Below, one piece after another: positions 1-64,000 of a DNA stretch of 64,000 nucleotides. The DNA is taken from NCBI GenBank assembly GCA_025612375.1, contig JAAXKN010000005.1:124001-188000 (forward strand), in the 5' to 3' direction. Each line of letters begins with the position of its first letter. Position 1 is the first letter of the stretch. The stretch is from Ignavibacteria bacterium (GTDB taxonomy: Bacteria; Bacteroidota; Ignavibacteria; Ignavibacteriales; SURF-24). The translations under genes were made by a program, and so were the position numbers. The notes under the pieces are model-generated. The model made no database searches and was not told the DNA's origin. It saw only the letters and a list, made by a program, of their open reading frames with translations.

Positions 1-236
1 TCAGCCCTTTTCTTGTTGAATTCGGAGATTTTCCTGTAATGCTTCTCGGCCTTCTCGATATCTTTCTTGTAATGATTTGCAATATCGGCCATCATTTCGT
101 CAGTAAGAGGCGACATGTGGCTTTTTACCTCATAGCCCCTCTTCTGCAGAAATTCAACGAGCATATCAGCAGATAGATTATACTCCGCTGCAAATTTATA
201 AATTCTTAGTTTTTTAGATTTTACGTCTTCGGTCAT
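1..236 (-). CDS. infB: translation initiation factor IF-2, N-terminal fragment (partial at window edge)
   Basis: The reading frame starts with ATG at 236 and stays open to base 1, giving about 78 residues beginning MTEDVKSKKLRIYKFAAEYN. The part seen matches the IF2_N domain of bacterial IF-2: a short basic start, then the helical pattern of a 'stays in cell, selects MLVEFLQKRGYEVKSHMS' segment. IF-2 is the GTPase that places initiator tRNA on the 30S subunit; its GTPase domain lies outside the window. An AGGTG ribosome site lies before the ATG. It follows nusA by 25 bases on the same strand, the classic rimP-nusA-infB order, which strongly supports the identity despite the short fragment. 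Confidence 0.9.
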   Translation of the reverse strand, partial: MTEDVKSKKLRIYKFAAEYNLSADMLVEFLQKRGYEVKSHMSPLTDEMMADIANHYKKDIEKAEKHYRKISEFNKKRA

Positions 237-261
237 ATATTTGGACACCTGTTATTAAGTT

Positions 262-1509
262 CTATTCTTCCTCTTCAAACTGGCCCTTGATTATATTAAT
301 AATCTCGGCAATCTTTTCATCGCTGAATTCTTCAATTTCCTTCAGCTTTTCAGGGCCTGCCGTCAGCACTTCAAGTGCCGTATCATAGCGGTGGTTGATG
401 AGTGTTTCGTATACGTCAGCCCCAAGTTCCTCTTTTATATCGATCAGTTCGATATCTTCTTCATATTCCTCATAGGGTTTTTCCTCCCTGAGGACTTCAA
501 TATCATAACCCGTAAGCTTCATAGCAAGGCGGATATTAACGCCGTTACGGCCTACAATCATTGAAACCTGATCGCTGTCGGCAACAACTGTTGCCTTCTT
601 TGCCTTTGTATCCACGTCGATGGATTTCAGTTTGGCAGGCGAAAGGGCTCTTTGTATATAGATATCCGGATCGTCTGAATAGTTGATCACGTCTATGTTT
701 TCATTGCTGAGCTCGCGGACGATAGCATGAATTCTAACGCCTTTCATACCCACGCATGCGCCAACGGCATCAATCCTTGTATCCTGGCTTTCAACGGCAA
801 CCTTGGCTCTTTCGCCGGGTTCGCGGGCGATGCCTTTAATATCTATAACACCGTCATATATTTCGGGAATCTCAATTTCAAATAAGCGTCTTAAGAAAAC
901 GTTATCGGCACGGGAAATAATAACCTGGGGGCCGTTGGGGGTTTTCCTGACCTCCTTGACGATTGCGCGGATGGTCTCCCCTTTTCTGTATTTTTCTCTA
1001 GGCAGCTGTTCGAGCCTTGGCAGAAGGAGTTCATTTTTGTTATGATTTACGAGGATGTCATTTTTCCTGACCTGGTAGATGTCGCCAACGACAATTTCGC
1101 CAACCATATCGTTATATTCATTAAATACGATATCTTTCTCGAGTTCGCGTATCTTCTGGTTAAGGCTCTGCCTTGCCAGGTTTATAAGACGGCGGCCGAA
1201 GGTGTGGAGTTCCAGTCTTTCCGGATATGGCTCGCCAACTTCCAGCTCATCGTCATTTCCTTTGGCTTCAACCTCGTCAATAGAGATTTCGAGACCCGGA
1301 TCGTGAACCTCGTCAACAATCAGGCGTTCGAGGAATATCTCTATATCGCCTTTATCCATGTTAACGACAACACTGAAATTAGCATCATTTCCGTATTTCT
1401 TCTTCACCATAATGCCGAAAATCTCCTCGATTATACCGGCAAGCACATCCTTGTCAATGCTCTTTTCCCTTACCATCTGTGAAAAAGATTCAACTATTTC
1501 AGTATTCAT
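262..1509 (-). CDS. nusA: transcription termination/antitermination factor NusA
   Basis: The 415-residue product binds RNA polymerase and nascent RNA, and modulates pausing, termination and antitermination. The N-terminal polymerase-binding domain covers about residues 1-125. An S1 domain follows (about 130-200, with GEIVVGDIYQVRKND), then two KH domains. The first KH domain holds GACVGMKGVRIHAIVRELSN and the second holds VGRNGVNIRLAMKLTGYD. A short acidic tail of about 65 residues resembles a single helix-hairpin-helix repeat, rather than the two acidic repeats of the E. coli protein. A GGAGG site lies about nine bases before the ATG at 1509. It sits between rimP and infB and is presumably cotranscribed with both. 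Confidence 0.96.
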   Translation of the reverse strand: MNTEIVESFSQMVREKSIDKDVLAGIIEEIFGIMVKKKYGNDANFSVVVNMDKGDIEIFLERLIVDEVHDPGLEISIDEVEAKGNDDELEVGEPYPERLELHTFGRRLINLARQSLNQKIRELEKDIVFNEYNDMVGEIVVGDIYQVRKNDILVNHNKNELLLPRLEQLPREKYRKGETIRAIVKEVRKTPNGPQVIISRADNVFLRRLFEIEIPEIYDGVIDIKGIAREPGERAKVAVESQDTRIDAVGACVGMKGVRIHAIVRELSNENIDVINYSDDPDIYIQRALSPAKLKSIDVDTKAKKATVVADSDQVSMIVGRNGVNIRLAMKLTGYDIEVLREEKPYEEYEEDIELIDIKEELGADVYETLINHRYDTALEVLTAGPEKLKEIEEFSDEKIAEIINIIKGQFEEEE

Positions 1510-1527
1510 ACTGTTTTTCCTCCGTAA

Positions 1528-2043
1528 TCAAAAGCTGATTAAAACTTTAGCTGTTTTAATTGTATTAAAATTTACAGGAACTTCCTCGTTATTTACTTTG
1601 AATGTCAACGTGTCACCATCTATCTTTACCAGTTTTCCGGTTATTTTTCTTACTTCCAAAGCCTGCGGGGCCTCAGAGGAGCCGGATTCTGTTTCTTCTT
1701 TTCCGGTGCCGTCCTTTTTAACCGGCATGTTGTATGAGACCTCAAACTTTCTTTCCAGATGCTTATAGAACTGCTCAAGAAACTTTAGCGGCCTGTCCAC
1801 CCCGGGCGAAGAAACATCCAAACGGTACTTTGAAGTAATCAGGTCTGCAGAATCCAGGATAGATGCCATTTCGCGGCTCATTTCGGCACAATCGTCAACA
1901 GACACACCGTTGCGGCTGTCAACAAATACCTCAACGATGCGATTGCGGTTATCTCCTTTAAGTGACACATCAATAAGCAGAAGCCCGAGCTTTTCAGCCG
2001 TCTGTTCTGCTATTTGAATAATATTTTGCTGTAGATAGTTCAT
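1528..2043 (-). CDS. rimP: ribosome maturation factor RimP
   Basis: The 171-residue protein fits the RimP family, which helps assemble the 30S ribosomal subunit. The N-terminal half carries the family pattern LGLLLIDVSLKGDNRNRIVEVFVD, followed by VSVDDCAEMSREMASILD and the signature YRLDVSSPGVDRPL. The C-terminal SH3-like domain (about residues 95-171) has an insert rich in Gly, Glu and Ser (around KKDGTGKEETESGSSEAP) that is longer than in many relatives. The ATG at 2043 directly follows a T-rich stretch, and no strong ribosome site is visible apart from GAGGG inside a hairpin 13 bases upstream. It is the first gene of the rimP-nusA-infB unit. Confidence 0.95.
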   Translation of the reverse strand: MNYLQQNIIQIAEQTAEKLGLLLIDVSLKGDNRNRIVEVFVDSRNGVSVDDCAEMSREMASILDSADLITSKYRLDVSSPGVDRPLKFLEQFYKHLERKFEVSYNMPVKKDGTGKEETESGSSEAPQALEVRKITGKLVKIDGDTLTFKVNNEEVPVNFNTIKTAKVLISF

Positions 2044-2069
2044 AAATAAAAAACGCCCTCAAAGGGGCG
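2044..2069 (-). promoter_or_regulatory. terminator-like hairpin in the rimP-nusA-infB leader
   Basis: Read on the minus strand, an all-GC five-base-pair stem (CGCCC / GGGCG, six-base loop) is followed at once by TTTTTTATTT and then the rimP ATG. The 3' arm contains GAGGG, the only Shine-Dalgarno-like sequence near the start. No minus-strand gene lies upstream within the window for this to terminate, because the next gene to the right is on the plus strand. It may be a weak intrinsic terminator or translation-control element in the leader of the operon that encodes NusA. Confidence 0.45.
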
Positions 2070-2328
2070 AATCAGATTCATTAAAGTAACACTATTTCCA
2101 TGAATTAGCAAGTCATTTAATAAAAAAGATTTGCGGCCATTTCAGAGGTAATCCGCACAGGGAAGCCTTTGTGCATTATAAAAGTAAACCACGTTTTACT
2201 CATAAAAGTTCACTGCAAAAGAGGGATGAATTAGAATTGTTTTTCACACCAATTCCTCTATATTGTTAAAGTCGGTAGAAGAGGAATGAAAAAGGAAAGA
2301 GATTGTAAAAAGCAAAGGAGAAATAGCT

Positions 2329-2676
2329 ATGCCAACAGCTGATCAGGACAATGCCCAGGAACATATGTACACTTTGTCGCAGACAATAAATCACCTGAGG
2401 GATAAGGGTTACACAAACGACTTTAAGATGACCGACCTCGGGATGACAAGCAAGGAAACAAAAGAAGTCTTCAAGCCGGAGGAGCTGACAATTGAAAGGG
2501 TCTACCGTTTTGAGGGTGAATCGAACCCGGATGACATGTCTGTCATTTACCTGATTAAGGCCGACAACGGCACGAAGGGCCTTTTTGTAGACGCCTACGG
2601 GGCCTACTCATCCTACGACGGAATAGACCTCATGGAATTCCTGAAGAAAGTAAAAAGAGAGGATAACAATATTTAA
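2329..2676 (+). CDS. small conserved protein of unknown function (Bacteroidota family often mislabelled PRPP synthetase)
   Basis: The 115-residue soluble protein has an AAAGGAGA ribosome site eight bases before ATG. It resembles a short protein family common in Bacteroidota, with a core of LSQTINHLRDKGYTNDF, then FKPEELTIERVYRFEGESNPDDMSVIYLI and GLFVDAYGAYSSYDG. Members are often labelled phosphoribosylpyrophosphate synthetase in databases, but the length and the absence of any PRPP-binding loop make that function very unlikely. No signal peptide or membrane segment is visible. It stands alone between the divergent rimP operon and the peptidase gene. Function unknown. Confidence 0.75.
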   Translation: MPTADQDNAQEHMYTLSQTINHLRDKGYTNDFKMTDLGMTSKETKEVFKPEELTIERVYRFEGESNPDDMSVIYLIKADNGTKGLFVDAYGAYSSYDGIDLMEFLKKVKREDNNI

Positions 2677-2926
2677 CAAGTACGGGTGCAGCGGAGCAGA
2701 AGACGGCAGGATTTTCAAAAGCATCCTTCTGCCCCCTCTCTGCACTTAATTTCCCATCCCCCGCCTGCCAGCGTTCAAACACCCGGTCTGTGTGCTGCAA
2801 TTTACACGAACGGCATTGCTTTTCTGGCGGCCTTAATTTAATTTGCCGGCATAAATATTTTATTTACCGATTAGCACTTCAGAATATTTTAATAAACAAA
2901 ACATTAAAACAAAGCCGGGAAATTTT

Positions 2927-4159
2927 ATGAAAAAGAAAGTTATCTGCGTTTTAGCTTTGGCATTACTATCCCCTGCACTCCTGCATGCACAGAAAAAGCA
3001 GGCCGACAAAGCGGTTTTCTCAAACAGCAAAAACCCGTACTGGGAACTGGTGGAAAAGGATATACAGGACTTCAATAAGAAAGATACACCTGAAGAGAAA
3101 TATTTCAGGATGGATTTTACCGGGCTGGACCTGCCGAAGTCACCCGGTGAATTTACAAAGTCGTGGCACAATACTCCTATAAATCAGGGGCTTACAGGCA
3201 CCTGCTGGTGCTTTTCAACAACGTCATTTTTTGAATCCGAGATCTACCGCCAGACAAAGCGCCAGATAAAGCTCTCAGAGATATATACCGTTTACTGGGA
3301 ATACGTTGAAAAAGCCCGCCGCTTTGTTGAGGAAAGAGGCAATTCAAACTTCGGCGAGGGCTCCGAGAGCAACGCCGTAAGAAGAGTATGGAAGAAATAC
3401 GGCATCGTTCCTGAAGAATCATATACAGGAATGCTCCCGGGCCAGAAACGCCACGACCACAGCAAGCTCTACGCCGAGATGAATAATTATCTTCAGACAG
3501 TAAAGGCCAATAACAACTGGAATGAAGAAGAAGTTGTCTCTACAATTAAATCCATACTGGACCATTATCTTGGCAAGCCCCCGGTTAAGGTTATGACTGA
3601 GGCAGGCGAACTTACTCCGCAGGAATATTTTGAGAAGGTTGTAAGGCTTAATATGGATGATTACGTTGACATCATCTCACTTAAGGAATCGCCATACTTT
3701 AGCCAGATGGAATACAAGGTGCCCGATAACTGGTGGCACGACAAGGAATACTACAACGTTCCTCTTGATGAATTCATGAGCACAATAAAGAACGCTGTTT
3801 CTAAGGGCTACACAGTTGGAATAGGCGGCGACGTATCGGAACCCGGCTGCAGCTCACAGAATGAAATTGCAATGGTGCCAAGCTACGACATTCCTTCTGA
3901 ATATATAGATGAAAACGCACGCCAGATGAGGTTCAGCAACCAGACAACTACAGATGACCACGGAATTCATATTGTTGGCTACACTGAGAAAAACGGCAAG
4001 GAATGGTTCCTCATTAAGGATTCAGGAGCAGGCTCATACAGCTCACCAAACCCGGGATATGTTTTCTTCCATGAAGATTACGTGAAACTGAAGATGATTG
4101 ATTTTATGGTTCATAAGGATATGGCAAAAGACCTCCTGAAGAAGTTTGCGCAGAAGTAA
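2927..4159 (+). CDS. secreted C1-family (bleomycin hydrolase-like) cysteine peptidase
   Basis: The 410-residue protein begins with a signal peptide (MKKKVICVLALALLSPALLHAQ), so it is exported. The papain-type active site is seen at NQGLTGTCWCFSTTSFFESE, with the oxyanion Gln at 87 and the catalytic Cys at 93. The histidine motif is DDHGIHIVGYTEKNGKEW. The usual Asn/Trp motif reads FLIKDSGAG, so Asp stands where classical papain-like enzymes have Asn and the following Trp is missing. Overall length and the spacing between Cys and His fit the aminopeptidase C/bleomycin hydrolase branch rather than plain papains. It probably trims peptides in the periplasm. The gene ends in a strong terminator and has no obvious operon partner. 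Confidence 0.85.
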   Translation: MKKKVICVLALALLSPALLHAQKKQADKAVFSNSKNPYWELVEKDIQDFNKKDTPEEKYFRMDFTGLDLPKSPGEFTKSWHNTPINQGLTGTCWCFSTTSFFESEIYRQTKRQIKLSEIYTVYWEYVEKARRFVEERGNSNFGEGSESNAVRRVWKKYGIVPEESYTGMLPGQKRHDHSKLYAEMNNYLQTVKANNNWNEEEVVSTIKSILDHYLGKPPVKVMTEAGELTPQEYFEKVVRLNMDDYVDIISLKESPYFSQMEYKVPDNWWHDKEYYNVPLDEFMSTIKNAVSKGYTVGIGGDVSEPGCSSQNEIAMVPSYDIPSEYIDENARQMRFSNQTTTDDHGIHIVGYTEKNGKEWFLIKDSGAGSYSSPNPGYVFFHEDYVKLKMIDFMVHKDMAKDLLKKFAQK

Positions 4160-4185
4160 GATAAAAGTTAAGTCAGTATAAAATT

Positions 4186-4221
4186 AAGGGAGGCCTTTGA
4201 GTTAAAGGCCTCCCTTTTTTT
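4186..4221 (+). terminator. intrinsic terminator after the C1 peptidase gene
   Basis: A perfect 13-base-pair inverted repeat (AAGGGAGGCCTTT / AAAGGCCTCCCTT) with a five-base loop is followed by a run of T to 4221. It lies between convergent genes. The T-run is strong only on the plus strand, so it mainly serves the peptidase gene, though the hairpin could also act on the other strand. Confidence 0.9.
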
Positions 4222-4238
4222 ATAGTCTCAATACAAAA

Positions 4239-5630
4239 CTACTTAAGAAGCATCAGCTTTGAAGCCTGCGTGAAATCGCCCGAATGAAGAACTGCAAAAT
4301 ACAGGCCGCTTGAGAGATCCCCGGCATTCCAGCTTAAGTAATAAACTCCCCTGGATTTGTAATCATCCATAACTAAAGCCACCTCGCGCCCCAGCATGTC
4401 GTAAATTCTAACTTCTGCGTGGGATGAGACGGGAATTTTCACCTGGAACTTTATTGTGCCGTTAAAGGGATTGGGATATCCCTGAAGTTCGAACTTATCA
4501 GGCATTAAAGACGCTGTTATGCTTCCAACGCCTGAGGGGTAAAAGTACCTGTTTTTAAGCGCCATTATCCTGGCGTAGGATTCGTCAATCCTGCTTTGAG
4601 GAATAGTTCCGTCCAAAACTTTTTTCTCCAGGTAATCTTCAAGCCTCCTTACCAGCGAGGTGCTGTCGGAAAGTATGTTACGGTTATAAAGCAGAATATC
4701 CACGCCTGCATTTATAGCCATTGCGGCCGCCTCGAAAAACCCGTAATATTTTGAAATAGCCCCCATGGACATATCGTCTGTAATAACAACGCCCTGATAT
4801 CCCAGCTGGTTTCTTAAGAGGCCCTGCACAGTCTTTTCTGAAAGCGTGGCCGGAAGCGTATCAATGTTGGCATTATAGAGGTGGCCCGTCATTACAATAT
4901 CTACCAGCCCTTTGGAAAAAAGTTCTCTGTACGGTACAAGTTCAGAATCCGCCCACGTGTTTGTAATGTCTGTAAAGCCCAGGTGCGAATCCGTTGCGGC
5001 GCTTCCGTGGCCCGGGAAGTGCTTGAGAGCCGAAATTAAATTCTTCTTATGGAGCTCTTCAATAAAATAGCCCGCGTGTTCGGCTACCTTGAGGGGGTTT
5101 TTGTTAAAGCTTCTCTGCACCCCCGCAATTGCAGGGCTTTTGGGGTTTACCAGCACATCGGTAACAGGAGCGAAGTCGACATTTATACCTGCCTCAACGA
5201 GCCACCCGGCCATAGTTGAAGCCCAGAGGCGCGTGCTGTCCATGTTATCAATAACAGTACCCATCGTGTAAGCCGTGCTGGTCGCCTTAAAGCCGTTGGA
5301 GCTGCCAAGCCTGGCAACTTTTCCACCCTCCTGGTCTGTTGCTATAAACACCGGCGTCCGTGCGAGGCTTTTCATATTGCCGGAGAGAAGCTGCATCTGC
5401 TGAAGATTTTTAAGGTTATACCCGAATTCAAGCACTCCCCCTAAGTTTCTTTCCGATATGTCAACTTTCAGCGTGTCCATGTCGGGATAACGCATATCCG
5501 GCATAGTAGTGCCAAGCGCACCTACAATAAGCATCTGCCCGATTTTACTTTTAAGTGTTTCCTGGGCTGAAAGATTTTGGCCGGAAGAAATAAGAGCAGC
5601 AACAGTAAGTAGAACGTAGAGTTTTTTCAT
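4239..5630 (-). CDS. secreted GH3 beta-N-acetylhexosaminidase (NagZ-type) with type IX sorting domain
   Basis: The 463-residue protein has a signal peptide (first 22 residues), a glycoside hydrolase family 3 catalytic domain to about residue 375, and a C-terminal sorting domain. The NagZ hallmark KHFPGHG is at 203-209, with the Asp-Ser-His triad element at 214-216 that supplies the acid/base His. The nucleophile loop is ITDDMSMG at about 284-290. It probably releases N-acetylglucosamine or related sugars from peptidoglycan or chitin-like material. The tail (GYPNPFNGTIKFQV, then VRIYDMLGREV and GLYFAVLHSG) is a type A Por/T9SS secretion signal, so the enzyme should be exported across the outer membrane. 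This is unlike cytoplasmic NagZ of enterobacteria. Neighbouring kinase, permease and NagA genes fit use of the released sugar. Confidence 0.9.
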   Translation of the reverse strand: MKKLYVLLTVAALISSGQNLSAQETLKSKIGQMLIVGALGTTMPDMRYPDMDTLKVDISERNLGGVLEFGYNLKNLQQMQLLSGNMKSLARTPVFIATDQEGGKVARLGSSNGFKATSTAYTMGTVIDNMDSTRLWASTMAGWLVEAGINVDFAPVTDVLVNPKSPAIAGVQRSFNKNPLKVAEHAGYFIEELHKKNLISALKHFPGHGSAATDSHLGFTDITNTWADSELVPYRELFSKGLVDIVMTGHLYNANIDTLPATLSEKTVQGLLRNQLGYQGVVITDDMSMGAISKYYGFFEAAAMAINAGVDILLYNRNILSDSTSLVRRLEDYLEKKVLDGTIPQSRIDESYARIMALKNRYFYPSGVGSITASLMPDKFELQGYPNPFNGTIKFQVKIPVSSHAEVRIYDMLGREVALVMDDYKSRGVYYLSWNAGDLSSGLYFAVLHSGDFTQASKLMLLK

Positions 5631-5744
5631 ATAACAGTCTGCCAGTCCTTAGATAATTGAGGTGCTGAAAAATACAGGAATAAGTTAAGGAATGACAGAA
5701 AAAAGTAGACAAGAGGGAAGTTATTTTTTGATCAGCCAGGCAGG

Positions 5745-5770
5745 CAGGCAGAAAAATTGGTTTCTGCCTG
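5745..5770 (-). terminator. hairpin between the GH3 and outer-membrane-type genes
   Basis: A perfect ten-base-pair inverted repeat (CAGGCAGAAA / TTTCTGCCTG) with a six-base loop lies just past the stop of the minus-strand gene ending at 5786. On that strand the stem is not directly followed by a T-run, so it may be a weak terminator or an mRNA-end stabiliser. Further CAGG repeats sit beside it. Confidence 0.4.
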
Positions 5771-5785
5771 CTGCAGCGGATAAGC

Positions 5786-6886
5786 TTAGAAAAGAAAAGT
5801 CAGCCCGCCCGAGATGGAACTGAACTTTGCAATGTTATAGTCGAAGTTAAGATTTATTACAGAAAGCCTTAATGCCAGGCCAATGGCAAGTTTACCGGAG
5901 TTCTCCCCTTCCAACTGAAAAGCAATATGTGTCGGCACCTCAACGCCCTGCGACTGATAGAGGTAGTCGTAAGATACATCCATCGTTGAATTCTGCAATG
6001 TAAGTCCTGCGTATGGTGTAACGCTGAAAATGCCGGGGCCGAAGGTCTTGCTGGCAAAAATGCCGTATTCATCAGCCCTGGATTTCAGTGTGCTTCCGAC
6101 CTTAAGGCGCTGCGTAAAGTACCCCAGTGTCACGTCCAATGGCAGAGGTATCCAGACGCCAATATTATGCTGAATGCCGAAGCCGAAATAATCCGATTTC
6201 CCCAGATCGGCGCTTATCTCAGTCGGAGGCAGGTAACGGAAAGTCACCTGTGTCCCGTACAGTGTACCGAGTGTAAGCTGCGGGGCTCCGAATGGAAGAA
6301 GGGGTATGTTATCCAGGACCCCTTTGATTTCCTGAATGGGGATTTCCTGTGCAGGCACGTAGATTTCCTGCGCGGGCTGCCCTGCCTGCGCCTGATAGCT
6401 GAGTGTTGTGCCGTAAAAATTTACCTTCATATATTCGTTATTGCTCCCAATGACTGTGGGGCCTGAGATCAGGACGTTAAAATCCCTTGAAGTAATCTGA
6501 TTTATAAGGTTCTGCTGCGCATCCTGCCCGTAGCGGTTTGCAACGGACTGCGTCATCAGCGCAGCCTGCTCAGGCGTAAAACGGAAATTCCCGTTGATGG
6601 AAAATGTCTTATTGTCCTCCGGCAGAAAAGCCCCCATTGCCACAATTCCAAACTGGACATCCAGGCCGAGCTTTACTGGCTTAGGCGCCCTGGAAAACCA
6701 TCCCGAATTCAAGTCGGCACCGAAGCCGTTGCTTGCAGGATTAAGATAAGCCTTTGCCGCCTGGTCAGACAAAAGCTGCAGCGTGCTCTGCAAATCCTGA
6801 GCCTTTAATAATTGAGGCTGTAAAAAAAATGCCAGGGCAACTCCTGTAAGAAGAAACTTTATTTTATTCCTTATTGCACTAAACAT
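5786..6886 (-). CDS. outer-membrane beta-barrel-like protein, DUF6588-like
   Basis: The start at 6886 (MFSAIRNKIKFLLTG) is preferred over an in-frame ATG at 6919, because GGAAAGGAGC lies 7-8 bases before it and the signal peptide then begins in the usual way. The mature protein after LLKAQ has an N-terminal region with an 'AAKAYLNPASNGFGADLNSGW' stretch. Alternating hydrophobic strands follow, ending in an aromatic C-terminus (GGLTFLF) typical of outer-membrane barrels. From memory it resembles the DUF6588 family of Bacteroidota, whose function is unknown. It lies beside the secreted hexosaminidase, so a role in handling surface sugars is possible but unproven. Confidence 0.65.
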   Translation of the reverse strand: MFSAIRNKIKFLLTGVALAFFLQPQLLKAQDLQSTLQLLSDQAAKAYLNPASNGFGADLNSGWFSRAPKPVKLGLDVQFGIVAMGAFLPEDNKTFSINGNFRFTPEQAALMTQSVANRYGQDAQQNLINQITSRDFNVLISGPTVIGSNNEYMKVNFYGTTLSYQAQAGQPAQEIYVPAQEIPIQEIKGVLDNIPLLPFGAPQLTLGTLYGTQVTFRYLPPTEISADLGKSDYFGFGIQHNIGVWIPLPLDVTLGYFTQRLKVGSTLKSRADEYGIFASKTFGPGIFSVTPYAGLTLQNSTMDVSYDYLYQSQGVEVPTHIAFQLEGENSGKLAIGLALRLSVINLNFDYNIAKFSSISGGLTFLF

Positions 6887-7192
6887 ACAGATAGCTCCTT
6901 TCCACAAATAAAATCGCACATATTATATTAATATGCATTTTACAGTTCTTTTCTGAGCTAAAATTTTGCCCCGTTTTGTGCTGGGAATAGTGCAGGTGCG
7001 GAAGACTGGAAGGAACGGTAAAGATAGCAAAATATCATTAACTTTCAAGCGGATTATTTACTATAATTTCCCCTGGCAGACTATTGACTTTTCAGTTCCG
7101 CTCATTTAGTTTCCGTTACATTTGGAAACAGATTTTAACATTTTTACCGGGAAGCCGGGAAAATTAACACCTTAGAACAGAGGAAGAACAAA

Positions 7193-8146
7193 ATGGCTGT
7201 AATAGGATTAGACTTAGGCGGGACAAAGCTCGCAGGAGCTATTTTCAGCAATGATGGAAAAATAATCCATAAGGAAGTCCGTCCGCTTGAAAAGAGGCGG
7301 GGGAAAGATGTTGGAAAGCTTATACAAAATTTACTGCTGGATTTCTTCAGCAAGGCAGAAGAAGAAAAAATTAAAATTGAGGCTGTTGGAGCCTGCATTC
7401 CCGGCATCAGCTGGTCTAAAACCGGGAAAGTCTGGGCACCCAATATCCCCGAATGGGACGACTACCCCTTAAAGGAAGAAATTGTCTCCGTCCTGCCCGA
7501 CAAAAGTATAAAAGTGGACATAGACAGCGACCGCGCCTGCTACATTCTTGGAGAAGCATGGTCGGGTGCGGCCAAGGGCTTAAAAGACGCAATATTCCTG
7601 GCCGTTGGAACAGGCATCGGCGCCGGCATTATGATTGACGGAAGAGTCTTAAGAGGCTCAAATGACATTGCAGGCGCAATCGGCTGGCTGGCGCTCGACA
7701 GGCCTTTTCAGCAGAAGTATGTTTCCTGCGGATGCTTTGAATACCACGCCTCGGGCGAGGGAATTGCCAAGGTGGCAAGGGAATTCCTCATGCAGGATAA
7801 GGACTACCATGGAGTCTTAGGAAGTAAAGATATTAACGCTGTAACAGCCTACGACGTCTTTGCAGCCTACAAGGCAGACGACCCCATTGCAGTTAAGACG
7901 TTAAAGCTGGCCGTGGAATTCTGGGGCATGACGGTTGCAAACCTGGTAAGCCTGTTCAACCCGGAGAAGATCATTTTCGGCGGCGGCGTCTTCGGCCCTG
8001 CGGTTCAGTTCCTGGATGACATTATGCAGGAAGCACGCAAATGGGCTCAGCCTATCAGCATCAATCAGGTAACACTTTCTGCCTCAGAGGTTGGCGGCGA
8101 CGCAGGACTTATTGGCGCGGGTTACCTGGCACTCAGAAGCATATAA
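7193..8146 (+). CDS. ROK-family sugar kinase, probably acting on an amino sugar or glucose
   Basis: The 317-residue cytoplasmic protein starts with the ROK phosphate-1 motif IGLDLGGTKLAGA. It has VGTGIGAGIMIDG at about 141-153 and the C-terminal VIFGGGVF-type adenosine motif (IIFGGGVFGPA). ROK kinases transfer the gamma phosphate of ATP to the 6-hydroxyl of glucose, N-acetylglucosamine or related sugars. The usual zinc motif is degenerate: the family GH and CxCGxxGCxE elements are reduced to GWLALDRP and SCGCFEYHASG. The sugar-contact ND pair reads SD. Substrate therefore cannot be read from sequence. A downstream permease, NagA and the nearby GH3 enzyme point to an amino sugar. Confidence 0.88.
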   Translation: MAVIGLDLGGTKLAGAIFSNDGKIIHKEVRPLEKRRGKDVGKLIQNLLLDFFSKAEEEKIKIEAVGACIPGISWSKTGKVWAPNIPEWDDYPLKEEIVSVLPDKSIKVDIDSDRACYILGEAWSGAAKGLKDAIFLAVGTGIGAGIMIDGRVLRGSNDIAGAIGWLALDRPFQQKYVSCGCFEYHASGEGIAKVAREFLMQDKDYHGVLGSKDINAVTAYDVFAAYKADDPIAVKTLKLAVEFWGMTVANLVSLFNPEKIIFGGGVFGPAVQFLDDIMQEARKWAQPISINQVTLSASEVGGDAGLIGAGYLALRSI

Positions 8147-8151
8147 TAAAT

Positions 8152-8206
8152 TATGAATTTTGAATGCTGAATGTTGAATTTTAAGTTTTAAGTTTTGAGT
8201 TCTAAA
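8152..8206. repeat. degenerate low-complexity TTGAAT/TTTAAG repeats
   Basis: The gap between the kinase and permease genes is made of short imperfect repeats (GAATTTTGAATGCTGAAT, then TTTTAAGTTTTAAGTTTTGAG). It contains no hairpin terminator, so the two genes may be cotranscribed across it. Such A+T-rich runs arise easily by slippage. Confidence 0.55.
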
Positions 8207-8233
8207 ACATAATTCTGTTACAAGGAGATTTTA

Positions 8234-9394
8234 ATGTATAAAAAGAATCTGGTTTTTGCGGCTGCCTGCCTCGGCATGCTGCTCTTTGGAATGGTGTTTC
8301 TTTCTCTGGGTACCGTCTTTACTTTCATTACTTCAAAGTACGGCGTAACCGAGCTTACGGCAGCCTCTTTGGCCTCTCTTCTCCCCATAGGCATTCTGGC
8401 CGGCTCTGTTGTATTCGGACCCGTTGTGGACCGCTTCGGCTACAAGATCCTTTTAATTGTCTGCTCAATCTGCATACTAGTAGCCTTTGAAGGAATTGCA
8501 TTTGCAGGCTCATTTACAGTTCTGCAGCTTTCCTTCCTTCTTATAGGCTTTGGCGGCGGCGCAATCAATGGCGGAACCAACGCCCTGGTGGCTGACATTT
8601 CTTCGGAAGAAAAAGGCGCCAACCTCAGCCTTCTTGGCGTCTTCTTCGGTATCGGAGCACTCGGAATGCCTGTTGTGCTCGGTTCACTTGCAAAGACATA
8701 TTCTTATGAAAGCATAATTGCAGGCATAGGTCTTACAATTGTTATTCCCCTGGTATACTTTATCGTTGTAGGTTTCCCTTCACCCAAAGTGGCACAGGGA
8801 TTTCCAATTAAGCAGAGCTTTACGCTCATCAAGGAATCGGCTCTTCTCCTCATGGGATTTGTACTTTTCTTTGAAAGCGGCGTTGAAGGCATTGTAGGAA
8901 ACTGGACGGCCAAGTACTTAAGTGAAGGCGTAGGACTCACAATTGAAAATGCTCTTTACGCACTCTCGGCCCAGGTTATTGCACTTACAATTACAAGACT
9001 TGTACTCGGCTTCCTCTTAAAGAAACTCCCCTCATATATTGTTCTTTATATCTGCATGGCAGTTGGAACTGTTGGAAGCGTTCTTTTACTTACAGCTACA
9101 AGCATGACAATGGCAATTATAGGCCTGGCTTTCCTGGGTGTAGGCTTTGCGGCAACATTCCCCGTTGTGCTCGGATATGTCGGCAATATGTATTCCGCCT
9201 TATCAGGCACGGCATTCAGCATAGCAATAGTAATTGCCCTTATCGGTAACACGCTGTTAAACTACCTGGTTGGCGTAATTTCCAATTCATACGGAATTGC
9301 AAAATTCCCGGTGGTACTGCTCATAAGCTTTATCGCAATGGCAATTGTCTTTTCAGTTGTATTAAAGAAGATATCATCTAAAACTAAAATATAA
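8234..9394 (+). CDS. MFS sugar permease (FucP-like)
   Basis: The 386-residue protein is nearly all membrane segments, with twelve hydrophobic stretches, and fits the major facilitator superfamily. The loop between helices 2 and 3 carries GPVVDRFGYKILL, the MFS signature DRxGYK. FGGGAINGGTNALVAD in helix 4 and the following loop resembles the fucose/glucose/galactose permease branch. An AAGGAG site lies before ATG. It sits 87 bases after the ROK kinase on the same strand and ends in a strong terminator, so the pair probably brings in and phosphorylates a sugar across the inner membrane. The exact sugar is not shown by sequence; N-acetylglucosamine is inferred from context. Confidence 0.85.
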   Translation: MYKKNLVFAAACLGMLLFGMVFLSLGTVFTFITSKYGVTELTAASLASLLPIGILAGSVVFGPVVDRFGYKILLIVCSICILVAFEGIAFAGSFTVLQLSFLLIGFGGGAINGGTNALVADISSEEKGANLSLLGVFFGIGALGMPVVLGSLAKTYSYESIIAGIGLTIVIPLVYFIVVGFPSPKVAQGFPIKQSFTLIKESALLLMGFVLFFESGVEGIVGNWTAKYLSEGVGLTIENALYALSAQVIALTITRLVLGFLLKKLPSYIVLYICMAVGTVGSVLLLTATSMTMAIIGLAFLGVGFAATFPVVLGYVGNMYSALSGTAFSIAIVIALIGNTLLNYLVGVISNSYGIAKFPVVLLISFIAMAIVFSVVLKKISSKTKI

Positions 9395-9420
9395 GTTTAA
9401 TAATTTTAGTTTGGCTAAAA

Positions 9421-9452
9421 AAAAAGGGCGGAAACATTATCCGCCCTTTTTT
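9421..9452. terminator. bidirectional terminator between the permease gene and nagA
   Basis: A 12-base-pair inverted repeat (AAAAAGGGCGGA / TCCGCCCTTTTT) encloses a seven-base loop, with A-runs on the left and T-runs on the right. It lies between two convergent genes, so it can end transcripts from both sides. Confidence 0.92.
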
Positions 9453-9473
9453 ATTTCCAATAAGCAATAACTT

Positions 9474-10628
9474 CTACTTGCTGAAAACCACGTTCCCGTT
9501 TATAAGGGTTCTGTAAATGGACCTGTCAGTGTCAAAAACAACTATATCGGCATCTTTTCCAATTTCGATTGATCCTTTCTTGTCGTCCAGGCCAAGAAGC
9601 TTTGCGGGGTTTTTAGTTATCGTGTTAAAAGCCACCTCAAGAGTGCATCCTGTAAACTCCTGGAACTTAAAGGCAATATTGCCAAGGCTCATTGTTGAGC
9701 CGATGAGTGTGCCGTCTAAATAGCGGGCTGCGCCGGCTTTCGATTCATATTCCCGTCCGTTATAAAGATAGCTGCCCTCGGGAAGCCCCATAGCCTGCAT
9801 ACCGTCTGTAATACAGATGCTTCTTTCAGGCCCTAAAATTCTGTATACAACGTCTACAATTGCCGGGTGGAGGTGGTGCCCGTCGCTTATGATCTGCGCC
9901 GAGACTGCGTCGCTTTCAAAAATTGCCGCAAGCGGGCCCGGCACCCTGTGGGTTAAGGGCGGCATTGCATTAAATATATGTGTAACGTGGTTAATACCCG
10001 CCTCAAAGCCTTTTAATGCCTCTTCATAGGTGGCATCCGAGTGGGCAAAGGCCGGGATTATGTTGTTTTCTCTGAGCGCTTTAATGATTTCGAGGTTACC
10101 CGGAAGTTCAGGCGCAATAGTCATCATACTTAAGGTGCCTTCTGTCAGATCCAGTATCTCCTTCAGACGGTCCATCGAAGGCTCATAAATTCCCGCGGGG
10201 TTTAATCCCCCTTTTTTCTTCATATTGACAAAAGGGCCTTCGAAGTGGAAGCCGAGGAGTGTTGCGCCACCCATATCCTTATTTACGTACTGCTTTGCAA
10301 CTTTTATGTGCTTATTGCCTTCCTTAGGGTTAACGACGGTTGTTCCGAGATAGCCCGTTGTGCCGAGCGAGGCCAGCGTCCTGGACATTCTTTCCAGAGA
10401 TTCCACGCTCCCGTCCAGTATATCCGCACCTCCGGCGCCCTGGATATGGACGTCAATAAAACCCGGGGCGGTAAGGCGCCCTTCGGCATCAATTACCTCC
10501 GCGCCATCTTCGGCATGTATATTCTTTTCAATCTTTACAATAGTTTTTCCATCAATCAGAATGTCTGCATACTCATTTTCAATCAGAGTATCATAAAGCA
10601 GGCAGTTTTTTATCAGCAGTTTTCCCAT
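9474..10628 (-). CDS. nagA: N-acetylglucosamine-6-phosphate deacetylase
   Basis: The 384-residue enzyme of the amidohydrolase superfamily removes acetate from N-acetylglucosamine 6-phosphate, giving glucosamine 6-phosphate. Metal and catalytic motifs are present: PGFIDVHIQGAGGADILDG near 55-72, GFHFEGPFVNMKKKGG with the metal-binding Glu, and AFAHSDATYEEAL and GINHVTHIFNAMPPLTHR with the His ligands. The catalytic Asp lies in ICITDGMQAMG. Length matches the family. An AAAGGTTAG ribosome site lies upstream. It faces the kinase/permease pair across a shared terminator. Transport, phosphorylation and deacetylation of N-acetylglucosamine would thus be covered locally, but no glucosamine-6-phosphate deaminase (nagB) is seen. 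Confidence 0.95.
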   Translation of the reverse strand: MGKLLIKNCLLYDTLIENEYADILIDGKTIVKIEKNIHAEDGAEVIDAEGRLTAPGFIDVHIQGAGGADILDGSVESLERMSRTLASLGTTGYLGTTVVNPKEGNKHIKVAKQYVNKDMGGATLLGFHFEGPFVNMKKKGGLNPAGIYEPSMDRLKEILDLTEGTLSMMTIAPELPGNLEIIKALRENNIIPAFAHSDATYEEALKGFEAGINHVTHIFNAMPPLTHRVPGPLAAIFESDAVSAQIISDGHHLHPAIVDVVYRILGPERSICITDGMQAMGLPEGSYLYNGREYESKAGAARYLDGTLIGSTMSLGNIAFKFQEFTGCTLEVAFNTITKNPAKLLGLDDKKGSIEIGKDADIVVFDTDRSIYRTLINGNVVFSK

Positions 10629-10764
10629 TAATCTAACCTTTTAAAGTTTTACTTAATAAATAAAGCAGAATGGATGAAAAATCCGTTTATTAAATATACA
10701 ATTATTAGGGAAATGGCAAGGAGAATTATTTGTGAATAATTTATGCGGGGAAATTTGCGGTTTT

Positions 10765-13101
10765 TCAGTCAAAAAGGTCGAATAGCGGGCGGTAGAGCCC
10801 CTTGCCTACCTGAGCCAGGCTGCCTCTTTTTATCTCTTCACCGGAGGTGCTGGCCTCAGGAATTTTCTTTGCTTTCTCATATTCATTAATGTTGAATACC
10901 TTGAGCTGTTTACTTCTGATGCCGGCACTGTGATCGCCTGAAATGGGGGCCAGTTCCTGAAGCATGCGGCGGCGGAGGCTGTTTGCCTTTTGATCCGGCA
11001 CTGCTACTGCAGCATCGGCTTTCTCCAGCTGCTTATAGACGACCCTGGAATCAATTACACCGGAGACCGAGCTGTTGAGGTTCAGAAGGAAACTTCCCGT
11101 AAGCTCACTATCCCTGCTTTCAACCCATTCATCCGGCATGTAGCACTTTAAGAATTCCACAACGTTTTCAGGCTCCTTGCGGAAGGTGCTTTCAAGGTAA
11201 CGCGTGGTTTCTTCCCTGGAGCCCAGGAAAGACCAGACTGAAAGAAGAAGCGGCGTCTCCTCCGGCATGGTCAGGTATACCGGGTAGCTGTAGGCAAGGC
11301 CCTTTATCCTTTCTGTTAAAATCCGGCTTAGCTCTTCTAAAATTTCAGAAGAGAAAATTCCATCTTCCCCTTCCCAGGGACGCATCCATCTTAAACATTC
11401 AAATGCAAAGGAGACCGGTTCGGATTCTTTCATAAGAAAAGCGGCAATGCTGTACCTGTCACTAAGCCCCGGGATATTAAGCATCAGCTTCCTTATCAAA
11501 ATGGCAGGATGCGAATAAACCGTGGCAAATGAAAATAATGTATCGGGATTTAAGAAGCTCCCCCCGGTCAGCGCCAGCGCCCTGATTATATTGCCTGAAG
11601 TAACAGCAGACACCTCGCCTATGCGGTTTTCCACGCCCGTAATAAACGAATCCATTCCCGCCTGCCTGACTAGTTTTCTTACTGCAAGCGCCAGGTCGTT
11701 AATGTTTCCCGTGGCGCTCCTTAGTAAAAGCCTGTCAATTTCCCTTTGCAGGTCATCTGTGCCTGAAGTATTAAGCAGAAAGTAGCGTGAGAAATACTGC
11801 TTTGAGGCTACGGGTCTTTCTTCTATCCAGGGGTTTTGAGCGGAGTATTCATTTTCCCCGAATCCCGGGATGCCTGAAAGGCACGGGAAAAGGCAGGCCA
11901 GCAGCACTTTAACCGCTTTTTGTTCCTCTTCTGGCATGTTCTCCAAAGCCTTGTTTACCGCAAAGGTGCTTATGCTTTCTTCAACTTCGCCTCTTTGCGA
12001 TTTATTCAGCTCAATGCCAATAAACGTATCGGGATTGTTCCTTATCACCTCATAAAGCACGGGATAAAAAACCCTTATACCTTCAACAAGCATAAAGTTC
12101 AGGCTGTCCAATTCCTTAGCATAAGCCGGTAAAGAAGAGGAAATTGTATTCAGGTAAGAATTGCACTGGCGCGGCGTTTTTAGTACACAAGAAAAAGCCC
12201 CGCTGAACTTTTCCTTAAATTCCTTCAGCTTGGGAATATCAATTATAATATTCAGGTCACTTAAAATCTGGGAAATCCCGCCAAAGCACATCTCAAGAAG
12301 CCTGAACTTCCCGGCAGCAGGAATCTTAAGCGAAAGGTGTAAAACTTTCTCCAGGATCTTCCTTCCCTTCTCAAGGCTTTCCTTATTACCCCCTCCTCCT
12401 AACTGTCGGGCAAGCGTATGCTCATCAAAGGAAAGGACAAAAACCGAGTTCGGGAAATTGACCGAAAGCTTAAGCAGGCGTATGAATGTCCTGACCTCAT
12501 TAAGATCCGTCTTCTCCAGGTCATCAATGAGGAAAACTATTTTTGCCCCCAGTTTCCTGAAACAGGCATCCAGATCTTCTTTTATCTCAGAGGGCGGCTT
12601 TTTGAACAGTTTAAGCTTCTTTTTGCCTGATAATTCGGACTCCTCAGGCGCAAGATAAGCCAGGTAGCTTTCTAAAAGGCGGGCAATCTTCTTCCTCATG
12701 GAAGAAGGAATTTCATCTGAATATCCGATTGTCTCTGAAAGCCTCTCAAAAAAGCTTTTAATTAGCATTTTGCTGTTCGCTGATGCCAATGGGTTAAAAC
12801 GTAAAGATACAAGGTTCTGAAACTTTGCAAGTTCGTGCCCTAAAAAGTTCAGGACAGTAGTTTTCCCTTCACCCGGGATGCCGCAGATGCCGATTATAAC
12901 GCTGCCATCGTTTTTGCGCTTTTGGATGGCACCGGCAATTTTTTTGGCAAAAGAGAAGCGTTCCAGCTGATCGAGTGATATATCGCTCAGCGGGCTGCCG
13001 GCCGAAGGTACGAAAGGTTCCTCTTTCATCCATTCAAAGGATAAATCGTCTTCGCCCGACTCGGTTGTCCTTAAATTTGTAATTATCTTAAAGTTACTCA
13101 A
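10765..13101 (-). CDS. KAP-family P-loop NTPase, soluble, 778 residues
   Basis: Walker A is GIPGEGKTT at 74-82 and Walker B is IVFLIDDLEKTD at 188-199. SVFVLSFDEHTL (219-230) follows, the sensor-like strand typical of KAP NTPases of the STAND/AAA-related group. About 500 further residues are helical, with no recognised domain, and end in a Lys/Arg-rich segment and a short acidic tail. Many KAP proteins carry transmembrane helices inserted in the NTPase domain; none is visible here. KAP proteins include eukaryotic Kidins220/ARMS, the F-plasmid exclusion protein PifA and several anti-phage proteins, so a defence role is possible. Neither neighbouring gene is a known effector. It is preceded by a 210-base gap and appears to be monocistronic. 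Confidence 0.75.
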   Translation of the reverse strand: MSNFKIITNLRTTESGEDDLSFEWMKEEPFVPSAGSPLSDISLDQLERFSFAKKIAGAIQKRKNDGSVIIGICGIPGEGKTTVLNFLGHELAKFQNLVSLRFNPLASANSKMLIKSFFERLSETIGYSDEIPSSMRKKIARLLESYLAYLAPEESELSGKKKLKLFKKPPSEIKEDLDACFRKLGAKIVFLIDDLEKTDLNEVRTFIRLLKLSVNFPNSVFVLSFDEHTLARQLGGGGNKESLEKGRKILEKVLHLSLKIPAAGKFRLLEMCFGGISQILSDLNIIIDIPKLKEFKEKFSGAFSCVLKTPRQCNSYLNTISSSLPAYAKELDSLNFMLVEGIRVFYPVLYEVIRNNPDTFIGIELNKSQRGEVEESISTFAVNKALENMPEEEQKAVKVLLACLFPCLSGIPGFGENEYSAQNPWIEERPVASKQYFSRYFLLNTSGTDDLQREIDRLLLRSATGNINDLALAVRKLVRQAGMDSFITGVENRIGEVSAVTSGNIIRALALTGGSFLNPDTLFSFATVYSHPAILIRKLMLNIPGLSDRYSIAAFLMKESEPVSFAFECLRWMRPWEGEDGIFSSEILEELSRILTERIKGLAYSYPVYLTMPEETPLLLSVWSFLGSREETTRYLESTFRKEPENVVEFLKCYMPDEWVESRDSELTGSFLLNLNSSVSGVIDSRVVYKQLEKADAAVAVPDQKANSLRRRMLQELAPISGDHSAGIRSKQLKVFNINEYEKAKKIPEASTSGEEIKRGSLAQVGKGLYRPLFDLFD

Positions 13102-13311
13102 AAGCTTCTCTTAATAAGCGGTTACTTTAAACTGTCCCAAATCTGCCCTTCAAGATACAAAGCGGCATGGTTTAGGGCAAATTTTATTTAAAGGATTAAT
13201 CGGAATTAAGATCCCCGTGGAAAGAGCCTGAATTTATTCCCCAGAATTTAATGCAAGGATTGAATTTTGTTTCTTTTCTGAATAGATTGAATTCAAAAGA
13301 GGAACGGGAAC

Positions 13312-13683
13312 ATGAAAAAGAGATTTTTCAGGTCTTTAGAAAACCTGCTTGACAACAAAAAAGTAGTACTCCCCTTCTTAGGCCTGCTTGCCGCATCTGC
13401 CTTACTTGTTTGGACAACGGCTTTTGTGCCCGGGAAAAAAGAAACCGGAGAAGATGATAATGCCGGCAAAGAGGCTCCGGAAGAAGGGAAAACTTCCTCT
13501 GAAGCTATGGCTTCGCCTGAGGTGAGGGCCGAAGGAACAGAGGCTCAGGGCGGGCACAGGCAGTGCAAGGCTATTACTAAAAAAGGCACCCGCTGCCAGC
13601 ACGCGGCAGATGAATCGGGCTACTGCCGGCAGCACCGCGCGCTTTTTGAACAGGTCCCGGTTGAAACCAACCCGAATCTATAG
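13312..13683 (+). CDS. small membrane-anchored protein with a CxnCxnCxxH motif (DUF5763-like)
   Basis: The 123-residue protein has a basic N-terminus and one hydrophobic segment (about 18-40, VVLPFLGLLAASALLVWTTAFV). An acidic Glu/Gly/Ala-rich linker follows. The C-terminal motif QCKAITKKGTRCQHAADESG is followed by YCRQH, with Cys at 85, 95 and 105 and His at 108. This spacing could bind one zinc ion and resembles a short repeat found in nucleases and phage-linked proteins (DUF5763-like). The predicted topology puts the motif on the far side of the inner membrane, if the segment is an uncleaved signal anchor. A GAGGAACGGGA site lies before ATG. Function unknown. Confidence 0.65.
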   Translation: MKKRFFRSLENLLDNKKVVLPFLGLLAASALLVWTTAFVPGKKETGEDDNAGKEAPEEGKTSSEAMASPEVRAEGTEAQGGHRQCKAITKKGTRCQHAADESGYCRQHRALFEQVPVETNPNL

Positions 13684-13766
13684 GTAGCATTGGAATCTGC
13701 CTGTAGCATCTTGCTAAGGACCTCCTGAAGGATGTTTCTATATCGGGAAATAATTATTCCCTGAAC

Positions 13767-14594
13767 TCAAAAAGGATGCTCAAATGAGAGATAAAAGAAA
13801 GAATCCACATAAGTGTCATTTTTATAAATGTTTATAGGCACGCTGAGGCCCGGCACAATCTGCAGACGGTTTATGTTAATGGCAAAACGGATACCCGGAT
13901 TTATTATATTAACACTTTCAAAAGCCACACTCCCCTTTTCATCAAATGAGCCGTTAATCTGATTTAAGTATTCAAATAGAAAATTAAAGTTGGACGCCGT
14001 AAGCCAAATCAGGCTTCCGCCCCAGAAGTAAGACGGCAGGAGCTTTCTTATCTCAACGTGATTCAGGTCTGCATATTTCGGGAATAGGGCTGTTGCACCA
14101 AGATTAAAGTGAGCCGCAAATTTTTCTGTAAGCCTCTTGCTGAAAGGCAGGCTCACCTGAAGGCCGTAGCCCCCTGTACCAAGGCCCTTTTCGGAATTGC
14201 CTGTAGGAAGTATTAAAGACAGCCTGGGTGAAGCCGCAGCCCAGAGGTCGTGCCCCAGGAGCTGGTACCTGTAATTTATCATTATATCTCCCAGCCCTGA
14301 AGACCCGTGTCTTATGAAAGATAATGGGATTGTATAACTCAGCTGATGGAGCGGCCCTCCAAGAGGCCATTCCTGCGTAAAAGAGTAGTAGTAGGTATTC
14401 ATGCGTTCCTGAAGATACAGAAGATTTGAAATGTGCTGAACTACTCTTTCTTCCTGGTTATATGCCTCTTCTATCAGGAAAGAATTATCCTCAATGGCAG
14501 GAGAGAACTTTTCCTTCGGTTCAACTTGCGCCGAAACCTGAGACAATAGGCCTGATAAGAGGATGAATACTATTAAAATTGCAAAACTTCTCAT
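13767..14594 (-). CDS. exported beta-barrel-like protein, phenol-degradation-type outer-membrane family
   Basis: The 275-residue protein begins with a signal peptide (MRSFAILIVFILLSGLLSQVSAQ). The rest shows alternating strand pattern with family-like elements: GLGDIMINYRYQLL, then PRLSLILPTGNSEKGLGTGGYGLQVSLPFSKRL. It ends in FFYLSFEHPF, an aromatic C-terminus like that of outer-membrane barrels. From memory this matches the 'MetA-pathway of phenol degradation' transporter-like family, whose name rests on one example and whose real substrates are mostly unknown. It lies alone between a divergent gene and the acyl-ligase operon. It is probably in the outer membrane, but what it moves cannot be said. 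Confidence 0.65.
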   Translation of the reverse strand: MRSFAILIVFILLSGLLSQVSAQVEPKEKFSPAIEDNSFLIEEAYNQEERVVQHISNLLYLQERMNTYYYSFTQEWPLGGPLHQLSYTIPLSFIRHGSSGLGDIMINYRYQLLGHDLWAAASPRLSLILPTGNSEKGLGTGGYGLQVSLPFSKRLTEKFAAHFNLGATALFPKYADLNHVEIRKLLPSYFWGGSLIWLTASNFNFLFEYLNQINGSFDEKGSVAFESVNIINPGIRFAININRLQIVPGLSVPINIYKNDTYVDSFFYLSFEHPF

Positions 14595-14760
14595 ATATTG
14601 AAACCCGCCTTGAATTTTTTATAAATCCTGCTTTGAATAATTTATGAAGAGTGAACCATAATCCCGATTTTATTATTTTTACCATATTTCCCGCTGAATA
14701 AAGATTTTTTGGTATCTTATATTGGAATAGATTAATCTTTTATTAGTCATCAGCTTGCAT

Positions 14761-14768
14761 TATTTTTG
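14761..14768 (+). promoter_or_regulatory. possible Bacteroidota-type -7 promoter element
   Basis: TATTTTTG fits the Bacteroidota vegetative -7 consensus TAnnTTTG. TTTT about 20 bases upstream (14738-14741) is a weak match to the -33 TTTG. It lies about 50 bases before the acyl-ligase operon. The surrounding sequence is A+T-rich, so chance is quite possible. Confidence 0.3.
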
Positions 14769-14818
14769 TGGTTGCATCTTAAAATATACACAGACTTATT
14801 ATAATAATCAGGAAAGTG

Positions 14819-17281
14819 ATGTTTACAAAAGACTTTCAAAAGACGGCTTTAATACATAACGACAAAGAAATCAGCTACGAGGAACTCCTGCAGAATATCA
14901 GCCGGTTTTCTTCCGTTTTGAATATTTCTCCCGGTGAAAGGGTCGCCATTTTTTCAGAAAACCGTCCCGGGTGGGTCTATGCCTTTTATGCAGTTTGGAA
15001 CAGAAAAGGGATAAACGTCCCGATCGATTTCATGTCCACATCTGAAGAAGTGGCCTATATCATTAATGACTGCAAGCCTTCTATTGTCATCTGCTCGGAT
15101 GGAACAAGGGCTGTTCTTGAAAAAGCAATTGAAGTAAGCGCTGAAAAGCCCGTAATAATTTCTTTTGATGAAGTTTCTTATGAAGGCAGCATCTATCCTC
15201 TTAAGCTTGAGGCTGATAATGATAACGATGTGGCCCTTATAATTTATACCTCCGGCACAACCGCAAATCCCAAAGGCGTCATGCTTTCTTACAGGAACCT
15301 TTATTCCAACGTTGAATGCATAACAGGATTAAACATTATAGGCTATAACGACCGCCTGATTGCGCTGCTTCCTCTTCATCACGCATTTCCGCTTCAGGGC
15401 ACCATGCTGATGCCTTTATACGACGGCGGCACGGTAATATTCTTAAACCAGCTGTCATCAGATGAAATATTAAAAACGCTGCAGAAATACAAGGTAACTT
15501 TTATCCTCGGCGTCCCGAGGCTCTTTAACCTTTTCCACGCTGCTGTTACGGGTAAGATTAACTCCAACTTTGCGGCCCGTATGCTCCTGAAGCTTTCAAG
15601 AGGTGTGAACAGCTACTCTTTTGGAAAATTATTATTTAAGAAAGTGCAGACTACTTTTGGCGGGCACATTAATTATTTTATTTCCGGGGGCGCAAAGCTG
15701 GACCCTGTAGTGGCCAGGGACTATAAGGCTATGGGCTTTAAGATACTGGAAGGTTACGGAATGACTGAAATGGCCCCTTTAATTTCATTCAACCCTCCTC
15801 AGAAAGTAAAAATCGGCTCCGTTGGGAAAAAATTTGAAGACATCTCACTCAAAATAATTGATGACGAGATTTTAATTACCGGGCCAAACGTAATGAAGGG
15901 CTATTATAACAAGCCCTCGGAAACAGATGAAATACTTATTGACGGCTGGATCCACACCGGCGACCTGGGGTATGTGGATAAGGAAGGCTATATATTTATT
16001 ACCGGAAGAAAAAAAGAAATTATTGTGCTCCCCAACGGCAAGAACCTGAACCCCGAGGAAATTGAAAACAAGCTCCTGAACTATCCTTATATAAAGGAAG
16101 TTGGCGTATTTCAGAAAGAAGGACAGCTCTTTGCCGTCATATACCCTGACTTTACACTCATGCAGCGGGATAATGTGGTGAATATTCAGGAAACCATAAA
16201 GTGGAACATAATTGATAAATATAACCTCTCAACGGCTCCTTACAAGAAAATATTTAATTTTGCCATCGTCCACAGCGAGCTTCCAAGAACACGCCTGGGA
16301 AAAATAAAGCGATACTCTCTGGCACAGCTTCTGCAGAAGGAAAAGAAGGCGCTTACAAAAGCTGAAGTGCCCGATTACCAGGAATACAGGCTCCTTGAAG
16401 AGTACCTGAAAGGGGTGGTTAAAAAAGAGGTTTTCCCCGATGAACACGTGGAGCTTGACCTCGGGCTCGATTCTCTTGACAAGGTTGAACTACAGGTGCA
16501 CCTCGAGAAAACATTCGGCATTTCCATGTCTAATGAAGACCTCTCGGCTCATTCAACGGTAAGAAAACTTGCAGCATACATTAAGGAAAAAAGGACAAAG
16601 ATTGAAAATGAGGTGATGCAGTGGGGCAAATTGCTGAAGGAAGACATAGATTTTGAAGTCCCGCATAGCACTTTTATGCTGAAATTCTTAAAGCTGATCT
16701 TTAAGCCTATGTTTAAGTTCTATATAAGGCTTGAAGGAGAAGGACTGGATAACATCCCGCCCACACCCGTAATTATTGCCCCCAACCACCAGAGCTTTAT
16801 TGACGGCCTTCTGATTGCAAATTTCTTAAAGAATAAGACCCTGAACAGGACCTATTTCTTTGCAAAGGAGAAAAATATTAAGTCATCCGCTGCACGCTTC
16901 TTTGCACGCAACAGCAATATACTTGTACTTAATATTAACCGTGACCTTAAGCTTACGCTTCAGAAAATTGCCGCCATCCTGAAGAAGGGAAATAATATGG
17001 TAATTTTTCCCGAGGGCGCCAGAAGCCGCGACGGGCATGTAATGAATTTCAAAAAGTCATTTGCAATTATAAGCAAGGAACTTGATATACCGGTTGTCCC
17101 CGTGGTAATTGAAGGGGCTTATGAGAAGTTTTCCATAGGAAGCAAGTTCCCAAAGCCGGGCAAGATAAAGCTTAAATTCTTAAAACCTATTTACCCCGCG
17201 GGAATGGATTACGACACAATTACCAGCCTGGCACAGGAAGAAATTATGAAGCAGTCGCTGGAGCTTAAAACCTCGCATTAA
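14819..17281 (+). CDS. fusion of acyl-CoA/acyl-ACP ligase, acyl carrier domain and PlsC acyltransferase
   Basis: ATG at 14819 is preferred over GTG three bases earlier, since AGGA then sits five bases upstream. The protein of about 820 residues has three parts. An AMP-binding ligase (about 1-515) carries IIYTSGTTANPKGVMLSYRN, GYGMTEMAPL and GWIHTGDLGYVD. A carrier domain (about 525-605) has LDLGLDSLDKVEL, whose Ser takes 4'-phosphopantetheine. A PlsC acyltransferase (about 615-820) has APNHQSFIDG (HX4D type) and FPEGARSRDG. It probably activates a fatty acid, holds it on its own carrier and transfers it to lysophospholipid or glycerol phosphate at the inner membrane. Enterobacterial Aas has the reverse order and no carrier domain. 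It is followed two bases later by the methyltransferase gene. Confidence 0.85.
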   Translation: MFTKDFQKTALIHNDKEISYEELLQNISRFSSVLNISPGERVAIFSENRPGWVYAFYAVWNRKGINVPIDFMSTSEEVAYIINDCKPSIVICSDGTRAVLEKAIEVSAEKPVIISFDEVSYEGSIYPLKLEADNDNDVALIIYTSGTTANPKGVMLSYRNLYSNVECITGLNIIGYNDRLIALLPLHHAFPLQGTMLMPLYDGGTVIFLNQLSSDEILKTLQKYKVTFILGVPRLFNLFHAAVTGKINSNFAARMLLKLSRGVNSYSFGKLLFKKVQTTFGGHINYFISGGAKLDPVVARDYKAMGFKILEGYGMTEMAPLISFNPPQKVKIGSVGKKFEDISLKIIDDEILITGPNVMKGYYNKPSETDEILIDGWIHTGDLGYVDKEGYIFITGRKKEIIVLPNGKNLNPEEIENKLLNYPYIKEVGVFQKEGQLFAVIYPDFTLMQRDNVVNIQETIKWNIIDKYNLSTAPYKKIFNFAIVHSELPRTRLGKIKRYSLAQLLQKEKKALTKAEVPDYQEYRLLEEYLKGVVKKEVFPDEHVELDLGLDSLDKVELQVHLEKTFGISMSNEDLSAHSTVRKLAAYIKEKRTKIENEVMQWGKLLKEDIDFEVPHSTFMLKFLKLIFKPMFKFYIRLEGEGLDNIPPTPVIIAPNHQSFIDGLLIANFLKNKTLNRTYFFAKEKNIKSSAARFFARNSNILVLNINRDLKLTLQKIAAILKKGNNMVIFPEGARSRDGHVMNFKKSFAIISKELDIPVVPVVIEGAYEKFSIGSKFPKPGKIKLKFLKPIYPAGMDYDTITSLAQEEIMKQSLELKTSH

Positions 17282-17283
17282 AA

Positions 17284-18510
17284 ATGACAAAGAGCGAACT
17301 AGAGGAACTGCTGAAAGAGGAATCCCTGGAGTTCATCCAAAGGCATTTGAATGATGACCCGGAACTGCTGGCGCTGAAGTTCAGGGGCACCGGGTCTTTA
17401 CCCATAAGAGCAATTGCAGAACAGATACGGTGCATTAAAAAAGCCGCAGGCAAGCTCCCGGAGCTTTCAGCCCATCCGCTCCTCTATGAGAAAACTGCAC
17501 TTGAACAGGCCTCATCGGAGTATACTGCAAGGCTTAAGGCAAAGCTGTACAGGGGCGATAAACTAATTGACCTTACAGGAGGACTTGGAATTGACGACAC
17601 ATTCTTCTCCGGAAGTTTCAGGGAAGTAGTTTACTGCGAACAAAACCCCGTGCTTTCAGAGATATTCCGTCATAACTTAAATCTCCTCGGAATAAAAAAC
17701 ATTTCCGTACATGAAGGCAATAGCCTTGAAATACTTAAAACTTTTCCCGATAAATATTTCAGCTTGATTTATGCCGATCCCGCAAGAAGGGATGAAAACC
17801 GCAGGTTTATCGGGCTTAAGAACTGCTCGCCCGATGTCGTTGAAGCAATGCCCCTTATGCTTAAAAAGTCAGAAAAGATTTTAATTAAAGCTTCACCTGC
17901 AATTGAAATTGAGGAGATAAAAAGACAGTTTACAAACCTTAAGGAATTCACCGTGGTTTCAGTTGACAATGAATGCAGGGAAGTCCTCCTGGGCTTTGAA
18001 AGCGGAATAAATAAAACCCGTGACATTGTAATTAAGTCCCAAATGATTTCTTCGGCTTCCGGCACCGAGAGGACATTTACGGGCTCTGATCTGGAAGAGA
18101 GTAAGAAGAACGTTGCCGGTGAAGTGCTTAACTGGTTTTATGAGCCGGATAGCGCAATCATCAAGTCGCGCCTTACTGCAAAGCTTGCAGAAGAGTTATC
18201 ACTAAAGTTTGTAAATAACAGCATCGACTTTCTTACTTCCTCTGAGCTGAGGCCGGATTTTCCTGGGCGCATTTTTGAAGTCAAAAAGGTGCTCCCCTAT
18301 AAGCTGAGGGAGATAACACATTACCTTAAGTCTGAAGACATCAGCTCGGCAAACGTTTCAAGGCGCGATTTCCCTGATGCGCCCGAGAAGATAAGAAAGA
18401 TTCTTAAGCTTAAAGACGGAGGAATGGACTATCTGTTTTTTACAAAGGACACTTCCTCGCGTCCGATTGCAATATTCTGCAGAAAGCACACAAAAAAAAT
18501 AGGAGAATAA
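17284..18510 (+). CDS. class I SAM methyltransferase with THUMP-like domain (PG_1098 family)
   Basis: The 408-residue protein has a helical N-terminal part (1-90), then a Rossmann methyltransferase core. Its SAM loop is LIDLTGGLGIDD at about 96-107 and its catalytic motif is YADPARRDENRRF at about 162-174. The DPARR element is characteristic of the PG_1098-like family of Bacteroidota, in which a ferredoxin-like and a THUMP-like domain occupy the C-terminal third. THUMP domains usually bind RNA, so an RNA substrate is likely, but neither the nucleotide nor the RNA is known. It lies two bases after the acyl-ligase gene and four before the GNAT gene, so the three are probably one operon without an evident shared task. 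Confidence 0.85.
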   Translation: MTKSELEELLKEESLEFIQRHLNDDPELLALKFRGTGSLPIRAIAEQIRCIKKAAGKLPELSAHPLLYEKTALEQASSEYTARLKAKLYRGDKLIDLTGGLGIDDTFFSGSFREVVYCEQNPVLSEIFRHNLNLLGIKNISVHEGNSLEILKTFPDKYFSLIYADPARRDENRRFIGLKNCSPDVVEAMPLMLKKSEKILIKASPAIEIEEIKRQFTNLKEFTVVSVDNECREVLLGFESGINKTRDIVIKSQMISSASGTERTFTGSDLEESKKNVAGEVLNWFYEPDSAIIKSRLTAKLAEELSLKFVNNSIDFLTSSELRPDFPGRIFEVKKVLPYKLREITHYLKSEDISSANVSRRDFPDAPEKIRKILKLKDGGMDYLFFTKDTSSRPIAIFCRKHTKKIGE

Positions 18511-18513
18511 ATT

Positions 18514-19008
18514 TTGGAGAAGAGCACTGCTATAGTAATTAAAAAAGCATGCAAGAGCGACACGCCTCTTATACTCTCATTTATTAAACAGCTTGCAGAA
18601 TATGAAAGGATGTCGGATGATGTTGTGGCTACGGAAGAGCTTCTAAAAGAGGTTTTATTCGGCAACAGCCCATCGGCCGAGGTCGTGCTTGCGTATTACA
18701 ATAATGAGCCCGCAGGCTTTGCAATTTACTTCTTTAATTTTTCAACCTTTGTCGGCCGCCCGGGCCTTTACCTCGAGGATCTGTTCGTGAAACCCGCGCT
18801 AAGGGGCAAAGGGATCGGGAAAGCGCTTTTAATCCACCTGGCAAAAAAAGCAATTGAGAAGAAATGCGGGCGCTTTGAATGGTCGGTCCTCGACTGGAAT
18901 GCGCCTGCAATAAATTTCTACAAGAGCCTTGGGGCGCGCCCGATGGATGAATGGACCGTCTTCAGGATCGACGGCGAGAAGCTGAAAAGCTTATCTGAAG
19001 CCTTGTAG
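18514..19008 (+). CDS. GNAT-family N-acetyltransferase, SSAT-like
   Basis: The start is TTG at 18514 (AGGAG eight bases upstream). The product has 164 residues. The acetyl-CoA loop is seen at DLFVKPALRGKGIGKALLIHLAKKA, with the R/QxxGxG/A pattern RGKGIG. It is followed by CGRFEWSVLDWNAPAINFYKSLGA, the motif B region seen in spermidine/spermine (diamine) acetyltransferase-like members. The Tyr in NFYKSLG is the usual general-acid position. Substrate could be a polyamine or another small amine; the sequence does not decide. It is the last gene of the ligase-methyltransferase operon and faces the flagellar operon across a hairpin terminator. Confidence 0.88.
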   Translation: MEKSTAIVIKKACKSDTPLILSFIKQLAEYERMSDDVVATEELLKEVLFGNSPSAEVVLAYYNNEPAGFAIYFFNFSTFVGRPGLYLEDLFVKPALRGKGIGKALLIHLAKKAIEKKCGRFEWSVLDWNAPAINFYKSLGARPMDEWTVFRIDGEKLKSLSEAL

Positions 19009-19046
19009 CACTCCCACGCTTATCTCCCGGGTTTTCATAAAACAAA

Positions 19047-19086
19047 AATGCCGGAGTGTGAAATTATACTTTCACACTCCGGCATT
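19047..19086 (-). terminator. strong terminator at the end of the flagellar operon
   Basis: A perfect 17-base-pair inverted repeat with a six-base loop lies between convergent genes. Read on the minus strand the stem is followed by TTTTGTTTT, so it ends the long flagellar transcript after flgE. The plus side lacks a T-run but could still be blocked by the hairpin. Confidence 0.9.
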
Positions 19087-19126
19087 ATAAAACTATCTCA
19101 TCAGACTATTATCTTACCAAGAACTA

Positions 19127-20848
19127 TTACCTTACCAGGTTGGTTATTTCCTGGAGCAGGTTGTCTGAAGTTGTAATTACCCTGGCATTAGCCTGGAAGC
19201 CTCTTTGGGACACAATCATTCTTGTAAATTCTTCAGAGAGGTCTACGTTCGACTGTTCAAGGGCGCCCGACTGTATTGTTGTGGCCGAGTTTTCACCGGG
19301 TTCCGATATTCTCGGGTCGCCTGAGTTCGAGGCCAGTGTATACATGTTGTCGCCAATGCTTGTAAGGCCGTTCAGGTTAGGGAATGTTGCAACCATTACC
19401 TGAGCCAGTGTTCTTGAAACACCGTTTGAAAAAATACCGACAACCTTGCCGTACTGGTCGATATTCATATTTGTAAGCGTGGCAGAAGCAGCGCCGTTCT
19501 GACTCAGTGAAGAAACCTGTGAGGGCAGGTTGGTCTGCGTAATGCCGCTTGTGCCTGCACCGAAATCGAGTGTGATCTCCTGAACTTCAGCACCGCTTAA
19601 AGGTGAAAAAGAAATTTTCGGGTAATCTGTAACTGCACTTGTTCCCTGTGTTACCGAACTTATGGTACCGTCACTTCCGTTAAATGTAATTATTCCTGAA
19701 GTTGCACTTGTGCCTACGCCTGTAAATGGACCTGATGTATCGGGCAGCGACACATCCCATTTCCATTTATTGGTGTCGAGGTGTGTATATGTAATTGTCA
19801 GCGTATGGGTATTGCCAAGTGAATCGAAAATTGTTACGGCACTGCTTACAGGCTCTGTATCCTCACCGCGGTCGAGCTTTGAATCGACAGAAGTGCTGGT
19901 GGAATTATTTGTAACCGAAGAGAAATCCAGGTCAAATGAAAGCCCGCCGGAGTTTAAAGATACTGAAGTACTGGTCTGGGATGCGCCTGCGGCATCAACG
20001 AAACCTGTTACTTTGCCGCTTGAATTAAATGTAAGATCGGCATGGCTGTTTATGGGCGGATTAATATTAGCTCCGCTGGTATCAACAACGTGATAATTCA
20101 TAGTCCATGTACCGGCATTATAAGTATACCATGTTCTCAGGTGATAAGCGTTTCCGGAGTCATCATAGATCACTTTATAATTGTCTGGTATCGGATTTCC
20201 TGTAGCAGGATCGACATATACACCCGGTTCCCCTGGTGCTGCACCAGCGCCTGTGGAGTTAAGGTTTCCTATTTCCTGGTCGATATCGGTCTTCAGTGTT
20301 GGTGAAGAGCTGCTCAGGTTTCCGCTCCACTTTGTCTCGGTGGTCTTTACAGCCGGAATTCTCTGGCTCGTGTCTATTTTAATATCAGTAATTGTGGTAC
20401 CTGAAGGGATCTGGCCGCCGTTGGCGAGTTTACCCTGCACGATTGCGCCGTTCTGCGGGTTTACGAGGTTTCCGTTTGCATCGAAAGTAAATGCTCCGGC
20501 ACGTGAATAATAATTTGCGCCGTTGCTTTTTAATATAAATAATCCTGAGCCCTGCAGAGCCAGATCTGTAACAATTCCTGTCCTTTCGAAAGTGCCCTGG
20601 TTCCAGTTTTTATCGATGGAATTCAGTTTTGCGCCCAGGCCGATCTGGAAAGTGTTCGTACCGCCTGATGTGGCAGTGGGGTTTGTACCTGCCTTTACGA
20701 ACTGGCTGAAGGTATCGCTGAACGTCACGCGTGAGCCTTTGTAGCCTATGGTGTTTACGTTGGAAATGTTGTTGCCGATGACATCCATCATTGACTGATG
20801 ATTACGCAAGCCGGACACGCCCGAAAACAGGGAATTAAGAAGTGACAT
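19127..20848 (-). CDS. flgE: flagellar hook protein FlgE
   Basis: The 573-residue protein polymerises to form the flexible hook that joins rod and filament. The N-terminal rod/hook signature is LRNHQSMMDVIGNNISNVNTIGYKGSRVTFSD. The C-terminal half of the axial domain is SGALEQSNVDLSEEFTRMIVSQRGFQANARVI. The middle is long and rich in Thr, Ser and Gly, so the protein is longer than the roughly 400-residue enteric FlgE. A perfect AGGAGG lies before ATG. It is the last gene of the minus-strand operon. The gap to the previous gene (125 bases) is the longest within the operon, so an added internal promoter is possible, though none is recognised. Confidence 0.95.
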   Translation of the reverse strand: MSLLNSLFSGVSGLRNHQSMMDVIGNNISNVNTIGYKGSRVTFSDTFSQFVKAGTNPTATSGGTNTFQIGLGAKLNSIDKNWNQGTFERTGIVTDLALQGSGLFILKSNGANYYSRAGAFTFDANGNLVNPQNGAIVQGKLANGGQIPSGTTITDIKIDTSQRIPAVKTTETKWSGNLSSSSPTLKTDIDQEIGNLNSTGAGAAPGEPGVYVDPATGNPIPDNYKVIYDDSGNAYHLRTWYTYNAGTWTMNYHVVDTSGANINPPINSHADLTFNSSGKVTGFVDAAGASQTSTSVSLNSGGLSFDLDFSSVTNNSTSTSVDSKLDRGEDTEPVSSAVTIFDSLGNTHTLTITYTHLDTNKWKWDVSLPDTSGPFTGVGTSATSGIITFNGSDGTISSVTQGTSAVTDYPKISFSPLSGAEVQEITLDFGAGTSGITQTNLPSQVSSLSQNGAASATLTNMNIDQYGKVVGIFSNGVSRTLAQVMVATFPNLNGLTSIGDNMYTLASNSGDPRISEPGENSATTIQSGALEQSNVDLSEEFTRMIVSQRGFQANARVITTSDNLLQEITNLVR

Positions 20849-20955
20849 TTTAACCTCCTAAGGTATTTAGTATTTTTTGGGATTCAACGTCAGTCGGTCG
20901 GTTGAATCTTCAGAGCGCCCTCAAAAGGTCCCGCTCTTTATTGTTAAATTTTTTG

Positions 20956-20986
20956 TTACTTTTTTACTGCGTTACTTTTTACTGCG
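20956..20986. repeat. tandem direct repeat at the 3' end of the TIGR02530-like gene
   Basis: Two adjoining copies of TTACTTTTTTACTGCG (16 and 15 bases, differing by one T) span the stop codon of the gene ending at 20979. The second copy holds the in-frame stop, so the first lies in the untranslated gap before flgE. This looks like a recent slippage duplication. Confidence 0.8.
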
Positions 20987-21353
20987 TAAAAACTACGCTG
21001 TCTATGTTTGTAAATATGTTATCGTTATCACCCAGCTGCATTGCAGTTACTACGGTCTTATTTGGCACGTTTACTATAAAAGCCGTATTGTCCATCATCA
21101 CCAGTGAATCCTTGGCCCCTTTCATCTCTGCTTTTTCAACCGCATCCTGAAGCTTGCTGAGCTCCGTTTCCGATAACTGAATGTTTCTTGCTTCCAGCCT
21201 TTTTGCCGCATGGCTGGAGAATTTAATTTTCTCAAGTTCCTCTTTGAAGATCGAATCGAATCCGGACGGGCCGGTTCTGATCCTGTTCTTCTGAATTTCA
21301 TCAGTCTGAACTATCGGTATAAAAGGAACTTTTACACCGTTAATTTCGGCCAT
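20979..21353 (-). CDS. flagellar operon protein of the TIGR02530 family
   Basis: The 124-residue protein has the family core IKFSSHAAKRLEARNIQLSETELSKLQDAVEKAEMKG. It is followed by AKDSLVMMDNTAFIVNVPNKTVVTAMQ and the ending NDNIFTNIDSVVF. The family occurs next to flgD and flgE in Firmicutes, spirochaetes and other phyla, and is expected to act in hook assembly. Its molecular role is not known to me. No signal peptide is present, as expected for a cytoplasmic or flagellum-exported protein. It is fourteen bases downstream of flgD in the operon. The stop lies inside a short tandem repeat. Confidence 0.85.
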   Translation of the reverse strand: MAEINGVKVPFIPIVQTDEIQKNRIRTGPSGFDSIFKEELEKIKFSSHAAKRLEARNIQLSETELSKLQDAVEKAEMKGAKDSLVMMDNTAFIVNVPNKTVVTAMQLGDNDNIFTNIDSVVFTQ

Positions 21354-21367
21354 CTTATTTATGTCTC

Positions 21368-22054
21368 CTAACTGTTGTTGCCAAAAACTTCGAGTACGTC
21401 TGAAATGTTGTACTCGGCCTTATCTATCATTATCTTAGTTCCCTCTTCGGTGAACCTTACAGAATCAATCACCCCGTACTTAAAAATCTCAGCGGTCATA
21501 TCCTGACCATCCTGCCCTTTGGCTTTCACTTCAAAAGTGTATTTACCATTGGGTAATTTATTACCATTATTATCGGTAAAGTCCCACAAAAGTTTATGGT
21601 CTCCCTGAGAAGTATTTTCATTTTCAAAAGATTTTACCAGCTTTCCCGTACTGTCGTAAATATTTACCTGGGCCGACTTGGCCTTTGCAGCCAGATTGTA
21701 GCCCAGCTGTACATTTTCCTGCCCGTTGAAGATAATACCCGAGCCGCTGAGCTTGATATCCTTTCCTATCAAAGAGGCAGACATTGTATTATTAACCGAC
21801 TGCGTCAGAAGGTAGTTTGCCTGTATGCTCTGATTCAGTGAGTCGTTCATATTGGTAAGCTGTTCCAGCGACGAAAACTGTGCCAGCTGCGCCGAGAACT
21901 GGGTGCCGTCCATCGGGTTTAAAGGATCCTGATATTTCAGCTGGGATATCATGAGTTTCATGAAGTCGTCTTTTCCCAGGACGTTTTTACCCGTACCTGT
22001 ATTCTTTACGGTACCGGATGATCCCGTTGTAACGCCGTTGATTTCTCCCGCCAT
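21368..22054 (-). CDS. flgD: flagellar hook-capping (scaffold) protein FlgD
   Basis: The 228-residue protein caps the growing hook and allows FlgE subunits to assemble. The N-terminal signature LGKDDFMKLMISQLKYQDPLNPMDGTQFSAQLAQFSSLEQL is typical of FlgD. The C-terminal region (about 95-200) holds an FlgD Ig-like fold, with VQLGYNLAAKAKSAQVNIYDSTG followed by GDHKLLWDFTDNNGNKLPNGKYTFEV. The length agrees with the family. It sits directly after fliK (eight bases) and before the TIGR02530 gene, the usual order for hook genes. Confidence 0.94.
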   Translation of the reverse strand: MAGEINGVTTGSSGTVKNTGTGKNVLGKDDFMKLMISQLKYQDPLNPMDGTQFSAQLAQFSSLEQLTNMNDSLNQSIQANYLLTQSVNNTMSASLIGKDIKLSGSGIIFNGQENVQLGYNLAAKAKSAQVNIYDSTGKLVKSFENENTSQGDHKLLWDFTDNNGNKLPNGKYTFEVKAKGQDGQDMTAEIFKYGVIDSVRFTEEGTKIMIDKAEYNISDVLEVFGNNS

Positions 22055-22062
22055 TTTTACTC

Positions 22063-24309
22063 CTAAATTAAGTAATCGTAAGTATTGTAGCCCATTTGTT
22101 TCTGGCGAAGTTCGCCAACTTCATCTGAATCCTTACCCCCGTCATCCATAAAAGCCCTGCGCTTATGGTTCGGCATTTTTCCCTGCTTCTGCTCCTGGTT
22201 TGCAAGGGAAATATTGATTGAGTTTAGCTGCAGTCCGTTCTGGTTAAGTGAATTATAGAGCTGGTTCAGATTATTCTCCATCAGCTTGCGTGCCGCTTCG
22301 TTCTCAACCTCAATATTCGCATGAACAACCTTGTCGGCCAGGTCAAGCGCTATTTTAACGGTCCCCAGGCTCTCGGGGTCAATTTTCAGCACTATGCTGC
22401 TCCTGTCCCCCTGCTGAATAAATTTTGATATCTCTTTCATCACTTCAGCTGCTTTTACAGTTTTGGCGGCTTCACCAAAAGGACTGCTGTCAGTTGTGTG
22501 CTTTACGGTAAAAGAGCTTTCGCCGGTTTTTGTCTGGGTTCCTATGTTGAACGCGTGATCTTCCTGAGTTTTCCCCTTTGTTTCCGGGTGGTCGCCTGAA
22601 GGTGAACTTTCCGGACTCTGATGGTTCTGCTCTTTTGAAGAGCTGTTCATTTCATTCTTTGCACTGTCCTTAGTTTCCGTTTTGACTTCTGAGGGTGATG
22701 AGGAATCCTGCTTCTCCTGAGGAGAAGACGCCTTAACATCTTTTTCTTTCTGATTCAGGGCTGCTGCATCCTGAAGCTTTGAGGAGCCGGTTTCTTCCAT
22801 TTTCTTATCTGTGCCCGCAATAGTCTTCTGAGTTTTCATCTCATCAGAATTTATTGTGCCTGAAGCGGGTAAATCCTTCTTCGATATTTCCTGATCCGGC
22901 AGTTCTATTTTCTGCTGCTCTGCGGGAGCCTTAGTTTCTTTTGCCTGAATTCCGGAATCTGTTTTCACTCTTTCGATATTAATGAACTTGCCTGCTTTTA
23001 GCCCGGGATCTTTCGTAATATTATCTTCTGTAATGGCATCTTTTGCCGCACTATCTTTTACAATATTCTTTTCTGCAGAATCCCCTGTTACAGTGTCATC
23101 CTCACCTTTCAGCGTGTCCTCATTTTTCACCTTAACATCAGGCAAAAGTCCATCAGCGTCTATAGTATTGGAATCAGCCTCATTCTCTACTAATGGAGTG
23201 CCTTTGCTGCCTTCTTGTACAACGGGTGCCGTCTGCGTTGATACGGTACCTTTTAGGGCGCCGGGTTCAACCTTTGCATTTTCATTCCCGGACTTTAAGG
23301 CGGGACCTTCTCCTTCCGGCGTCATTGCTGCAGCCGCAGGATCTTTGGACAGGGCTTTCAGGCTCTCATCCATCAGAGTCTCAGGATTTGCCGCGGCATT
23401 CATGTCATTTGTAAACGGCAGCTTTATGATCGGATTTTCTGTCCCGGCTGCAAGCCCGGAGGCTTCCTGATTGTCTACCAGAGAAAATTTCAGTTTATAT
23501 AATGGTCCGGATGCCTGAAGATCTGTATCTCCTGTGCCCGCAGTCTGAGAAGCCATAATGCCTGCAAGAGTCTGGGCTGAAGCAGTATTCATGGCCTCAG
23601 GCATAGCGCCTTCCTCTCCGGAGGAATTTACCACGCCTGTACCTGATTGTGTTTTTGCTGCATCGCCTGAAAGCTCAACCAGCGTAATAAGCAGCCCGTT
23701 ATTGCTCTGGAAGGCAGAATTTTCAACGGCTATTGTCTTGCCGTCTTTAAGCAAGCTTAAAACTTCTCCGGCATTCAGGTTTTCCAGCTGGAGAGTACTT
23801 GCAGGATTTTTAAGGGCGTCTTTATTTTCCGCGCCCTCATCTCCTGAAGCAACTATGCTTATCTTTCCATCGAACTGGTGGTTTGTCAGCAGTTCATTTA
23901 TAAAATTAAAAAGCTCTGTATTTCCAACAAGAAGAGAATTTATATCCTCACTACTGCCTGCCGTGTCTTTTTCTTCCGATGCATCTTTGTCCATCTGCTG
24001 AAGAAGAACGTTTGGGTTAAAGCTTTTCATTCCTAAGGCTGAGTTCACATTTATCCCGGTAGCGTTCTGCATCTGGGCTAATGGAAGCGCCTCAGACTGG
24101 CTTGAAAGGGCTGAGACTATACTGCTTAGTAGATTATTGTCAGCAGCAGTCTCCTTTCCCGCATTCAGCGAGCCTGTTTCATTTTTGTCCAGCTGAACCT
24201 TAATAATATCAGAAAATAAATATGAAGGTCCCGATAGTTTCTGGGCTTTGTTTAATAACTGAGTTTCCTGGTTATTTACTACTTGCAAAAAAAGAGGATT
24301 AAAAACCAT
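22063..24309 (-). CDS. fliK: flagellar hook-length control protein FliK
   Basis: The 748-residue protein is the secreted ruler that sets hook length and switches export specificity. The conserved C-terminal domain is about residues 625-705, with GDRSSIVLKIDPESLGTVKIALDLADKVVHANIEVENEAARKLMENNLNQLYNSLNQNGL. The remainder is low-complexity and acidic, rich in Glu, Lys, Ser and Asn, as expected for a stretched ruler. It is much longer than the roughly 400-residue enteric protein, which fits with the long FlgE here. It abuts the MotE-like gene without a gap. Confidence 0.88.
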   Translation of the reverse strand: MVFNPLFLQVVNNQETQLLNKAQKLSGPSYLFSDIIKVQLDKNETGSLNAGKETAADNNLLSSIVSALSSQSEALPLAQMQNATGINVNSALGMKSFNPNVLLQQMDKDASEEKDTAGSSEDINSLLVGNTELFNFINELLTNHQFDGKISIVASGDEGAENKDALKNPASTLQLENLNAGEVLSLLKDGKTIAVENSAFQSNNGLLITLVELSGDAAKTQSGTGVVNSSGEEGAMPEAMNTASAQTLAGIMASQTAGTGDTDLQASGPLYKLKFSLVDNQEASGLAAGTENPIIKLPFTNDMNAAANPETLMDESLKALSKDPAAAAMTPEGEGPALKSGNENAKVEPGALKGTVSTQTAPVVQEGSKGTPLVENEADSNTIDADGLLPDVKVKNEDTLKGEDDTVTGDSAEKNIVKDSAAKDAITEDNITKDPGLKAGKFINIERVKTDSGIQAKETKAPAEQQKIELPDQEISKKDLPASGTINSDEMKTQKTIAGTDKKMEETGSSKLQDAAALNQKEKDVKASSPQEKQDSSSPSEVKTETKDSAKNEMNSSSKEQNHQSPESSPSGDHPETKGKTQEDHAFNIGTQTKTGESSFTVKHTTDSSPFGEAAKTVKAAEVMKEISKFIQQGDRSSIVLKIDPESLGTVKIALDLADKVVHANIEVENEAARKLMENNLNQLYNSLNQNGLQLNSINISLANQEQKQGKMPNHKRRAFMDDGGKDSDEVGELRQKQMGYNTYDYLI

Positions 24310-24912
24310 TTACTGAATCCTTGTTAATCTGACTGCCGTTTCAGGGCTGAATTCTGAAAGTATTTCTGCCCGTTTTTTCTTTTTTATCGAGAACAGAATG
24401 TCTTTAGCTAAATTATCGTTTAATTTTTGAATTATTTTAGCCGCCATCTTGGAATCCATGAGTTCATAAGTCTTCACCATCTCTTTTTTCCATTTAACGT
24501 ATGCGCTGTCCTGCTTTACTTTCACGAATGCTGAAGTACTCTGAAGTTCCGATTCCTTGCTTTTCAGCTTAGCTTCATACTGAGCTATCTGGCTCTTAAT
24601 TTTATTCAGGCTGTCTAACTGCCTGTTGCGTTCGGCAATAATGGAGGCGGTATTCTGATTCCCTTTTCCTGCGGCCATGCTGTCAGCTGCTTCTTTATTG
24701 ACTTTATTTATCCACTCTTCTTTAAGTTTTGTGGTATCGATTTTGGCCTTCAAAGAGTCGGCTTTGGTCATTGCCGCTGTTACTTTACGCGGCGAAAAGT
24801 CGAGCTTAAATATATTTTCATATTTCTGATTCAGAAATACTATTCCGGCTGTAGTCATAATAAACGCAATCAAAAATATAACAAGATATGTTATTTTGGT
24901 CTGCAATGTCAT
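24310..24912 (-). CDS. MotE-like flagellar protein with MgtE_N-type C-terminus
   Basis: The 200-residue protein has one N-terminal membrane segment (about 7-27), an Asp/Lys/Ser-rich middle with coiled-coil character, and a C-terminal helical region. The latter is KTYELMDSKMAAKIIQKLNDNLAKDILFSIKKKKRAEILSEFSPETAVRLTRI. This is the MgtE-N-like fold shared with FliG and with MotE, the chaperone that keeps MotC stable in Rhizobia. Similar proteins often lie beside fliJ in other phyla, so a flagellar role in the periplasm is likely. The start overlaps the end of fliJ by four bases (ATGA), indicating translational coupling. Confidence 0.72.
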   Translation of the reverse strand: MTLQTKITYLVIFLIAFIMTTAGIVFLNQKYENIFKLDFSPRKVTAAMTKADSLKAKIDTTKLKEEWINKVNKEAADSMAAGKGNQNTASIIAERNRQLDSLNKIKSQIAQYEAKLKSKESELQSTSAFVKVKQDSAYVKWKKEMVKTYELMDSKMAAKIIQKLNDNLAKDILFSIKKKKRAEILSEFSPETAVRLTRIQ

Positions 24913-25346
24913 GCCTCCCTGGCAAATTTCTTGGATGCTATTTCGTCTATCTCTTTCTGTTCAATCTGATTCTGCACGAGCAGAAAATCCTCATAGTGCT
25001 TCTCCTCGAGGGTTTCAAATATTTTGTGCTCTTTTGTTTTCTGCTCCAGCTCGAGCATCCTCGTCTCTTTTATTTTTCTCAGATTCGCAATTTCACTTAA
25101 TATTTTTTTCTCCCTGAGCCCAAGGAGATTCTGCACTTCACCCTGAAACTGAAGCTCGGAGATTTTAATAAAACTCCTGCCCGAAAGAGAATTGCGTGAC
25201 TTGTTCTTCTCCTCGGCAAGGGACTCAAGAAGGCCGTTCTGCTTTTCGATCTCAAGATCTATTAATGAAATTTCCTTCTGAATTTTTTTTTCAAAAGTCT
25301 CTTTTATTTTTTTTATGGATTCAAACTTGTAGCGGAATTTTGCCAT
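24909..25346 (-). CDS. fliJ: flagellar export chaperone-like protein FliJ
   Basis: The 145-residue protein is almost entirely helical and charged, with heptad-like patterns throughout (FRYKFESIKKIKETFEKKIQKEIS, then QNLLGLREKKILSEIANLRKIKE). This matches the coiled-coil FliJ that sits in the centre of the FliI ATPase ring and links it to the export gate. Sequence identity in this family is low, so the call rests on length, composition and the position directly after fliI (three bases). Confidence 0.82.
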   Translation of the reverse strand: MAKFRYKFESIKKIKETFEKKIQKEISLIDLEIEKQNGLLESLAEEKNKSRNSLSGRSFIKISELQFQGEVQNLLGLREKKILSEIANLRKIKETRMLELEQKTKEHKIFETLEEKHYEDFLLVQNQIEQKEIDEIASKKFAREA

Positions 25347-25349
25347 TCT

Positions 25350-26681
25350 TTAGACCAGAGGTTGTTCAATAATATTGTGAAGTCTCTGAATTGTATCCTG
25401 ATAAAGCGCCTTTTCAAACATGTCCTGCTTCAGGAAAGCCCTCAGCATGGCAATCTTTGTCAGAGCATGGTCAATCTGAGGGTTACTCCCTTTAACGTAT
25501 GCTCCGATGTTTATCAGGTCTTCAGCTTCCTTATAAGTAGCAAGTATATCATTAAAGCCTATAGCACGTTTTCTGTGGTCTGCCGTAACAATATCCGGCA
25601 TAACACGGCTGACGCTCTGCAGTGGGTCGACTGCCGGGAACTGCCCCTTGTTTGCCAGCTTTCTTGAAAGAACTATGTGCCCGTCCAAAATTGACCTTAC
25701 GGCATCAGCAATCGGTTCAGTCATGTCGTCACCATCGACGAGTACGGTGTAAATACCCGTAATTGAGCCGGTCTCACCGGTCCCTGTTCTTTCAAGGAGC
25801 TTTGGAAGAACCGCAAAGACAGAAGGTGTATAACCTTTTGTTGCAGGAGGCTCTCCGATTGTAAGTCCAATCTCTCTTTGCGCCTGTGCAAACCTGGTTA
25901 CAGAATCCATCATGAGGACGACATCTTTCCCCTGGTCCCTGAAGTACTCGGCAATCGTCGTTCCAATATAGGCTCCTTTCATTCTTATAAGAGCAGGCTT
26001 GTCGCTCGTTGCAACAACAACGACGGACCTTTTGAGGCCTTCTTCACCCAGCTCTTTTTCAAGAAATTCCCTTACCTCGCGGCCGCGCTCACCAACAAGT
26101 GTGATCACGTTCACGTCGGCGTTGGTATTTCTTGCAATCATGCCCAGAGTAACACTTTTGCCCACGCCGCTTCCGGCAAAAATACCTATGCGCTGCCCTT
26201 TGCCTACGGTCAGAAGCCCGTCAATCGACCTTACGCCCGTCTGCAAGGGCCTTGAAATTCTTTTTCTTGTCAAAGGATTAGGCGGCTCACGGTAGATATT
26301 CATGTATGACGGCACTATGATGTCGCCTTTGCCGTCAATCGGATTTCCGAGGCCGTCAATTACCCTTCCTAAGAGATTCTCCCCCACACCGATTGAAAAA
26401 CTTCTTCCCGAGGCAATAATTTCGCACGCGGGGGAAATCTTTTCAACTTCGCCCAATGCAATTGAAAGCACCTTGCCTTCCTTGAAACCTACAACTTCTG
26501 CCTTACAGACCTCGCGCCCTTTTTTATCAACTATGGTGCATATCTCTCCCAAGGCAACGTTCGGTCCGATGGAGACTATAATAAGCCCTATTACATCGGT
26601 AACCCTGCCGTTGACTTTAATTGAATCTATGCGGTCTATTACGCGCCTGTATTTTTCAATATAATTCTCAGCAAGCTGCAT
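25350..26681 (-). CDS. fliI: flagellum-specific export ATPase FliI
   Basis: The 443-residue protein resembles the F1 ATPase beta subunit. It hydrolyses ATP at the base of the flagellar type III export apparatus. The P-loop is IFAGSGVGKSVTLGM, with the Walker B region KDVVLMMDSVTRFAQAQREIGL. The C-terminal part holds ATYKEAEDLINIGAYVKGSNPQIDHAL, which is characteristic of FliI and its virulence relatives. Length matches the family. It is flanked by fliH upstream and fliJ downstream, the conserved export-ATPase module. Confidence 0.96.
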   Translation of the reverse strand: MQLAENYIEKYRRVIDRIDSIKVNGRVTDVIGLIIVSIGPNVALGEICTIVDKKGREVCKAEVVGFKEGKVLSIALGEVEKISPACEIIASGRSFSIGVGENLLGRVIDGLGNPIDGKGDIIVPSYMNIYREPPNPLTRKRISRPLQTGVRSIDGLLTVGKGQRIGIFAGSGVGKSVTLGMIARNTNADVNVITLVGERGREVREFLEKELGEEGLKRSVVVVATSDKPALIRMKGAYIGTTIAEYFRDQGKDVVLMMDSVTRFAQAQREIGLTIGEPPATKGYTPSVFAVLPKLLERTGTGETGSITGIYTVLVDGDDMTEPIADAVRSILDGHIVLSRKLANKGQFPAVDPLQSVSRVMPDIVTADHRKRAIGFNDILATYKEAEDLINIGAYVKGSNPQIDHALTKIAMLRAFLKQDMFEKALYQDTIQRLHNIIEQPLV

Positions 26682-26685
26682 CTGT

Positions 26686-27336
26686 CTATGTCACCTGGTT
26701 ATTGAAGTGATTATCCAGGTGCTTCTTTATTTCGGAGATCTGTGTTGCAATCCTTGAATCCACGCTGCCGATATCTGTTTCCACGATGCAGCCCCCGGCT
26801 TCAATTTTATCATCCTGCTCGAACTTGATCTTGGAGAATGACTCTTCCAGCAGAACCCCTTCCTGGTCTGAATGCAGGGAGGCGAAATCCCGGGGATTAA
26901 TTTTTATTATTACCTCATTGGCTCCGAGTATTTTCTTTACAGACTCCCTTAGCGTTGAGCTGATTACAGACTCTTTGCTGATCTCGTGCCTTACAATTTT
27001 TTCGGCTATGATAACCGCCACCTCAGTCACAATACTGTCGAATGACTGTTCGTACTCAGAAAGGTTTGATTCAATGGCAGCAAGGATTCTGTTAAACTCC
27101 TCGGTTTTTTCTATAAGCCTTTGTGTATATTCTTTTTCAAGCTCAGTTGCCGTAAGCTTCTGTGCTTCCTGAAATCCCTTGTCGTAATAGTTCTGCAGCT
27201 GAAGCTGAATATAGTCTTCCTCTTTTGCAGGCGCAGCCTCATTTTCAGCCGTATCCTCTGGCACCGCATCGAATTCACTGTTGAATTTGATCTTGACGGC
27301 ACCCGTTCTCAAATTTAGTTTAACCACATCAGACAT
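26686..27336 (-). CDS. fliH: flagellar export stator/negative regulator FliH
   Basis: The 216-residue protein regulates the FliI ATPase and links it to the export base. The N-terminal part is acidic and variable, and the central part is a long helix (EAQKLTATELEKEYTQRLIEKTEEFNRILAAIES). The C-terminal domain (about 110-205) holds ILGANEVIIKINPRDFASLHS and EAGGCIVETDIGSVDSRIATQISEIKKHL, matching the FliH/HrpE/V-type E-subunit fold. The start overlaps the end of fliG by eight bases. It precedes fliI by four bases. Confidence 0.9.
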   Translation of the reverse strand: MSDVVKLNLRTGAVKIKFNSEFDAVPEDTAENEAAPAKEEDYIQLQLQNYYDKGFQEAQKLTATELEKEYTQRLIEKTEEFNRILAAIESNLSEYEQSFDSIVTEVAVIIAEKIVRHEISKESVISSTLRESVKKILGANEVIIKINPRDFASLHSDQEGVLLEESFSKIKFEQDDKIEAGGCIVETDIGSVDSRIATQISEIKKHLDNHFNNQVT

Positions 27337-28372
27337 AAACTTCGTCGGCGCCTCCCCTCAGGTTGAGAGAAATCTCTTCATTTTCCTCGAGGGCTTTAAC
27401 AACATCCACTATTTTTGCCTGTGCAGATTCAACTTCTTTTAATTTGATTGGGCCCATATACTGCAGCTCTTCTTTCAGCAGGTCCGCGGCGCGTTCCGAC
27501 ATATTGGAAAATATTTTCTGCTTCAGCCTGTCGTCGGCAACCTTAAGGCTTATGGCCAGATCGCGGCGGTCCACCTCGCGCAGTATTCTCTGAATATCTT
27601 TGTCCTGTATGTTTATTATATCGTCGAAGAGGAACATGAGCCTTTTAATTTCATGAGCCACTTCCTCGTCTTTTTCCTGTATGACCGCAAGTATATCCTT
27701 GCTTATGCTGACGCTTGTACGGTTTAAGATCTTGGCAAGACTCTTGGGTCCGCCGGTACGGCTTAACGACTGGTTCATAGTAAAGCCTGCAAGTTCATCC
27801 ACAACTTTCTCAATCTGCTTTAAGGTCTGCGGAGATATTTTTCCAAGAGTTGCAATTCTGTAGGCCACGTCGGCCCTCATGTTCTCCGGCAGCTCTTTTA
27901 TTGCATTTGCAGTCTGCTCCGGATTAAGATGAGAAAGAATGAGTGCAATTGTCTGCGGGTGCTCCTTGTTAAGGAAGTTCACCAGCTGCGCCGAGTCGGC
28001 CTTCTTTAAGACGTCAAATCCGCGAAGCGTGGTGAGGTTTCTCACCTTTTCAATAATCTCAACAGCCTTTGCAAGGCCGAAAGATTTTTCCAGAATAGTC
28101 TGTGCGTAATCTATGCCTCCCTCAAGGACGTATTCGCGTGCGGTTATCATTGCATAATATTCCGACATCACGCTGTCTACAGTATTGGAAGCAATATTTT
28201 TCACTTTGGAAATTTCAGCACTTATCTGTTCGACTTCCGCCGGATCAAGGTGCTTGAATACCGCGGCAGCCGTCTCAACATTAAGAGCAATCATCAGAAG
28301 CGCAGCCTTCTGTGCACCGGAAATGTCAGCCTTTTTTGTGGGTTCTTTTAATGCTTTTTCTTTAGTACTCAT
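27329..28372 (-). CDS. fliG: flagellar motor switch protein FliG
   Basis: The 347-residue protein forms part of the C-ring and turns stator force into rotation. The N-terminal domain begins SGAQKAALLMIALNVETAAAVFKHLDPAEVEQISAEISK. The middle has LVNFLNKEHPQTIALILSHLNPEQTANAIKELPE, including the EHPQ motif. The torque-generating C-terminal domain shows LMFLFDDIINIQDKDIQRILREVDRRDLAISLK, with the conserved charged residues. It overlaps the end of fliF by 11 bases. Confidence 0.96.
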   Translation of the reverse strand: MSTKEKALKEPTKKADISGAQKAALLMIALNVETAAAVFKHLDPAEVEQISAEISKVKNIASNTVDSVMSEYYAMITAREYVLEGGIDYAQTILEKSFGLAKAVEIIEKVRNLTTLRGFDVLKKADSAQLVNFLNKEHPQTIALILSHLNPEQTANAIKELPENMRADVAYRIATLGKISPQTLKQIEKVVDELAGFTMNQSLSRTGGPKSLAKILNRTSVSISKDILAVIQEKDEEVAHEIKRLMFLFDDIINIQDKDIQRILREVDRRDLAISLKVADDRLKQKIFSNMSERAADLLKEELQYMGPIKLKEVESAQAKIVDVVKALEENEEISLNLRGGADEVYV

Positions 28373-29957
28373 CTTCGTGTAACCAGGAATTAATTAATTT
28401 TGCAGCATCTGCAGGATTTTTAGCCACATAGTTGGCTATCTTTTCCTGCTGTACCAGCTTTTGAGCTGCATCCTCGGTGATTTCATCTTCAATATCGCCT
28501 ATTGCAGCGGGAGCTTTCTTCTTCTTTAGCAGAGCCGGCTGATTACCTGTCTGAGGAGCTTCCACAGAAGGCATTTCCAGAAGCTGAACATCTGCAGACT
28601 CGCCAACAGTGCCTATGATAATCCTCTCGTTTTTAATCTTATTTAACAGCCCTTTCAATATGAACATCGATGCCCCTACGGCAACAAAAATCAGAAGCAG
28701 GTTTGTCCATTTATCCATGTTGTCAAATATGGAAGATCCGCCCTTTGTATCATCTCCCATTTTGGTCTCAAACGGTATGCTTACAATTGAGAACTGATCC
28801 TTTCTTGTAGAATCAATTCCTATGGAATTTTTTATTATATTCTCCAGCTTTTTCATCTGGTCGTCGCTTCTGGGCTCATAGACAATTTCGGTATTTTCCC
28901 CTTTTTTCACTTCTTTAGGGGTGCCGTTGATTACGGCAGCCAGGCTCAGACGCTTTATGGTTCCGGTTCCTTCAACCACCTTCTGGACGGTCCTGCTGAT
29001 TTCATAGTTGGTAGTTGCATTCTCATTTGACTGCTGGGTCGAATCACCGGAAGCCTTGCCGCCGCTGGAGGACTTGACTGTCTGCTCACTTACGGCTACC
29101 TGAGACTCAGGATCGTAGGTCTCCATGGTCTTTTCAACCTGATTAAAATCCAGGTCCGCATTAACCTGCACAATTGCATTGCCATAGCCAAGGACGTTGT
29201 CCAAAAGGCTCTGCGCCTTCTGTGCAAGATAATTTTCCACCGACTGTTTTATCTCATACTGCTTGCTGCTGGAGGCTGCAAGGGGACTTTCGTCCAACTC
29301 CTTTGAAAGGAGCCGTCCATGAGTGTCAAGAATCGTAACCTTGCCCGGCCTCAGGCCTTCAACGCTTCCTGATATCAGGTTTGATATGGCGACAATATTG
29401 TTTTTTGTAATGTTCTGACTGTTTCTAAGCTTAAGCACCACGGAAGCTGTAGGTTCTTTTTCTTCTTCCTTAAAGACAGATTTCTGCGGGAATACAATGT
29501 GGACCCTTACTCCTTCAACACCTTCAACCTGCATGATTGTTCGGGCAAGCTCTCCTTCAAGTGCGCGCTTGAAGTTCAGCTTCTGCATGAACTCAGACAT
29601 CCCCATCGTGTTCTTGTCGAAGATCTCATAACCAACAATACCTGAGCTCGGAATTCCTTTGCCTGCAAGGGCAAGCCTGGTTTCGTAAACCTTTTCCTTG
29701 GGAACCCTGATCGTCTGCCCGTTGTCTTCAATCTTATAGGGTATTTTCTGACTGGTCAGGTGTTCAACAACCTTGGAGGCATCCTCAGGCGCAAGGTTTG
29801 TAAAAAGCGCTGAATAGTTGGGCTCGTTAAAAGCAAATAATATAAAACCCAGAAGAATAACTGTAGCAAGTACAACACCCCCAATGATCAGGCGCTGCTG
29901 AAGTGAGAGCTTATTGAATATTCCGAGTAAAGCCTGAACCGAATTTTTCTTATCCAC
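28362..29957 (-). CDS. fliF: flagellar MS-ring protein FliF
   Basis: The 531-residue protein forms the membrane ring on which the flagellum is built. The first membrane helix is at about 22-43 (RLIIGGVVLATVILLGFILFAF) and the second at about 425-445 (NLLLIFVAVGASMFILKGLL). Between them lie the periplasmic ring-building motifs, including YSALFTNLAPEDASKVVEHL, GIPSSGIVGYEIFDKNTMGMSEFMQKLNFKRALEGELARTI and VEGVRVHIVFPQKSVF. The C-terminal cytoplasmic tail, which binds FliG, is LVQQEKIANYVAKNPADAAKLINSWLHED. Confidence 0.96.
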   Translation of the reverse strand: MDKKNSVQALLGIFNKLSLQQRLIIGGVVLATVILLGFILFAFNEPNYSALFTNLAPEDASKVVEHLTSQKIPYKIEDNGQTIRVPKEKVYETRLALAGKGIPSSGIVGYEIFDKNTMGMSEFMQKLNFKRALEGELARTIMQVEGVEGVRVHIVFPQKSVFKEEEKEPTASVVLKLRNSQNITKNNIVAISNLISGSVEGLRPGKVTILDTHGRLLSKELDESPLAASSSKQYEIKQSVENYLAQKAQSLLDNVLGYGNAIVQVNADLDFNQVEKTMETYDPESQVAVSEQTVKSSSGGKASGDSTQQSNENATTNYEISRTVQKVVEGTGTIKRLSLAAVINGTPKEVKKGENTEIVYEPRSDDQMKKLENIIKNSIGIDSTRKDQFSIVSIPFETKMGDDTKGGSSIFDNMDKWTNLLLIFVAVGASMFILKGLLNKIKNERIIIGTVGESADVQLLEMPSVEAPQTGNQPALLKKKKAPAAIGDIEDEITEDAAQKLVQQEKIANYVAKNPADAAKLINSWLHEDEY

Positions 29958-30247
29958 TATACTTGTATCCTGGTTAATTCTTTATACATATCCACAGCTT
30001 TGTTCCTGATTTCCATCAGGAGCTCAAGGCTGGTCTTTGCCTTTTCACCGGCAACCATAACCTCGTGCAGCTCCACGTTCTTGCCGTCGGCAAAGTCCTT
30101 TGTCTTATTCGATGCCAAAATCTGATCCTGGTTGACGTCACCGATAAAGGAGGTGAGCATTTCAGAGAATCCGGCATTGTCTTTCTTGCCGGTCTCTTCA
30201 ATCCTGGGTATTTCCCTGAATATGTTTTGAATTGCGCCTATTTTCAT
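29957..30247 (-). CDS. fliE: flagellar hook-basal body junction protein FliE
   Basis: The 96-residue protein links the MS-ring to the rod. Its C-terminal half carries the FliE signature: VELHEVMVAGEKAKTSLELLMEIRNKAVDMYKELTRIQV, nearly the family consensus. The size is typical. Its stop overlaps the fliF start by one base, so the two are coupled. Confidence 0.94.
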   Translation of the reverse strand: MKIGAIQNIFREIPRIEETGKKDNAGFSEMLTSFIGDVNQDQILASNKTKDFADGKNVELHEVMVAGEKAKTSLELLMEIRNKAVDMYKELTRIQV

Positions 30248-30249
30248 TT

Positions 30250-30504
30250 TTATCCTCTCTTATCGAACAAAGATCCAAGTGCAACACCCGACATCTTGCC
30301 TGACTTCTGGTAAAAATGATAATCCGTTATTTCTTTTTTATTTTCGGGATAGAGATTAATGAAAAAGTTCTTTTCCTCATTATTGATCTTTTCATTTTTC
30401 TGCAGAGAGCCTATGGCAGCCTCATTGTTAATCCTGGGCTTTGCCTTCACCTGCTGTGTATAGCCCGGGCCGTAATTGCCGATGTTGTTAGTAGAAATTT
30501 TCAT
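30250..30504 (-). CDS. small protein of unknown function within the flagellar operon
   Basis: The 84-residue protein lies exactly between flgC and fliE, with gaps of zero and two bases, where most flagellar operons have nothing. The N-terminal half is polar and Asn-rich; the C-terminal half (EEKNFFINLYPENKKEITDYHFYQKSG, then ALGSLFDKRG) looks structured and ends sharply in Gly. No signal peptide, membrane helix or known motif is visible. Its tight placement and clean frame suggest a real gene expressed with the rod genes, perhaps an export substrate or chaperone. I do not recognise its family. Confidence 0.72.
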   Translation of the reverse strand: MKISTNNIGNYGPGYTQQVKAKPRINNEAAIGSLQKNEKINNEEKNFFINLYPENKKEITDYHFYQKSGKMSGVALGSLFDKRG

Positions 30505-31017
30505 TTATATCTCCAGGGTGTCCTTGGCCATCTGTTTTGAAGAATTCAAAGCCGTGAGATTCGATTCATAGCTTCTTGTAGCTGCTATCATGTCAACCAT
30601 TTCAGTTACTATATTTACATTAGGCATGTGCACATAACCGTCAGTGTCTGCATCGGGGTGCTCGGGCATATAGACCATATCCCCCTGTTTCTGATCCTTT
30701 ACAACGTCGCCCTTAAGTCCCGTCCTGGAATCCTCAGGAGGGAACTCCTGCTGCGGCGCTGCTGCTATATGGTCGGGATTTGTTGTGTCCATTCTAAGCA
30801 CGCCGCCCTGCAGGCCGTTAGGGTTGTAGTCTGCGCCCTCAAGAGGAGTCTTATCCTGCTTTACCACCAGGAACTTTCTCTGATAAGGCGTGCCGTCCTG
30901 TGTCTTTGTTGTATTGGTGTTTGCAATGTTCTCCGAGATCAGGTTCATTCTCTTTCTCTGCAGGCTGAGGCCCATGGCACTTATCTTTATGCCGAAAAAG
31001 TTATCGCTGATTTTCAA
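30505..31017 (-). CDS. flgC: flagellar proximal rod protein FlgC
   Basis: The 170-residue protein forms part of the rod that crosses the periplasm. It has the N-terminal axial motif LSLQRKRMNLISENIANTNTTKTQDGTPYQRK. The C-terminal signature is GYVHMPNVNIVTEMVDMIAATRSYESNLTALNSSKQMAKDTLEI. Length is slightly above the enteric protein (about 134) because of a central insert. Its start overlaps the end of flgB by four bases. Confidence 0.95.
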   Translation of the reverse strand: MKISDNFFGIKISAMGLSLQRKRMNLISENIANTNTTKTQDGTPYQRKFLVVKQDKTPLEGADYNPNGLQGGVLRMDTTNPDHIAAAPQQEFPPEDSRTGLKGDVVKDQKQGDMVYMPEHPDADTDGYVHMPNVNIVTEMVDMIAATRSYESNLTALNSSKQMAKDTLEI

Positions 31018-31409
31018 TGACCGCTCCCGTTTTTAATTACTTCCTGAATCAGTTTGAAATAATCACCCATTTTTTTCGATGCGAACTTATATTTAAGTGT
31101 ATTCTCAGCCATCTCGGCCATTTCAGTGTCAATGTCAACATTATTCATTCCGGAACTCAGATCCTTGCTCTTGTCTGTTTCAATCTCGAATTTGTTTTCC
31201 GGATCCAGCCCGTCCTTGACCGGGAAATGCTTCGGGTTTGTCGTCTTTAGTACAGATGACATGTTATCCGAAAGAACATCAGAAAACTTTATATCCTCTC
31301 TCTGATAGTTCTCTGTTCCAATATTGGCAATGTTCCTGCTGAGCACCTTCTGCTTCTGTGTGCAGTAGTCCAGCATTCTTATTAATGATTTTTCAACCGG
31401 CTGAGACAT
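31014..31409 (-). CDS. flgB: flagellar proximal rod protein FlgB
   Basis: The start is placed at ATG 31409 (MSQPVEKSLIRMLDY), not at an in-frame ATG 31 codons upstream. The region between them contains a -24/-12 promoter match, and the family begins at this point. The 131-residue product has the axial motif KQKVLSRNIANIGTENYQREDIKFSDVL and the C-terminal VDIDTEMAEMAENTLKYKFASKKMGDYFKLIQEVI. No clear Shine-Dalgarno site precedes the ATG. It is the first gene of the hook/basal-body operon running to flgE. Confidence 0.93.
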   Translation of the reverse strand: MSQPVEKSLIRMLDYCTQKQKVLSRNIANIGTENYQREDIKFSDVLSDNMSSVLKTTNPKHFPVKDGLDPENKFEIETDKSKDLSSGMNNVDIDTEMAEMAENTLKYKFASKKMGDYFKLIQEVIKNGSGH

Positions 31410-31439
31410 TTTAATTCTTTTTTTATTCAGGCTTATAAA

Positions 31440-31455
31440 GGCAAATGTAATGCCA
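31440..31455 (-). promoter_or_regulatory. sigma-54 (-24/-12) promoter of the flagellar operon
   Basis: On the minus strand the sequence reads TGGCAT-N5-TTGCC (plus strand GCAA at 31441-31444 and ATGCCA at 31450-31455). This matches the consensus TGGCAC-N5-TTGCA/T at all but the last base of the -24 part and the final base. Spacing of the invariant GG and GC is exactly right. The expected start point near 31430 leaves a short leader before flgB at 31409. An NtrC-family flagellar activator is encoded at 43923-45311. Confidence 0.72.
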
Positions 31456-31585
31456 GAGAAGGAACTTACAATTCCATTAAAATAGAAGATGATCCGCTTC
31501 ACAATTGGCTATATATAAACAAGTGCAAATTATTATGCACTATTTTTGATACCGGATTTTTGCCCTCTCATTCCGGAGCGGTTTT

Positions 31586-31607
31586 TCAGGTGCAAAGCTG
31601 CACCTGA
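31586..31607. repeat. perfect inverted repeat TCAGGTGCA-N4-TGCACCTGA
   Basis: Nine-base arms enclose AAGC, and a T-run follows on the plus strand at 31615-31622 after seven bases. It lies upstream of the chemotaxis promoter and about 175 bases upstream of flgB. The GTGCA/TGCAC half-site is repeated in a second palindrome 45 bases away. Confidence 0.7.
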
Positions 31608-31653
31608 GAGTAAGTTTTTTTTGCTATCTATATTATAAACTGTTAATTTTGCC

Positions 31654-31680
31654 TAAATTTCGTAACATATTTTCCGATAA
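31654..31680 (+). promoter_or_regulatory. sigma-28 (FliA) type promoter of the chemotaxis operon
   Basis: TAAA (31654-31657), exactly 15 bases, then TCCGATAA (31673-31680). The consensus is TAAA-N15-GCCGATAA, so only the first base of the -10 part differs. It points into the HEAT-cheR-cheY-cheZ-cheA-cheB operon and lies about 110-140 bases before its first start codon. Confidence 0.8.
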
Positions 31681-31797
31681 TGGACTAGGGGAAGTTTATT
31701 TATCCGGCTTTTATCTGCGGCTTGTCTGAAACCTTCAAAGTTTTAGGAATTAAAGTCCAAACCAGATTAGTAAACAAATGCAGAGTTACAAATCACT

Positions 31798-33228
31798 TTG
31801 TCTATTGAAAAGGCTACTCCAAGAATGAATAATTTTAGTTACCTGAGTGAAAATGAGCTCAGAATGCTGAGTTCACAAAATCCTTCGGAAAGAAGGATGG
31901 CAGTTGAAGACCTCATTAGTAAGGAGCTTGATGAAGAGGGGATTAAGATTTTAAGCAATATGCTCCTGGATCCTGATAAGGGCGTGAGGGATTCCGCATC
32001 ATTCACCTTAATATTTAATGCCAACCCCCTGATCCCCAAGTATGTCGTTCCTTTTATTTCTTCAGCCGATATCGCCTTAAGAAATATGGCCGGGGAAATC
32101 CTCTTAAGAATAAAAGACGGCAGCCTGGATGCAATGACAGAATACCTGCAGGAAGCAAACGACGACGACCAGAAATTTTTAATCGATATAATGGGCTTAA
32201 TCGGCAGCCCTAAGCCGGTGCCGGCAATTCTTCAGGTGCTGCATTCAAGCGCCAACGACAACGTTATTCTTTCATGCGTTGAGGCTTTGGGTAACATTGG
32301 ATATTCCGAGGCAATTCCTGATTTAATCAATTTTTATGAAAGCAACGAACTCTATAAGCCCACAATTGCCGAAGCGCTGGGGAAAATGAATTCCAGCGAG
32401 GCTCTGGATTTTATACTGTCGAAATATCCGGTTGAAGACCCCCTTACAAAGTTTTCAATTATAGAAAGCCTGGGACACCTGGGAGGAGAGACAACATTTT
32501 ATTTCCTGCTCTCCGAATTAAGAAAGATTACAGGACCCCTCATATGGCCCGTAATCGGGTCCCTTTATGAGCTGAAGGAAAAGTTCAATCTGGAACTTCC
32601 CTTCGATGAAAACATTAAGAACTCTATTGTTTATACACTGACAGACGCAGAACCAAGATACAAGAAGGCCGCAGCAAGCCTTATTACCATCTTTGACGAT
32701 AAAGAAATAATGGATACGCTTATTCGAATCTATGGCCAGGACGCCGAGATCGACCAGAGCATCAGGCCCGCTTTCTATAAATACGCAAGACTTTTATATT
32801 CCAAGCTCCCGGATGCCATAAGGCACAGCCCCTCAAACCTGACCAGCCTGCTTTGGCTCCTTAAGGACTTAACAGAATCTGATTCTGCCTCAACGCTCAA
32901 TTCGCTGGGCGAACTTGAAAGACGCAGCCTCAGCGATTCGGTTGCACTCTGCCTTTCCAACCCGGATGAGGAGGCAAGAAAAACAGCAATTGAACTGCTG
33001 TTTTTAATTAATGTGGACTATGCACTGCTTTTTATAGATTCAATGATTGAGGACGACAATATCTGGAACAGGCTGAAAGTTCTCGAAATGACAGAAAATA
33101 TTTTTACCCCGAAAGTTAATCAAATGTTAAAGACTATGGCACAGGACCAGGAAGTGATGATAAGAGAACGTGCCGCATGGATTTTAGCTCAGCGGGGTGT
33201 AACTGATTCAACAACTAAGACCGAATAG
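31798..33228 (+). CDS. HEAT-repeat protein at the head of the chemotaxis operon
   Basis: The 476-residue protein is made of helical pairs of the HEAT/PBS-lyase type, for example SERRMAVEDLISKELDEEGIKILSNMLLD and LSCVEALGNIGYSEAIPDLINFYES. The last repeat is VMIRERAAWILAQRGV. No signal, membrane segment or catalytic motif is seen, so it probably works as a scaffold in the cytoplasm. The start could be TTG at 31798 or ATG at 31825; neither has a good ribosome site. It ends four bases before cheR, and shares the sigma-28-type promoter. HEAT proteins are not a standard member of che operons, which makes a role in the receptor array or in methylation likely but unproven. Confidence 0.8.
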   Translation: MSIEKATPRMNNFSYLSENELRMLSSQNPSERRMAVEDLISKELDEEGIKILSNMLLDPDKGVRDSASFTLIFNANPLIPKYVVPFISSADIALRNMAGEILLRIKDGSLDAMTEYLQEANDDDQKFLIDIMGLIGSPKPVPAILQVLHSSANDNVILSCVEALGNIGYSEAIPDLINFYESNELYKPTIAEALGKMNSSEALDFILSKYPVEDPLTKFSIIESLGHLGGETTFYFLLSELRKITGPLIWPVIGSLYELKEKFNLELPFDENIKNSIVYTLTDAEPRYKKAAASLITIFDDKEIMDTLIRIYGQDAEIDQSIRPAFYKYARLLYSKLPDAIRHSPSNLTSLLWLLKDLTESDSASTLNSLGELERRSLSDSVALCLSNPDEEARKTAIELLFLINVDYALLFIDSMIEDDNIWNRLKVLEMTENIFTPKVNQMLKTMAQDQEVMIRERAAWILAQRGVTDSTTKTE

Positions 33229-33232
33229 ATTT

Positions 33233-34141
33233 ATGAGCAATCCTTCCAATGCGGACTTAAATAACTTTCTGCAGCAGAACGGAAGTCTGGGTTTCCCGAG
33301 AAATACCATCGCACTGCCCGACAAGTCCTTCGAAAACTGGAGAAAATACATATACGATCTATGCGGGATTTATTTCCAGGATAACAAGAAGTATCTGCTG
33401 GAGAGCCGGCTTCAGAAAAGGATTGGCTTCTTAGGACTCGATTCCTTCGACGCTTATCTCGATTTTGTGAAATATCACCCGGACCGTCTAAGTGAACAGA
33501 GATATCTTTTTGAAGCCATTACAATTAACGAAACATTCTTCTTCAGAAATCAGCCTCAGCTCGACGTCCTGGTTACTTCTGTAATTCCCGACTTGCTCAG
33601 CTCGCAGAAAAAGTTCGGGCGGAACAAGATCCGGATCTGGAGCGCTGCATCTTCATCGGGCGAAGAGGCATATTCGCTTGCAATAACGCTGACCGACCTC
33701 GTTAAACCGCGCTACCCGATGCTGGATTTTGAAATTGTCGGGACCGACATTAATCAGGCCATGATTGACACTGCAAGGAAAGGCACCTACAGGGATTATT
33801 CCATCAGGAATACCCCGCCTTATTACCTGAAAAAATATTTCAAAACCTATGGCAGCAATTACGAGGTCGACCCGGCGATAAAAAGCATGGTTTCTTTCAG
33901 GCTGATGAATCTTTATGACGACCTCAGTATGAAGAGTATGCTTAATTTTGACATTATTTACTGTGCCAACGTACTGATCTATTTTGACGTAAGATCTAAG
34001 GTCAAGGTTGTTTCACATTTATATAACTCCCTGAACAAAGGCGGATACCTGTTTATAGGATATTCCGAGACCCTGCATGGAATATCAAAAGCATTTAAGC
34101 TGATCAGCTATCCCAAAACAATAGGTTATAAGAAGGAGTAA
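33233..34141 (+). CDS. cheR: chemotaxis protein methyltransferase CheR
   Basis: The 302-residue enzyme transfers a methyl group from SAM to glutamate residues of chemoreceptors. A helical N-terminal domain covers about 25-100, with FEAITINETFFFRNQPQLDVL bearing the conserved Asn-Glu-Thr-x-Phe-Phe-Arg. The SAM loop is IWSAASSSGEEAYSLAI, followed by GTDINQAMIDTARKGTY. The C-terminal core has IIYCANVLIYFD and GGYLFIGYSETLHGI. No C-terminal TPR domain is present. It follows the HEAT gene closely. Confidence 0.95.
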   Translation: MSNPSNADLNNFLQQNGSLGFPRNTIALPDKSFENWRKYIYDLCGIYFQDNKKYLLESRLQKRIGFLGLDSFDAYLDFVKYHPDRLSEQRYLFEAITINETFFFRNQPQLDVLVTSVIPDLLSSQKKFGRNKIRIWSAASSSGEEAYSLAITLTDLVKPRYPMLDFEIVGTDINQAMIDTARKGTYRDYSIRNTPPYYLKKYFKTYGSNYEVDPAIKSMVSFRLMNLYDDLSMKSMLNFDIIYCANVLIYFDVRSKVKVVSHLYNSLNKGGYLFIGYSETLHGISKAFKLISYPKTIGYKKE

Positions 34142-34151
34142 TAAAGATAAA

Positions 34152-34517
34152 ATGAAAAAGGTCATCTTAATAGCTGATGATTCCCCCACGATAAGGAAGT
34201 TTGTTTCCTTTTCGCTTACCATGCACGGCTTCGAAGTGGTTTCGGCATGCGACGGCATGGAGGCCATGGAAAAACTTCCTGCACATAAAATTGATCTTGT
34301 AATAACAGATCTTAATATGCCGAACCTGGACGGCTTTGAACTCATCAAGACCATAAGGGGAAACGAGGAATACAAGGATATTCCTATTATCATACTTTCC
34401 TCACTTTCGGGGAGCGAAGATGTTGAAAAAGGTATGAGCTACGGCGCCAGTTCCTATCTGGTAAAGCCGTTTGACCCAAAAAGAATTCATTATGAAGTAT
34501 CTAAATATCTAAACTAG
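34152..34517 (+). CDS. CheY-like single-domain response regulator
   Basis: The 121-residue receiver domain has acidic residues Asp9 and Asp10, phosphoacceptor Asp53 in LVITDLNMPNLDG, Ser83/Ser84 in IILSSLSG and Lys105 in LVKPFDPK. There is no output domain. It lies just before a second receiver that looks more like classical CheY, so one of the two may serve as a phosphate sink or have another target than FliM. Confidence 0.92.
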   Translation: MKKVILIADDSPTIRKFVSFSLTMHGFEVVSACDGMEAMEKLPAHKIDLVITDLNMPNLDGFELIKTIRGNEEYKDIPIIILSSLSGSEDVEKGMSYGASSYLVKPFDPKRIHYEVSKYLN

Positions 34518-34527
34518 AGGTATAAAT

Positions 34528-34908
34528 ATGTCCTTAAAATTTCTTGTCGTCGACGATTCCGTTACCATGCGCCGCATAGTTGCCAATTCCCTTAAGAATT
34601 TAGGCTATGACAATATAGTTGAAGCTGTTGACGGGAAAGATGCGTTGGCAAAACTGGCCGCCGATGCGGAAATAAATTTTGTAATCACCGACTGGAATAT
34701 GCCGGAACTGACCGGCCTGGAACTCACCAAGGCAATCAGGGCAGATGACAAATACACAAAACTGCCGATACTTATGGTAACCACGCGCGGAGTAAAAGAA
34801 GATATCATCGAGGCCCTGCAGGCCAAGGTGTCAAACTATGTAATTAAGCCTTTTACCCCTCAGATCCTGAAAGAGAAAATAGACCAAATTCTTGCTAACG
34901 TTCAATAG
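34528..34908 (+). CDS. cheY: chemotaxis response regulator CheY
   Basis: The 126-residue receiver carries Asp9/Asp10, phosphoacceptor Asp55 in FVITDWNMPELTGLEL (the Asp-Trp-Asn-Met-Pro sequence is typical of CheY), Thr85/Thr86 in LMVTTRGVKEDIIEAL and Lys107 in VIKPFTPQ. Phosphorylated CheY binds the motor switch to change rotation. It lies ten bases after the other receiver and eight bases before the CheZ-like gene, whose product should dephosphorylate it. Confidence 0.94.
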   Translation: MSLKFLVVDDSVTMRRIVANSLKNLGYDNIVEAVDGKDALAKLAADAEINFVITDWNMPELTGLELTKAIRADDKYTKLPILMVTTRGVKEDIIEALQAKVSNYVIKPFTPQILKEKIDQILANVQ

Positions 34909-34916
34909 GAATCATC

Positions 34917-35690
34917 ATGAAAAACTTAAATATGTCCCAGTTATTTGATAAACTTAACGATGTGAAAGTCCTCTTCCAGTACGGACAGAAGGTTGTTCCT
35001 GTTCTGCAGAGCCTGGTGGATTTCATGCAGGAAACTGTCCCCCTTCTGGAAAATATAAATCATTCTATTGCAGACTCAACAGCTAAGATACCTAAGGCCT
35101 CCGATCAGATTAATAACGTTACAAACGCTACTGAACTGGCAACTACAGAGATACTTGACCTTGTAGACGCAATTTCTAGTAATGTCTATAAAATTGAAAG
35201 CAAGCTTCAGGCAATAAATGAAGCCGAAGCCAAAAAGGATGAAATATTTGAAAAACTAAAGAACCTCCTTTCAGGAAATTCTGATGCAGGCAAGCTCCTT
35301 GAAGAATATTCAGCAATAGAATCGACAAAGAAAAATATCGAAGAAATTACCACTATGTTCCCGAAAATCAAGGACGATTCCTATAATATCACCCTGTCAC
35401 TACAGGTTCAGGATATTACATCTCAGCAGCTGGCTGCCGTAGATCACCTGATAGACTCCGTTCAGGAAAAGCTGGCTTCTTTAATACAGGATATTGACGA
35501 CACACAGATTGAGGAATTTAATTCCGCTGCTGCGGCCCCTTCCTCTGGAAGCGGCATTCAGGCTCCTCAGGGCGCAACCTTTGACCCTAATGCCAGCTAT
35601 AACAAAAACGACAACCGCCAGGATATGGTTGACGCTGTAATTAATATGGAAAAAGCTTCTCAGGCTGAAATAGATAAATTGTTCTCCTGA
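34917..35690 (+). CDS. cheZ: CheZ-like CheY-P phosphatase with FliM-like C-terminal peptide
   Basis: The 257-residue protein is mainly long helices, as in CheZ. The catalytic pattern Asp-x3-Gln is seen as QDITSQQLAAVDHLIDSV, with Asp166 and Gln170, matching the two residues used by CheZ to hydrolyse the phosphoryl bond of CheY. A Ser/Ala/Gly/Pro-rich flexible linker (about 203-228) leads to a C-terminal peptide, ASQAEIDKLFS (247-257). It resembles both the CheY-binding tail of CheZ and the N-terminal CheY-binding peptide of FliM (LSQxEIDALL). It directly follows cheY. The identity rests on the motif, architecture and place rather than on overall similarity. Confidence 0.82.
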   Translation: MKNLNMSQLFDKLNDVKVLFQYGQKVVPVLQSLVDFMQETVPLLENINHSIADSTAKIPKASDQINNVTNATELATTEILDLVDAISSNVYKIESKLQAINEAEAKKDEIFEKLKNLLSGNSDAGKLLEEYSAIESTKKNIEEITTMFPKIKDDSYNITLSLQVQDITSQQLAAVDHLIDSVQEKLASLIQDIDDTQIEEFNSAAAAPSSGSGIQAPQGATFDPNASYNKNDNRQDMVDAVINMEKASQAEIDKLFS

Positions 35691-35710
35691 AAGTAAAGCC
35701 AGCTATAAAA

Positions 35711-35728
35711 AAACTGCGGGCGCAGTTT
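35711..35728 (+). terminator. short hairpin between the cheZ-like gene and cheA
   Basis: AAACTGCG-GG-CGCAGTTT forms an eight-base-pair hairpin with a tight two-base loop, followed by ATTGTATC. The lack of a clear T-run suggests a partial terminator or an mRNA-stability element inside the operon. Confidence 0.35.
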
Positions 35729-35812
35729 ATTGTATCTTTCTATCAGGCGGAACTTGTTTTCGCCTTTTATTTTACTTTAATTTGAAAATTAATTTTCACA
35801 AAGATTATAATT

Positions 35813-37615
35813 ATGGAATCAGATTTACTTTCTTCAATGCTGAATGATCCTGAAATGCAGGAGATTTTCGACAGTTTTATTGTTGAGACAAAGGAAATTC
35901 TTGAAAAGCTGGACCTTGAATTGGTTGAAATTGAAAAAACACCGGATGACAGGGATCTTCTGAATTCCATCTTCAGGTCGTTTCATACAGTGAAGGGTAC
36001 CTCCGGCTTTCTGGGACTCGAAAAGCTTACAATGGTTACACACAGGGCCGAGGATATTCTTAATAAACTCAGGAAAGGTGAAGCCCATCTCAACGACGAC
36101 CTGATGGACGGTATACTGGGCGCATTCGACAGAATTAAGGATCTTCTTGAGACAATTGAAACCAACCACAATGAAAACATTGAGATTGATGACATCATAA
36201 AACAGCTTGAAGTCCTGTATAAAGAGCTTGAAACCGGCAAAAAAGCAGAACCCACAGCTCCAAAGCCGAAAGCTGCCGAAGAAGAAAAAAGCAGCACACC
36301 TGAGCCTCAGAAGGCTGAGGCCCCCAAAGCTGCCCCGGCAGAAACAGCCATCCACGCAAAAGAAGAAGAACCTTCAACCGAGACAGCTGCCGTAAAAGCC
36401 GCAGGCACACGCCAGCAGACAGATAATACAATTCGTGTTGACGTTGAAAGACTGGACGACCTGCTTAATATTGTCTCTGAACTGGTCTTGGGACGAAACC
36501 GTCTTACCCAGGTTAATGCCGAAGTGGCTCTTGAATATGAAGGCACCAAGCTGGCACGTGATATGGCTGAGGCTTCTAAGCAGATTGACCTTATGACCAC
36601 AGAGCTGCAGCTTGCTGTTATGAAAACCAGAATGATTAAAATAGGGAAGGTCTTTAACCGCTTCCCCCGCCTTGTAAGAGACCTTGCAAAAGAAACTAAA
36701 AAGGATATACAGCTTGTAATAAACGGCGAGGAAACAGAGCTTGATAAGACCCTCATTGAGGAGATCAACGATCCTTTGGTGCACCTTGTAAGAAATGCGG
36801 TGGACCACGGTGTTGAATCCCCCGAGGTTAGGCTCCAGAAAGGAAAAGACCCCAAAGGAACGGTCACTCTTTCAGCCGAGCATGAAGGCAACAACATCAT
36901 TATAACAATTGAAGATGACGGAAAAGGCATTAATACTGAAGTCCTGAAGGAAAAGGCCGTAAGCAAGGGTCTTATTACGAGGGAAAGGGCAAATGAACTT
37001 TCGCGCCAGGAGGCTTATAACCTCATTTTTATTCCCGGGTTTTCAACTACTGAAGTCGTTTCAAACATCTCGGGCCGCGGCGTCGGAATGGATGTGGTTA
37101 AAACAAACGTTGCAAAGCTCCGGGGCCTCATAAATATTGAATCGGAAGTTGACCGCGGAACAAAAATAATTATAAAGCTCCCCCTTACACTGGCTATCAT
37201 ACAGGGACTGCTTGTAAAGGTCGATTCGGAAACCGTTGTAATTCCGCTCAACTCAGTTGTTGAGGTAGTGAGGGTTTCAAACGAAGAGATTAAATCAATT
37301 AACCAGAATGAAGTTATAAGGATAAGAGACAGCGTACTGCCCTTAATCAGGATAGACAAGCTTCTTTACGACGACACTCAGGCGGCTTCAGAAAGCAAGT
37401 GGCAGTATGTAGTTGTGGTAGGAATTGCAGAAAAAAGATTCGGCCTAAGAGTTGATGAACTGGTTGGACAGAAAGAAGTAGTTATAAAATCGCTAGGAAA
37501 CTATCTCGGTAATATCCAGGGCATCGCGGGATCGACAATCATGGGAGACGGAAAGGTTGTTATGATCGTTGACGTCGGTGAGTTAATAAATAATTTGACG
37601 GATGAAAATTGTTAA
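35813..37615 (+). CDS. cheA: chemotaxis histidine kinase CheA
   Basis: The 600-residue kinase phosphorylates CheY and CheB. The HPt domain holds the phosphorylated His58 in FRSFHTVKGTSGFLGL. An Ala/Glu/Lys/Pro-rich linker covers about 140-205 in place of a folded P2 domain, so CheY may dock elsewhere or weakly. The dimerisation domain (about 208-275) begins IRVDVERLDDLLNIVSELVLGRN. The ATP-binding domain has HLVRNAVDHGVE, IEDDGKGI and FSTTEVVSNISGRGVGMDVV. The C-terminal CheW-like domain starts near IIQGLLVKVDSETVVIPLNSV. The stop overlaps the TTG start of cheB. Confidence 0.96.
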   Translation: MESDLLSSMLNDPEMQEIFDSFIVETKEILEKLDLELVEIEKTPDDRDLLNSIFRSFHTVKGTSGFLGLEKLTMVTHRAEDILNKLRKGEAHLNDDLMDGILGAFDRIKDLLETIETNHNENIEIDDIIKQLEVLYKELETGKKAEPTAPKPKAAEEEKSSTPEPQKAEAPKAAPAETAIHAKEEEPSTETAAVKAAGTRQQTDNTIRVDVERLDDLLNIVSELVLGRNRLTQVNAEVALEYEGTKLARDMAEASKQIDLMTTELQLAVMKTRMIKIGKVFNRFPRLVRDLAKETKKDIQLVINGEETELDKTLIEEINDPLVHLVRNAVDHGVESPEVRLQKGKDPKGTVTLSAEHEGNNIIITIEDDGKGINTEVLKEKAVSKGLITRERANELSRQEAYNLIFIPGFSTTEVVSNISGRGVGMDVVKTNVAKLRGLINIESEVDRGTKIIIKLPLTLAIIQGLLVKVDSETVVIPLNSVVEVVRVSNEEIKSINQNEVIRIRDSVLPLIRIDKLLYDDTQAASESKWQYVVVVGIAEKRFGLRVDELVGQKEVVIKSLGNYLGNIQGIAGSTIMGDGKVVMIVDVGELINNLTDENC

Positions 37616-38685
37616 ATAAAATCAGAGCTGTAGTAGTAGACGACTCGGCATTTATGCGGAAATCGCTTTCCATAATGCTGGAGTCGGACGGCGATATTGA
37701 AGTAATAGGAACAGCACGCGACGGCCTGGACGGGCTTAACCTGATTAAGGAAAAAAGGCCTGATATTGTTACGCTGGATATTGAAATGCCGAGGATGGAC
37801 GGCCTTACCGCCCTGGGAAAAATAATGGCAGAATGCCCGACTTCGGTTATAATGGTCAGTTCTATTACAACCGAGGGTGCAGAGGCAACATTAAAGGCCC
37901 TGGAGCTTGGAGCAGTGGACTTCATCCCCAAGGAGCTTTCTTATGTAAGCGTTAACATTGTAAAAATAAAGGAAGACCTTATTAGAAAGGTAAAAGAGAT
38001 TGTAAGGCAGAAGTCGGTACAAATGAGGCTGAGAAGAATACAAAACTTTTCACCCTCCGAAAGCCGTCCGGCTCAAAGCCTGAACGCCCCCTTAAGGTCT
38101 CTTCCACGGGCGGGCTACAGGGCAATTGCCCTCGGAGTTTCAACGGGCGGTCCGATGTCGCTCCAGAAAGTTGTACCCGAGCTCTCAAAGAATATAAACT
38201 GCCCGATGTTTATTGTGCAGCACATGCCGCCGAAGTTTACAAAGTCGCTTGCAGACAGGTTAAACTCAATGAGCAACCTGGAAGTAAAGGAAGCCGAGCA
38301 CAATGAAACTGTAAAAAACGGGACCGTTTATCTGGCACCGGGAGGCTTTCATATGACGGCAAAGAAAACCGCTACAGGAAGCGTTGTAATAGACATTTCG
38401 GAGGCTCCAGCTACAACTCTTCACCGCCCTTCGGTAGATGTGATGATGAGTTCTGTCCTGAAGGTCTACGGCAAAAGCACACTTGGAATAATTATGACCG
38501 GTATGGGCAAGGACGGCTTTGAGGCAATTAAAGAGCTGAAGACCATGGGCGGATACACAGTGGCACAGGATGAACAAAGCTGCGTTGTTTACGGTATGCC
38601 GAAGGCTGTTGTTGATGCCGGATATGCCGACGTAATAGCGCCTTTGGAGAAAATTGCAGAAATAGTAAATAAGGCAGTTGTTTAA
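37609..38685 (+). CDS. cheB: chemotaxis glutamate methylesterase/deamidase CheB
   Basis: The start is TTG at 37609, overlapping the end of cheA by seven bases. The 358-residue protein has a receiver domain with RAVVVDDSAFMRKSL and phosphoacceptor Asp in VTLDIEMPRMDGL. A linker and the methylesterase domain follow. The catalytic triad is the Ser of GVSTGGPMSLQKV, the His of FIVQHMPPKFTKSLADRLN and the Asp of IIMTGMGKDGFEAI. It removes methyl groups that CheR adds to receptors. Confidence 0.96.
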   Translation: MLNKIRAVVVDDSAFMRKSLSIMLESDGDIEVIGTARDGLDGLNLIKEKRPDIVTLDIEMPRMDGLTALGKIMAECPTSVIMVSSITTEGAEATLKALELGAVDFIPKELSYVSVNIVKIKEDLIRKVKEIVRQKSVQMRLRRIQNFSPSESRPAQSLNAPLRSLPRAGYRAIALGVSTGGPMSLQKVVPELSKNINCPMFIVQHMPPKFTKSLADRLNSMSNLEVKEAEHNETVKNGTVYLAPGGFHMTAKKTATGSVVIDISEAPATTLHRPSVDVMMSSVLKVYGKSTLGIIMTGMGKDGFEAIKELKTMGGYTVAQDEQSCVVYGMPKAVVDAGYADVIAPLEKIAEIVNKAVV

Positions 38686-38715
38686 TAAATTGATAATAAT
38701 TGAACGAAGGAAGAT

Positions 38716-38961
38716 ATGAGCAAAGATGATTTTGAAGATTACGTTTTTAATGAGATTTCTTACGTGCCCAAAAAATCAAGAAATCTGATCAAGGGAAGTG
38801 AGGCAAAGATCTCGGGCAACGTTAAGGTTTCTGTTGAAGAAGACAGCCACGACGGAGTGAAAATAATTCTGAAAAAAGATAAAAACGAAAATATTAAAGA
38901 GATAAAATTTGTCTGCACGTGCGGACAGACAAAATCCATTCTGCTGGATTACTCTGAATAA
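38716..38961 (+). CDS. small protein of unknown function, end of chemotaxis operon
   Basis: The 81-residue protein starts at ATG with GAAGGAAG upstream. It is charged, with a strand-rich middle (AKISGNVKVSVEEDSHDGVKIILKKDKN) and a C-terminal KEIKFVCTCGQTKSILLDYSE in which CTCG could bind metal. No membrane segment is present. It lies 30 bases after cheB and before a strong terminator, so it shares the chemotaxis transcript. I do not recognise the family. Confidence 0.7.
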   Translation: MSKDDFEDYVFNEISYVPKKSRNLIKGSEAKISGNVKVSVEEDSHDGVKIILKKDKNENIKEIKFVCTCGQTKSILLDYSE

Positions 38962-38985
38962 CTTAAAATATAATGGTGAATAAAG

Positions 38986-39022
38986 AAAAAGCGCTTCAGC
39001 AAAGATTGCAGAAGCGCTTTTT
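38986..39022. terminator. bidirectional terminator between chemotaxis and receptor genes
   Basis: An inverted repeat AAAAAGCGCTTC / GAAGCGCTTTTT, with a 13-base loop and A/T runs on both outer sides, lies between convergent genes. It can stop the chemotaxis transcript and the chemoreceptor transcript. Confidence 0.9.
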
Positions 39023-39046
39023 TTATGACTTAAATGAGCTTGTCAC

Positions 39047-41140
39047 CTATGAAAGGCCGCTTTTCTCCAGCATGTAGCTTTTCTGCTGAAGCTTTTTCAC
39101 AGAACCGGGTTTCCCCGAGGTGATCTTAAACTTGGCAACCAGATCCTGCAGGTTTACTGTAAGTCTGCTTAAGTCTTCTGCCGCGCGTGCAATCTGCTGT
39201 ATGCCGTCTGCCGACTGCTGTGTAACGGTGCTGATGGCTTCAATATTTCTGCTGATAAGTTCAGCTGCCGAGGATTGTTTTTCACTTGCATCGGCAACCT
39301 GAGAAACCATTGAATTTACTTCACCGGCACCGGAGAGAATTTCCTTAAGTGCCTCATCCACCTCGTCTGTAAGCTTGATACCATCCTTTACCGCGTGGTT
39401 TGCATCTTCCATAGACTTATCGGCTTCCTTGGCTTCCTTCTGTATCATCTTGATTGTATCGGCAATTTCCTTTGTAGCCTTAGTCGTACGTTCGGCAAGT
39501 TTCCTTACCTCGTCGGCCACGACAGCAAAACCTCGTCCCTGCTCACCTGCACGCGCAGCCTCAATTGCGGCGTTTAGTGCAAGCAGGTTTGTCTGGTCTG
39601 CAATGTCGTCAATTACCTGTGCAATCTCGCCTATCTGGTCCGTCTTCCTGACGAGTGAGTTGATGATAACGCCGGTCTGTCCCGCGGATGTGGCAATTTT
39701 ATCAATACCCTTCTTTGTTTCTTCAACTTTCTGAACGCCCTTCTGAGCGTTAGTGCTTGACTGCCTGGAGGTTTCTGCCGCAGCCGTTGCATGACGGTTA
39801 CTCTCCAGAATGGTCTTTGTCATTTCCTCAACAGAAGTAACCACCTCTGCCGACTGCTGTGTCTGTTCCTGAGCACCGGCAGCCATTTCTTCAGAGCTTG
39901 AAGAAATTTGTGAAGATGAACTTGCTACAGCTGATGCGCTTTCAGCAACAGCTGCAAGAGCAGAATTCAAAGATTCAACGAGTACGTTGACGTTATCTTT
40001 AATTAATTGATAATCTCCTTTATAGTCGCCTGCAATTTTAACCGTAAAGTCGCCCTTGGCCATTACCGAGAGCACCGAGGCAGATTCCTGCAGCGGAGCA
40101 ACAATTGCATCCAGAATTGAATTGACGCCTTCAATAAGCTTGCCCCAGCCGCCTGAGAACTTCGTAACGTCGCCCCTCAGGCTTAAATTGCCCTGGCTGT
40201 TTGCTTCCACAAGGAGGTTTGCTTCGTTAAGAATTGCCTCAATTGTGTCAACTTCATTGTTAAAGGCTTTTGCCAGATCATCCTTGCCGGAAGCCGGCTT
40301 TACTCTCAGCATATTGCCTGCTGCAATCTGCTCTGCGGCATAAATCTTTTCAACCTGGGCTTCCTTCAGGTTTACCAGCATGTCTGAAAGCTCGCCAACC
40401 TCATCCTTTGATTCGGTTACGATGTCAAAATCGTAATTGCCGAGCGTAAACTCTCTTACAACTTCCTTAAGTTTATTTATCGGCTTTGTAATTGCGGGTG
40501 CCAGGTAGAAGACACAGAAGCAGAATACCAGTGTTCCAAAGATGGAGCCTAGCAAAGTAAGATAGATTGCAACCTTTGCCGTCGTGTCAGCCGAGTTATC
40601 AAGATCGCTTGCCTTCGCTTTAAGGAGCTTGCCCATGCTTTCAAAATGGCCCTGCAGTTTCTGCCCGTATTCCTCACCTGAAGTTGTTGCAATATCGGCA
40701 GCCATTTCATATGCCTGGGTTACAGATGCACTTTGGATGGCATCTGCCACCAGCATCTTATAGTCGCCCCATTCAGTTTTTACCTGCTTTAAGCCTTTTG
40801 TAATTTCCTCATTCTTAAGGTCAGCTTTGGTAAGAGAATCAAGCGTCTTATCGATGTGTCCCCTGTAGGTGTTATACTCCTTAACATTCTCACTGAACTT
40901 CGAAGCAAACTCTTTCATAGAGAACTGCATCATTATAAACTGGATTTTCTGGAAATCCGAGTATATGTCATTGATCTTCTGCTGGGGGCCTACATATTCG
41001 CTGAAAATCCTGTCTTTTGTTTTCGACATCTGGCTTAGCTGCGTGTAGCCGACAATAACAATGAGTGTAGAGATGGCAGCCAAAGCAAAGAAGCCGCCCT
41101 GAATTTTACGCACAAACTTTAAGTTTTTTAACCAGCTCAT
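39047..41140 (-). CDS. methyl-accepting chemotaxis protein
   Basis: The 697-residue receptor has an N-terminal membrane helix (about 15-33), a periplasmic domain of about 160 residues, a second helix (about 192-212), and a HAMP region ([30 protein letters not shown]). A second HAMP-like segment (about 320-390) and a long signalling domain follow. The highly conserved tip reads [32 protein letters not shown]. The periplasmic part is helical, like a four-helix-bundle sensor, so its ligand cannot be told. No C-terminal CheR-binding pentapeptide is seen. It lies 27 bases after the TonB-like gene and probably shares its sigma-28-type promoter. Confidence 0.95.
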
Positions 41141-41167
41141 TCCAACACCGTCTAAGGATTAATTAGT

Positions 41168-41617
41168 TTATTTTAATTTAAATGAAATCGGAAGAGATAA
41201 TTTTACCTTTACAGGCGCCCCGCCATTTTTTCCGGGTGTGAACTTTACACCCTTAATGGCCTGAATTGCAGCTTCTTCGCACCCTCCGCCTATACCTTTA
41301 ACAACCTTTACGTCATCTACGCCGCCTCTTTCATTAATAAAAATGAGGACGTAAACCTTTCCTTCCAGGCCGGCACTTTTTGCAATTGACGGGTATACTA
41401 TTTTTTTATAAATAGACTGAAGCCCGCCAACAGGTTCGGGCATGACTTCTGCAAAAGCCAGATACTGATCCCCCTGCTCGGAAATATTTACAGGCATGTA
41501 ATTGATGTTAAATTCTTTTTCGTTTGCAAAAGAATAATGGCCGGCAGCACTTAGTAAAATTATTACGAAGAATAGTTGAAGAACTTTGGTAGAACTGACA
41601 ATGTACACTTTCAGCAT
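41168..41617 (-). CDS. TonB C-terminal domain protein upstream of a chemoreceptor
   Basis: The start at 41617 (MLKVYIVSSTKVLQLF) is preferred over an ATG four codons earlier, because GGAG lies six bases before it. The 149-residue protein has a signal peptide or anchor (about 8-30) and a C-terminal TonB-like domain. That domain holds PSIAKSAGLEGKVYVLIFINERGGVDDVKVVKGIGGGCEEAAIQAIKGVKFTPGKNGG. It lacks the long Pro-rich spacer of true TonB, so energy transfer to outer-membrane receptors is doubtful. It may instead be a periplasmic partner of the receptor that follows. Confidence 0.82.
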   Translation of the reverse strand: MLKVYIVSSTKVLQLFFVIILLSAAGHYSFANEKEFNINYMPVNISEQGDQYLAFAEVMPEPVGGLQSIYKKIVYPSIAKSAGLEGKVYVLIFINERGGVDDVKVVKGIGGGCEEAAIQAIKGVKFTPGKNGGAPVKVKLSLPISFKLK

Positions 41618-41648
41618 TTTCCACTCCAAATAGTTTGTTCCATTATTA

Positions 41649-41675
41649 TTATCGGTGCATTCCGTAAATTGTTAA
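41649..41675 (-). promoter_or_regulatory. sigma-28 type promoter of the TonB-like/chemoreceptor pair
   Basis: On the minus strand: TTAA (41675-41672), 15 bases, then ACCGATAA (41656-41649). It differs from TAAA-N15-GCCGATAA at one base in each part. It lies about 32 bases before the TonB-like start codon at 41617, which is a good distance for a short leader. Confidence 0.7.
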
Positions 41676-41799
41676 CGTGAAAATGAGAAAAAAAAAATTC
41701 TTTTGCCAATTAAAAAGGAAACTTTTTAAGGATTCTTTGGAAGAATTTTTTCAAAAGAAGAATATTGAAAGGGAAATATTTGAATATTCGGTTATTTTC

Positions 41800-43671
41800 T
41801 CAGAGAGACTGCTCCTCACTTTCAGGACCATAAAAAACGAAGGTAAATGTGCTTCCTTTTCCTTTTTCACTTTTAACATACACATCGGCATGATTCATCC
41901 TCAGGTACTCTTTCGTTATGGCAAGCCCAAGGCCGTTGCCGTCGTAGCGCCTGTTGTAGCCTATCTCTTCCTGAGAGAAAGGCTTAAAGAGTTTTTCCAT
42001 GTATTCTTTGGAAATTCCGATGCCCGTGTCAATGACGTCTACGCACGTCAGGCCGTCTTTGTCGTAAATAGAAATTTTTACTTCCCCTTCGTTTGTAAAC
42101 TTCAGGGCATTATCAATTACATGCTGGAAGGACTGTATTATTGTATAGCTGTCACCGTCTACTACCGCCTCAGCACTGTTATTCTCAAGCCTGAAGCCGA
42201 GATTTTTTTCCGAGGCAAGCGAGCTGAAATCCTTCATCAGAAGCTGCAGTACACTTTCCAGATTTATTTTGGATAAAGATGTATAATAGTTACCGATCTG
42301 AATACTCGACATGGCAAGTATGTCTTCAATGGTTCTCTGAAGCCTCATTGAGGAACGATTGATAGAATTGAAGTACAATACCAGATCACCGATGCCCTTG
42401 TTGACCAGTTCTTCTTCCATGAGAGACATGAAGCCGAGAATTGAATTCAGGGGCGTTCTTATCTCGTGCGACATCTGGTTTAAGAAGGCAGTTTTAAGTT
42501 TATCCGATTCCTCAGCCTTGTCGTAAGCCCTTCTTAAAAGCTCATCGTTCTGCTTCTTTTCTGTTACGTCGCGCTGAATGCAGATGTAGCCCGCAATTTT
42601 ATTGTCCCAGTCGTAAATGGGACTTGTACTTTCTTCAACAGTTACAAAATCGCCCGACTTTATCTTATTTATAAACTCTTCATTAATGTTTTTTCCGGCA
42701 AGGAGTTTTTCTTCGTACTCTTTGTAGAATTCTTCAGACATCATTCCGCTTTTAAGCAGTTCGGCATTGCCGCCAAGTACTTCCTCTTTGGAATAGCCGT
42801 AGAACTCTTCAAACCTGGGGTTGACATAATTTATGCTGCCACCTTTGTCAGTCATAAAAATTATATCGTGCGAATGCTGAATGGCAAATTCAAACTTTAA
42901 GCTGTCTTCTTTTTCTTTTCTCAGCTTTTCCGTAACATCCCTGAAAGTTAAAATTGCGCCCTGGGAAGAGCGGCCGGCTTCATAAATCGGGTCATAGTTA
43001 TATTCAATGGTTTTGAAGGCCCCTTTCCTGCAGGTAATTACTGCGTATCCCGAAGAGTTCAGCGATATCTCACCATTCATGGCGGCAAAAAGGTTGTTTG
43101 ACTTTTGCGGAATGGAAGATAAAGGGAAAATGTCCCTAAGCATTCTGCCCATGGCTTCTGAAGGTGTGTAGCCCGTTATTTTGGAAGCAGCAGAATTAAG
43201 AAATATAACTAATCCTTTTGCGTCGGTTGCAATGGCACCCTGGCTAAGGAAGTTAAAAGAATTGTACTTTTGCGCCTCAGCCTGTCTGTTAAGCCTGTCT
43301 TTTTTGTGCTCGAGCCAGACCTTGTCTATTACATTACCCAGGTCCTGAATCTTTATTTGAGAGGATACAATTCTTTGGGAGTCAACTGAAAAGGAGCTGA
43401 ATATATTGTGTCCGTTCTTTTTATCGCAGAAATACATTACGGGCACATTTAGCCGGGAGGCAAGTTCCTCATTATAGGCAACAAATTCCTTCGGTGCGTC
43501 TTCCGTCACATAAGAAAATATCAGATCCTTTGGATCTTTTTCAATTTTCTCGAAATCGGATTTATCTGACAACAGCGCAGGATAAACTTTATATCCTAAT
43601 TCTTCCAGAAAATGCTGAAGGCCGTTACCGGAAGAGGCATAATTTTCAACAAGTAAAATTTTTTTTAACAT
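41800..43671 (-). CDS. PAS-domain sensor histidine kinase with a receiver-like N-terminus
   Basis: ATG at 43671 is used rather than the in-frame TTG three codons before. The 623-residue soluble kinase has a receiver-like N-terminal region (about 1-115), in which the acidic pocket and phosphoacceptor Asp are not clearly present. Two PAS domains follow (about 135-245 and 265-385, for example IFLNSAASKITGYTPSEAMGRMLRDIFP and FMTDKGGSINYVNPRFEEFYGYSKEEV). The kinase core has the phosphoacceptor His in FLNQMSHEIRTPLNSILGFMSLM, an N box near FQHVIDNALKFTNEG, and VIDTGIGISKEYM and GNGLGLAITKEYL. It has its own sigma-28-type promoter, which suggests expression with late flagellar genes. Confidence 0.88.
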   Translation of the reverse strand: MLKKILLVENYASSGNGLQHFLEELGYKVYPALLSDKSDFEKIEKDPKDLIFSYVTEDAPKEFVAYNEELASRLNVPVMYFCDKKNGHNIFSSFSVDSQRIVSSQIKIQDLGNVIDKVWLEHKKDRLNRQAEAQKYNSFNFLSQGAIATDAKGLVIFLNSAASKITGYTPSEAMGRMLRDIFPLSSIPQKSNNLFAAMNGEISLNSSGYAVITCRKGAFKTIEYNYDPIYEAGRSSQGAILTFRDVTEKLRKEKEDSLKFEFAIQHSHDIIFMTDKGGSINYVNPRFEEFYGYSKEEVLGGNAELLKSGMMSEEFYKEYEEKLLAGKNINEEFINKIKSGDFVTVEESTSPIYDWDNKIAGYICIQRDVTEKKQNDELLRRAYDKAEESDKLKTAFLNQMSHEIRTPLNSILGFMSLMEEELVNKGIGDLVLYFNSINRSSMRLQRTIEDILAMSSIQIGNYYTSLSKINLESVLQLLMKDFSSLASEKNLGFRLENNSAEAVVDGDSYTIIQSFQHVIDNALKFTNEGEVKISIYDKDGLTCVDVIDTGIGISKEYMEKLFKPFSQEEIGYNRRYDGNGLGLAITKEYLRMNHADVYVKSEKGKGSTFTFVFYGPESEEQSL

Positions 43672-43770
43672 TGTCCTCAAATGAAAGTAATAGACCGGGG
43701 ACCCATAAATTTTACACCATCATTCCGAAAGCCGAAACATTCCGAACATTACAAAAGTCATAAAGACCAT

Positions 43771-43793
43771 CTTTCCGATATATTATCGGAAAG
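43771..43793. repeat. palindrome CTTTCCGATA-TAT-TATCGGAAAG
   Basis: Perfect ten-base arms flank a three-base centre. The right arm contains the -10 part of the sigma-28-type promoter of the PAS kinase, so a protein binding the palindrome would cover the promoter. Confidence 0.85.
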
Positions 43794-43809
43794 GCACCCG
43801 CAAAGTTAA
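43783..43809 (-). promoter_or_regulatory. sigma-28 type promoter of the PAS kinase gene
   Basis: On the minus strand: TTAA (43809-43806), 15 bases, then TCCGATAA (43790-43783). It has the same spacing as the other sites in the window and one mismatch in each part. It lies about 110 bases before the kinase start and overlaps a 23-base palindrome. Confidence 0.68.
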
Positions 43810-43922
43810 ATAAAAAATTGTTATTATTAAAACAATTTGAAGCTCTCCGGAGGTGAAAATCCCCCGGAGAAATAATTTTTTTCGGGTGTTTTTTGACAAA
43901 AGCTATTGGCAGGCTCTGAGGG

Positions 43923-45311
43923 CTATTCGATTTTTTTTGTCACTTCAATTTCAAGCTGTTCCATTCTGTAGCGCAGTTTTGAGCGGGAAAGCCCCAGAAT
44001 TTTTGCGGCTTTAACCTGATTACCCTTGGTTATATCAAGCGTCTTTAGAATAAGAGTCCTCAGTACGAGGTCTATACCGACGCCCTTGGCAGGAATTTTC
44101 AGAATAAACTTGTCGTCCTCTGCCGCTGGAGCTTTACCGGTTGAAAGAAAGCTGAAATGCTGCTCCTTCAGCTCATCGCCGTCAAGCATAAGAACAGCGC
44201 GTTCAATTGTATTTCTGAGCTCTCTTACATTTCCTTTCCAGTACTGGTTCTCCAGGAATGTAAGGGCATCGTCATCAATGCCTTTAATTTTCTTGTTGAA
44301 CTTCACTTCAAATTCTCTTAAGAACCTGTATGCAAGCAGAGGAATATCCTCTTTCCTTTCGCGCATTGGAGGAATAATTACCTTTGCAACGTTCAGGCGG
44401 TAATAGAGATCTTCCCTGAAATTGCCTCTTTTTATTTCCTCCTCGAGATTCCTGTTTGTTGCGGCAATTACCCTTACGTTAACCGAAATCTCTTTCTCGC
44501 CTCCCAGGCGGTAGAATGTTCTTTCCTGAAGAACGCGCAGGAGCTTTACCTGAAGGTCCAGCGAGAGCTCGCCGATTTCATCCAGCAGTATTGTTCCGCC
44601 GTCGGCCAGTTCAAACTTCCCTAGTTTTGTTTTCTGGGCTGCTCCCGTAAAAGCGCCTTTTTCGTGGCCGAAGAGCTCGCTTTCTGCCAGCTCTTTGGGA
44701 ATTGCAGCACAGTTTATTGATATAAATGCGTTATTTTTTCTTGGGCTCTGCTGATGAATAAACTTTGCAAAGACTTCCTTGCCCGTTCCGCTTTCGCCTT
44801 CCAGCAGAATTGTTGTGTCTCCGCTCTGCGCAAGGCGTTCCACCTGGTTTATTACACGTACAATCGGCTTGCTGCGGCCGAAAAACTCCCGGCTTATCTC
44901 ATCTTCTTTTATCAGTGAGTGCAGCTTCTCAACTTCCGACTTGAGTTTCAGGTGATCGGTGCACTTGTCGAGTACGATCTGCAGCTGTTCAAGGTCTATC
45001 GGTTTAAGCAGAAAGTCGAAGGCCCCTGCTTTCATGGCCGAAACGGCTATCTTAACGTCCGAGTATCCTGTAATCATAACAACCGGTATCTGGTAAAAAT
45101 CCTTTTGAAGCAGCTTCAGTATATCCAGGCCGTTATGGCTGGTCAGATATATATCCAGAAGGATCACGTCAGGCTGGAAATCGGCAACCGTTTCAAGCAC
45201 CTTTTCGCCTTCCATGCAGGTTTCCACCTCATAACCCATCTTGACAAGAACCTTTTTTAAGGACATGCAAATTAAATTATCATCATCAACAATAAGTACG
45301 TTTAACTTCAT
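43923..45311 (-). CDS. NtrC-family sigma-54 response regulator, FlrC/FleR-like
   Basis: The 462-residue protein has a receiver (1-120, phosphoacceptor Asp53 in [12 protein letters not shown]), a sigma-54 AAA+ domain (about 140-380) and a Fis-type helix-turn-helix ([24 protein letters not shown]). Walker A is [11 protein letters not shown], and the sigma-54 contact motif GAFTGA in [13 protein letters not shown] is intact, so it should activate sigma-54 promoters. Its partner kinase gene overlaps by four bases. A good -24/-12 site before flgB, and its flagellar neighbourhood, suggest that it switches on the hook/basal-body operon. Confidence 0.92.
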
Positions 45312-46018
45312 TCTATAACACCATTTATATTAGGATTAAATCTCACGTAAAAGCGGCTCCCCTCGCCCAGGCTTGAGGTAAAACTGATAGTGGCGCCAAA
45401 TTCATCAAGAATTGAACGGCATACGCTTAAGCCCAGGCCCGTTCCTTCTTTTTTATTTGTATAGAAATCATTAAAGATCATTTCCTTATTCTCTTCGCTG
45501 ATCCCTTTGCCCGTATCCTGGACTTCAAGCGTGACAAAATTATTTCCGTCCATAGTTTCACGGTAGGTCTTAAGGCTTACCTTGCCGTTTTTTTCAATAG
45601 CCTCAAAGGCATTCGTCATTAAATTTAGTACAACCTGAAGGATCTTATTCTTGTTAAAGTAAATTTTGGGCAGGTCAGTTTCCAATTCGGCAGCAACCTC
45701 TATATTTAGTATCTTGGCCCTGGCACTCATAATTTCCACTGCCAGCGTAACCACCTCATTTAACGACTGCGGAAAACAATCGCTTAGAGTGCTGCGTGAA
45801 AAGTCGAGCGTGGTCTCTACAATCGCCTGGATCCTTTTGGCAGCTTCCATGCATGCCGTTATGGATTCCTTAACCTCGGGACTGATATCCGACATACTGA
45901 CAAAATCCAGATTCAGCTTTATTGCCGAAAGCGGGTTCCTGATTTCATGAGCCAGGCTGGCGGCCAGTTTACCCAAAATCTGAAGCTTATTATCCTGTAT
46001 TTCGTTATGCATCATCAT
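45308..46018 (-). CDS. small soluble histidine kinase, FlrB/FleS/FlgS-like
   Basis: The 236-residue kinase starts almost at its dimerisation domain, with the phosphoacceptor His24 in KLAASLAHEIRNPLSAIKLNLDF. The ATPase part has VVLNLMTNAFEAIEKNGK (N box), EVQDTGKGISEENKEMIF and KKEGTGLGLSVCRSILDEFGA. There is no membrane segment and no sensor domain, so the signal must come from a partner protein, such as the flagellar export base. Three ATG codons stand in a row at the start without a ribosome site; in-frame stops lie upstream, so it is not a truncated annotation. It is coupled to the NtrC-like regulator by a four-base overlap. Confidence 0.9.
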   Translation of the reverse strand: MMMHNEIQDNKLQILGKLAASLAHEIRNPLSAIKLNLDFVSMSDISPEVKESITACMEAAKRIQAIVETTLDFSRSTLSDCFPQSLNEVVTLAVEIMSARAKILNIEVAAELETDLPKIYFNKNKILQVVLNLMTNAFEAIEKNGKVSLKTYRETMDGNNFVTLEVQDTGKGISEENKEMIFNDFYTNKKEGTGLGLSVCRSILDEFGATISFTSSLGEGSRFYVRFNPNINGVIE

Positions 46019-46398
46019 TATATACTCATGAAGCGCTGAATAAACTTTAACAAGTTGATTTCCTGAAAAACCGGGAATTCTGCACTATTTCGCACATTTA
46101 TGCATAAGCCCACACAAGATGAGCATTTAATTTTTTATATTAGTCTGCAGAAACCGCGACGAAGAGGTAAAAAAGCCCTCTTTTTCAGTTGTAAAATGGT
46201 TAATATTAAACACTTTTTAAATAACGGTTCTAATATTAGCCAAATTAATAATAATATGCAACTCTGTAGTTTATCTCTGATGGGGGTCTAAAGGTGATTA
46301 ATTTATGGGTTTCCGGCATTATTTCCAGGGGCAAATGGAGAGGAATTTATCTAAAGGCGGACCCGAAAGCTTAAAATCCGCCTTTAGATAATTTCGTT
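46019..46398. other. 380-base A+T-rich gap between the kinase/regulator and flagellin-side genes
   Basis: The stretch separates two groups of minus-strand genes. It holds a perfect 15-base-pair hairpin (46347-46391) after the FlgM-like gene. No supported open reading frame, and no clear sigma-54 or sigma-28 site, was found for the kinase gene that starts at 46018. A short plus-strand frame at 46100-46291 has no coding features. Confidence 0.7.
46347..46391. terminator. hairpin after the FlgM-like gene
   Basis: Perfect 15-base arms (46347-46361 and 46377-46391, core TATCTAAAGGCGGA / TCCGCCTTTAGATA) enclose a 15-base loop. It lies just beyond the stop codon of the minus-strand gene ending at 46399. 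The T-rich side is on the plus strand, so termination on the minus strand would be less efficient. Confidence 0.6.
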
Positions 46399-46662
46399 TT
46401 ACTTTATTTTCAGATCCTTCATGATGGCTGTAGCCGTTGTGCTGAGAACCTCAGGTGAATTGTAGAAGTTCTCTTTTACCTTCTGCTTAATCTGCGTCAG
46501 GTCCTTTATATTTGTGTTTTTAGCTTGCAAGATTTTAGCCTCGCTGGAGATTTCAAGTTTATCCTGTTTTTTTACGTTTTCAGCCGGGACAGCCTGTGTT
46601 TTTCTTGTTTCCTGCAAAGAAAAATAATTGTTCGATATCCCTTTAATTTCCAACTTTTTCAC
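46399..46662 (-). CDS. flgM: FlgM-like anti-sigma-28 factor
   Basis: The 87-residue protein fits FlgM: a polar, probably unfolded N-terminus, then KQDKLEISSEAKILQAKNTNIKDLTQIKQKVKENFYNSPEVLSTTATAIMKDL. This resembles the family pattern D-x-hydrophobic-IS-x-A-x-x-L, then KxxIxxGxY and a terminal amphipathic helix. FlgM binds sigma-28 until the hook is complete and FlgM is exported. Sigma-28-type promoters elsewhere in the window give it a clear target. Its start overlaps the end of the FlgN/FliT-like gene by four bases. The family is short and variable, so the call is probable rather than certain. Confidence 0.62.
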   Translation of the reverse strand: MKKLEIKGISNNYFSLQETRKTQAVPAENVKKQDKLEISSEAKILQAKNTNIKDLTQIKQKVKENFYNSPEVLSTTATAIMKDLKIK

Positions 46663-46991
46663 CTGTTATAGTTTACTAATTTCTTTTTATTTTGGATATT
46701 TTTAAGTTCCAGACCGATAGCGTTCTGTTCAGTTTTAACCTTAGTAATAATATTATCGAATTTATTTGACAATTGTTTAGTCAATTTAATGAGCCCAGGT
46801 TCATATTTGCTAAGCATTTCCGGCTCATAGGTTGATTTAAGCTGGAGTTTAATTTCGTCAATTCTGCGCTTTTTTGCGTTAACTACGCCCATTGTGGCCT
46901 CAAAATTCTCGTCATTGAGCCCGTCCAATGCAGAGAGCAGCTCCTGCAAAATAGAACTTATTTCCAATATTTTCAATTCCAGGGTTTTCAT
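46659..46991 (-). CDS. FlgN/FliT-like flagellar export chaperone
   Basis: The 110-residue protein is all helix, with heptad patterns across ILEISSILQELLSALDGLNDENFEATMGVVNAKKRRIDEIKLQLKS and a basic end KKKLVNYNR. Its size and helical pattern fit export chaperones: FlgN (for hook-filament junction proteins) or FliT (for FliD). Position speaks for either, since it lies between fliD and the flgM-like gene, and flgM-flgN pairs are common. Sequence alone does not separate the two. Confidence 0.55.
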   Translation of the reverse strand: MKTLELKILEISSILQELLSALDGLNDENFEATMGVVNAKKRRIDEIKLQLKSTYEPEMLSKYEPGLIKLTKQLSNKFDNIITKVKTEQNAIGLELKNIQNKKKLVNYNR

Positions 46992-46993
46992 CT

Positions 46994-48448
46994 TTAGAAG
47001 TAGCTCGATGAATCTGTGGTTGTACCCGTGAACATGCTGGAAGCTGTAAGAAGAGTTGCCAGCTGCGTCTGAAGAGCCTCGTACTTGCTCCTCAATACCT
47101 CGGCACTCTTATCGATGCTTGTCTGCTTGGCAGTTATCTTACTTGCCAGGTCCGTTACCGTGTTATTGTATGACGCATTGGCTTTAGCAAGATATCCTTC
47201 TGTTCCAACATAACGGTTTACCTGGCTATAGAGTGTAGTGGCAATGCCGTTTGTAGAATTAAAGATAGCACCAACGTCACTTAAGTTGTTTGAAATCATT
47301 TTGTCCAATTTCGAGCTGTCGGAAATTGTTAAGCCCCCGGTGGAGGTAAACGATATTCCGAGGTCTCCTAAGCGGTTAGGAACACCGGAAGAAAGTCCGT
47401 CAACCCTCGTGTATGCGGCATTAGCCATGCTCTGCAGAAGCGACATTGTGGTGGCATCTCCGGCCAGAGCGCCGCGTGAGGTTGTAGTAGTGGAACTGTT
47501 TGTCTTAAGATAGTAGTAAATTTCATTAAACTTTGTAACAAAGTTTTCAATCTTTGTTCTTACTGAAGAAGTGGATGTGGAAACCGAAATATTAATATTC
47601 GGATCGGTATCCTTCATCTCTGCTGTAAGTGTAAAGGTAAGACCATCTACAGCATCATTGACTGTATTTGAACTTCTCTGAAAGTCCAGTCCGTTGAAAT
47701 TAAATTTAGCGTTTAAGAGGCTGCTGTCATAAATATAGCCCGAGGTTCCGTCACTTACTGTAGTATCGCGGTCAACCGTGGGCGGAGTGCCTGCATTCAA
47801 AGCATATCCCATGTAACCCAGTATGGCCGAAGAGGTGGCGTCTTTTTCCTGAAGAACGATCTTGTTATCCAGCCCCATATTCTTTGACGTAATTGAAAGC
47901 CTGCTTGTGGTGCTGTCGGGGGAAAATGCCGCGGCTGAAACTATCTCGGGCGCCTGTGAATTAATGGCATCCTTTATTTTCTGCAGTGAGCTCTTAAAAT
48001 CCGTTACCGTGTCATCAATTGTAACACTGATATCTTTTGTAGTCGTCCCGGAAACAATCTGAAAGTTATACGTCCCGTTTGCCAGCTTTGCCGCCGAAGA
48101 CAGATCCTGTCTGGAAACTGTAATGTCGTTTTTTGCCAGCTGCTGAACTCTCATGGTGTAGCTGCCCGGGACTGCTTTTGAGGAGGCCGAGGCCGACATG
48201 AATGAGCTGCTCGAAAGTGTGGCAGTCATAGTCGGGACAAAAAGTGAGCTGCTGTCTGTGGCTTTAAGGTCACTTAGCTGCGACTTCAGTGAATCGAGTT
48301 TTGAGCTTAAAGTTGTATAGGTTGAGATCTTATTTTCATAGCTTGTTTTTCTTGTAGTCAGCGGTGATATCATTCTGCTTTGCTCTGAAGCAGTATAGCT
48401 GCTGATTAAAGAATCAATGCCTGAGCTTGTTAATGCATCGATAGCCAT
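46994..48448 (-). CDS. fliD: flagellar filament cap protein FliD
   Basis: The 484-residue protein caps the filament tip and helps flagellin fold into place. The N-terminal domain starts IDALTSSGIDSLISSYTASEQSRMISPLTTRKTSYENKISTYTTLSSKLDSLKSQLS. The middle contains the strand-rich cap domains. The C-terminal part has VNRYVGTEGYLAKANASYNNTVTDLASKITAKQTSIDKSAEVLRSKYEALQTQLA. Length is typical. It follows fliS and precedes the chaperone-like gene by two bases. Confidence 0.93.
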   Translation of the reverse strand: MAIDALTSSGIDSLISSYTASEQSRMISPLTTRKTSYENKISTYTTLSSKLDSLKSQLSDLKATDSSSLFVPTMTATLSSSSFMSASASSKAVPGSYTMRVQQLAKNDITVSRQDLSSAAKLANGTYNFQIVSGTTTKDISVTIDDTVTDFKSSLQKIKDAINSQAPEIVSAAAFSPDSTTSRLSITSKNMGLDNKIVLQEKDATSSAILGYMGYALNAGTPPTVDRDTTVSDGTSGYIYDSSLLNAKFNFNGLDFQRSSNTVNDAVDGLTFTLTAEMKDTDPNINISVSTSTSSVRTKIENFVTKFNEIYYYLKTNSSTTTTSRGALAGDATTMSLLQSMANAAYTRVDGLSSGVPNRLGDLGISFTSTGGLTISDSSKLDKMISNNLSDVGAIFNSTNGIATTLYSQVNRYVGTEGYLAKANASYNNTVTDLASKITAKQTSIDKSAEVLRSKYEALQTQLATLLTASSMFTGTTTDSSSYF

Positions 48449-48496
48449 TTATAATTTACCTCAAATTGATCATTATGGAATTTTTATTTCGCTATT

Positions 48497-48835
48497 TTAT
48501 TTTTTTTCAAATGCACTCATCCAGGTATCCCTGAGCTCAGAGAGAATTTTATGAACTATGTCATAATTCTGTTGTCTCATCTGATCCTGGCAGAACTTGT
48601 AAAGGCGCAGCAGACCATTGGAAATTTCACTGACGTCAGGCCTGTCAAAACTAAGAGAGTTAATAAGTTCCTGAATTGCATTATTAGTCCTCACCATATC
48701 GTGTTTCTGGCAGTTAACAATAGCAAAGTCATAGATCTTTATTAAAAGCTGCTGCGGTGTAGCCTCAAGTATTTCCTTTGCCAGATACTGGTTAGCTTTG
48801 TTATAAGCCGGACGTGCATATGCTGTGCTGTACAT
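48497..48835 (-). CDS. fliS: flagellin export chaperone FliS
   Basis: The 112-residue protein is helical and binds the C-terminus of unfolded flagellin. It begins YARPAYNKANQYLAKEILEATPQQLLIKIYDFAIVNCQKHDMV, close to the family pattern Y-x-x-(T/N)-x-(V/I)-x-(T/S)-A-(S/T)-P-x-x-L. Its C-terminal helix DIVHKILSELRDTWMSAFEKK fits too. It lies between the flagellin genes and fliD. No promoter was recognised just before it, while a terminator separates it from the flagellin gene. Confidence 0.92.
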   Translation of the reverse strand: MYSTAYARPAYNKANQYLAKEILEATPQQLLIKIYDFAIVNCQKHDMVRTNNAIQELINSLSFDRPDVSEISNGLLRLYKFCQDQMRQQNYDIVHKILSELRDTWMSAFEKK

Positions 48836-48871
48836 AAGTGTTCCCGATGAAAAATGTTAATGTTTTAGAAC

Positions 48872-48899
48872 AGCCCTCCTCCCGTGAAAGAGGAGGGCT
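48872..48899 (-). terminator. terminator after the downstream flagellin gene
   Basis: AGCCCTCCTC and GAGGAGGGCT form a perfect ten-base-pair stem with an eight-base loop between fliC and fliS. On the minus strand it is followed by GTTCTAAAAC, a weak T-run. It probably ends most flagellin transcripts, with partial read-through to fliS-fliD. Confidence 0.7.
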
Positions 48900-48948
48900 T
48901 GCAATGTGCGAGAATTAAACCCAGCTGATTAACAGTTTGATTTAACTA

Positions 48949-49938
48949 TTACCTAAAGAGCTGAAGTACGTTCTGAGGAGCAGAGTTAAGCTGGCTCAAC
49001 ATTGAAGTAGCTACACTAGAACCTATCTGAGCCTTTGTAGCGTTAAGCTGTTCCATTGCCATATCGGCGTCGAACAAGCGGCTTACACTTGACTGAGCAT
49101 TTGAGATAGCTGATGTTAAGTACTCATCCTTTACATCAAGTCTCTGCTGGAAGTTACCGATCTTTCCTAAAGCATCACCGATGATCTTCTCAAACTTACC
49201 CAGAGCTGAACTAACGTCGGCCTTGCCGGAAGTCATGGAAGTTACGCTGGCCAGGTTTGCAATTTCCTGAGCTGAAGTAGCATCATCTGTTGTTGTCAAA
49301 GAAGCGAAGCTGTTCAGTGCAGTTGCAATGTCAGAAGCAACTGAGAGTGAGAATCCGCTGTTTGAAATTGATGTACCGGTTGTGCTTGCAAGGCCGGCTG
49401 CAAAATCAAGGTTAATTCTGTCGAAAGAATCAGCACCGGTCTGGAATGTGAACGAGTTTGCCAGTGATCCCAGGTTTGCACTTGTACCAACACCGCCGGC
49501 ACCTACTGAGGATAGTGCCGAAGCACCTGATAAAAGCTGGGTGTTGTTGAACTTTGTTGAGTACATGATGTTTGAAATTTCCTGACCCAAAGACTTGATG
49601 TTGTCAGCAAGAGCTGTTCTGTCTTTTGTAGGATCGGTTGCATCAGCAACATAGCTTCTGATCTGTGTCAGCTTGTCTTTTATCTGCTGAAGGGCACTTT
49701 CAGCTGTTGAAAGCATGTTCTTTGCTGAACCAATGTTACCCTGAGCTGACTTCATGAGCTGAACTTTTGAATCAAGAGACTTTCCAACGTTGTAGCCTGA
49801 TACGTCATCGGCAACAGAGTTGATTCTTTTTCTTGTTGCCAGACGGAGCTGAGCGTTCTGAGTTTCAGCATTAGCTTTGTTAAGAGCGTTGTAAGCGTTT
49901 AATGCGCCAATATTAGTGTTAATCTGAAAAGTTGACAT
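48949..49938 (-). CDS. fliC: flagellin, copy 2
   Basis: The start is ATG 49938 (MSTFQINTN), not the in-frame ATG at 49980, since GGAGG lies just before it and both flagellins then have 329 residues. The N-terminal axial domain is INTNIGALNAYNALNKANAETQNAQLRLATRKRINSVADDVSGYNVGKSLDSKV. The C-terminal one is VSRLFDADMAMEQLNATKAQIGSSVATSMLSQLNSAPQNVLQLFR. The central region is short and Ser/Thr/Ala-rich, offering many possible O-glycosylation sites. Codons 38-205 are identical in DNA to copy 1. A sigma-28-type promoter lies at 50033-50059. It is the filament protein. Confidence 0.96.
   Translation of the reverse strand: MSTFQINTNIGALNAYNALNKANAETQNAQLRLATRKRINSVADDVSGYNVGKSLDSKVQLMKSAQGNIGSAKNMLSTAESALQQIKDKLTQIRSYVADATDPTKDRTALADNIKSLGQEISNIMYSTKFNNTQLLSGASALSSVGAGGVGTSANLGSLANSFTFQTGADSFDRINLDFAAGLASTTGTSISNSGFSLSVASDIATALNSFASLTTTDDATSAQEIANLASVTSMTSGKADVSSALGKFEKIIGDALGKIGNFQQRLDVKDEYLTSAISNAQSSVSRLFDADMAMEQLNATKAQIGSSVATSMLSQLNSAPQNVLQLFR
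49323..49827. repeat. 505-base block identical to 50534-51038
   Basis: Base-by-base comparison of the two flagellin genes shows no difference over this stretch (offset 1211), including all synonymous positions. The sequence diverges at both ends: G/T at 49322 and T/C at 49828. It covers flagellin codons of about 38-205. Confidence 0.9.
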
Positions 49939-50032
49939 AAAATACCTCCATGTATTTTGTCTGTTTTCTTTTACGGGCATCCGTGCCCGTGTTTGTTTGA
50001 ATTTGAATTATGAGATCTAATTCTCAATATTA

Positions 50033-50059
50033 CTATCGGCACCTTAAATTAAAAGTTTA
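50033..50059 (-). promoter_or_regulatory. sigma-28 (FliA) promoter of flagellin copy 2
   Basis: On the minus strand: TAAA (50059-50056), 15 bases, then GCCGATAG (50040-50033), a near-perfect match to TAAA-N15-GCCGATAA, the consensus recognised by flagellar sigma-28. It lies 95 bases before the flagellin start. Confidence 0.88.
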
Positions 50060-50126
50060 GTACTTGTAATTTAAAAAGATTTTATTTTTTAAAGTGAAGT
50101 CTGAAAAGAAAGATTTAAGATATAAA

Positions 50127-50148
50127 GGCACGCTGTTTTCAGCGTGCC
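50127..50148 (-). terminator. terminator between the two flagellin genes
   Basis: GGCACGCTG-TTTT-CAGCGTGCC is a perfect nine-base-pair hairpin just past the stop of copy 1. On the minus strand it is followed by TTTATATCTTAAA. Each flagellin gene therefore appears to be its own transcription unit. Confidence 0.85.
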
Positions 50149-50159
50149 CCGTTTGGTGA

Positions 50160-51149
50160 TTATTTAAAGAGCTGAAGTATGTTCTGAGGAGCAGAGTTAA
50201 GCTGGCTGAGCATTGAGGTTGCAACCTGTCCGCCTATCTGAGCCTTTGTAGCGTTAAGCTGTTCCATTGCCATATCGGCGTCAAACAAGCGGCTTACACT
50301 GGCCTGGGCGTTTGAGATAGCTGATGTTAAGTACTCGTCCTTTACATCAAGTCTCTGCTGGAAGTTACCGATCTTTCCTAAAGAATCAGAAACAAGCTTT
50401 TCAAATTTTCCGATAGCTGATGATACATCAGCCTGACCTGAAGTCATGGTTGTTACGCTGGCCAGGTTCGCAATTTCCTGAGCTGAAGTAGCATCATCTG
50501 TGCTCGTAAGGACGGCAAAACTGTTCAGTGCATTTGCAATGTCAGAAGCAACTGAGAGTGAGAATCCGCTGTTTGAAATTGATGTACCGGTTGTGCTTGC
50601 AAGGCCGGCTGCAAAATCAAGGTTAATTCTGTCGAAAGAATCAGCACCGGTCTGGAATGTGAACGAGTTTGCCAGTGATCCCAGGTTTGCACTTGTACCA
50701 ACACCGCCGGCACCTACTGAGGATAGTGCCGAAGCACCTGATAAAAGCTGGGTGTTGTTGAACTTTGTTGAGTACATGATGTTTGAAATTTCCTGACCCA
50801 AAGACTTGATGTTGTCAGCAAGAGCTGTTCTGTCTTTTGTAGGATCGGTTGCATCAGCAACATAGCTTCTGATCTGTGTCAGCTTGTCTTTTATCTGCTG
50901 AAGGGCACTTTCAGCTGTTGAAAGCATGTTCTTTGCTGAACCAATGTTACCCTGAGCTGACTTCATGAGCTGAACTTTTGAATCAAGAGACTTTCCAACG
51001 TTGTAGCCTGATACGTCATCGGCAACAGAGTTGATTCTCTTTCTCGAAGCAAGACGAAGCTGAGCCTTCATGCCCTCAGAGTTTGCCTTGTTCAGAGCGT
51101 TATATGCATCCAGCGCGCCAATGTTCGTGTTAATTTGAAATGATGACAT
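50160..51149 (-). CDS. fliC: flagellin, copy 1
   Basis: The 329-residue filament protein starts with MSSFQINTNIGALDAYNALNKANSEGMKAQLRLASRKRINSVADD and ends APQNILQLFK. A GGAGG lies five bases before ATG. It differs from copy 2 in the first 37 codons and after codon 206, by several conservative changes plus many silent ones. The 505 bases between are identical. Only 36 bases separate it from the glycosyltransferase gene upstream. A weak sigma-28-like match (TTCA-N15-ACCGATAA on the minus strand, 51309-51283) lies inside that gene, so this copy's promoter is uncertain. The FliC name is generic; which copy dominates the filament is unknown. Confidence 0.95.
   Translation of the reverse strand: MSSFQINTNIGALDAYNALNKANSEGMKAQLRLASRKRINSVADDVSGYNVGKSLDSKVQLMKSAQGNIGSAKNMLSTAESALQQIKDKLTQIRSYVADATDPTKDRTALADNIKSLGQEISNIMYSTKFNNTQLLSGASALSSVGAGGVGTSANLGSLANSFTFQTGADSFDRINLDFAAGLASTTGTSISNSGFSLSVASDIANALNSFAVLTSTDDATSAQEIANLASVTTMTSGQADVSSAIGKFEKLVSDSLGKIGNFQQRLDVKDEYLTSAISNAQASVSRLFDADMAMEQLNATKAQIGGQVATSMLSQLNSAPQNILQLFK
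50534..51038. repeat. 505-base block identical to 49323-49827
   Basis: This is the partner copy inside flagellin copy 1. The identity ends abruptly at both borders (T against G at 50533, C against T at 51039), while the coding sequence on both sides shows ordinary divergence, including silent sites. The sharp borders suggest one recent conversion tract. Confidence 0.9.
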
Positions 51150-51185
51150 TATTACCTCCGTGTACTTGGTTTATTGTATAAGAAT

Positions 51186-52688
51186 TTATTTTATGAACTC
51201 CTGAATCTGTTTTTTTACCATTTTTAGTTTTGCCGCAACTTCCGGCAGGTAGGCAAATGAATTTTCTGCCTGGCAAAGAAGCTTATCGGTTTTTATAAAA
51301 TCGCCTGAATTGACATACATAGAGATCATGAAAAATACTGAAGCCGGGTCTTTGATTGCGTAAGTTAAAGACATTTCATACGCGTTCAGGGCTTCCTTCT
51401 CCATTCCATTTTCGAAATATGCAAGCCCCAGCGAATTAAGGTAATGGAAGCTGTTTCTTAAATTTGAGGGGATAGCCTCCAGCAGCTGAAACTTATTTTT
51501 CCTCAGCATATATTTATCTATAAGTGCAATTACAAGCTCGAAACTGTTTTCATCCGTTATTTTTCCAATTTTCCCGAGCAGCGAGTCATTTATCTCCTCG
51601 CTTAAGAAAAGAGCCTTTACAGCGTTCAGAAAGTCGTTTGAGCCGGCTTCATTGCTGTCGGCTTTATATAGCTCATTAAAGTAGTAGTTGAACTCAGCTT
51701 TGTTGTCGGCTATAACCGAAGCCTTAAGCCCCAGATAAATTATCAGCTTGTCGTTAACGTATATCTCGTAATCCTTGCTCTTGGGCATTCTGTTTGCTTC
51801 AAGTGAAGAGCGGCAGAACTTCAGCGCATTCATGCTGTCGCCCATCTTAAGTAATATCTTTGCAAGGACCATGTTAAGAAGCGGCTGGCGGCTGTCATAC
51901 TTTAGTCCCTGAAGCCCATAATCCAAGGCTTCCTTCAGCCTGTCGCGTTCCGAAAGATAAGAGGCAATAAACCGGCAGGCGTGGGACTTCATGAAGTATG
52001 TTGCATCACTGCAGGCAAGAGTCCTTCTGAAATATTCTACCGCGCTCTCCTTGTCGTCTAAAACCGCATATGTCTGCGCTAACTGGAAATTATTGTACGC
52101 CGTAGAATTCGACTGAATTTCCTTAAGCAGATATTCCAGGTTTCTTTGTGCTTTTACCTTCAGCGCGTCCTTTGAAATATTGTACCCCAGGTGCAGTATC
52201 TCTATATCGGAATTGGCTATCTTATATTTTTCTTCAATGAGCGATTTAACAATCTGTTCATGGATTGTCCCCCTGAATTCAATCCGCGGATTATTCAGGA
52301 ACAATCTCTGGTACCTCATGTAGTTGGGTTTTCCCGTAATGGGGTCGGGGCTGTTTACAATACAGTTGTAGCCCGTTTTCGAATTCTGCTTTATGACTTT
52401 TCTTAAAAGAGGGATTGATTTTTCGCTCAGCCTTTCATCGGCATCAAGATAAAGTATCCAGCGGCCCGATGAATTCTTAAGAGCAAAGTTTCTGGCTGCG
52501 GCAAAATCGTTTATCCAGTTAAAATGAAGTACCTTTGCGCCGTAGCTTTTTGCTATTTCAACAGTAGCATCGGTTGAACCGGTATCTACCACAACTATCT
52601 CATCGGCGATACCCTTGACCGATTCAAGACAGCCCTGAAGATACTTTTCTTCATTTTTTACGATCATGCTTAATGTTAATTCAGGCAA
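51186..52688 (-). CDS. family 2 glycosyltransferase with TPR domain
   Basis: The 500-residue protein begins with a GT2 catalytic domain (about 1-230). It carries LSMIVKNEEKYLQGCLESVKGIADEIVVVDTGSTDATVEIAKSYG, with the nucleotide-binding Asp residues, and WILYLDADERLSE with the DxD-like metal site. The rest is a helical TPR-like array, with YNNFQLAQTYAVLDDKESAVEYFRRTLA being one repeat. No signal or membrane segment is present, so it acts in the cytoplasm, where flagellin is glycosylated before export in known systems. It lies 36 bases upstream of flagellin copy 1 on the same strand. TPR parts may bind the protein acceptor. Target is inferred. Confidence 0.87.
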   Translation of the reverse strand: MPELTLSMIVKNEEKYLQGCLESVKGIADEIVVVDTGSTDATVEIAKSYGAKVLHFNWINDFAAARNFALKNSSGRWILYLDADERLSEKSIPLLRKVIKQNSKTGYNCIVNSPDPITGKPNYMRYQRLFLNNPRIEFRGTIHEQIVKSLIEEKYKIANSDIEILHLGYNISKDALKVKAQRNLEYLLKEIQSNSTAYNNFQLAQTYAVLDDKESAVEYFRRTLACSDATYFMKSHACRFIASYLSERDRLKEALDYGLQGLKYDSRQPLLNMVLAKILLKMGDSMNALKFCRSSLEANRMPKSKDYEIYVNDKLIIYLGLKASVIADNKAEFNYYFNELYKADSNEAGSNDFLNAVKALFLSEEINDSLLGKIGKITDENSFELVIALIDKYMLRKNKFQLLEAIPSNLRNSFHYLNSLGLAYFENGMEKEALNAYEMSLTYAIKDPASVFFMISMYVNSGDFIKTDKLLCQAENSFAYLPEVAAKLKMVKKQIQEFIK

Positions 52689-52810
52689 CCTTTTTATTCT
52701 CTCTTTCTGTTAAATTCCACATCTACATACAAAGCAAGAGATATGCCACAAATGAAAAGCCTCCGGAAGCGCCAATTTGCGGTTTATTTTGCATTTTACC
52801 TGTCTGTAAT

Positions 52811-52836
52811 TGGTCAATATTCCGCAATTGTAAGTA
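52811..52836. repeat. conserved 26-base intergenic element, copy A
   Basis: TGGTCAATATTCCGCA continues into ATTGTAAGTA. It matches the element at 57061-57086 in 22 of 26 positions. It lies 123-148 bases before the start of the glycosyltransferase gene at 52688 and just past the stop of the gene ending at 52858. Confidence 0.7.
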
Positions 52837-52857
52837 CCTGTACTTTGTGAAGCAAAA

Positions 52858-55800
52858 TCATTTTAAGAGCCGGGCAATTGTTTCGGCGGTGTGTTTCCAG
52901 GTAAAGCCCTTCATAAATTCCGCGGCCAGCTTTCCTTTCTGCCTGATACTCTCCCTGTTATGGTATGCATACTCAATAGAGGCAATAATTTCATCCAAAT
53001 GGGGTTCTTCCCATGTTGTAAGGAGCCCGTTTGTCTGATCAAGTATTTTATATTCACTTAATGTCTTCAGTTTATATGAAGTTTCATCTGTCAGAACGTC
53101 CTTATGACCCGAAGTAAACGATGCTATAACAGGTCTGCCGCAGGCCATGTATTCCATCATTACAAGGTTTGTTCCCCCTTCACAGCGGTTTGGGAAAAGA
53201 CCGATATCGGTTTTAAGGTAGATCTCGCGCAGCTTTTCGTTTGGCACCAGGGGAAGCGAGAATACCCTTTTCATATCCAGGCCGTTAATATTCAGGAGGT
53301 GAGTAATAAACTCAGGCCAGTCGCCGTCTGCCCATTCAAAGTTAATATACTTCGAGTTGCTCATTGGTAATACGCTTTGCGCCCACATATTATACCAGGC
53401 GTTAATGAGCACAATGTCGGGATATTTCTGCTGCAGGATCTGCACGGCTTTAATTACAATATCCTGGCTTTTTCTCAGTTCAAACTTTCCGCCGGAGAAG
53501 ATTACAAAAAGATCATCATTATACTTCGGTTCGGGCTCGGGATAAAACATTCCGGGGTCTATTCCCTGGATTGCTGTTGCGGAGTTAAATACTCCGTAAG
53601 ATTTTAACTTTTCCTCGTTCCAGGTAGAAGCTGCAATAATGAGGTCGTAGTCGCGTGCTTTTTTAATTGCCTCTTTGGGAAGCTCGGTTTCAAATACAGC
53701 CATGCCGTAATTATTCTCCCCCCAATTCCCGTTCGAGGTACTGAAGTCGGCATTTCTTAAAATGTGCAGCACCTTTCCGGGCACAGGGCCGGAATACCTG
53801 GGATCATTATGCGCCAGGTCTTCAAATTGAATAAATCCGGGGAATTCTTTTCTAAGGTTGTTGCTTACAACACCCCAGCCGAAATTTTCTCCGGTTGTAA
53901 GAGAAAGGAATATGGGCTTTGAATTCATTGTAGCAGGTTTCTCTTCTATTATTGCAGGATTAGTAATTTCATTATTTTTCTGCAGCATCTCATCTAGTGC
54001 AACACCAATTTCATCAAAAACGCTTTCCCAGCTGCCGACAGACTTTTGCCTGAACAGCCTGGCAGAAGGATACCACGGGGAATCATGCCCCTCAAGCATC
54101 CAGCGCCAGTCGGGCACATAGGTTAGAAGTATCCAGACCGGCTTACCCAGTGAACCGGCCAGGTGTGCTATGGATGTATCCACTGTTATTACAAGGTCAA
54201 GGCAGCGGATTGCCGCTGCGGTGTCTTCAAAATCGTTCAGGCCGTACTGGTTAAGGTCAACTATTCTGTCCTTAAATTCCGGCAGTTCTTTCAGGCGGTC
54301 TTCTTTTTGCAGACTGAAGAAAGTAAGGCCTTCTTTATCCAGCAGACTCCGGAAGTTCTTAAGCCTGCAGGATCTGTTCCTGTCGTTACTGTGCTGCGGA
54401 TTGCCTGCCCACACAATTCCGGCCTTAAGGCCTTTATAGTCTTTTAATATATTGTTCCATTTTGACTGGCAGTCAGGACTGATATGAATATCTATTGGCG
54501 GCGGCAGCTGCTCAACTGATGTATCCAGATAAAGAAGAAGGCTGATTAAGAAAACCTCGTAATCAAAATGCACATCCGGCTGAGAGCTGAAATTTCTTTC
54601 CACAAATTTGTCTATGCCCTCTGCCTCCTTCAGTATATTCCATAGCGATTTTTCGCATTCAAGAATTACCTGGCAGTTTTTTTTCTTCAGCTCCGGGATA
54701 AACCTCGCAAACTGGATTACGTCTCCAAGTCCCTGCTCCCCGAAAACAAGCACCGTCTTTCCATCCAGGGTAGAATCTTTTTCAAGAGGCTTCAAAACTT
54801 TTCTGTTTAGCGCCCATTCTTCCCTGAGTTTTCGCCACTCATATTCCTTCAGGCCTTCCGGCAGTTCCCCCTGCAGCATGAGGGCAAGCCCCTTATTAAA
54901 GTGGGCATTCTGATGCTGTGGATTTTCCGAAATGGCGAGGTCAAAATATTTAATTGCCTCTTTGTTTCTCTTGCTCCTGAATAGTGCATAGCCCTTGTTG
55001 CCATAGGCAAGGGCCCTTATGGAATGGTCTTCCTGTGCCTCAGGGCTGGCCAATATGCTTTCACAATCGCGGATGGTCTGGTCAAATAAATTCAAATCCG
55101 CATTAACCGTGCACAGGTTTATTTTTGCGGTTAAGTATTTTTCATCTGCTTTTAATGCCCTTTCAAGAAGAGACTTTGCTTCGGTGTGCTTTCCGATTGA
55201 TGAGTACAAAAGAGCAAGGTTATTCAGTGCCTCCAGACAATCGGGGTTTATTTCAAGCGCAGCCTTATAATATTCTGCCGCCCTGCTTCTGTTCTTAAGA
55301 CTCTGGAAACATAAGCCGGCATTAAAGAGTATGTTGTCCGTCCTGACATTCTGCTCAAGAAGCCGGTTATAAGCTTTAAGTGACTCTTCATACTCCTTGA
55401 GCCTGAAACATACGCTTCCCATAAGGCTGAGGGCATGCAGGTTACCGGGCTCACCCTCCAGGATATTCAAAAGCATATTTTTAGCTTTCTGATATTCCTG
55501 GTTTTCAAAAAAGCGGACAGCGTTTGAAAGCAGGATCTGGCTCTCAAGTTCAATGTGCTGGTCGTATTTTTCCAGGTAATCCTTGAGCAGTACGGGGTCG
55601 TTTTTTATCAGGGTATCGAAATGGAATTTTGCACTTTCAGGTTTTCCAATCTGGCGGTACAGGAGTGCCGCCTTGAGGTGAGCGGGCATGAATTCAGGAT
55701 CATATTGAAGCACCTTAAGAAAGTATTCTAGTGCAGTTTCATTTTCACCCGTATTCTGGTAGTTTAATGCCAGATTATATAGTGCCTCTTTATGTGAGGG

Positions 55801-55995
55801 TTCAAGTCTTGTTACCTCTTTAAGCAATTCGGTTGAAGCCTTAAAGTTTCCCGACTTTGCTTCAACAACAGAGAGGAAAAACAGGGCCGAAAGATTATCT
55901 CTTTTTATTTTCAACAGCTCTAAAAGAATATTCCGGGCCTGCTCAAGCCGGCCTTCCTGGAAAAATGAGACTGCAAGCTGGTATTTATCATCCAT
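52858..55995 (-). CDS. TPR protein fused to GT9/SPINDLY-like and GT4 glycosyltransferase domains
   Basis: The 1045-residue protein has about ten TPRs (1-390), for example AEYYKAALEINPDCLEALNNLALLYSSIGKHTEAKSLLERAL. A GT9-like domain (about 410-650) follows, with VLVFGEQGLGDVIQFARFIPELKKK and LVITVDTSIAHLAGSLGKPVWILL, then a GT4-type domain (about 695-1045) with CEGGTNLVMMEYMACGRPVIAS, the E-x7-E motif. Two different transferase folds on one chain could add two sugars in turn. TPR-transferase fusions resemble O-GlcNAc transferase in layout, which suits a protein acceptor such as flagellin. No export signal is present. It precedes the GT2/TPR gene. Confidence 0.87.
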   Translation of the reverse strand: MDDKYQLAVSFFQEGRLEQARNILLELLKIKRDNLSALFFLSVVEAKSGNFKASTELLKEVTRLEPSHKEALYNLALNYQNTGENETALEYFLKVLQYDPEFMPAHLKAALLYRQIGKPESAKFHFDTLIKNDPVLLKDYLEKYDQHIELESQILLSNAVRFFENQEYQKAKNMLLNILEGEPGNLHALSLMGSVCFRLKEYEESLKAYNRLLEQNVRTDNILFNAGLCFQSLKNRSRAAEYYKAALEINPDCLEALNNLALLYSSIGKHTEAKSLLERALKADEKYLTAKINLCTVNADLNLFDQTIRDCESILASPEAQEDHSIRALAYGNKGYALFRSKRNKEAIKYFDLAISENPQHQNAHFNKGLALMLQGELPEGLKEYEWRKLREEWALNRKVLKPLEKDSTLDGKTVLVFGEQGLGDVIQFARFIPELKKKNCQVILECEKSLWNILKEAEGIDKFVERNFSSQPDVHFDYEVFLISLLLYLDTSVEQLPPPIDIHISPDCQSKWNNILKDYKGLKAGIVWAGNPQHSNDRNRSCRLKNFRSLLDKEGLTFFSLQKEDRLKELPEFKDRIVDLNQYGLNDFEDTAAAIRCLDLVITVDTSIAHLAGSLGKPVWILLTYVPDWRWMLEGHDSPWYPSARLFRQKSVGSWESVFDEIGVALDEMLQKNNEITNPAIIEEKPATMNSKPIFLSLTTGENFGWGVVSNNLRKEFPGFIQFEDLAHNDPRYSGPVPGKVLHILRNADFSTSNGNWGENNYGMAVFETELPKEAIKKARDYDLIIAASTWNEEKLKSYGVFNSATAIQGIDPGMFYPEPEPKYNDDLFVIFSGGKFELRKSQDIVIKAVQILQQKYPDIVLINAWYNMWAQSVLPMSNSKYINFEWADGDWPEFITHLLNINGLDMKRVFSLPLVPNEKLREIYLKTDIGLFPNRCEGGTNLVMMEYMACGRPVIASFTSGHKDVLTDETSYKLKTLSEYKILDQTNGLLTTWEEPHLDEIIASIEYAYHNRESIRQKGKLAAEFMKGFTWKHTAETIARLLK

Positions 55996-56089
55996 TCATT
56001 AAATCCGGAATAATTTAAGAGTAGTGATGGAAGCACCATGTGGTTTCAGCACCATCGGGGCCACACTTTGCAAAAACCACATTTTATTC

Positions 56090-56929
56090 CTATAAAGTTG
56101 TATGTGCTTCAGGATATCCTAAAATTTCATTTACCTTTGCCAGGCCTTTTACTGCAAACATGTTGGATGGATTATTCTTTACAGCCCATTCAAACATTGT
56201 TTTGGATTCCTTTTCCATCTCCTGGAGGAAGAACACTTCTCCAAGTCCGGCACAGGCCTGTGAAGAATTAGGATTCAGTTTAAGTGAATTCTCAAAGCAG
56301 GCCCTGGCATTTTCAGTTTCCTGAAGCGCCAGGTAATTAAAGCCCCTGAAATTTTCAAGCGTGGATATTTTCTGTGAAGTATCTTTGCTTACTGCTTTGC
56401 GGTTGAAGTAAAGTTCCGCCTCTGTAAGCTTGTTTAGCACTTCCTGAAACTTCTTTTCGGAAAAGAGCTTGTATGCTTCACCAATGAGGTGATAGAAATT
56501 TTCCTTTTTGGAGTCTAGTGTTTCGAGATTCAGTGTGTTATGGTCCTCAGGAAGTCCGAGACCCTTGTTCACTTTGGCCAGGCCTTTTGCCGCAAACTGG
56601 TTATCGCTGTTATAGTCAAGGGACCATTCATACATGGCCTTTGCCTCATAGTCGTACTCACAGAGATAAAATACCTCGCCCAAACCCGCGCATGCCTGTG
56701 AGGATGCAGGATTAAGGCTCAGGGATTTTTCAAAGCATTCCCGGGCTTTTTCCAAAGAATCCATACCAAGATAATTGAAACCCTTAAAGTTCAGCAGACT
56801 AGCCTCGTTTTCGGAATCTCCGGGAGCCAGCATGTTCTCGGCATCATTAAGCGTCTCGAGAGCACGGTTGAAGTCCTTTTGCTCAAATAATTTATACGCC
56901 TGTCCGAACAATGTCTCCAATTGGTTCAT
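56090..56929 (-). CDS. TPR protein made of two copies of one module
   Basis: The 279-residue protein consists of two similar halves of about 135 residues. The first runs MNQLETLFGQAYKLFEQKDFNRALETLNDAENML to KGLAKVNKGLGLPEDHNTL. The second runs FYHLIGEAYKLFSEKKFQEVLNKLTEAELYF to KGLAKVNEILGYPEAHTTL. Each contains KARECFEKSLSLNPASSQACAGLGEVF or its near copy. The same module occurs once more in the partial protein encoded at 60047-64000. There is no catalytic domain, signal or membrane segment, so it is probably an adaptor for the neighbouring transferases. Confidence 0.85.
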   Translation of the reverse strand: MNQLETLFGQAYKLFEQKDFNRALETLNDAENMLAPGDSENEASLLNFKGFNYLGMDSLEKARECFEKSLSLNPASSQACAGLGEVFYLCEYDYEAKAMYEWSLDYNSDNQFAAKGLAKVNKGLGLPEDHNTLNLETLDSKKENFYHLIGEAYKLFSEKKFQEVLNKLTEAELYFNRKAVSKDTSQKISTLENFRGFNYLALQETENARACFENSLKLNPNSSQACAGLGEVFFLQEMEKESKTMFEWAVKNNPSNMFAVKGLAKVNEILGYPEAHTTL

Positions 56930-56974
56930 ATTTAGACCTTTTTAAGTTTTGTTATAATTAATAAGTAAATTATA

Positions 56975-56989
56975 ACAATAGGCATGCCA
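56975..56989 (-). promoter_or_regulatory. weak sigma-54-like site before the TPR gene
   Basis: On the minus strand: TGGCAT-GCCTA-TTGT, with correct GG-to-GC spacing except that the -12 C is T. The predicted start point is about 35 bases before the ATG at 56929. One key base is missing, so this is only a candidate. Confidence 0.3.
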
Positions 56990-57060
56990 TTGATTTTCAG
57001 GCAATTAGGTGTGTTTTGTGCATTAATTTTGCCATGGACAAAGAAAAGGATGGAATCGGG

Positions 57061-57086
57061 TGGCTAATATTGCGCAGTTGTAAGTA
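57061..57086. repeat. conserved 26-base intergenic element, copy B
   Basis: TGGCTAATATTGCGCA continues into GTTGTAAGTA. It differs from copy A (52811-52836) at four positions and lies 132-157 bases before the TPR gene start at 56929. Both copies therefore hold a similar distance to a downstream start on the minus strand. Confidence 0.7.
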
Positions 57087-57103
57087 TATGAAATTACTCT
57101 TTA

Positions 57104-57136
57104 GCCCGGACTTTTTCCCAAGGAAAAGGTCCGGGC
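57104..57136 (-). terminator. hairpin after the 919-residue transferase gene
   Basis: Arms of 15 bases (GCCCGGACTTTTTCC / GGAAAAGGTCCGGGC, one mismatch) enclose a short loop, 29 bases past the stop at 57165. The T-run on the minus side is poor, so it may be a weak terminator. Confidence 0.6.
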
Positions 57137-57164
57137 AAATTTATAATACAATGAAAGGAAGTGA

Positions 57165-59924
57165 TTAAAGCTTATCCAGCTCTCTTTGTAAAATAAGCAG
57201 GTTTTCCGTTGCCACTTCATTATCAGGCTCTTTACGGATCACCCTTTCCAGGAGTTCCGCTGCAGCCTGGTAATTCTTTTCCATAATTTCAATTACCGAA
57301 AGGTCGTTTAAGGCATCCAGGTTCCCTTCTTCCATCAGGAGTATTGTTTCCAGCACCTTGCGGGCTGAAGTGAGGTCTTCACTTTCAATGAACGCCTCGG
57401 CTTTCTCAATCATATCGCCGTATGGCCCTTTGGGCTTTTGGGTTTCATTGCCTGTCTGATAGTTTTCAAAGCCTTCAGCTGTATTCTGAAAAGAATCATT
57501 CTTCAATTGGGCCATTTTTTCGTCAATCAGGCTGCTGAGGCAGTTCATGTTGTCGAGTGCCACATCGTTCATTGGATCAATCCTGATTACTCTTTCAATA
57601 AAATCCGCAGCTGCCTCATAGTCCCCGGCCATTATGGATATTACGGCAAGATCGTTCATGGCGTCAACATTTCCAGGGTCAGTCTGCATCAGGTGCATCA
57701 GAATATCCACGGCCTCGTTCAGTCTGTCAGATTCAATCAGGCTTTCGGCCAAAATGATTTCGGAATTTCTGCCAGGTGCCTCATTAAAACTATTCATCAC
57801 ATTTCCTATTTTACTTTTAGTTTTACTCAAATTTTTGAAAGAGCTATTATACTGAGTTTTATTATCATTCAAAAGCATTTTATATTTATTCCGGATAATG
57901 TCACTTTCCTTCTCACTGAGGGGGCGGTTTCCCATTTCTATTCCGTTCTGGTTATAGTAGTAGAGGCCGAGGAACTCAGGAATGTGCAGCATCTTTGAGT
58001 TGTTGACAAATGCCATCCGGCACCAGAATTCATAGTCCGCAGCAGACATAAGGGATTCATCGAAATATCCGATTTTCTCATGCACACTCTTTCTCCACAT
58101 CGGCTGCGGCCCCATGAGGCATGCGATAAAAAAGTGTTCAGGATTATACGGAGGGCGTTCCAGTTTTCCGGCAACAGTTCTACTTTCAAAGGTTTCATTT
58201 TCAATCTTTGTCACATACAAATCTGAATACACCAGGTCGACGTCTTCATTTCTGTCCAGGTGACCGGAAAGCACTTCCAGGGCATCACGCCTGTGCCTGT
58301 CGTCCGTATTTGCATTCGTAATAAATTTGCCCGAAGAGGCCTTAACGCCCCGGTTCCAGGCCTGGTAAATTGTTTCCCTTTCATCTGTTTTGATATACTT
58401 GATATCGGGGTGCTTTGATTTATATTCCCGGATTATGGCATCTTCATTTTCTTCAGAGCCGGTATTGACCAGAACAATCTCCAGCTCTCCCTTTTCATAG
58501 AGTGTCTGCCCCAGGAGGTCGTCCAGGCAGCCCCTGATGAATTTTTCGGAGTTAAAGACGGAGACCACGGCTGAAACCAGAACGTTACTCCCCTTATTTT
58601 TTTTCTTTTCTGATTTTGAATATGACTTACTATTTTGAACTTTTCTTTCCAGAATCTTTTCATAAAGCATCATGTACTCTTTCGCTTGTTTTTCAGCGGC
58701 AAATCTATCCCTGGCAATTCTGAGGCTTTCCGTCTTCAGGAATTCCGCATCCGCTTCAAACAGCACCCAGTAGATGCCTTCTGCCAAGTCATGATAGTTT
58801 TTTCTTTCTGCCAGATATCCGTTTCTTTTATGCTCAATCATGTCGGGAATCCCACCAGAATTAAAGCCCACAACAGGCGTCCCGCAGGCCAGCGACTCAG
58901 GAACGACGTTCGGGAGATTATCATCCAGAGACGGAATTACAAGTACATCCGCAATATTGTAAACCCCGGCCAACGCTTTTTCATCTGTTATCCTGCCGGC
59001 GTTTAATACCGTGAATGCTTCGGGCAGCTTTATTCCATCCGGAATATTTCCAAATATCAGCAAAGTAACATTATCTTTTACCTTTTCAGCCAGAAGTTCC
59101 AAAGCATCCCTCAGGAATGAAAATCCTTTTCTGGTCGTAAATGAATCAACACCAAAGAGAATTACTTTAGAATTTTCGGAAATGCCTGCTGCTTTCCTCA
59201 AAACCTTTTTATCATAGTTCCTGAATACATCCATAGGAAACCCATTGGCAATAACCGAGACAGAGTTGTTTCCTGCTAAAGAACTCTTAAGGGCCTCATT
59301 TCTTAACCAGTTGCTGGGAGTGACAAAACTGATATTCATCTTTCTGTAAGCATTCAATTTTGATTTCCAGTTTTCATTTGAATCGTCCTTTGGATTACCG
59401 GAAGCAATCTGAGGACACTTGCCGCATTCATAATGGAAATTCCGGCACTCTTCTGCGTAGTGGCATCCGCCTGTAATAGGATTCATATCGTGCAAAGTCC
59501 AGACTATATTTTTATCCCTGAACTGACTGCTGATTTTATTAAAATTCAGGAGTCCAGACATCCAGTGGAAATTAATTATATCGGCTTCACGGACTTCCAT
59601 TAGCATATCAAAGTCCACGTCAACCGAGGATACATCGGTAAATATTTCAAGACCTGGATCCCGTCCGGGATAACGCGACATATTTGTGAACCATTTATTC
59701 CATTGCTGCATCATCTTTTCGGACCTGTAAACATCAGGATTAAGGCAATAACCGGGTACTGGAGGATTGATTTCCGGAATTACTCTTACAGAGTCGTCCC
59801 TTGTAGTCTTGCCTGCTACCAGAAGACATGAATCAACCCCGTTTAATATTAGCCCTTTGTGCAGCCTATAGGCGGCTTTCCCTGCCCCGCCTGCATCAGT
59901 AGCACAAATATGTACAACTTTCAT
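57165..59924 (-). CDS. GT4-GT2-TPR fusion glycosyltransferase
   Basis: The 919-residue protein starts with a GT4 domain (1-430), with KVVHICATDAGGAGKAAYRLHKGL and NLPNVVPESLACGTPVVGFNSGGIPDMI. A GT2 domain (about 446-690) follows, with VSAVVSVFNSEKFIRGCLDDLLGQTL, ITNANTDDRHRRDALEVL and MGPQPMWRKSVHEKIGYFDESLMSAADYEFWCRMAF. The C-terminal part (about 735-919) has two types of TPR-like module separated by a polar linker. Both module types recur at the end of the next gene upstream. No membrane segment or signal is present. It probably acts in the cytoplasm, building a glycan on a carrier or on protein. Confidence 0.88.
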   Translation of the reverse strand: MKVVHICATDAGGAGKAAYRLHKGLILNGVDSCLLVAGKTTRDDSVRVIPEINPPVPGYCLNPDVYRSEKMMQQWNKWFTNMSRYPGRDPGLEIFTDVSSVDVDFDMLMEVREADIINFHWMSGLLNFNKISSQFRDKNIVWTLHDMNPITGGCHYAEECRNFHYECGKCPQIASGNPKDDSNENWKSKLNAYRKMNISFVTPSNWLRNEALKSSLAGNNSVSVIANGFPMDVFRNYDKKVLRKAAGISENSKVILFGVDSFTTRKGFSFLRDALELLAEKVKDNVTLLIFGNIPDGIKLPEAFTVLNAGRITDEKALAGVYNIADVLVIPSLDDNLPNVVPESLACGTPVVGFNSGGIPDMIEHKRNGYLAERKNYHDLAEGIYWVLFEADAEFLKTESLRIARDRFAAEKQAKEYMMLYEKILERKVQNSKSYSKSEKKKNKGSNVLVSAVVSVFNSEKFIRGCLDDLLGQTLYEKGELEIVLVNTGSEENEDAIIREYKSKHPDIKYIKTDERETIYQAWNRGVKASSGKFITNANTDDRHRRDALEVLSGHLDRNEDVDLVYSDLYVTKIENETFESRTVAGKLERPPYNPEHFFIACLMGPQPMWRKSVHEKIGYFDESLMSAADYEFWCRMAFVNNSKMLHIPEFLGLYYYNQNGIEMGNRPLSEKESDIIRNKYKMLLNDNKTQYNSSFKNLSKTKSKIGNVMNSFNEAPGRNSEIILAESLIESDRLNEAVDILMHLMQTDPGNVDAMNDLAVISIMAGDYEAAADFIERVIRIDPMNDVALDNMNCLSSLIDEKMAQLKNDSFQNTAEGFENYQTGNETQKPKGPYGDMIEKAEAFIESEDLTSARKVLETILLMEEGNLDALNDLSVIEIMEKNYQAAAELLERVIRKEPDNEVATENLLILQRELDKL

Positions 59925-60046
59925 TATTTTTACAGCCTCTCAATTATTGCAAGTTTAGGATTATTTTATAACTGCTATATATAACAAGTCTGGTTCTCCA
60001 TTACACCTGAGAAAGACCTTCCCACTTTCCAATTCATCCATAGGGA

Positions 60047-63000
60047 TTAAAGTTTATCCAGCTCTCTTTGTAAGATCAGGATGTTTTCTGCCGCCACTTC
60101 ATTTGATGGATCCTTTTTTATTACCCTCTCCAGAATTTCCGCTGCAGCCGGATAATTCTTTTCCATAATTTCCACTACAGAAAGGTCATTTAAGGCATCT
60201 ATGTTTTCACTTTCCAAAAGCAGAACGGTTTCAAGTACCTTGCGGGCTAAAGAAAGCTCACCGCTTTCTATGAAAGTTTCTGCTTTTTCCACCAGACGGC
60301 CGTACTGTCTTTTGTCCGTCTTATATTCAGATCCAATTCCCTGCCTTTTAGATTCTTCTTTGCTTTCCTTAAGGCTGGAGTCCGGGTGTTCTATCTCACT
60401 CGGCTGGCTGCTTTTCTCTTCAAGCAATTCACTAAGGTAATTCATGTTCCCTAAGGCCACCTCATTCCCCGGATCGATTCTTACAACCTTTTCTAAAAAA
60501 TCTACCGCAGACTCAAGATCTCCCGTCATTATTGATATTACGGCCAGATCATTTAAGGCATCTGTATTGGCCGGATTTTTATTGATGATCTCACTTAACA
60601 GTTCAACAGCTTCACCCGGATTGTTTTGTCCAATAAGCTCTTCGGCTCTATTAAGTAGCTCATTCATGCTGCTTCCCGTATAATTACTCTCAGATATCCT
60701 TCCGTTTGAGTCCGGATTTTTAATACTGTTCACGCTGTAAGGTTCAGAAGCAAGGCTATTGTGATCCTTAGATAGGCCTAATTTACTATTTGTCTTTGCA
60801 AGTCCCGCAATTCCACAGCTATCTTTAGGCTCTTTCATTAAAGCCATTTGGAACACATGCTTTGACTCCTGGTAACGTTCAGAGACAAAGAAAGCCTCAC
60901 CTAGTCCCAGATATGCCGGAACTGAACCAGGATTAGATCTAAGTTCACGTTCGAAGTAATTGATTGCATTTTTAAGATCGTTTTTCTTTAGGTAGAGATT
61001 CCCATAAAGGTTCAGGACGTTTCCATATTTATCATCCATGTCTGAGCGGCCTTCGGATTCATAAATATCTATGGATTGCTTTAAGACTTGTTCAGCCAAA
61101 TCATACTCATTATCAACGAAATGCACCAGAGCCCTTAGGTAGCTTTGTATGAATTCATCCTGATGAATAGGGAAGGATATGGACCGTTCTTTTACCTGTT
61201 TTTTCTCCAACCAGATTTCATCAATATTAACGCCCCACTTTTCCAAAAATTTCTTTTCATTTAACCTGATAAGCTTTGCATATTTTTCGTATCCATCGGC
61301 CCTGAAGGACTTTGAACCGTAATGATGAACAAAAACATCCTCTGCTATTACAGTCTTATAGCCTGCTATATGCGACCGGAGACAGAAATCGTCATCCTCG
61401 AAGTTTCCGGGGCTGAATCGTTCATCAAGTCCGCCAATTAAGTCAATTACTTCCTTCTTGATAAGGGTGCAGAGGAACGAAACTCTCAGGTACTCTAAGG
61501 TCTTTCCGGAATTCTGCCTTTTTATCATCTTTGCATATTTATGCATTTCCGGGATAGTCTTATATTTTGCATTTTCATCCATCTGTATTCCGCTGACCAG
61601 ATTACTTATTGGTCCTACAATGCCTGTTTTGGCGTCCGACTCCGCTACTTCCAGCATTCTCTGGAGCCAGCCCTCAGTCACAACAATATCATTATTAGCA
61701 ATAACCAGGTAGTTCCCTGAAGCAGCTTTCAAGGCCTGATTAATGGCCTTTGGAAATCCATAGTTGGAATCATTGAGTATAACCTTAATCCTGGCATATT
61801 TTTTCTGCAGGTTTTTTAGGTATGTAACTGTACCATCAGTACTGGCATTGTCAACAATAATAATTTCATACTTCAATTTTGTATGTTTCAGAATCGAATT
61901 AATGCATTCCTTGTTAAACTTAAGACCGTTAAAAGTCAGTACCACTATCGAGACAAAAGTCTCACTTTTCTTCTTTTGAGAAGATGAAACTTTATAGAGG
62001 TCCTCTCCGGGAAGCAGATACTCCTTAATTATATTTGCATCTGTAGTAAAAGTCCTGCCGTCGTTTTCTGTAATAAAATCAGGCTTAACTTTACCGAGCC
62101 ATTTTCTGTGCAGGCGTTGGATGTTTTCAGATACTTTAGAAAACCTTTCTGCTCCGCTTTGCGATTCATAGTGAATGACGACACTTTCAGGCTGATAGAC
62201 GAGACTATATCCCCTCTGCCTTAGCTTAAAACACAGGTCGACATCCTCATATCCATTCCAATATCCTTCATCAAATCCGCCCACCTCTTCGAAAGCGGAC
62301 CTGCGGACCAGCAGGCATGCAGCAGTTAAAGACTGGTATTTTGTCATCACCTCAGCTTCACTGCAATCAGCTGGCTGATGTAAATATAAATGCTGAGCCA
62401 GTAAGGGATCCTTCATTTTTCTATGATCGAATATCCCGATGCCGGCATGCTGTATGGTACCATCTGGAAACAGCAGTTTACTTCCTGCGGCGGCTGCTTT
62501 AGCATCCTTATCAAGTATTTTCACCAGCATTTCCATCCATCCTTTTCTGACTTCGGTATCGTTATTTAAGAATAGAAGGTAACTGCCGCGAGCCGTTCTT
62601 GCTGCCAGATTATTTGCTCTTGAAAATCCCAGGTTTCGTTCTGATCTCAGTACCGAGAAATTGCTTTTGTTCCCCTGGTATTCCTTTAATAGCGTCTGGG
62701 TTCCATCAATAGAGGCATTATCCACAATAATCAGCTCATAATTCTCCTGTGCCCCGGTATTCCTATAAACCGATTCAAGGCACTTTTGCGTAAGTTCAAC
62801 CCTGTTATAAACAGGAACTATAACAGACACTTTTATCCCGGTTGATTCTGGTAATTTTCCGGGAGCCTTGTCCTTCACTGCCTTATCTGAAAAGCTTAAT
62901 GCAATTTCCGGCTTTACATACAGAGATTTCTGCCCATTTAAGTATTTTTGCAGGTTAAATGGCAGCTTGCCGCCTTTAACATTTCCGATCCTCTGCTCAT

Positions 63001-64000
63001 CTTTCCATTTCCTGTATTCTCTGTGCTCAATTGTCTCTTTTTCATCAATTGCCTTTAATGTCTCTTGATCAATTACTGCTGCTTTACCGGATGGCAAATG
63101 AAATCCGATATTTTCATCCAGCATGTAAATGTTTTGCAAGTTGGACACATTAATTCTAAAACCGTAATCAGCATCCTCTTCGCCGTAAAGACCGTAGTCT
63201 TCACACCAATACCCCAAAAGTTTGTTTGTTCTTTTAGGTAGCAATATACATGCTCCTCCCAGGATACCCCCTGTTTTAGGCCGGACATCAACGCCATTTA
63301 TCTTCTGTATGGGATAACTGACAGGCTCAAAGTTATATGCTACTGCCCCGGCAGTGGGAATCTTTTGGACCGCATTGATCATCTCACGAAGCCAGTTCGG
63401 CTTCTGAATGACTATATCATTATCCAGCTTCAGGTAATACTCAGCCTCAGGTTCCTTTAGCCATGCCAGATTGGATGCTTTGGCAACTCCGATATTGGAA
63501 TCAAGAAGAATGAGATTCTTAATTATCCCCCTGCGTTTCAATTCTTTTAGATACTCCCGGGTTCCGTCGGTACTTCCATTATCCACAACAGTCAGCACGT
63601 GCGGAAAACTTGTGTATTGAACAATAGATTTAATTGACTGTTTTGTATATTCAAGGCGGTTAAATGTTATCATGCATATATTTACAAATCCCGGGTTTTT
63701 AGAATCAAAAATAAACTGATAGTTATATGCGTAGTTTTCTTTTACAAATGGAAGATGAGCGGCATAAAAGTGTTTAACTGCATCAGATTCCATTACACTC
63801 TGATTGATGTTTGCATTCACAACACCTGAGGAGTTTTCCAAATATAAGCCCAGGAAATCCCGAATGTGGAACATTTCATGTTTTGCGGCAATCCTGCACC
63901 AAAATTCATAGTCACCGGCGGATTTCAGCTCTTCATTAAAAAAGCCCAATTTCCAGTGCAGGGATTTTCTCCACATCGGCTGGGGCCCCATGTGGCATCC
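60047..64000 (-). CDS. multidomain GT2 glycosyltransferase with TPR tail (N-terminus beyond window)
   Basis: The frame is open from the stop at 60047 to the window edge, so at least 1317 residues are seen and the start is missing. The edge segment, with MGPQPMWRKSLHWKLGFFNEELKSAGDYEFWCRIA, is the end of one GT2 domain, homologous to that in the 919-residue protein. Three more GT2 domains follow: VNICMITFNRLEYTKQSIKSIV near 63680, VSVIVPVYNRVELTQKCLESVY near 62830, and VSIVVLTFNGLKFNKECINSIL near 61950. Each has an acidic nucleotide-binding site. The tail (61150-60047) holds TPR modules shared with the two genes downstream. Four transferase units could build a chain of several sugars. Confidence 0.87.
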   Translation of the reverse strand, partial: GCHMGPQPMWRKSLHWKLGFFNEELKSAGDYEFWCRIAAKHEMFHIRDFLGLYLENSSGVVNANINQSVMESDAVKHFYAAHLPFVKENYAYNYQFIFDSKNPGFVNICMITFNRLEYTKQSIKSIVQYTSFPHVLTVVDNGSTDGTREYLKELKRRGIIKNLILLDSNIGVAKASNLAWLKEPEAEYYLKLDNDIVIQKPNWLREMINAVQKIPTAGAVAYNFEPVSYPIQKINGVDVRPKTGGILGGACILLPKRTNKLLGYWCEDYGLYGEEDADYGFRINVSNLQNIYMLDENIGFHLPSGKAAVIDQETLKAIDEKETIEHREYRKWKDEQRIGNVKGGKLPFNLQKYLNGQKSLYVKPEIALSFSDKAVKDKAPGKLPESTGIKVSVIVPVYNRVELTQKCLESVYRNTGAQENYELIIVDNASIDGTQTLLKEYQGNKSNFSVLRSERNLGFSRANNLAARTARGSYLLFLNNDTEVRKGWMEMLVKILDKDAKAAAAGSKLLFPDGTIQHAGIGIFDHRKMKDPLLAQHLYLHQPADCSEAEVMTKYQSLTAACLLVRRSAFEEVGGFDEGYWNGYEDVDLCFKLRQRGYSLVYQPESVVIHYESQSGAERFSKVSENIQRLHRKWLGKVKPDFITENDGRTFTTDANIIKEYLLPGEDLYKVSSSQKKKSETFVSIVVLTFNGLKFNKECINSILKHTKLKYEIIIVDNASTDGTVTYLKNLQKKYARIKVILNDSNYGFPKAINQALKAASGNYLVIANNDIVVTEGWLQRMLEVAESDAKTGIVGPISNLVSGIQMDENAKYKTIPEMHKYAKMIKRQNSGKTLEYLRVSFLCTLIKKEVIDLIGGLDERFSPGNFEDDDFCLRSHIAGYKTVIAEDVFVHHYGSKSFRADGYEKYAKLIRLNEKKFLEKWGVNIDEIWLEKKQVKERSISFPIHQDEFIQSYLRALVHFVDNEYDLAEQVLKQSIDIYESEGRSDMDDKYGNVLNLYGNLYLKKNDLKNAINYFERELRSNPGSVPAYLGLGEAFFVSERYQESKHVFQMALMKEPKDSCGIAGLAKTNSKLGLSKDHNSLASEPYSVNSIKNPDSNGRISESNYTGSSMNELLNRAEELIGQNNPGEAVELLSEIINKNPANTDALNDLAVISIMTGDLESAVDFLEKVVRIDPGNEVALGNMNYLSELLEEKSSQPSEIEHPDSSLKESKEESKRQGIGSEYKTDKRQYGRLVEKAETFIESGELSLARKVLETVLLLESENIDALNDLSVVEIMEKNYPAAAEILERVIKKDPSNEVAAENILILQRELDKL

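Follow-up and report, generated by a model that had tools for sequence, protein, structure and literature searches.

A conserved island of giant glycosyltransferase-TPR proteins beside the flagellin genes of an Ignavibacteria bacterium, a candidate system for cytoplasmic flagellin glycosylation

The window, a stretch of 64,000 nucleotides (C5:124001-188000) within a 5.2-Mb assembly listed as 100% complete (genome G000), contains a flagellin locus on its minus strand. Positions above 64000 carry the window numbering on into the neighboring contig sequence. The locus encodes a probable FliD-type cap protein (46994..48448), assigned from its position and sequence character and kept beside flagellin in relatives, and a probable FliS-type flagellin chaperone (48497..48835), assigned from its size and its position between flagellin and FliD, with no NCBIfam match. 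These are followed by two flagellins, the proposed acceptors, B (48949..49980) and A (50160..51149, 329 aa). For flagellin B, the start set by the mechanical ORF call is probably 14 codons early: an ATG at 49938 lies behind a GGAGG, and a start there gives 329 aa, the length of flagellin A. A pattern scan of the window returned 22 sigma-28-like sites against 8 expected by chance, mostly not in front of genes, and only the site before flagellin B (50033-50059) was used. The earlier note had cited the Ser/Thr-richness of the flagellins as evidence for a glycan; their Ser+Thr content of ~21% is the ordinary median for the flagellins of relatives, and this argument was dropped.

Adjoining the flagellin genes is an island of ~23 kb (51186 to 74078) encoding seven soluble proteins, all on the minus strand. 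Closest to flagellin lies P500 (51186..52688; 500 aa, TTG start), which contains a GT2 domain and a TPR domain and is the proposed priming flagellin O-glycosyltransferase of the GmaR type. It is followed by P1045 (52858..55995; 1045 aa), with a TPR superhelix, a GT-B domain of GT9 fold and a GT4 domain; P279 (56090..56929; 279 aa), containing TPRs only; P919 (57165..59924; 919 aa), with GT4, GT2 and TPR regions; and P2260 (60047..66829; 2260 aa), with one GT4 domain, five GT2 domains and TPRs. The P2260 gene is cut at 64000 by the window, which keeps its C-terminal 1317 aa (60047..64000), and is an intact single open frame in the contig, ending at 66829. Beyond it, two more large genes run in the same direction to 74078. 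These encode P1266 (66826-70626; 1266 aa), with methyltransferase, GT4, TylF-type O-methyltransferase and methyltransferase domains, and P1106 (70758-74078; 1106 aa), with TPRs, a radical SAM/SPASM domain, a methyltransferase domain and an alpha-toroid-like C-terminal part. The ORFs of all five island genes in the window are real and on the minus strand, and their domains are as first described (GT2+TPR, TPR+GT9+GT4, TPR only, GT4+GT2+TPR, and multiple GT2+TPR).

Intergenic gaps across the island range from -4 to 235 bp, the negative value being a 4-bp overlap between the P1266 and P2260 genes, and the P500 stop lies 36 bp ahead of the flagellin A start. Because of this spacing, co-transcription of the island genes is plausible. 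The outer edge of the island is marked by a 620-aa protein (74594-76456; L004:15594-17456) that has a hydrophobic segment around residue 509 and could be assigned to no Pfam family with confidence; relatives 30-73% identical to it occur near the islands of G001, G038, G040, G055, G060 and G073. Elsewhere in the genome there is just one further long GT2 frame (1125 aa, G000:C5:44648-45136), ~130 kb away on the same contig.

In total, the island contains 12 glycosyltransferase domains (7 GT2, 4 GT4 and 1 GT9-like) in five proteins, as well as four methyltransferase domains. The window alone contains 8 full glycosyltransferase domains and the tail of one more; the earlier note had counted at least nine. 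Twelve transferase domains need not equal 12 sugars. Active-site-type motifs are present in the GT2 domains (DxD or related), in the GT9 domain and, by a simple pattern, in all but one of the four GT4 domains; CxxxCxxC is present in the radical SAM domain of P1106. The proteins show no sign of membrane segments or signal peptides, as had been noted before: by hydropathy alone, none of the seven contains a 19-residue stretch above a Kyte-Doolittle value of 1.6. No polymerase, flippase, initiating phosphosugar transferase or membrane protein was found among the island genes. The sequence beyond 64000, where the earlier note had proposed to look for sugar-nucleotide genes, instead supplied the rest of P2260, P1266 and P1106, and no nucleotide-sugar synthesis gene lies inside the island. 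Sugar-modification genes are present in the locus (the sugar-type O-methyltransferase and the radical SAM protein of P1266/P1106), and the islands of relatives include a DegT aminotransferase (G046) and a UDP-galactopyranose mutase (G038). The best NCBIfam names (MamA, SunS, MftF and others) scored far below cut-off and were not used as protein names; PHROGs gave only methyltransferase matches, for P1266.

Occurrence across the order was examined in a sample of 146 genomes, comprising G000 and its relatives, with P500 relatives counted at E below 1e-60 and flagellin counted by N-domain matches. A flagellin N-domain is present in 95/146 genomes and a P500 relative in 85/146, distributed as 85/95 flagellin-positive versus 0/51 flagellin-negative genomes (Fisher p 1.2e-29, the genomes not being independent). 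The names attached to the P500 relatives are Ignavibacteriales, Melioribacteraceae and Ignavibacteria. In the cultured Stygiobacter electus (L087), P500 adjoins flagellin. Six genera (g6, g8, g10, g12, g13 and g32) include flagellin-negative genomes without P500 alongside genus mates with both, which points to repeated joint loss of P500 and flagellin, a link that is not one shared event. P500 was missing by this search from 10/95 flagellin-positive genomes, of which four contain TPR-GT9/GT4 proteins and several are poor assemblies. Where P500 and flagellin lie on one contig (n = 64), the gap between them is ≤1 kb in 52 cases and ≤20 kb in 62; a further 21 P500-positive genomes have no listed flagellin on the contig of P500.

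The wider arrangement is likewise retained. GT2-TPR, TPR-GT9(-GT4) and large multi-GT proteins lie upstream of flagellin in nearly all regions around the main flagellin cluster (up to 20 kb examined), and in longer regions of relatives the transferase domains number as many as 16 and protein length reaches 3071 aa. These domain counts come from home-made HMMs, which may undercount where domains are divergent or regions are cut. Similar GT2 proteins occur beside flagellin in Paenibacillus, Neomarinimicrobiota, Eremiobacterota and others. Because it recurs next to flagellin throughout the order, the arrangement is not due to chance. Glycosyltransferase genes adjoining flagellin, the mark of a flagellin glycosylation island, are thus found here and kept across the order. 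The recurrence beside flagellins in other genomes that the earlier note had proposed to look for was therefore seen, and the opposite pattern it had envisaged, with the island lying away from flagellins among lipopolysaccharide genes, was not seen in the regions examined.

P500 is the core enzyme of this arrangement. A profile of 28 P500 relatives, compared with PDB sequences, matched GmaR first (1.1e-56), with SunS among the next, and also matched the C-terminal GmaR structure 7x9r; the single P500 sequence likewise gave GmaR as its best match (5.6e-32). The two proteins have in common the marks VDTGSTD, W.NDF.AARN, DADE, HEQ and H.GY, and P500 contains a TPR domain behind the GT2 domain, as in the GmaR type. 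An AlphaFold2 model of P500 (mean pLDDT 89), compared with solved folds, gave SunS first (Z 25.4, 272 residues at 2.5 Å); ThuS scored Z 23.1, and carbohydrate GT2 enzymes did not exceed ~18. GmaR of Listeria monocytogenes is a flagellin O-GlcNAc transferase and an antirepressor of MogR (PMC9638930), and its authors proposed that its TPRs recognize flagellin (PMC9638930). Because of its sequence kinship with GmaR, its SunS/ThuS fold and the activity of GmaR on flagellin, the reading that fits P500 best is a direct protein transferase, which forms the conserved part of the system. That the target is flagellin, which the earlier note had proposed alongside surface proteins, is supported by the way P500 tracks and adjoins flagellin and by GmaR being its nearest match in sequence.

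The multi-domain proteins are built from related modules. P919 and P2260 are colinear homologs (GT4 region ~39%, one GT2 domain 53-56% and TPR tail 58% identical), P2260 having four extra GT2 domains. P279, whose position is kept in relatives, consists of two similar halves and is ~38% identical to the giant protein's TPR block. In the sister species G001, a single chain of 2162 aa corresponds to P919 1-714, then P2260 789-2033, then P919 443-919 (66-70% identity), as would be expected from recombination between shared GT2 modules. Because the two proteins are fused in G001 and separate in the window genome, this chain supports the view that P919 and P2260 would act in one pathway. An 18-kb contig of G001 (G001:C7, L037) is 98.9% identical to window 46960-61672, although a second island, G001's own and 78% identical, lies on C36; the C7 copy reflects either misbinning or a recent transfer. 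This near-identical copy is ~285 bp shorter in the region encoding the giant protein's TPRs, so the length of the TPR array may differ between members of one species.

Methylation is a predicted part of the system, because in G049, which belongs to another family, the P1106-P1266 pair also adjoins the island, at ~50% identity. In the PDB, the TylF domain of P1266 is nearest to MycF and NovP, the O-methyltransferases that act on antibiotic sugars in the synthesis of macrolides and novobiocin; this kinship suggests that a (deoxy)sugar is methylated. The C-terminal 390 aa of P1106 gave only weak Pfam matches (GH127, LanC-like, squalene cyclase and pectate lyase) and may be a new carbohydrate-active toroid.

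In P919 and P2260, the GT2 domains are more like general polysaccharide GT2s than like GmaR, so these proteins could extend something other than flagellin. In its full form, this explanation would have only P500, and perhaps P1045, act on flagellin, the multi-GT giants building a separate surface polysaccharide or glycoprotein glycan and merely sharing the operon. Some relatives, moreover, have P500 with few or no giants, the region of G055 containing a single GT domain. However, the island is devoid of the polymerase, flippase, priming phosphosugar transferase and membrane proteins noted above, the multi-GT proteins lie directly upstream of P500 and flagellin in most relatives examined, and P919 and P2260 have TPR tails in common and are fused in the sister species. 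We consider a separate glycan unlikely.

P1045 is a candidate for a second transferase of the protein type. A model of its TPR and GT-B part (pLDDT 86) matches the TPRs of OGT and the GT9 structure 3tov (Z 18.7, 255 residues at 3.2 Å). Strong TPR-GT9/GT4 relatives of P1045 are present in 40 genomes, 39 of which are flagellin-positive. In genomes of family f2, chains of 1640-1720 aa with three TPR-GT9 units lie directly before flagellin (L047:4091-9253; L051:11807 onward; L052:2484 onward). A TPR region joined to a GT-B domain is also the plan of FlmG of Caulobacter crescentus, a cytoplasmic flagellin transferase (PMC7591256) whose TPR half binds flagellins in a two-hybrid test (PMC7591256). 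On this precedent, flagellin might be glycosylated with pseudaminic or legionaminic acid, as in the FlmG or Maf systems, the island adding only outer sugars, and several relatives do contain a strong NeuB (for example G001, at E 1e-91). In G000, however, the best NeuB match reached only 9.7e-13, compared with 1e-70 to 1e-106 in genomes with a clear NeuB, and a search for the Maf-like family (PF01973, Maf/MptE-like) gave a sub-threshold match only (E 3.3e-4); the GT domain of P1045, moreover, has a GT9 fold. Since neither a convincing NeuB nor a Maf-like match above cut-off turned up in a genome listed as 100% complete, a pseudaminic/Maf route appears unlikely in G000, both the Maf and the nonulosonic acid routes were set aside, and the chance that such acids form the base of the glycan is very small.

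The kinship with GmaR, a bifunctional protein (PMC9638930) and the nearest P500 relative with a solved structure, also allows a reading in which P500 chiefly regulates the flagellum, as the antirepressor half of GmaR does, and glycosylation is secondary. This is highly improbable: the catalytic-type residues of P500 are invariant across the 28 relatives, P500 has 500 aa against the 637 aa of GmaR, and its best fold matches, SunS and ThuS, are not known regulators. A search of G000 for MogR gave no match, and neither did the control search, so that this negative is weak. A lipopolysaccharide or exopolysaccharide island was rejected as the main reading on two grounds: none of the island genes encodes a flippase, a polymerase, an initiating transferase or a membrane protein, and relatives without flagellin do not have the core gene.

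We therefore favor, with good confidence, cytoplasmic O-glycosylation of flagellin, in which the GmaR-like P500 would prime, the multi-domain chains would extend and P1266 and P1106 would modify the glycan. Flagellin, made in the cytoplasm, would first be modified on Ser/Thr by P500; we infer the acceptor residue and the sugar, GmaR being an enzyme that adds GlcNAc. The TPR tail of P500 probably binds flagellin. P1045, P919 and P2260 would then add sugars one after another from soluble nucleotide sugars, P279 perhaps serving as a scaffold, and P1266 and P1106 would methylate or otherwise modify the chain. The glycosylated flagellin would be exported last, via the flagellar type III system. We likewise infer that flagellin is glycosylated at all, by which chemistry and in which order the enzymes act, what the TPRs contact and how the glycan is built. 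Glycosylation of flagellin, domains acting in series and TPRs holding flagellin or one another are suggested by the FlmG precedent and the patterns of domain fusion. A bolder version, which we put forward tentatively and regard as rather doubtful, is a protein-glycan megasynthase made of giant soluble chains. Their TPR arrays would keep flagellin in place for several glycosyltransferase and methyltransferase domains working in a fixed sequence; the glycan would then be encoded by the domain composition, which would diversify as homologous modules recombine.

Islands for flagellin glycosylation are well documented; machinery fused into giant chains, as here, appears to be undescribed. In the open-access literature, we found no paper on flagellin glycosylation in Ignavibacteria, subscription papers being outside the search. 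The proposed system would extend cytoplasmic flagellin glycosylation to an order for which the open-access literature searched has no description of it, and suggests a pattern of a conserved GmaR-like primer combined with highly variable giant extension proteins. The fusions would make it possible to ask whether domain order in the chain dictates sugar order on the protein, and could offer a naturally occurring set of parts for engineering protein glycans with neither lipid carriers nor oligosaccharyltransferases.

Comparison of P500 with the peptide S-glycosyltransferases SunS and ThuS, its best solved folds, shows a common plan of GT2 and helical repeats, in enzymes that transfer directly to a polypeptide. 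SunS and ThuS glycosylate Cys residues of bacteriocins, whereas P500 is tied to flagellin. Like GmaR, P500 is soluble and encoded at a flagellin locus; the GT2 domains of the two are homologous, have signature residues in common and precede TPRs. It differs from GmaR in its shorter length, in the lack of evidence for an antirepressor role, and in being accompanied by 11 further GT domains and several methyltransferase domains. P1045 resembles FlmG by domain plan, in that N-terminal TPRs are fused to a GT-B transferase linked to flagellin, but it has an extra GT4 domain and a GT9 fold. FlmG, moreover, needs pseudaminic acid, whereas G000 is without a convincing NeuB, so no pseudaminic acid donor is expected.

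Among known islands, Aeromonas carries a flagellin heptasaccharide of variable methylation, specified by genes fgi-1 to fgi-12, and loss of one transferase leaves only the linking sugar (PMC7874193). In Clostridioides difficile, the first sugar, a HexNAc, is added by a transferase encoded next to fliC (PMC4441256). The islands of Enterobacteriaceae contain one to three GTs, and their GT41 enzymes can be fused to methyltransferase domains (PMC4875605). The island described here resembles those of Aeromonas, C. difficile, Geobacillus and Enterobacteriaceae (PMC7874193, PMC4441256, PMC5109656, PMC4875605) in placing transferases and methyltransferases beside flagellin. It differs from the enterobacterial islands, with their one to three GTs, in spreading 12 GT domains over five proteins, most of which have TPR arrays and the longest of which has 2260 aa (3071 aa in a relative).
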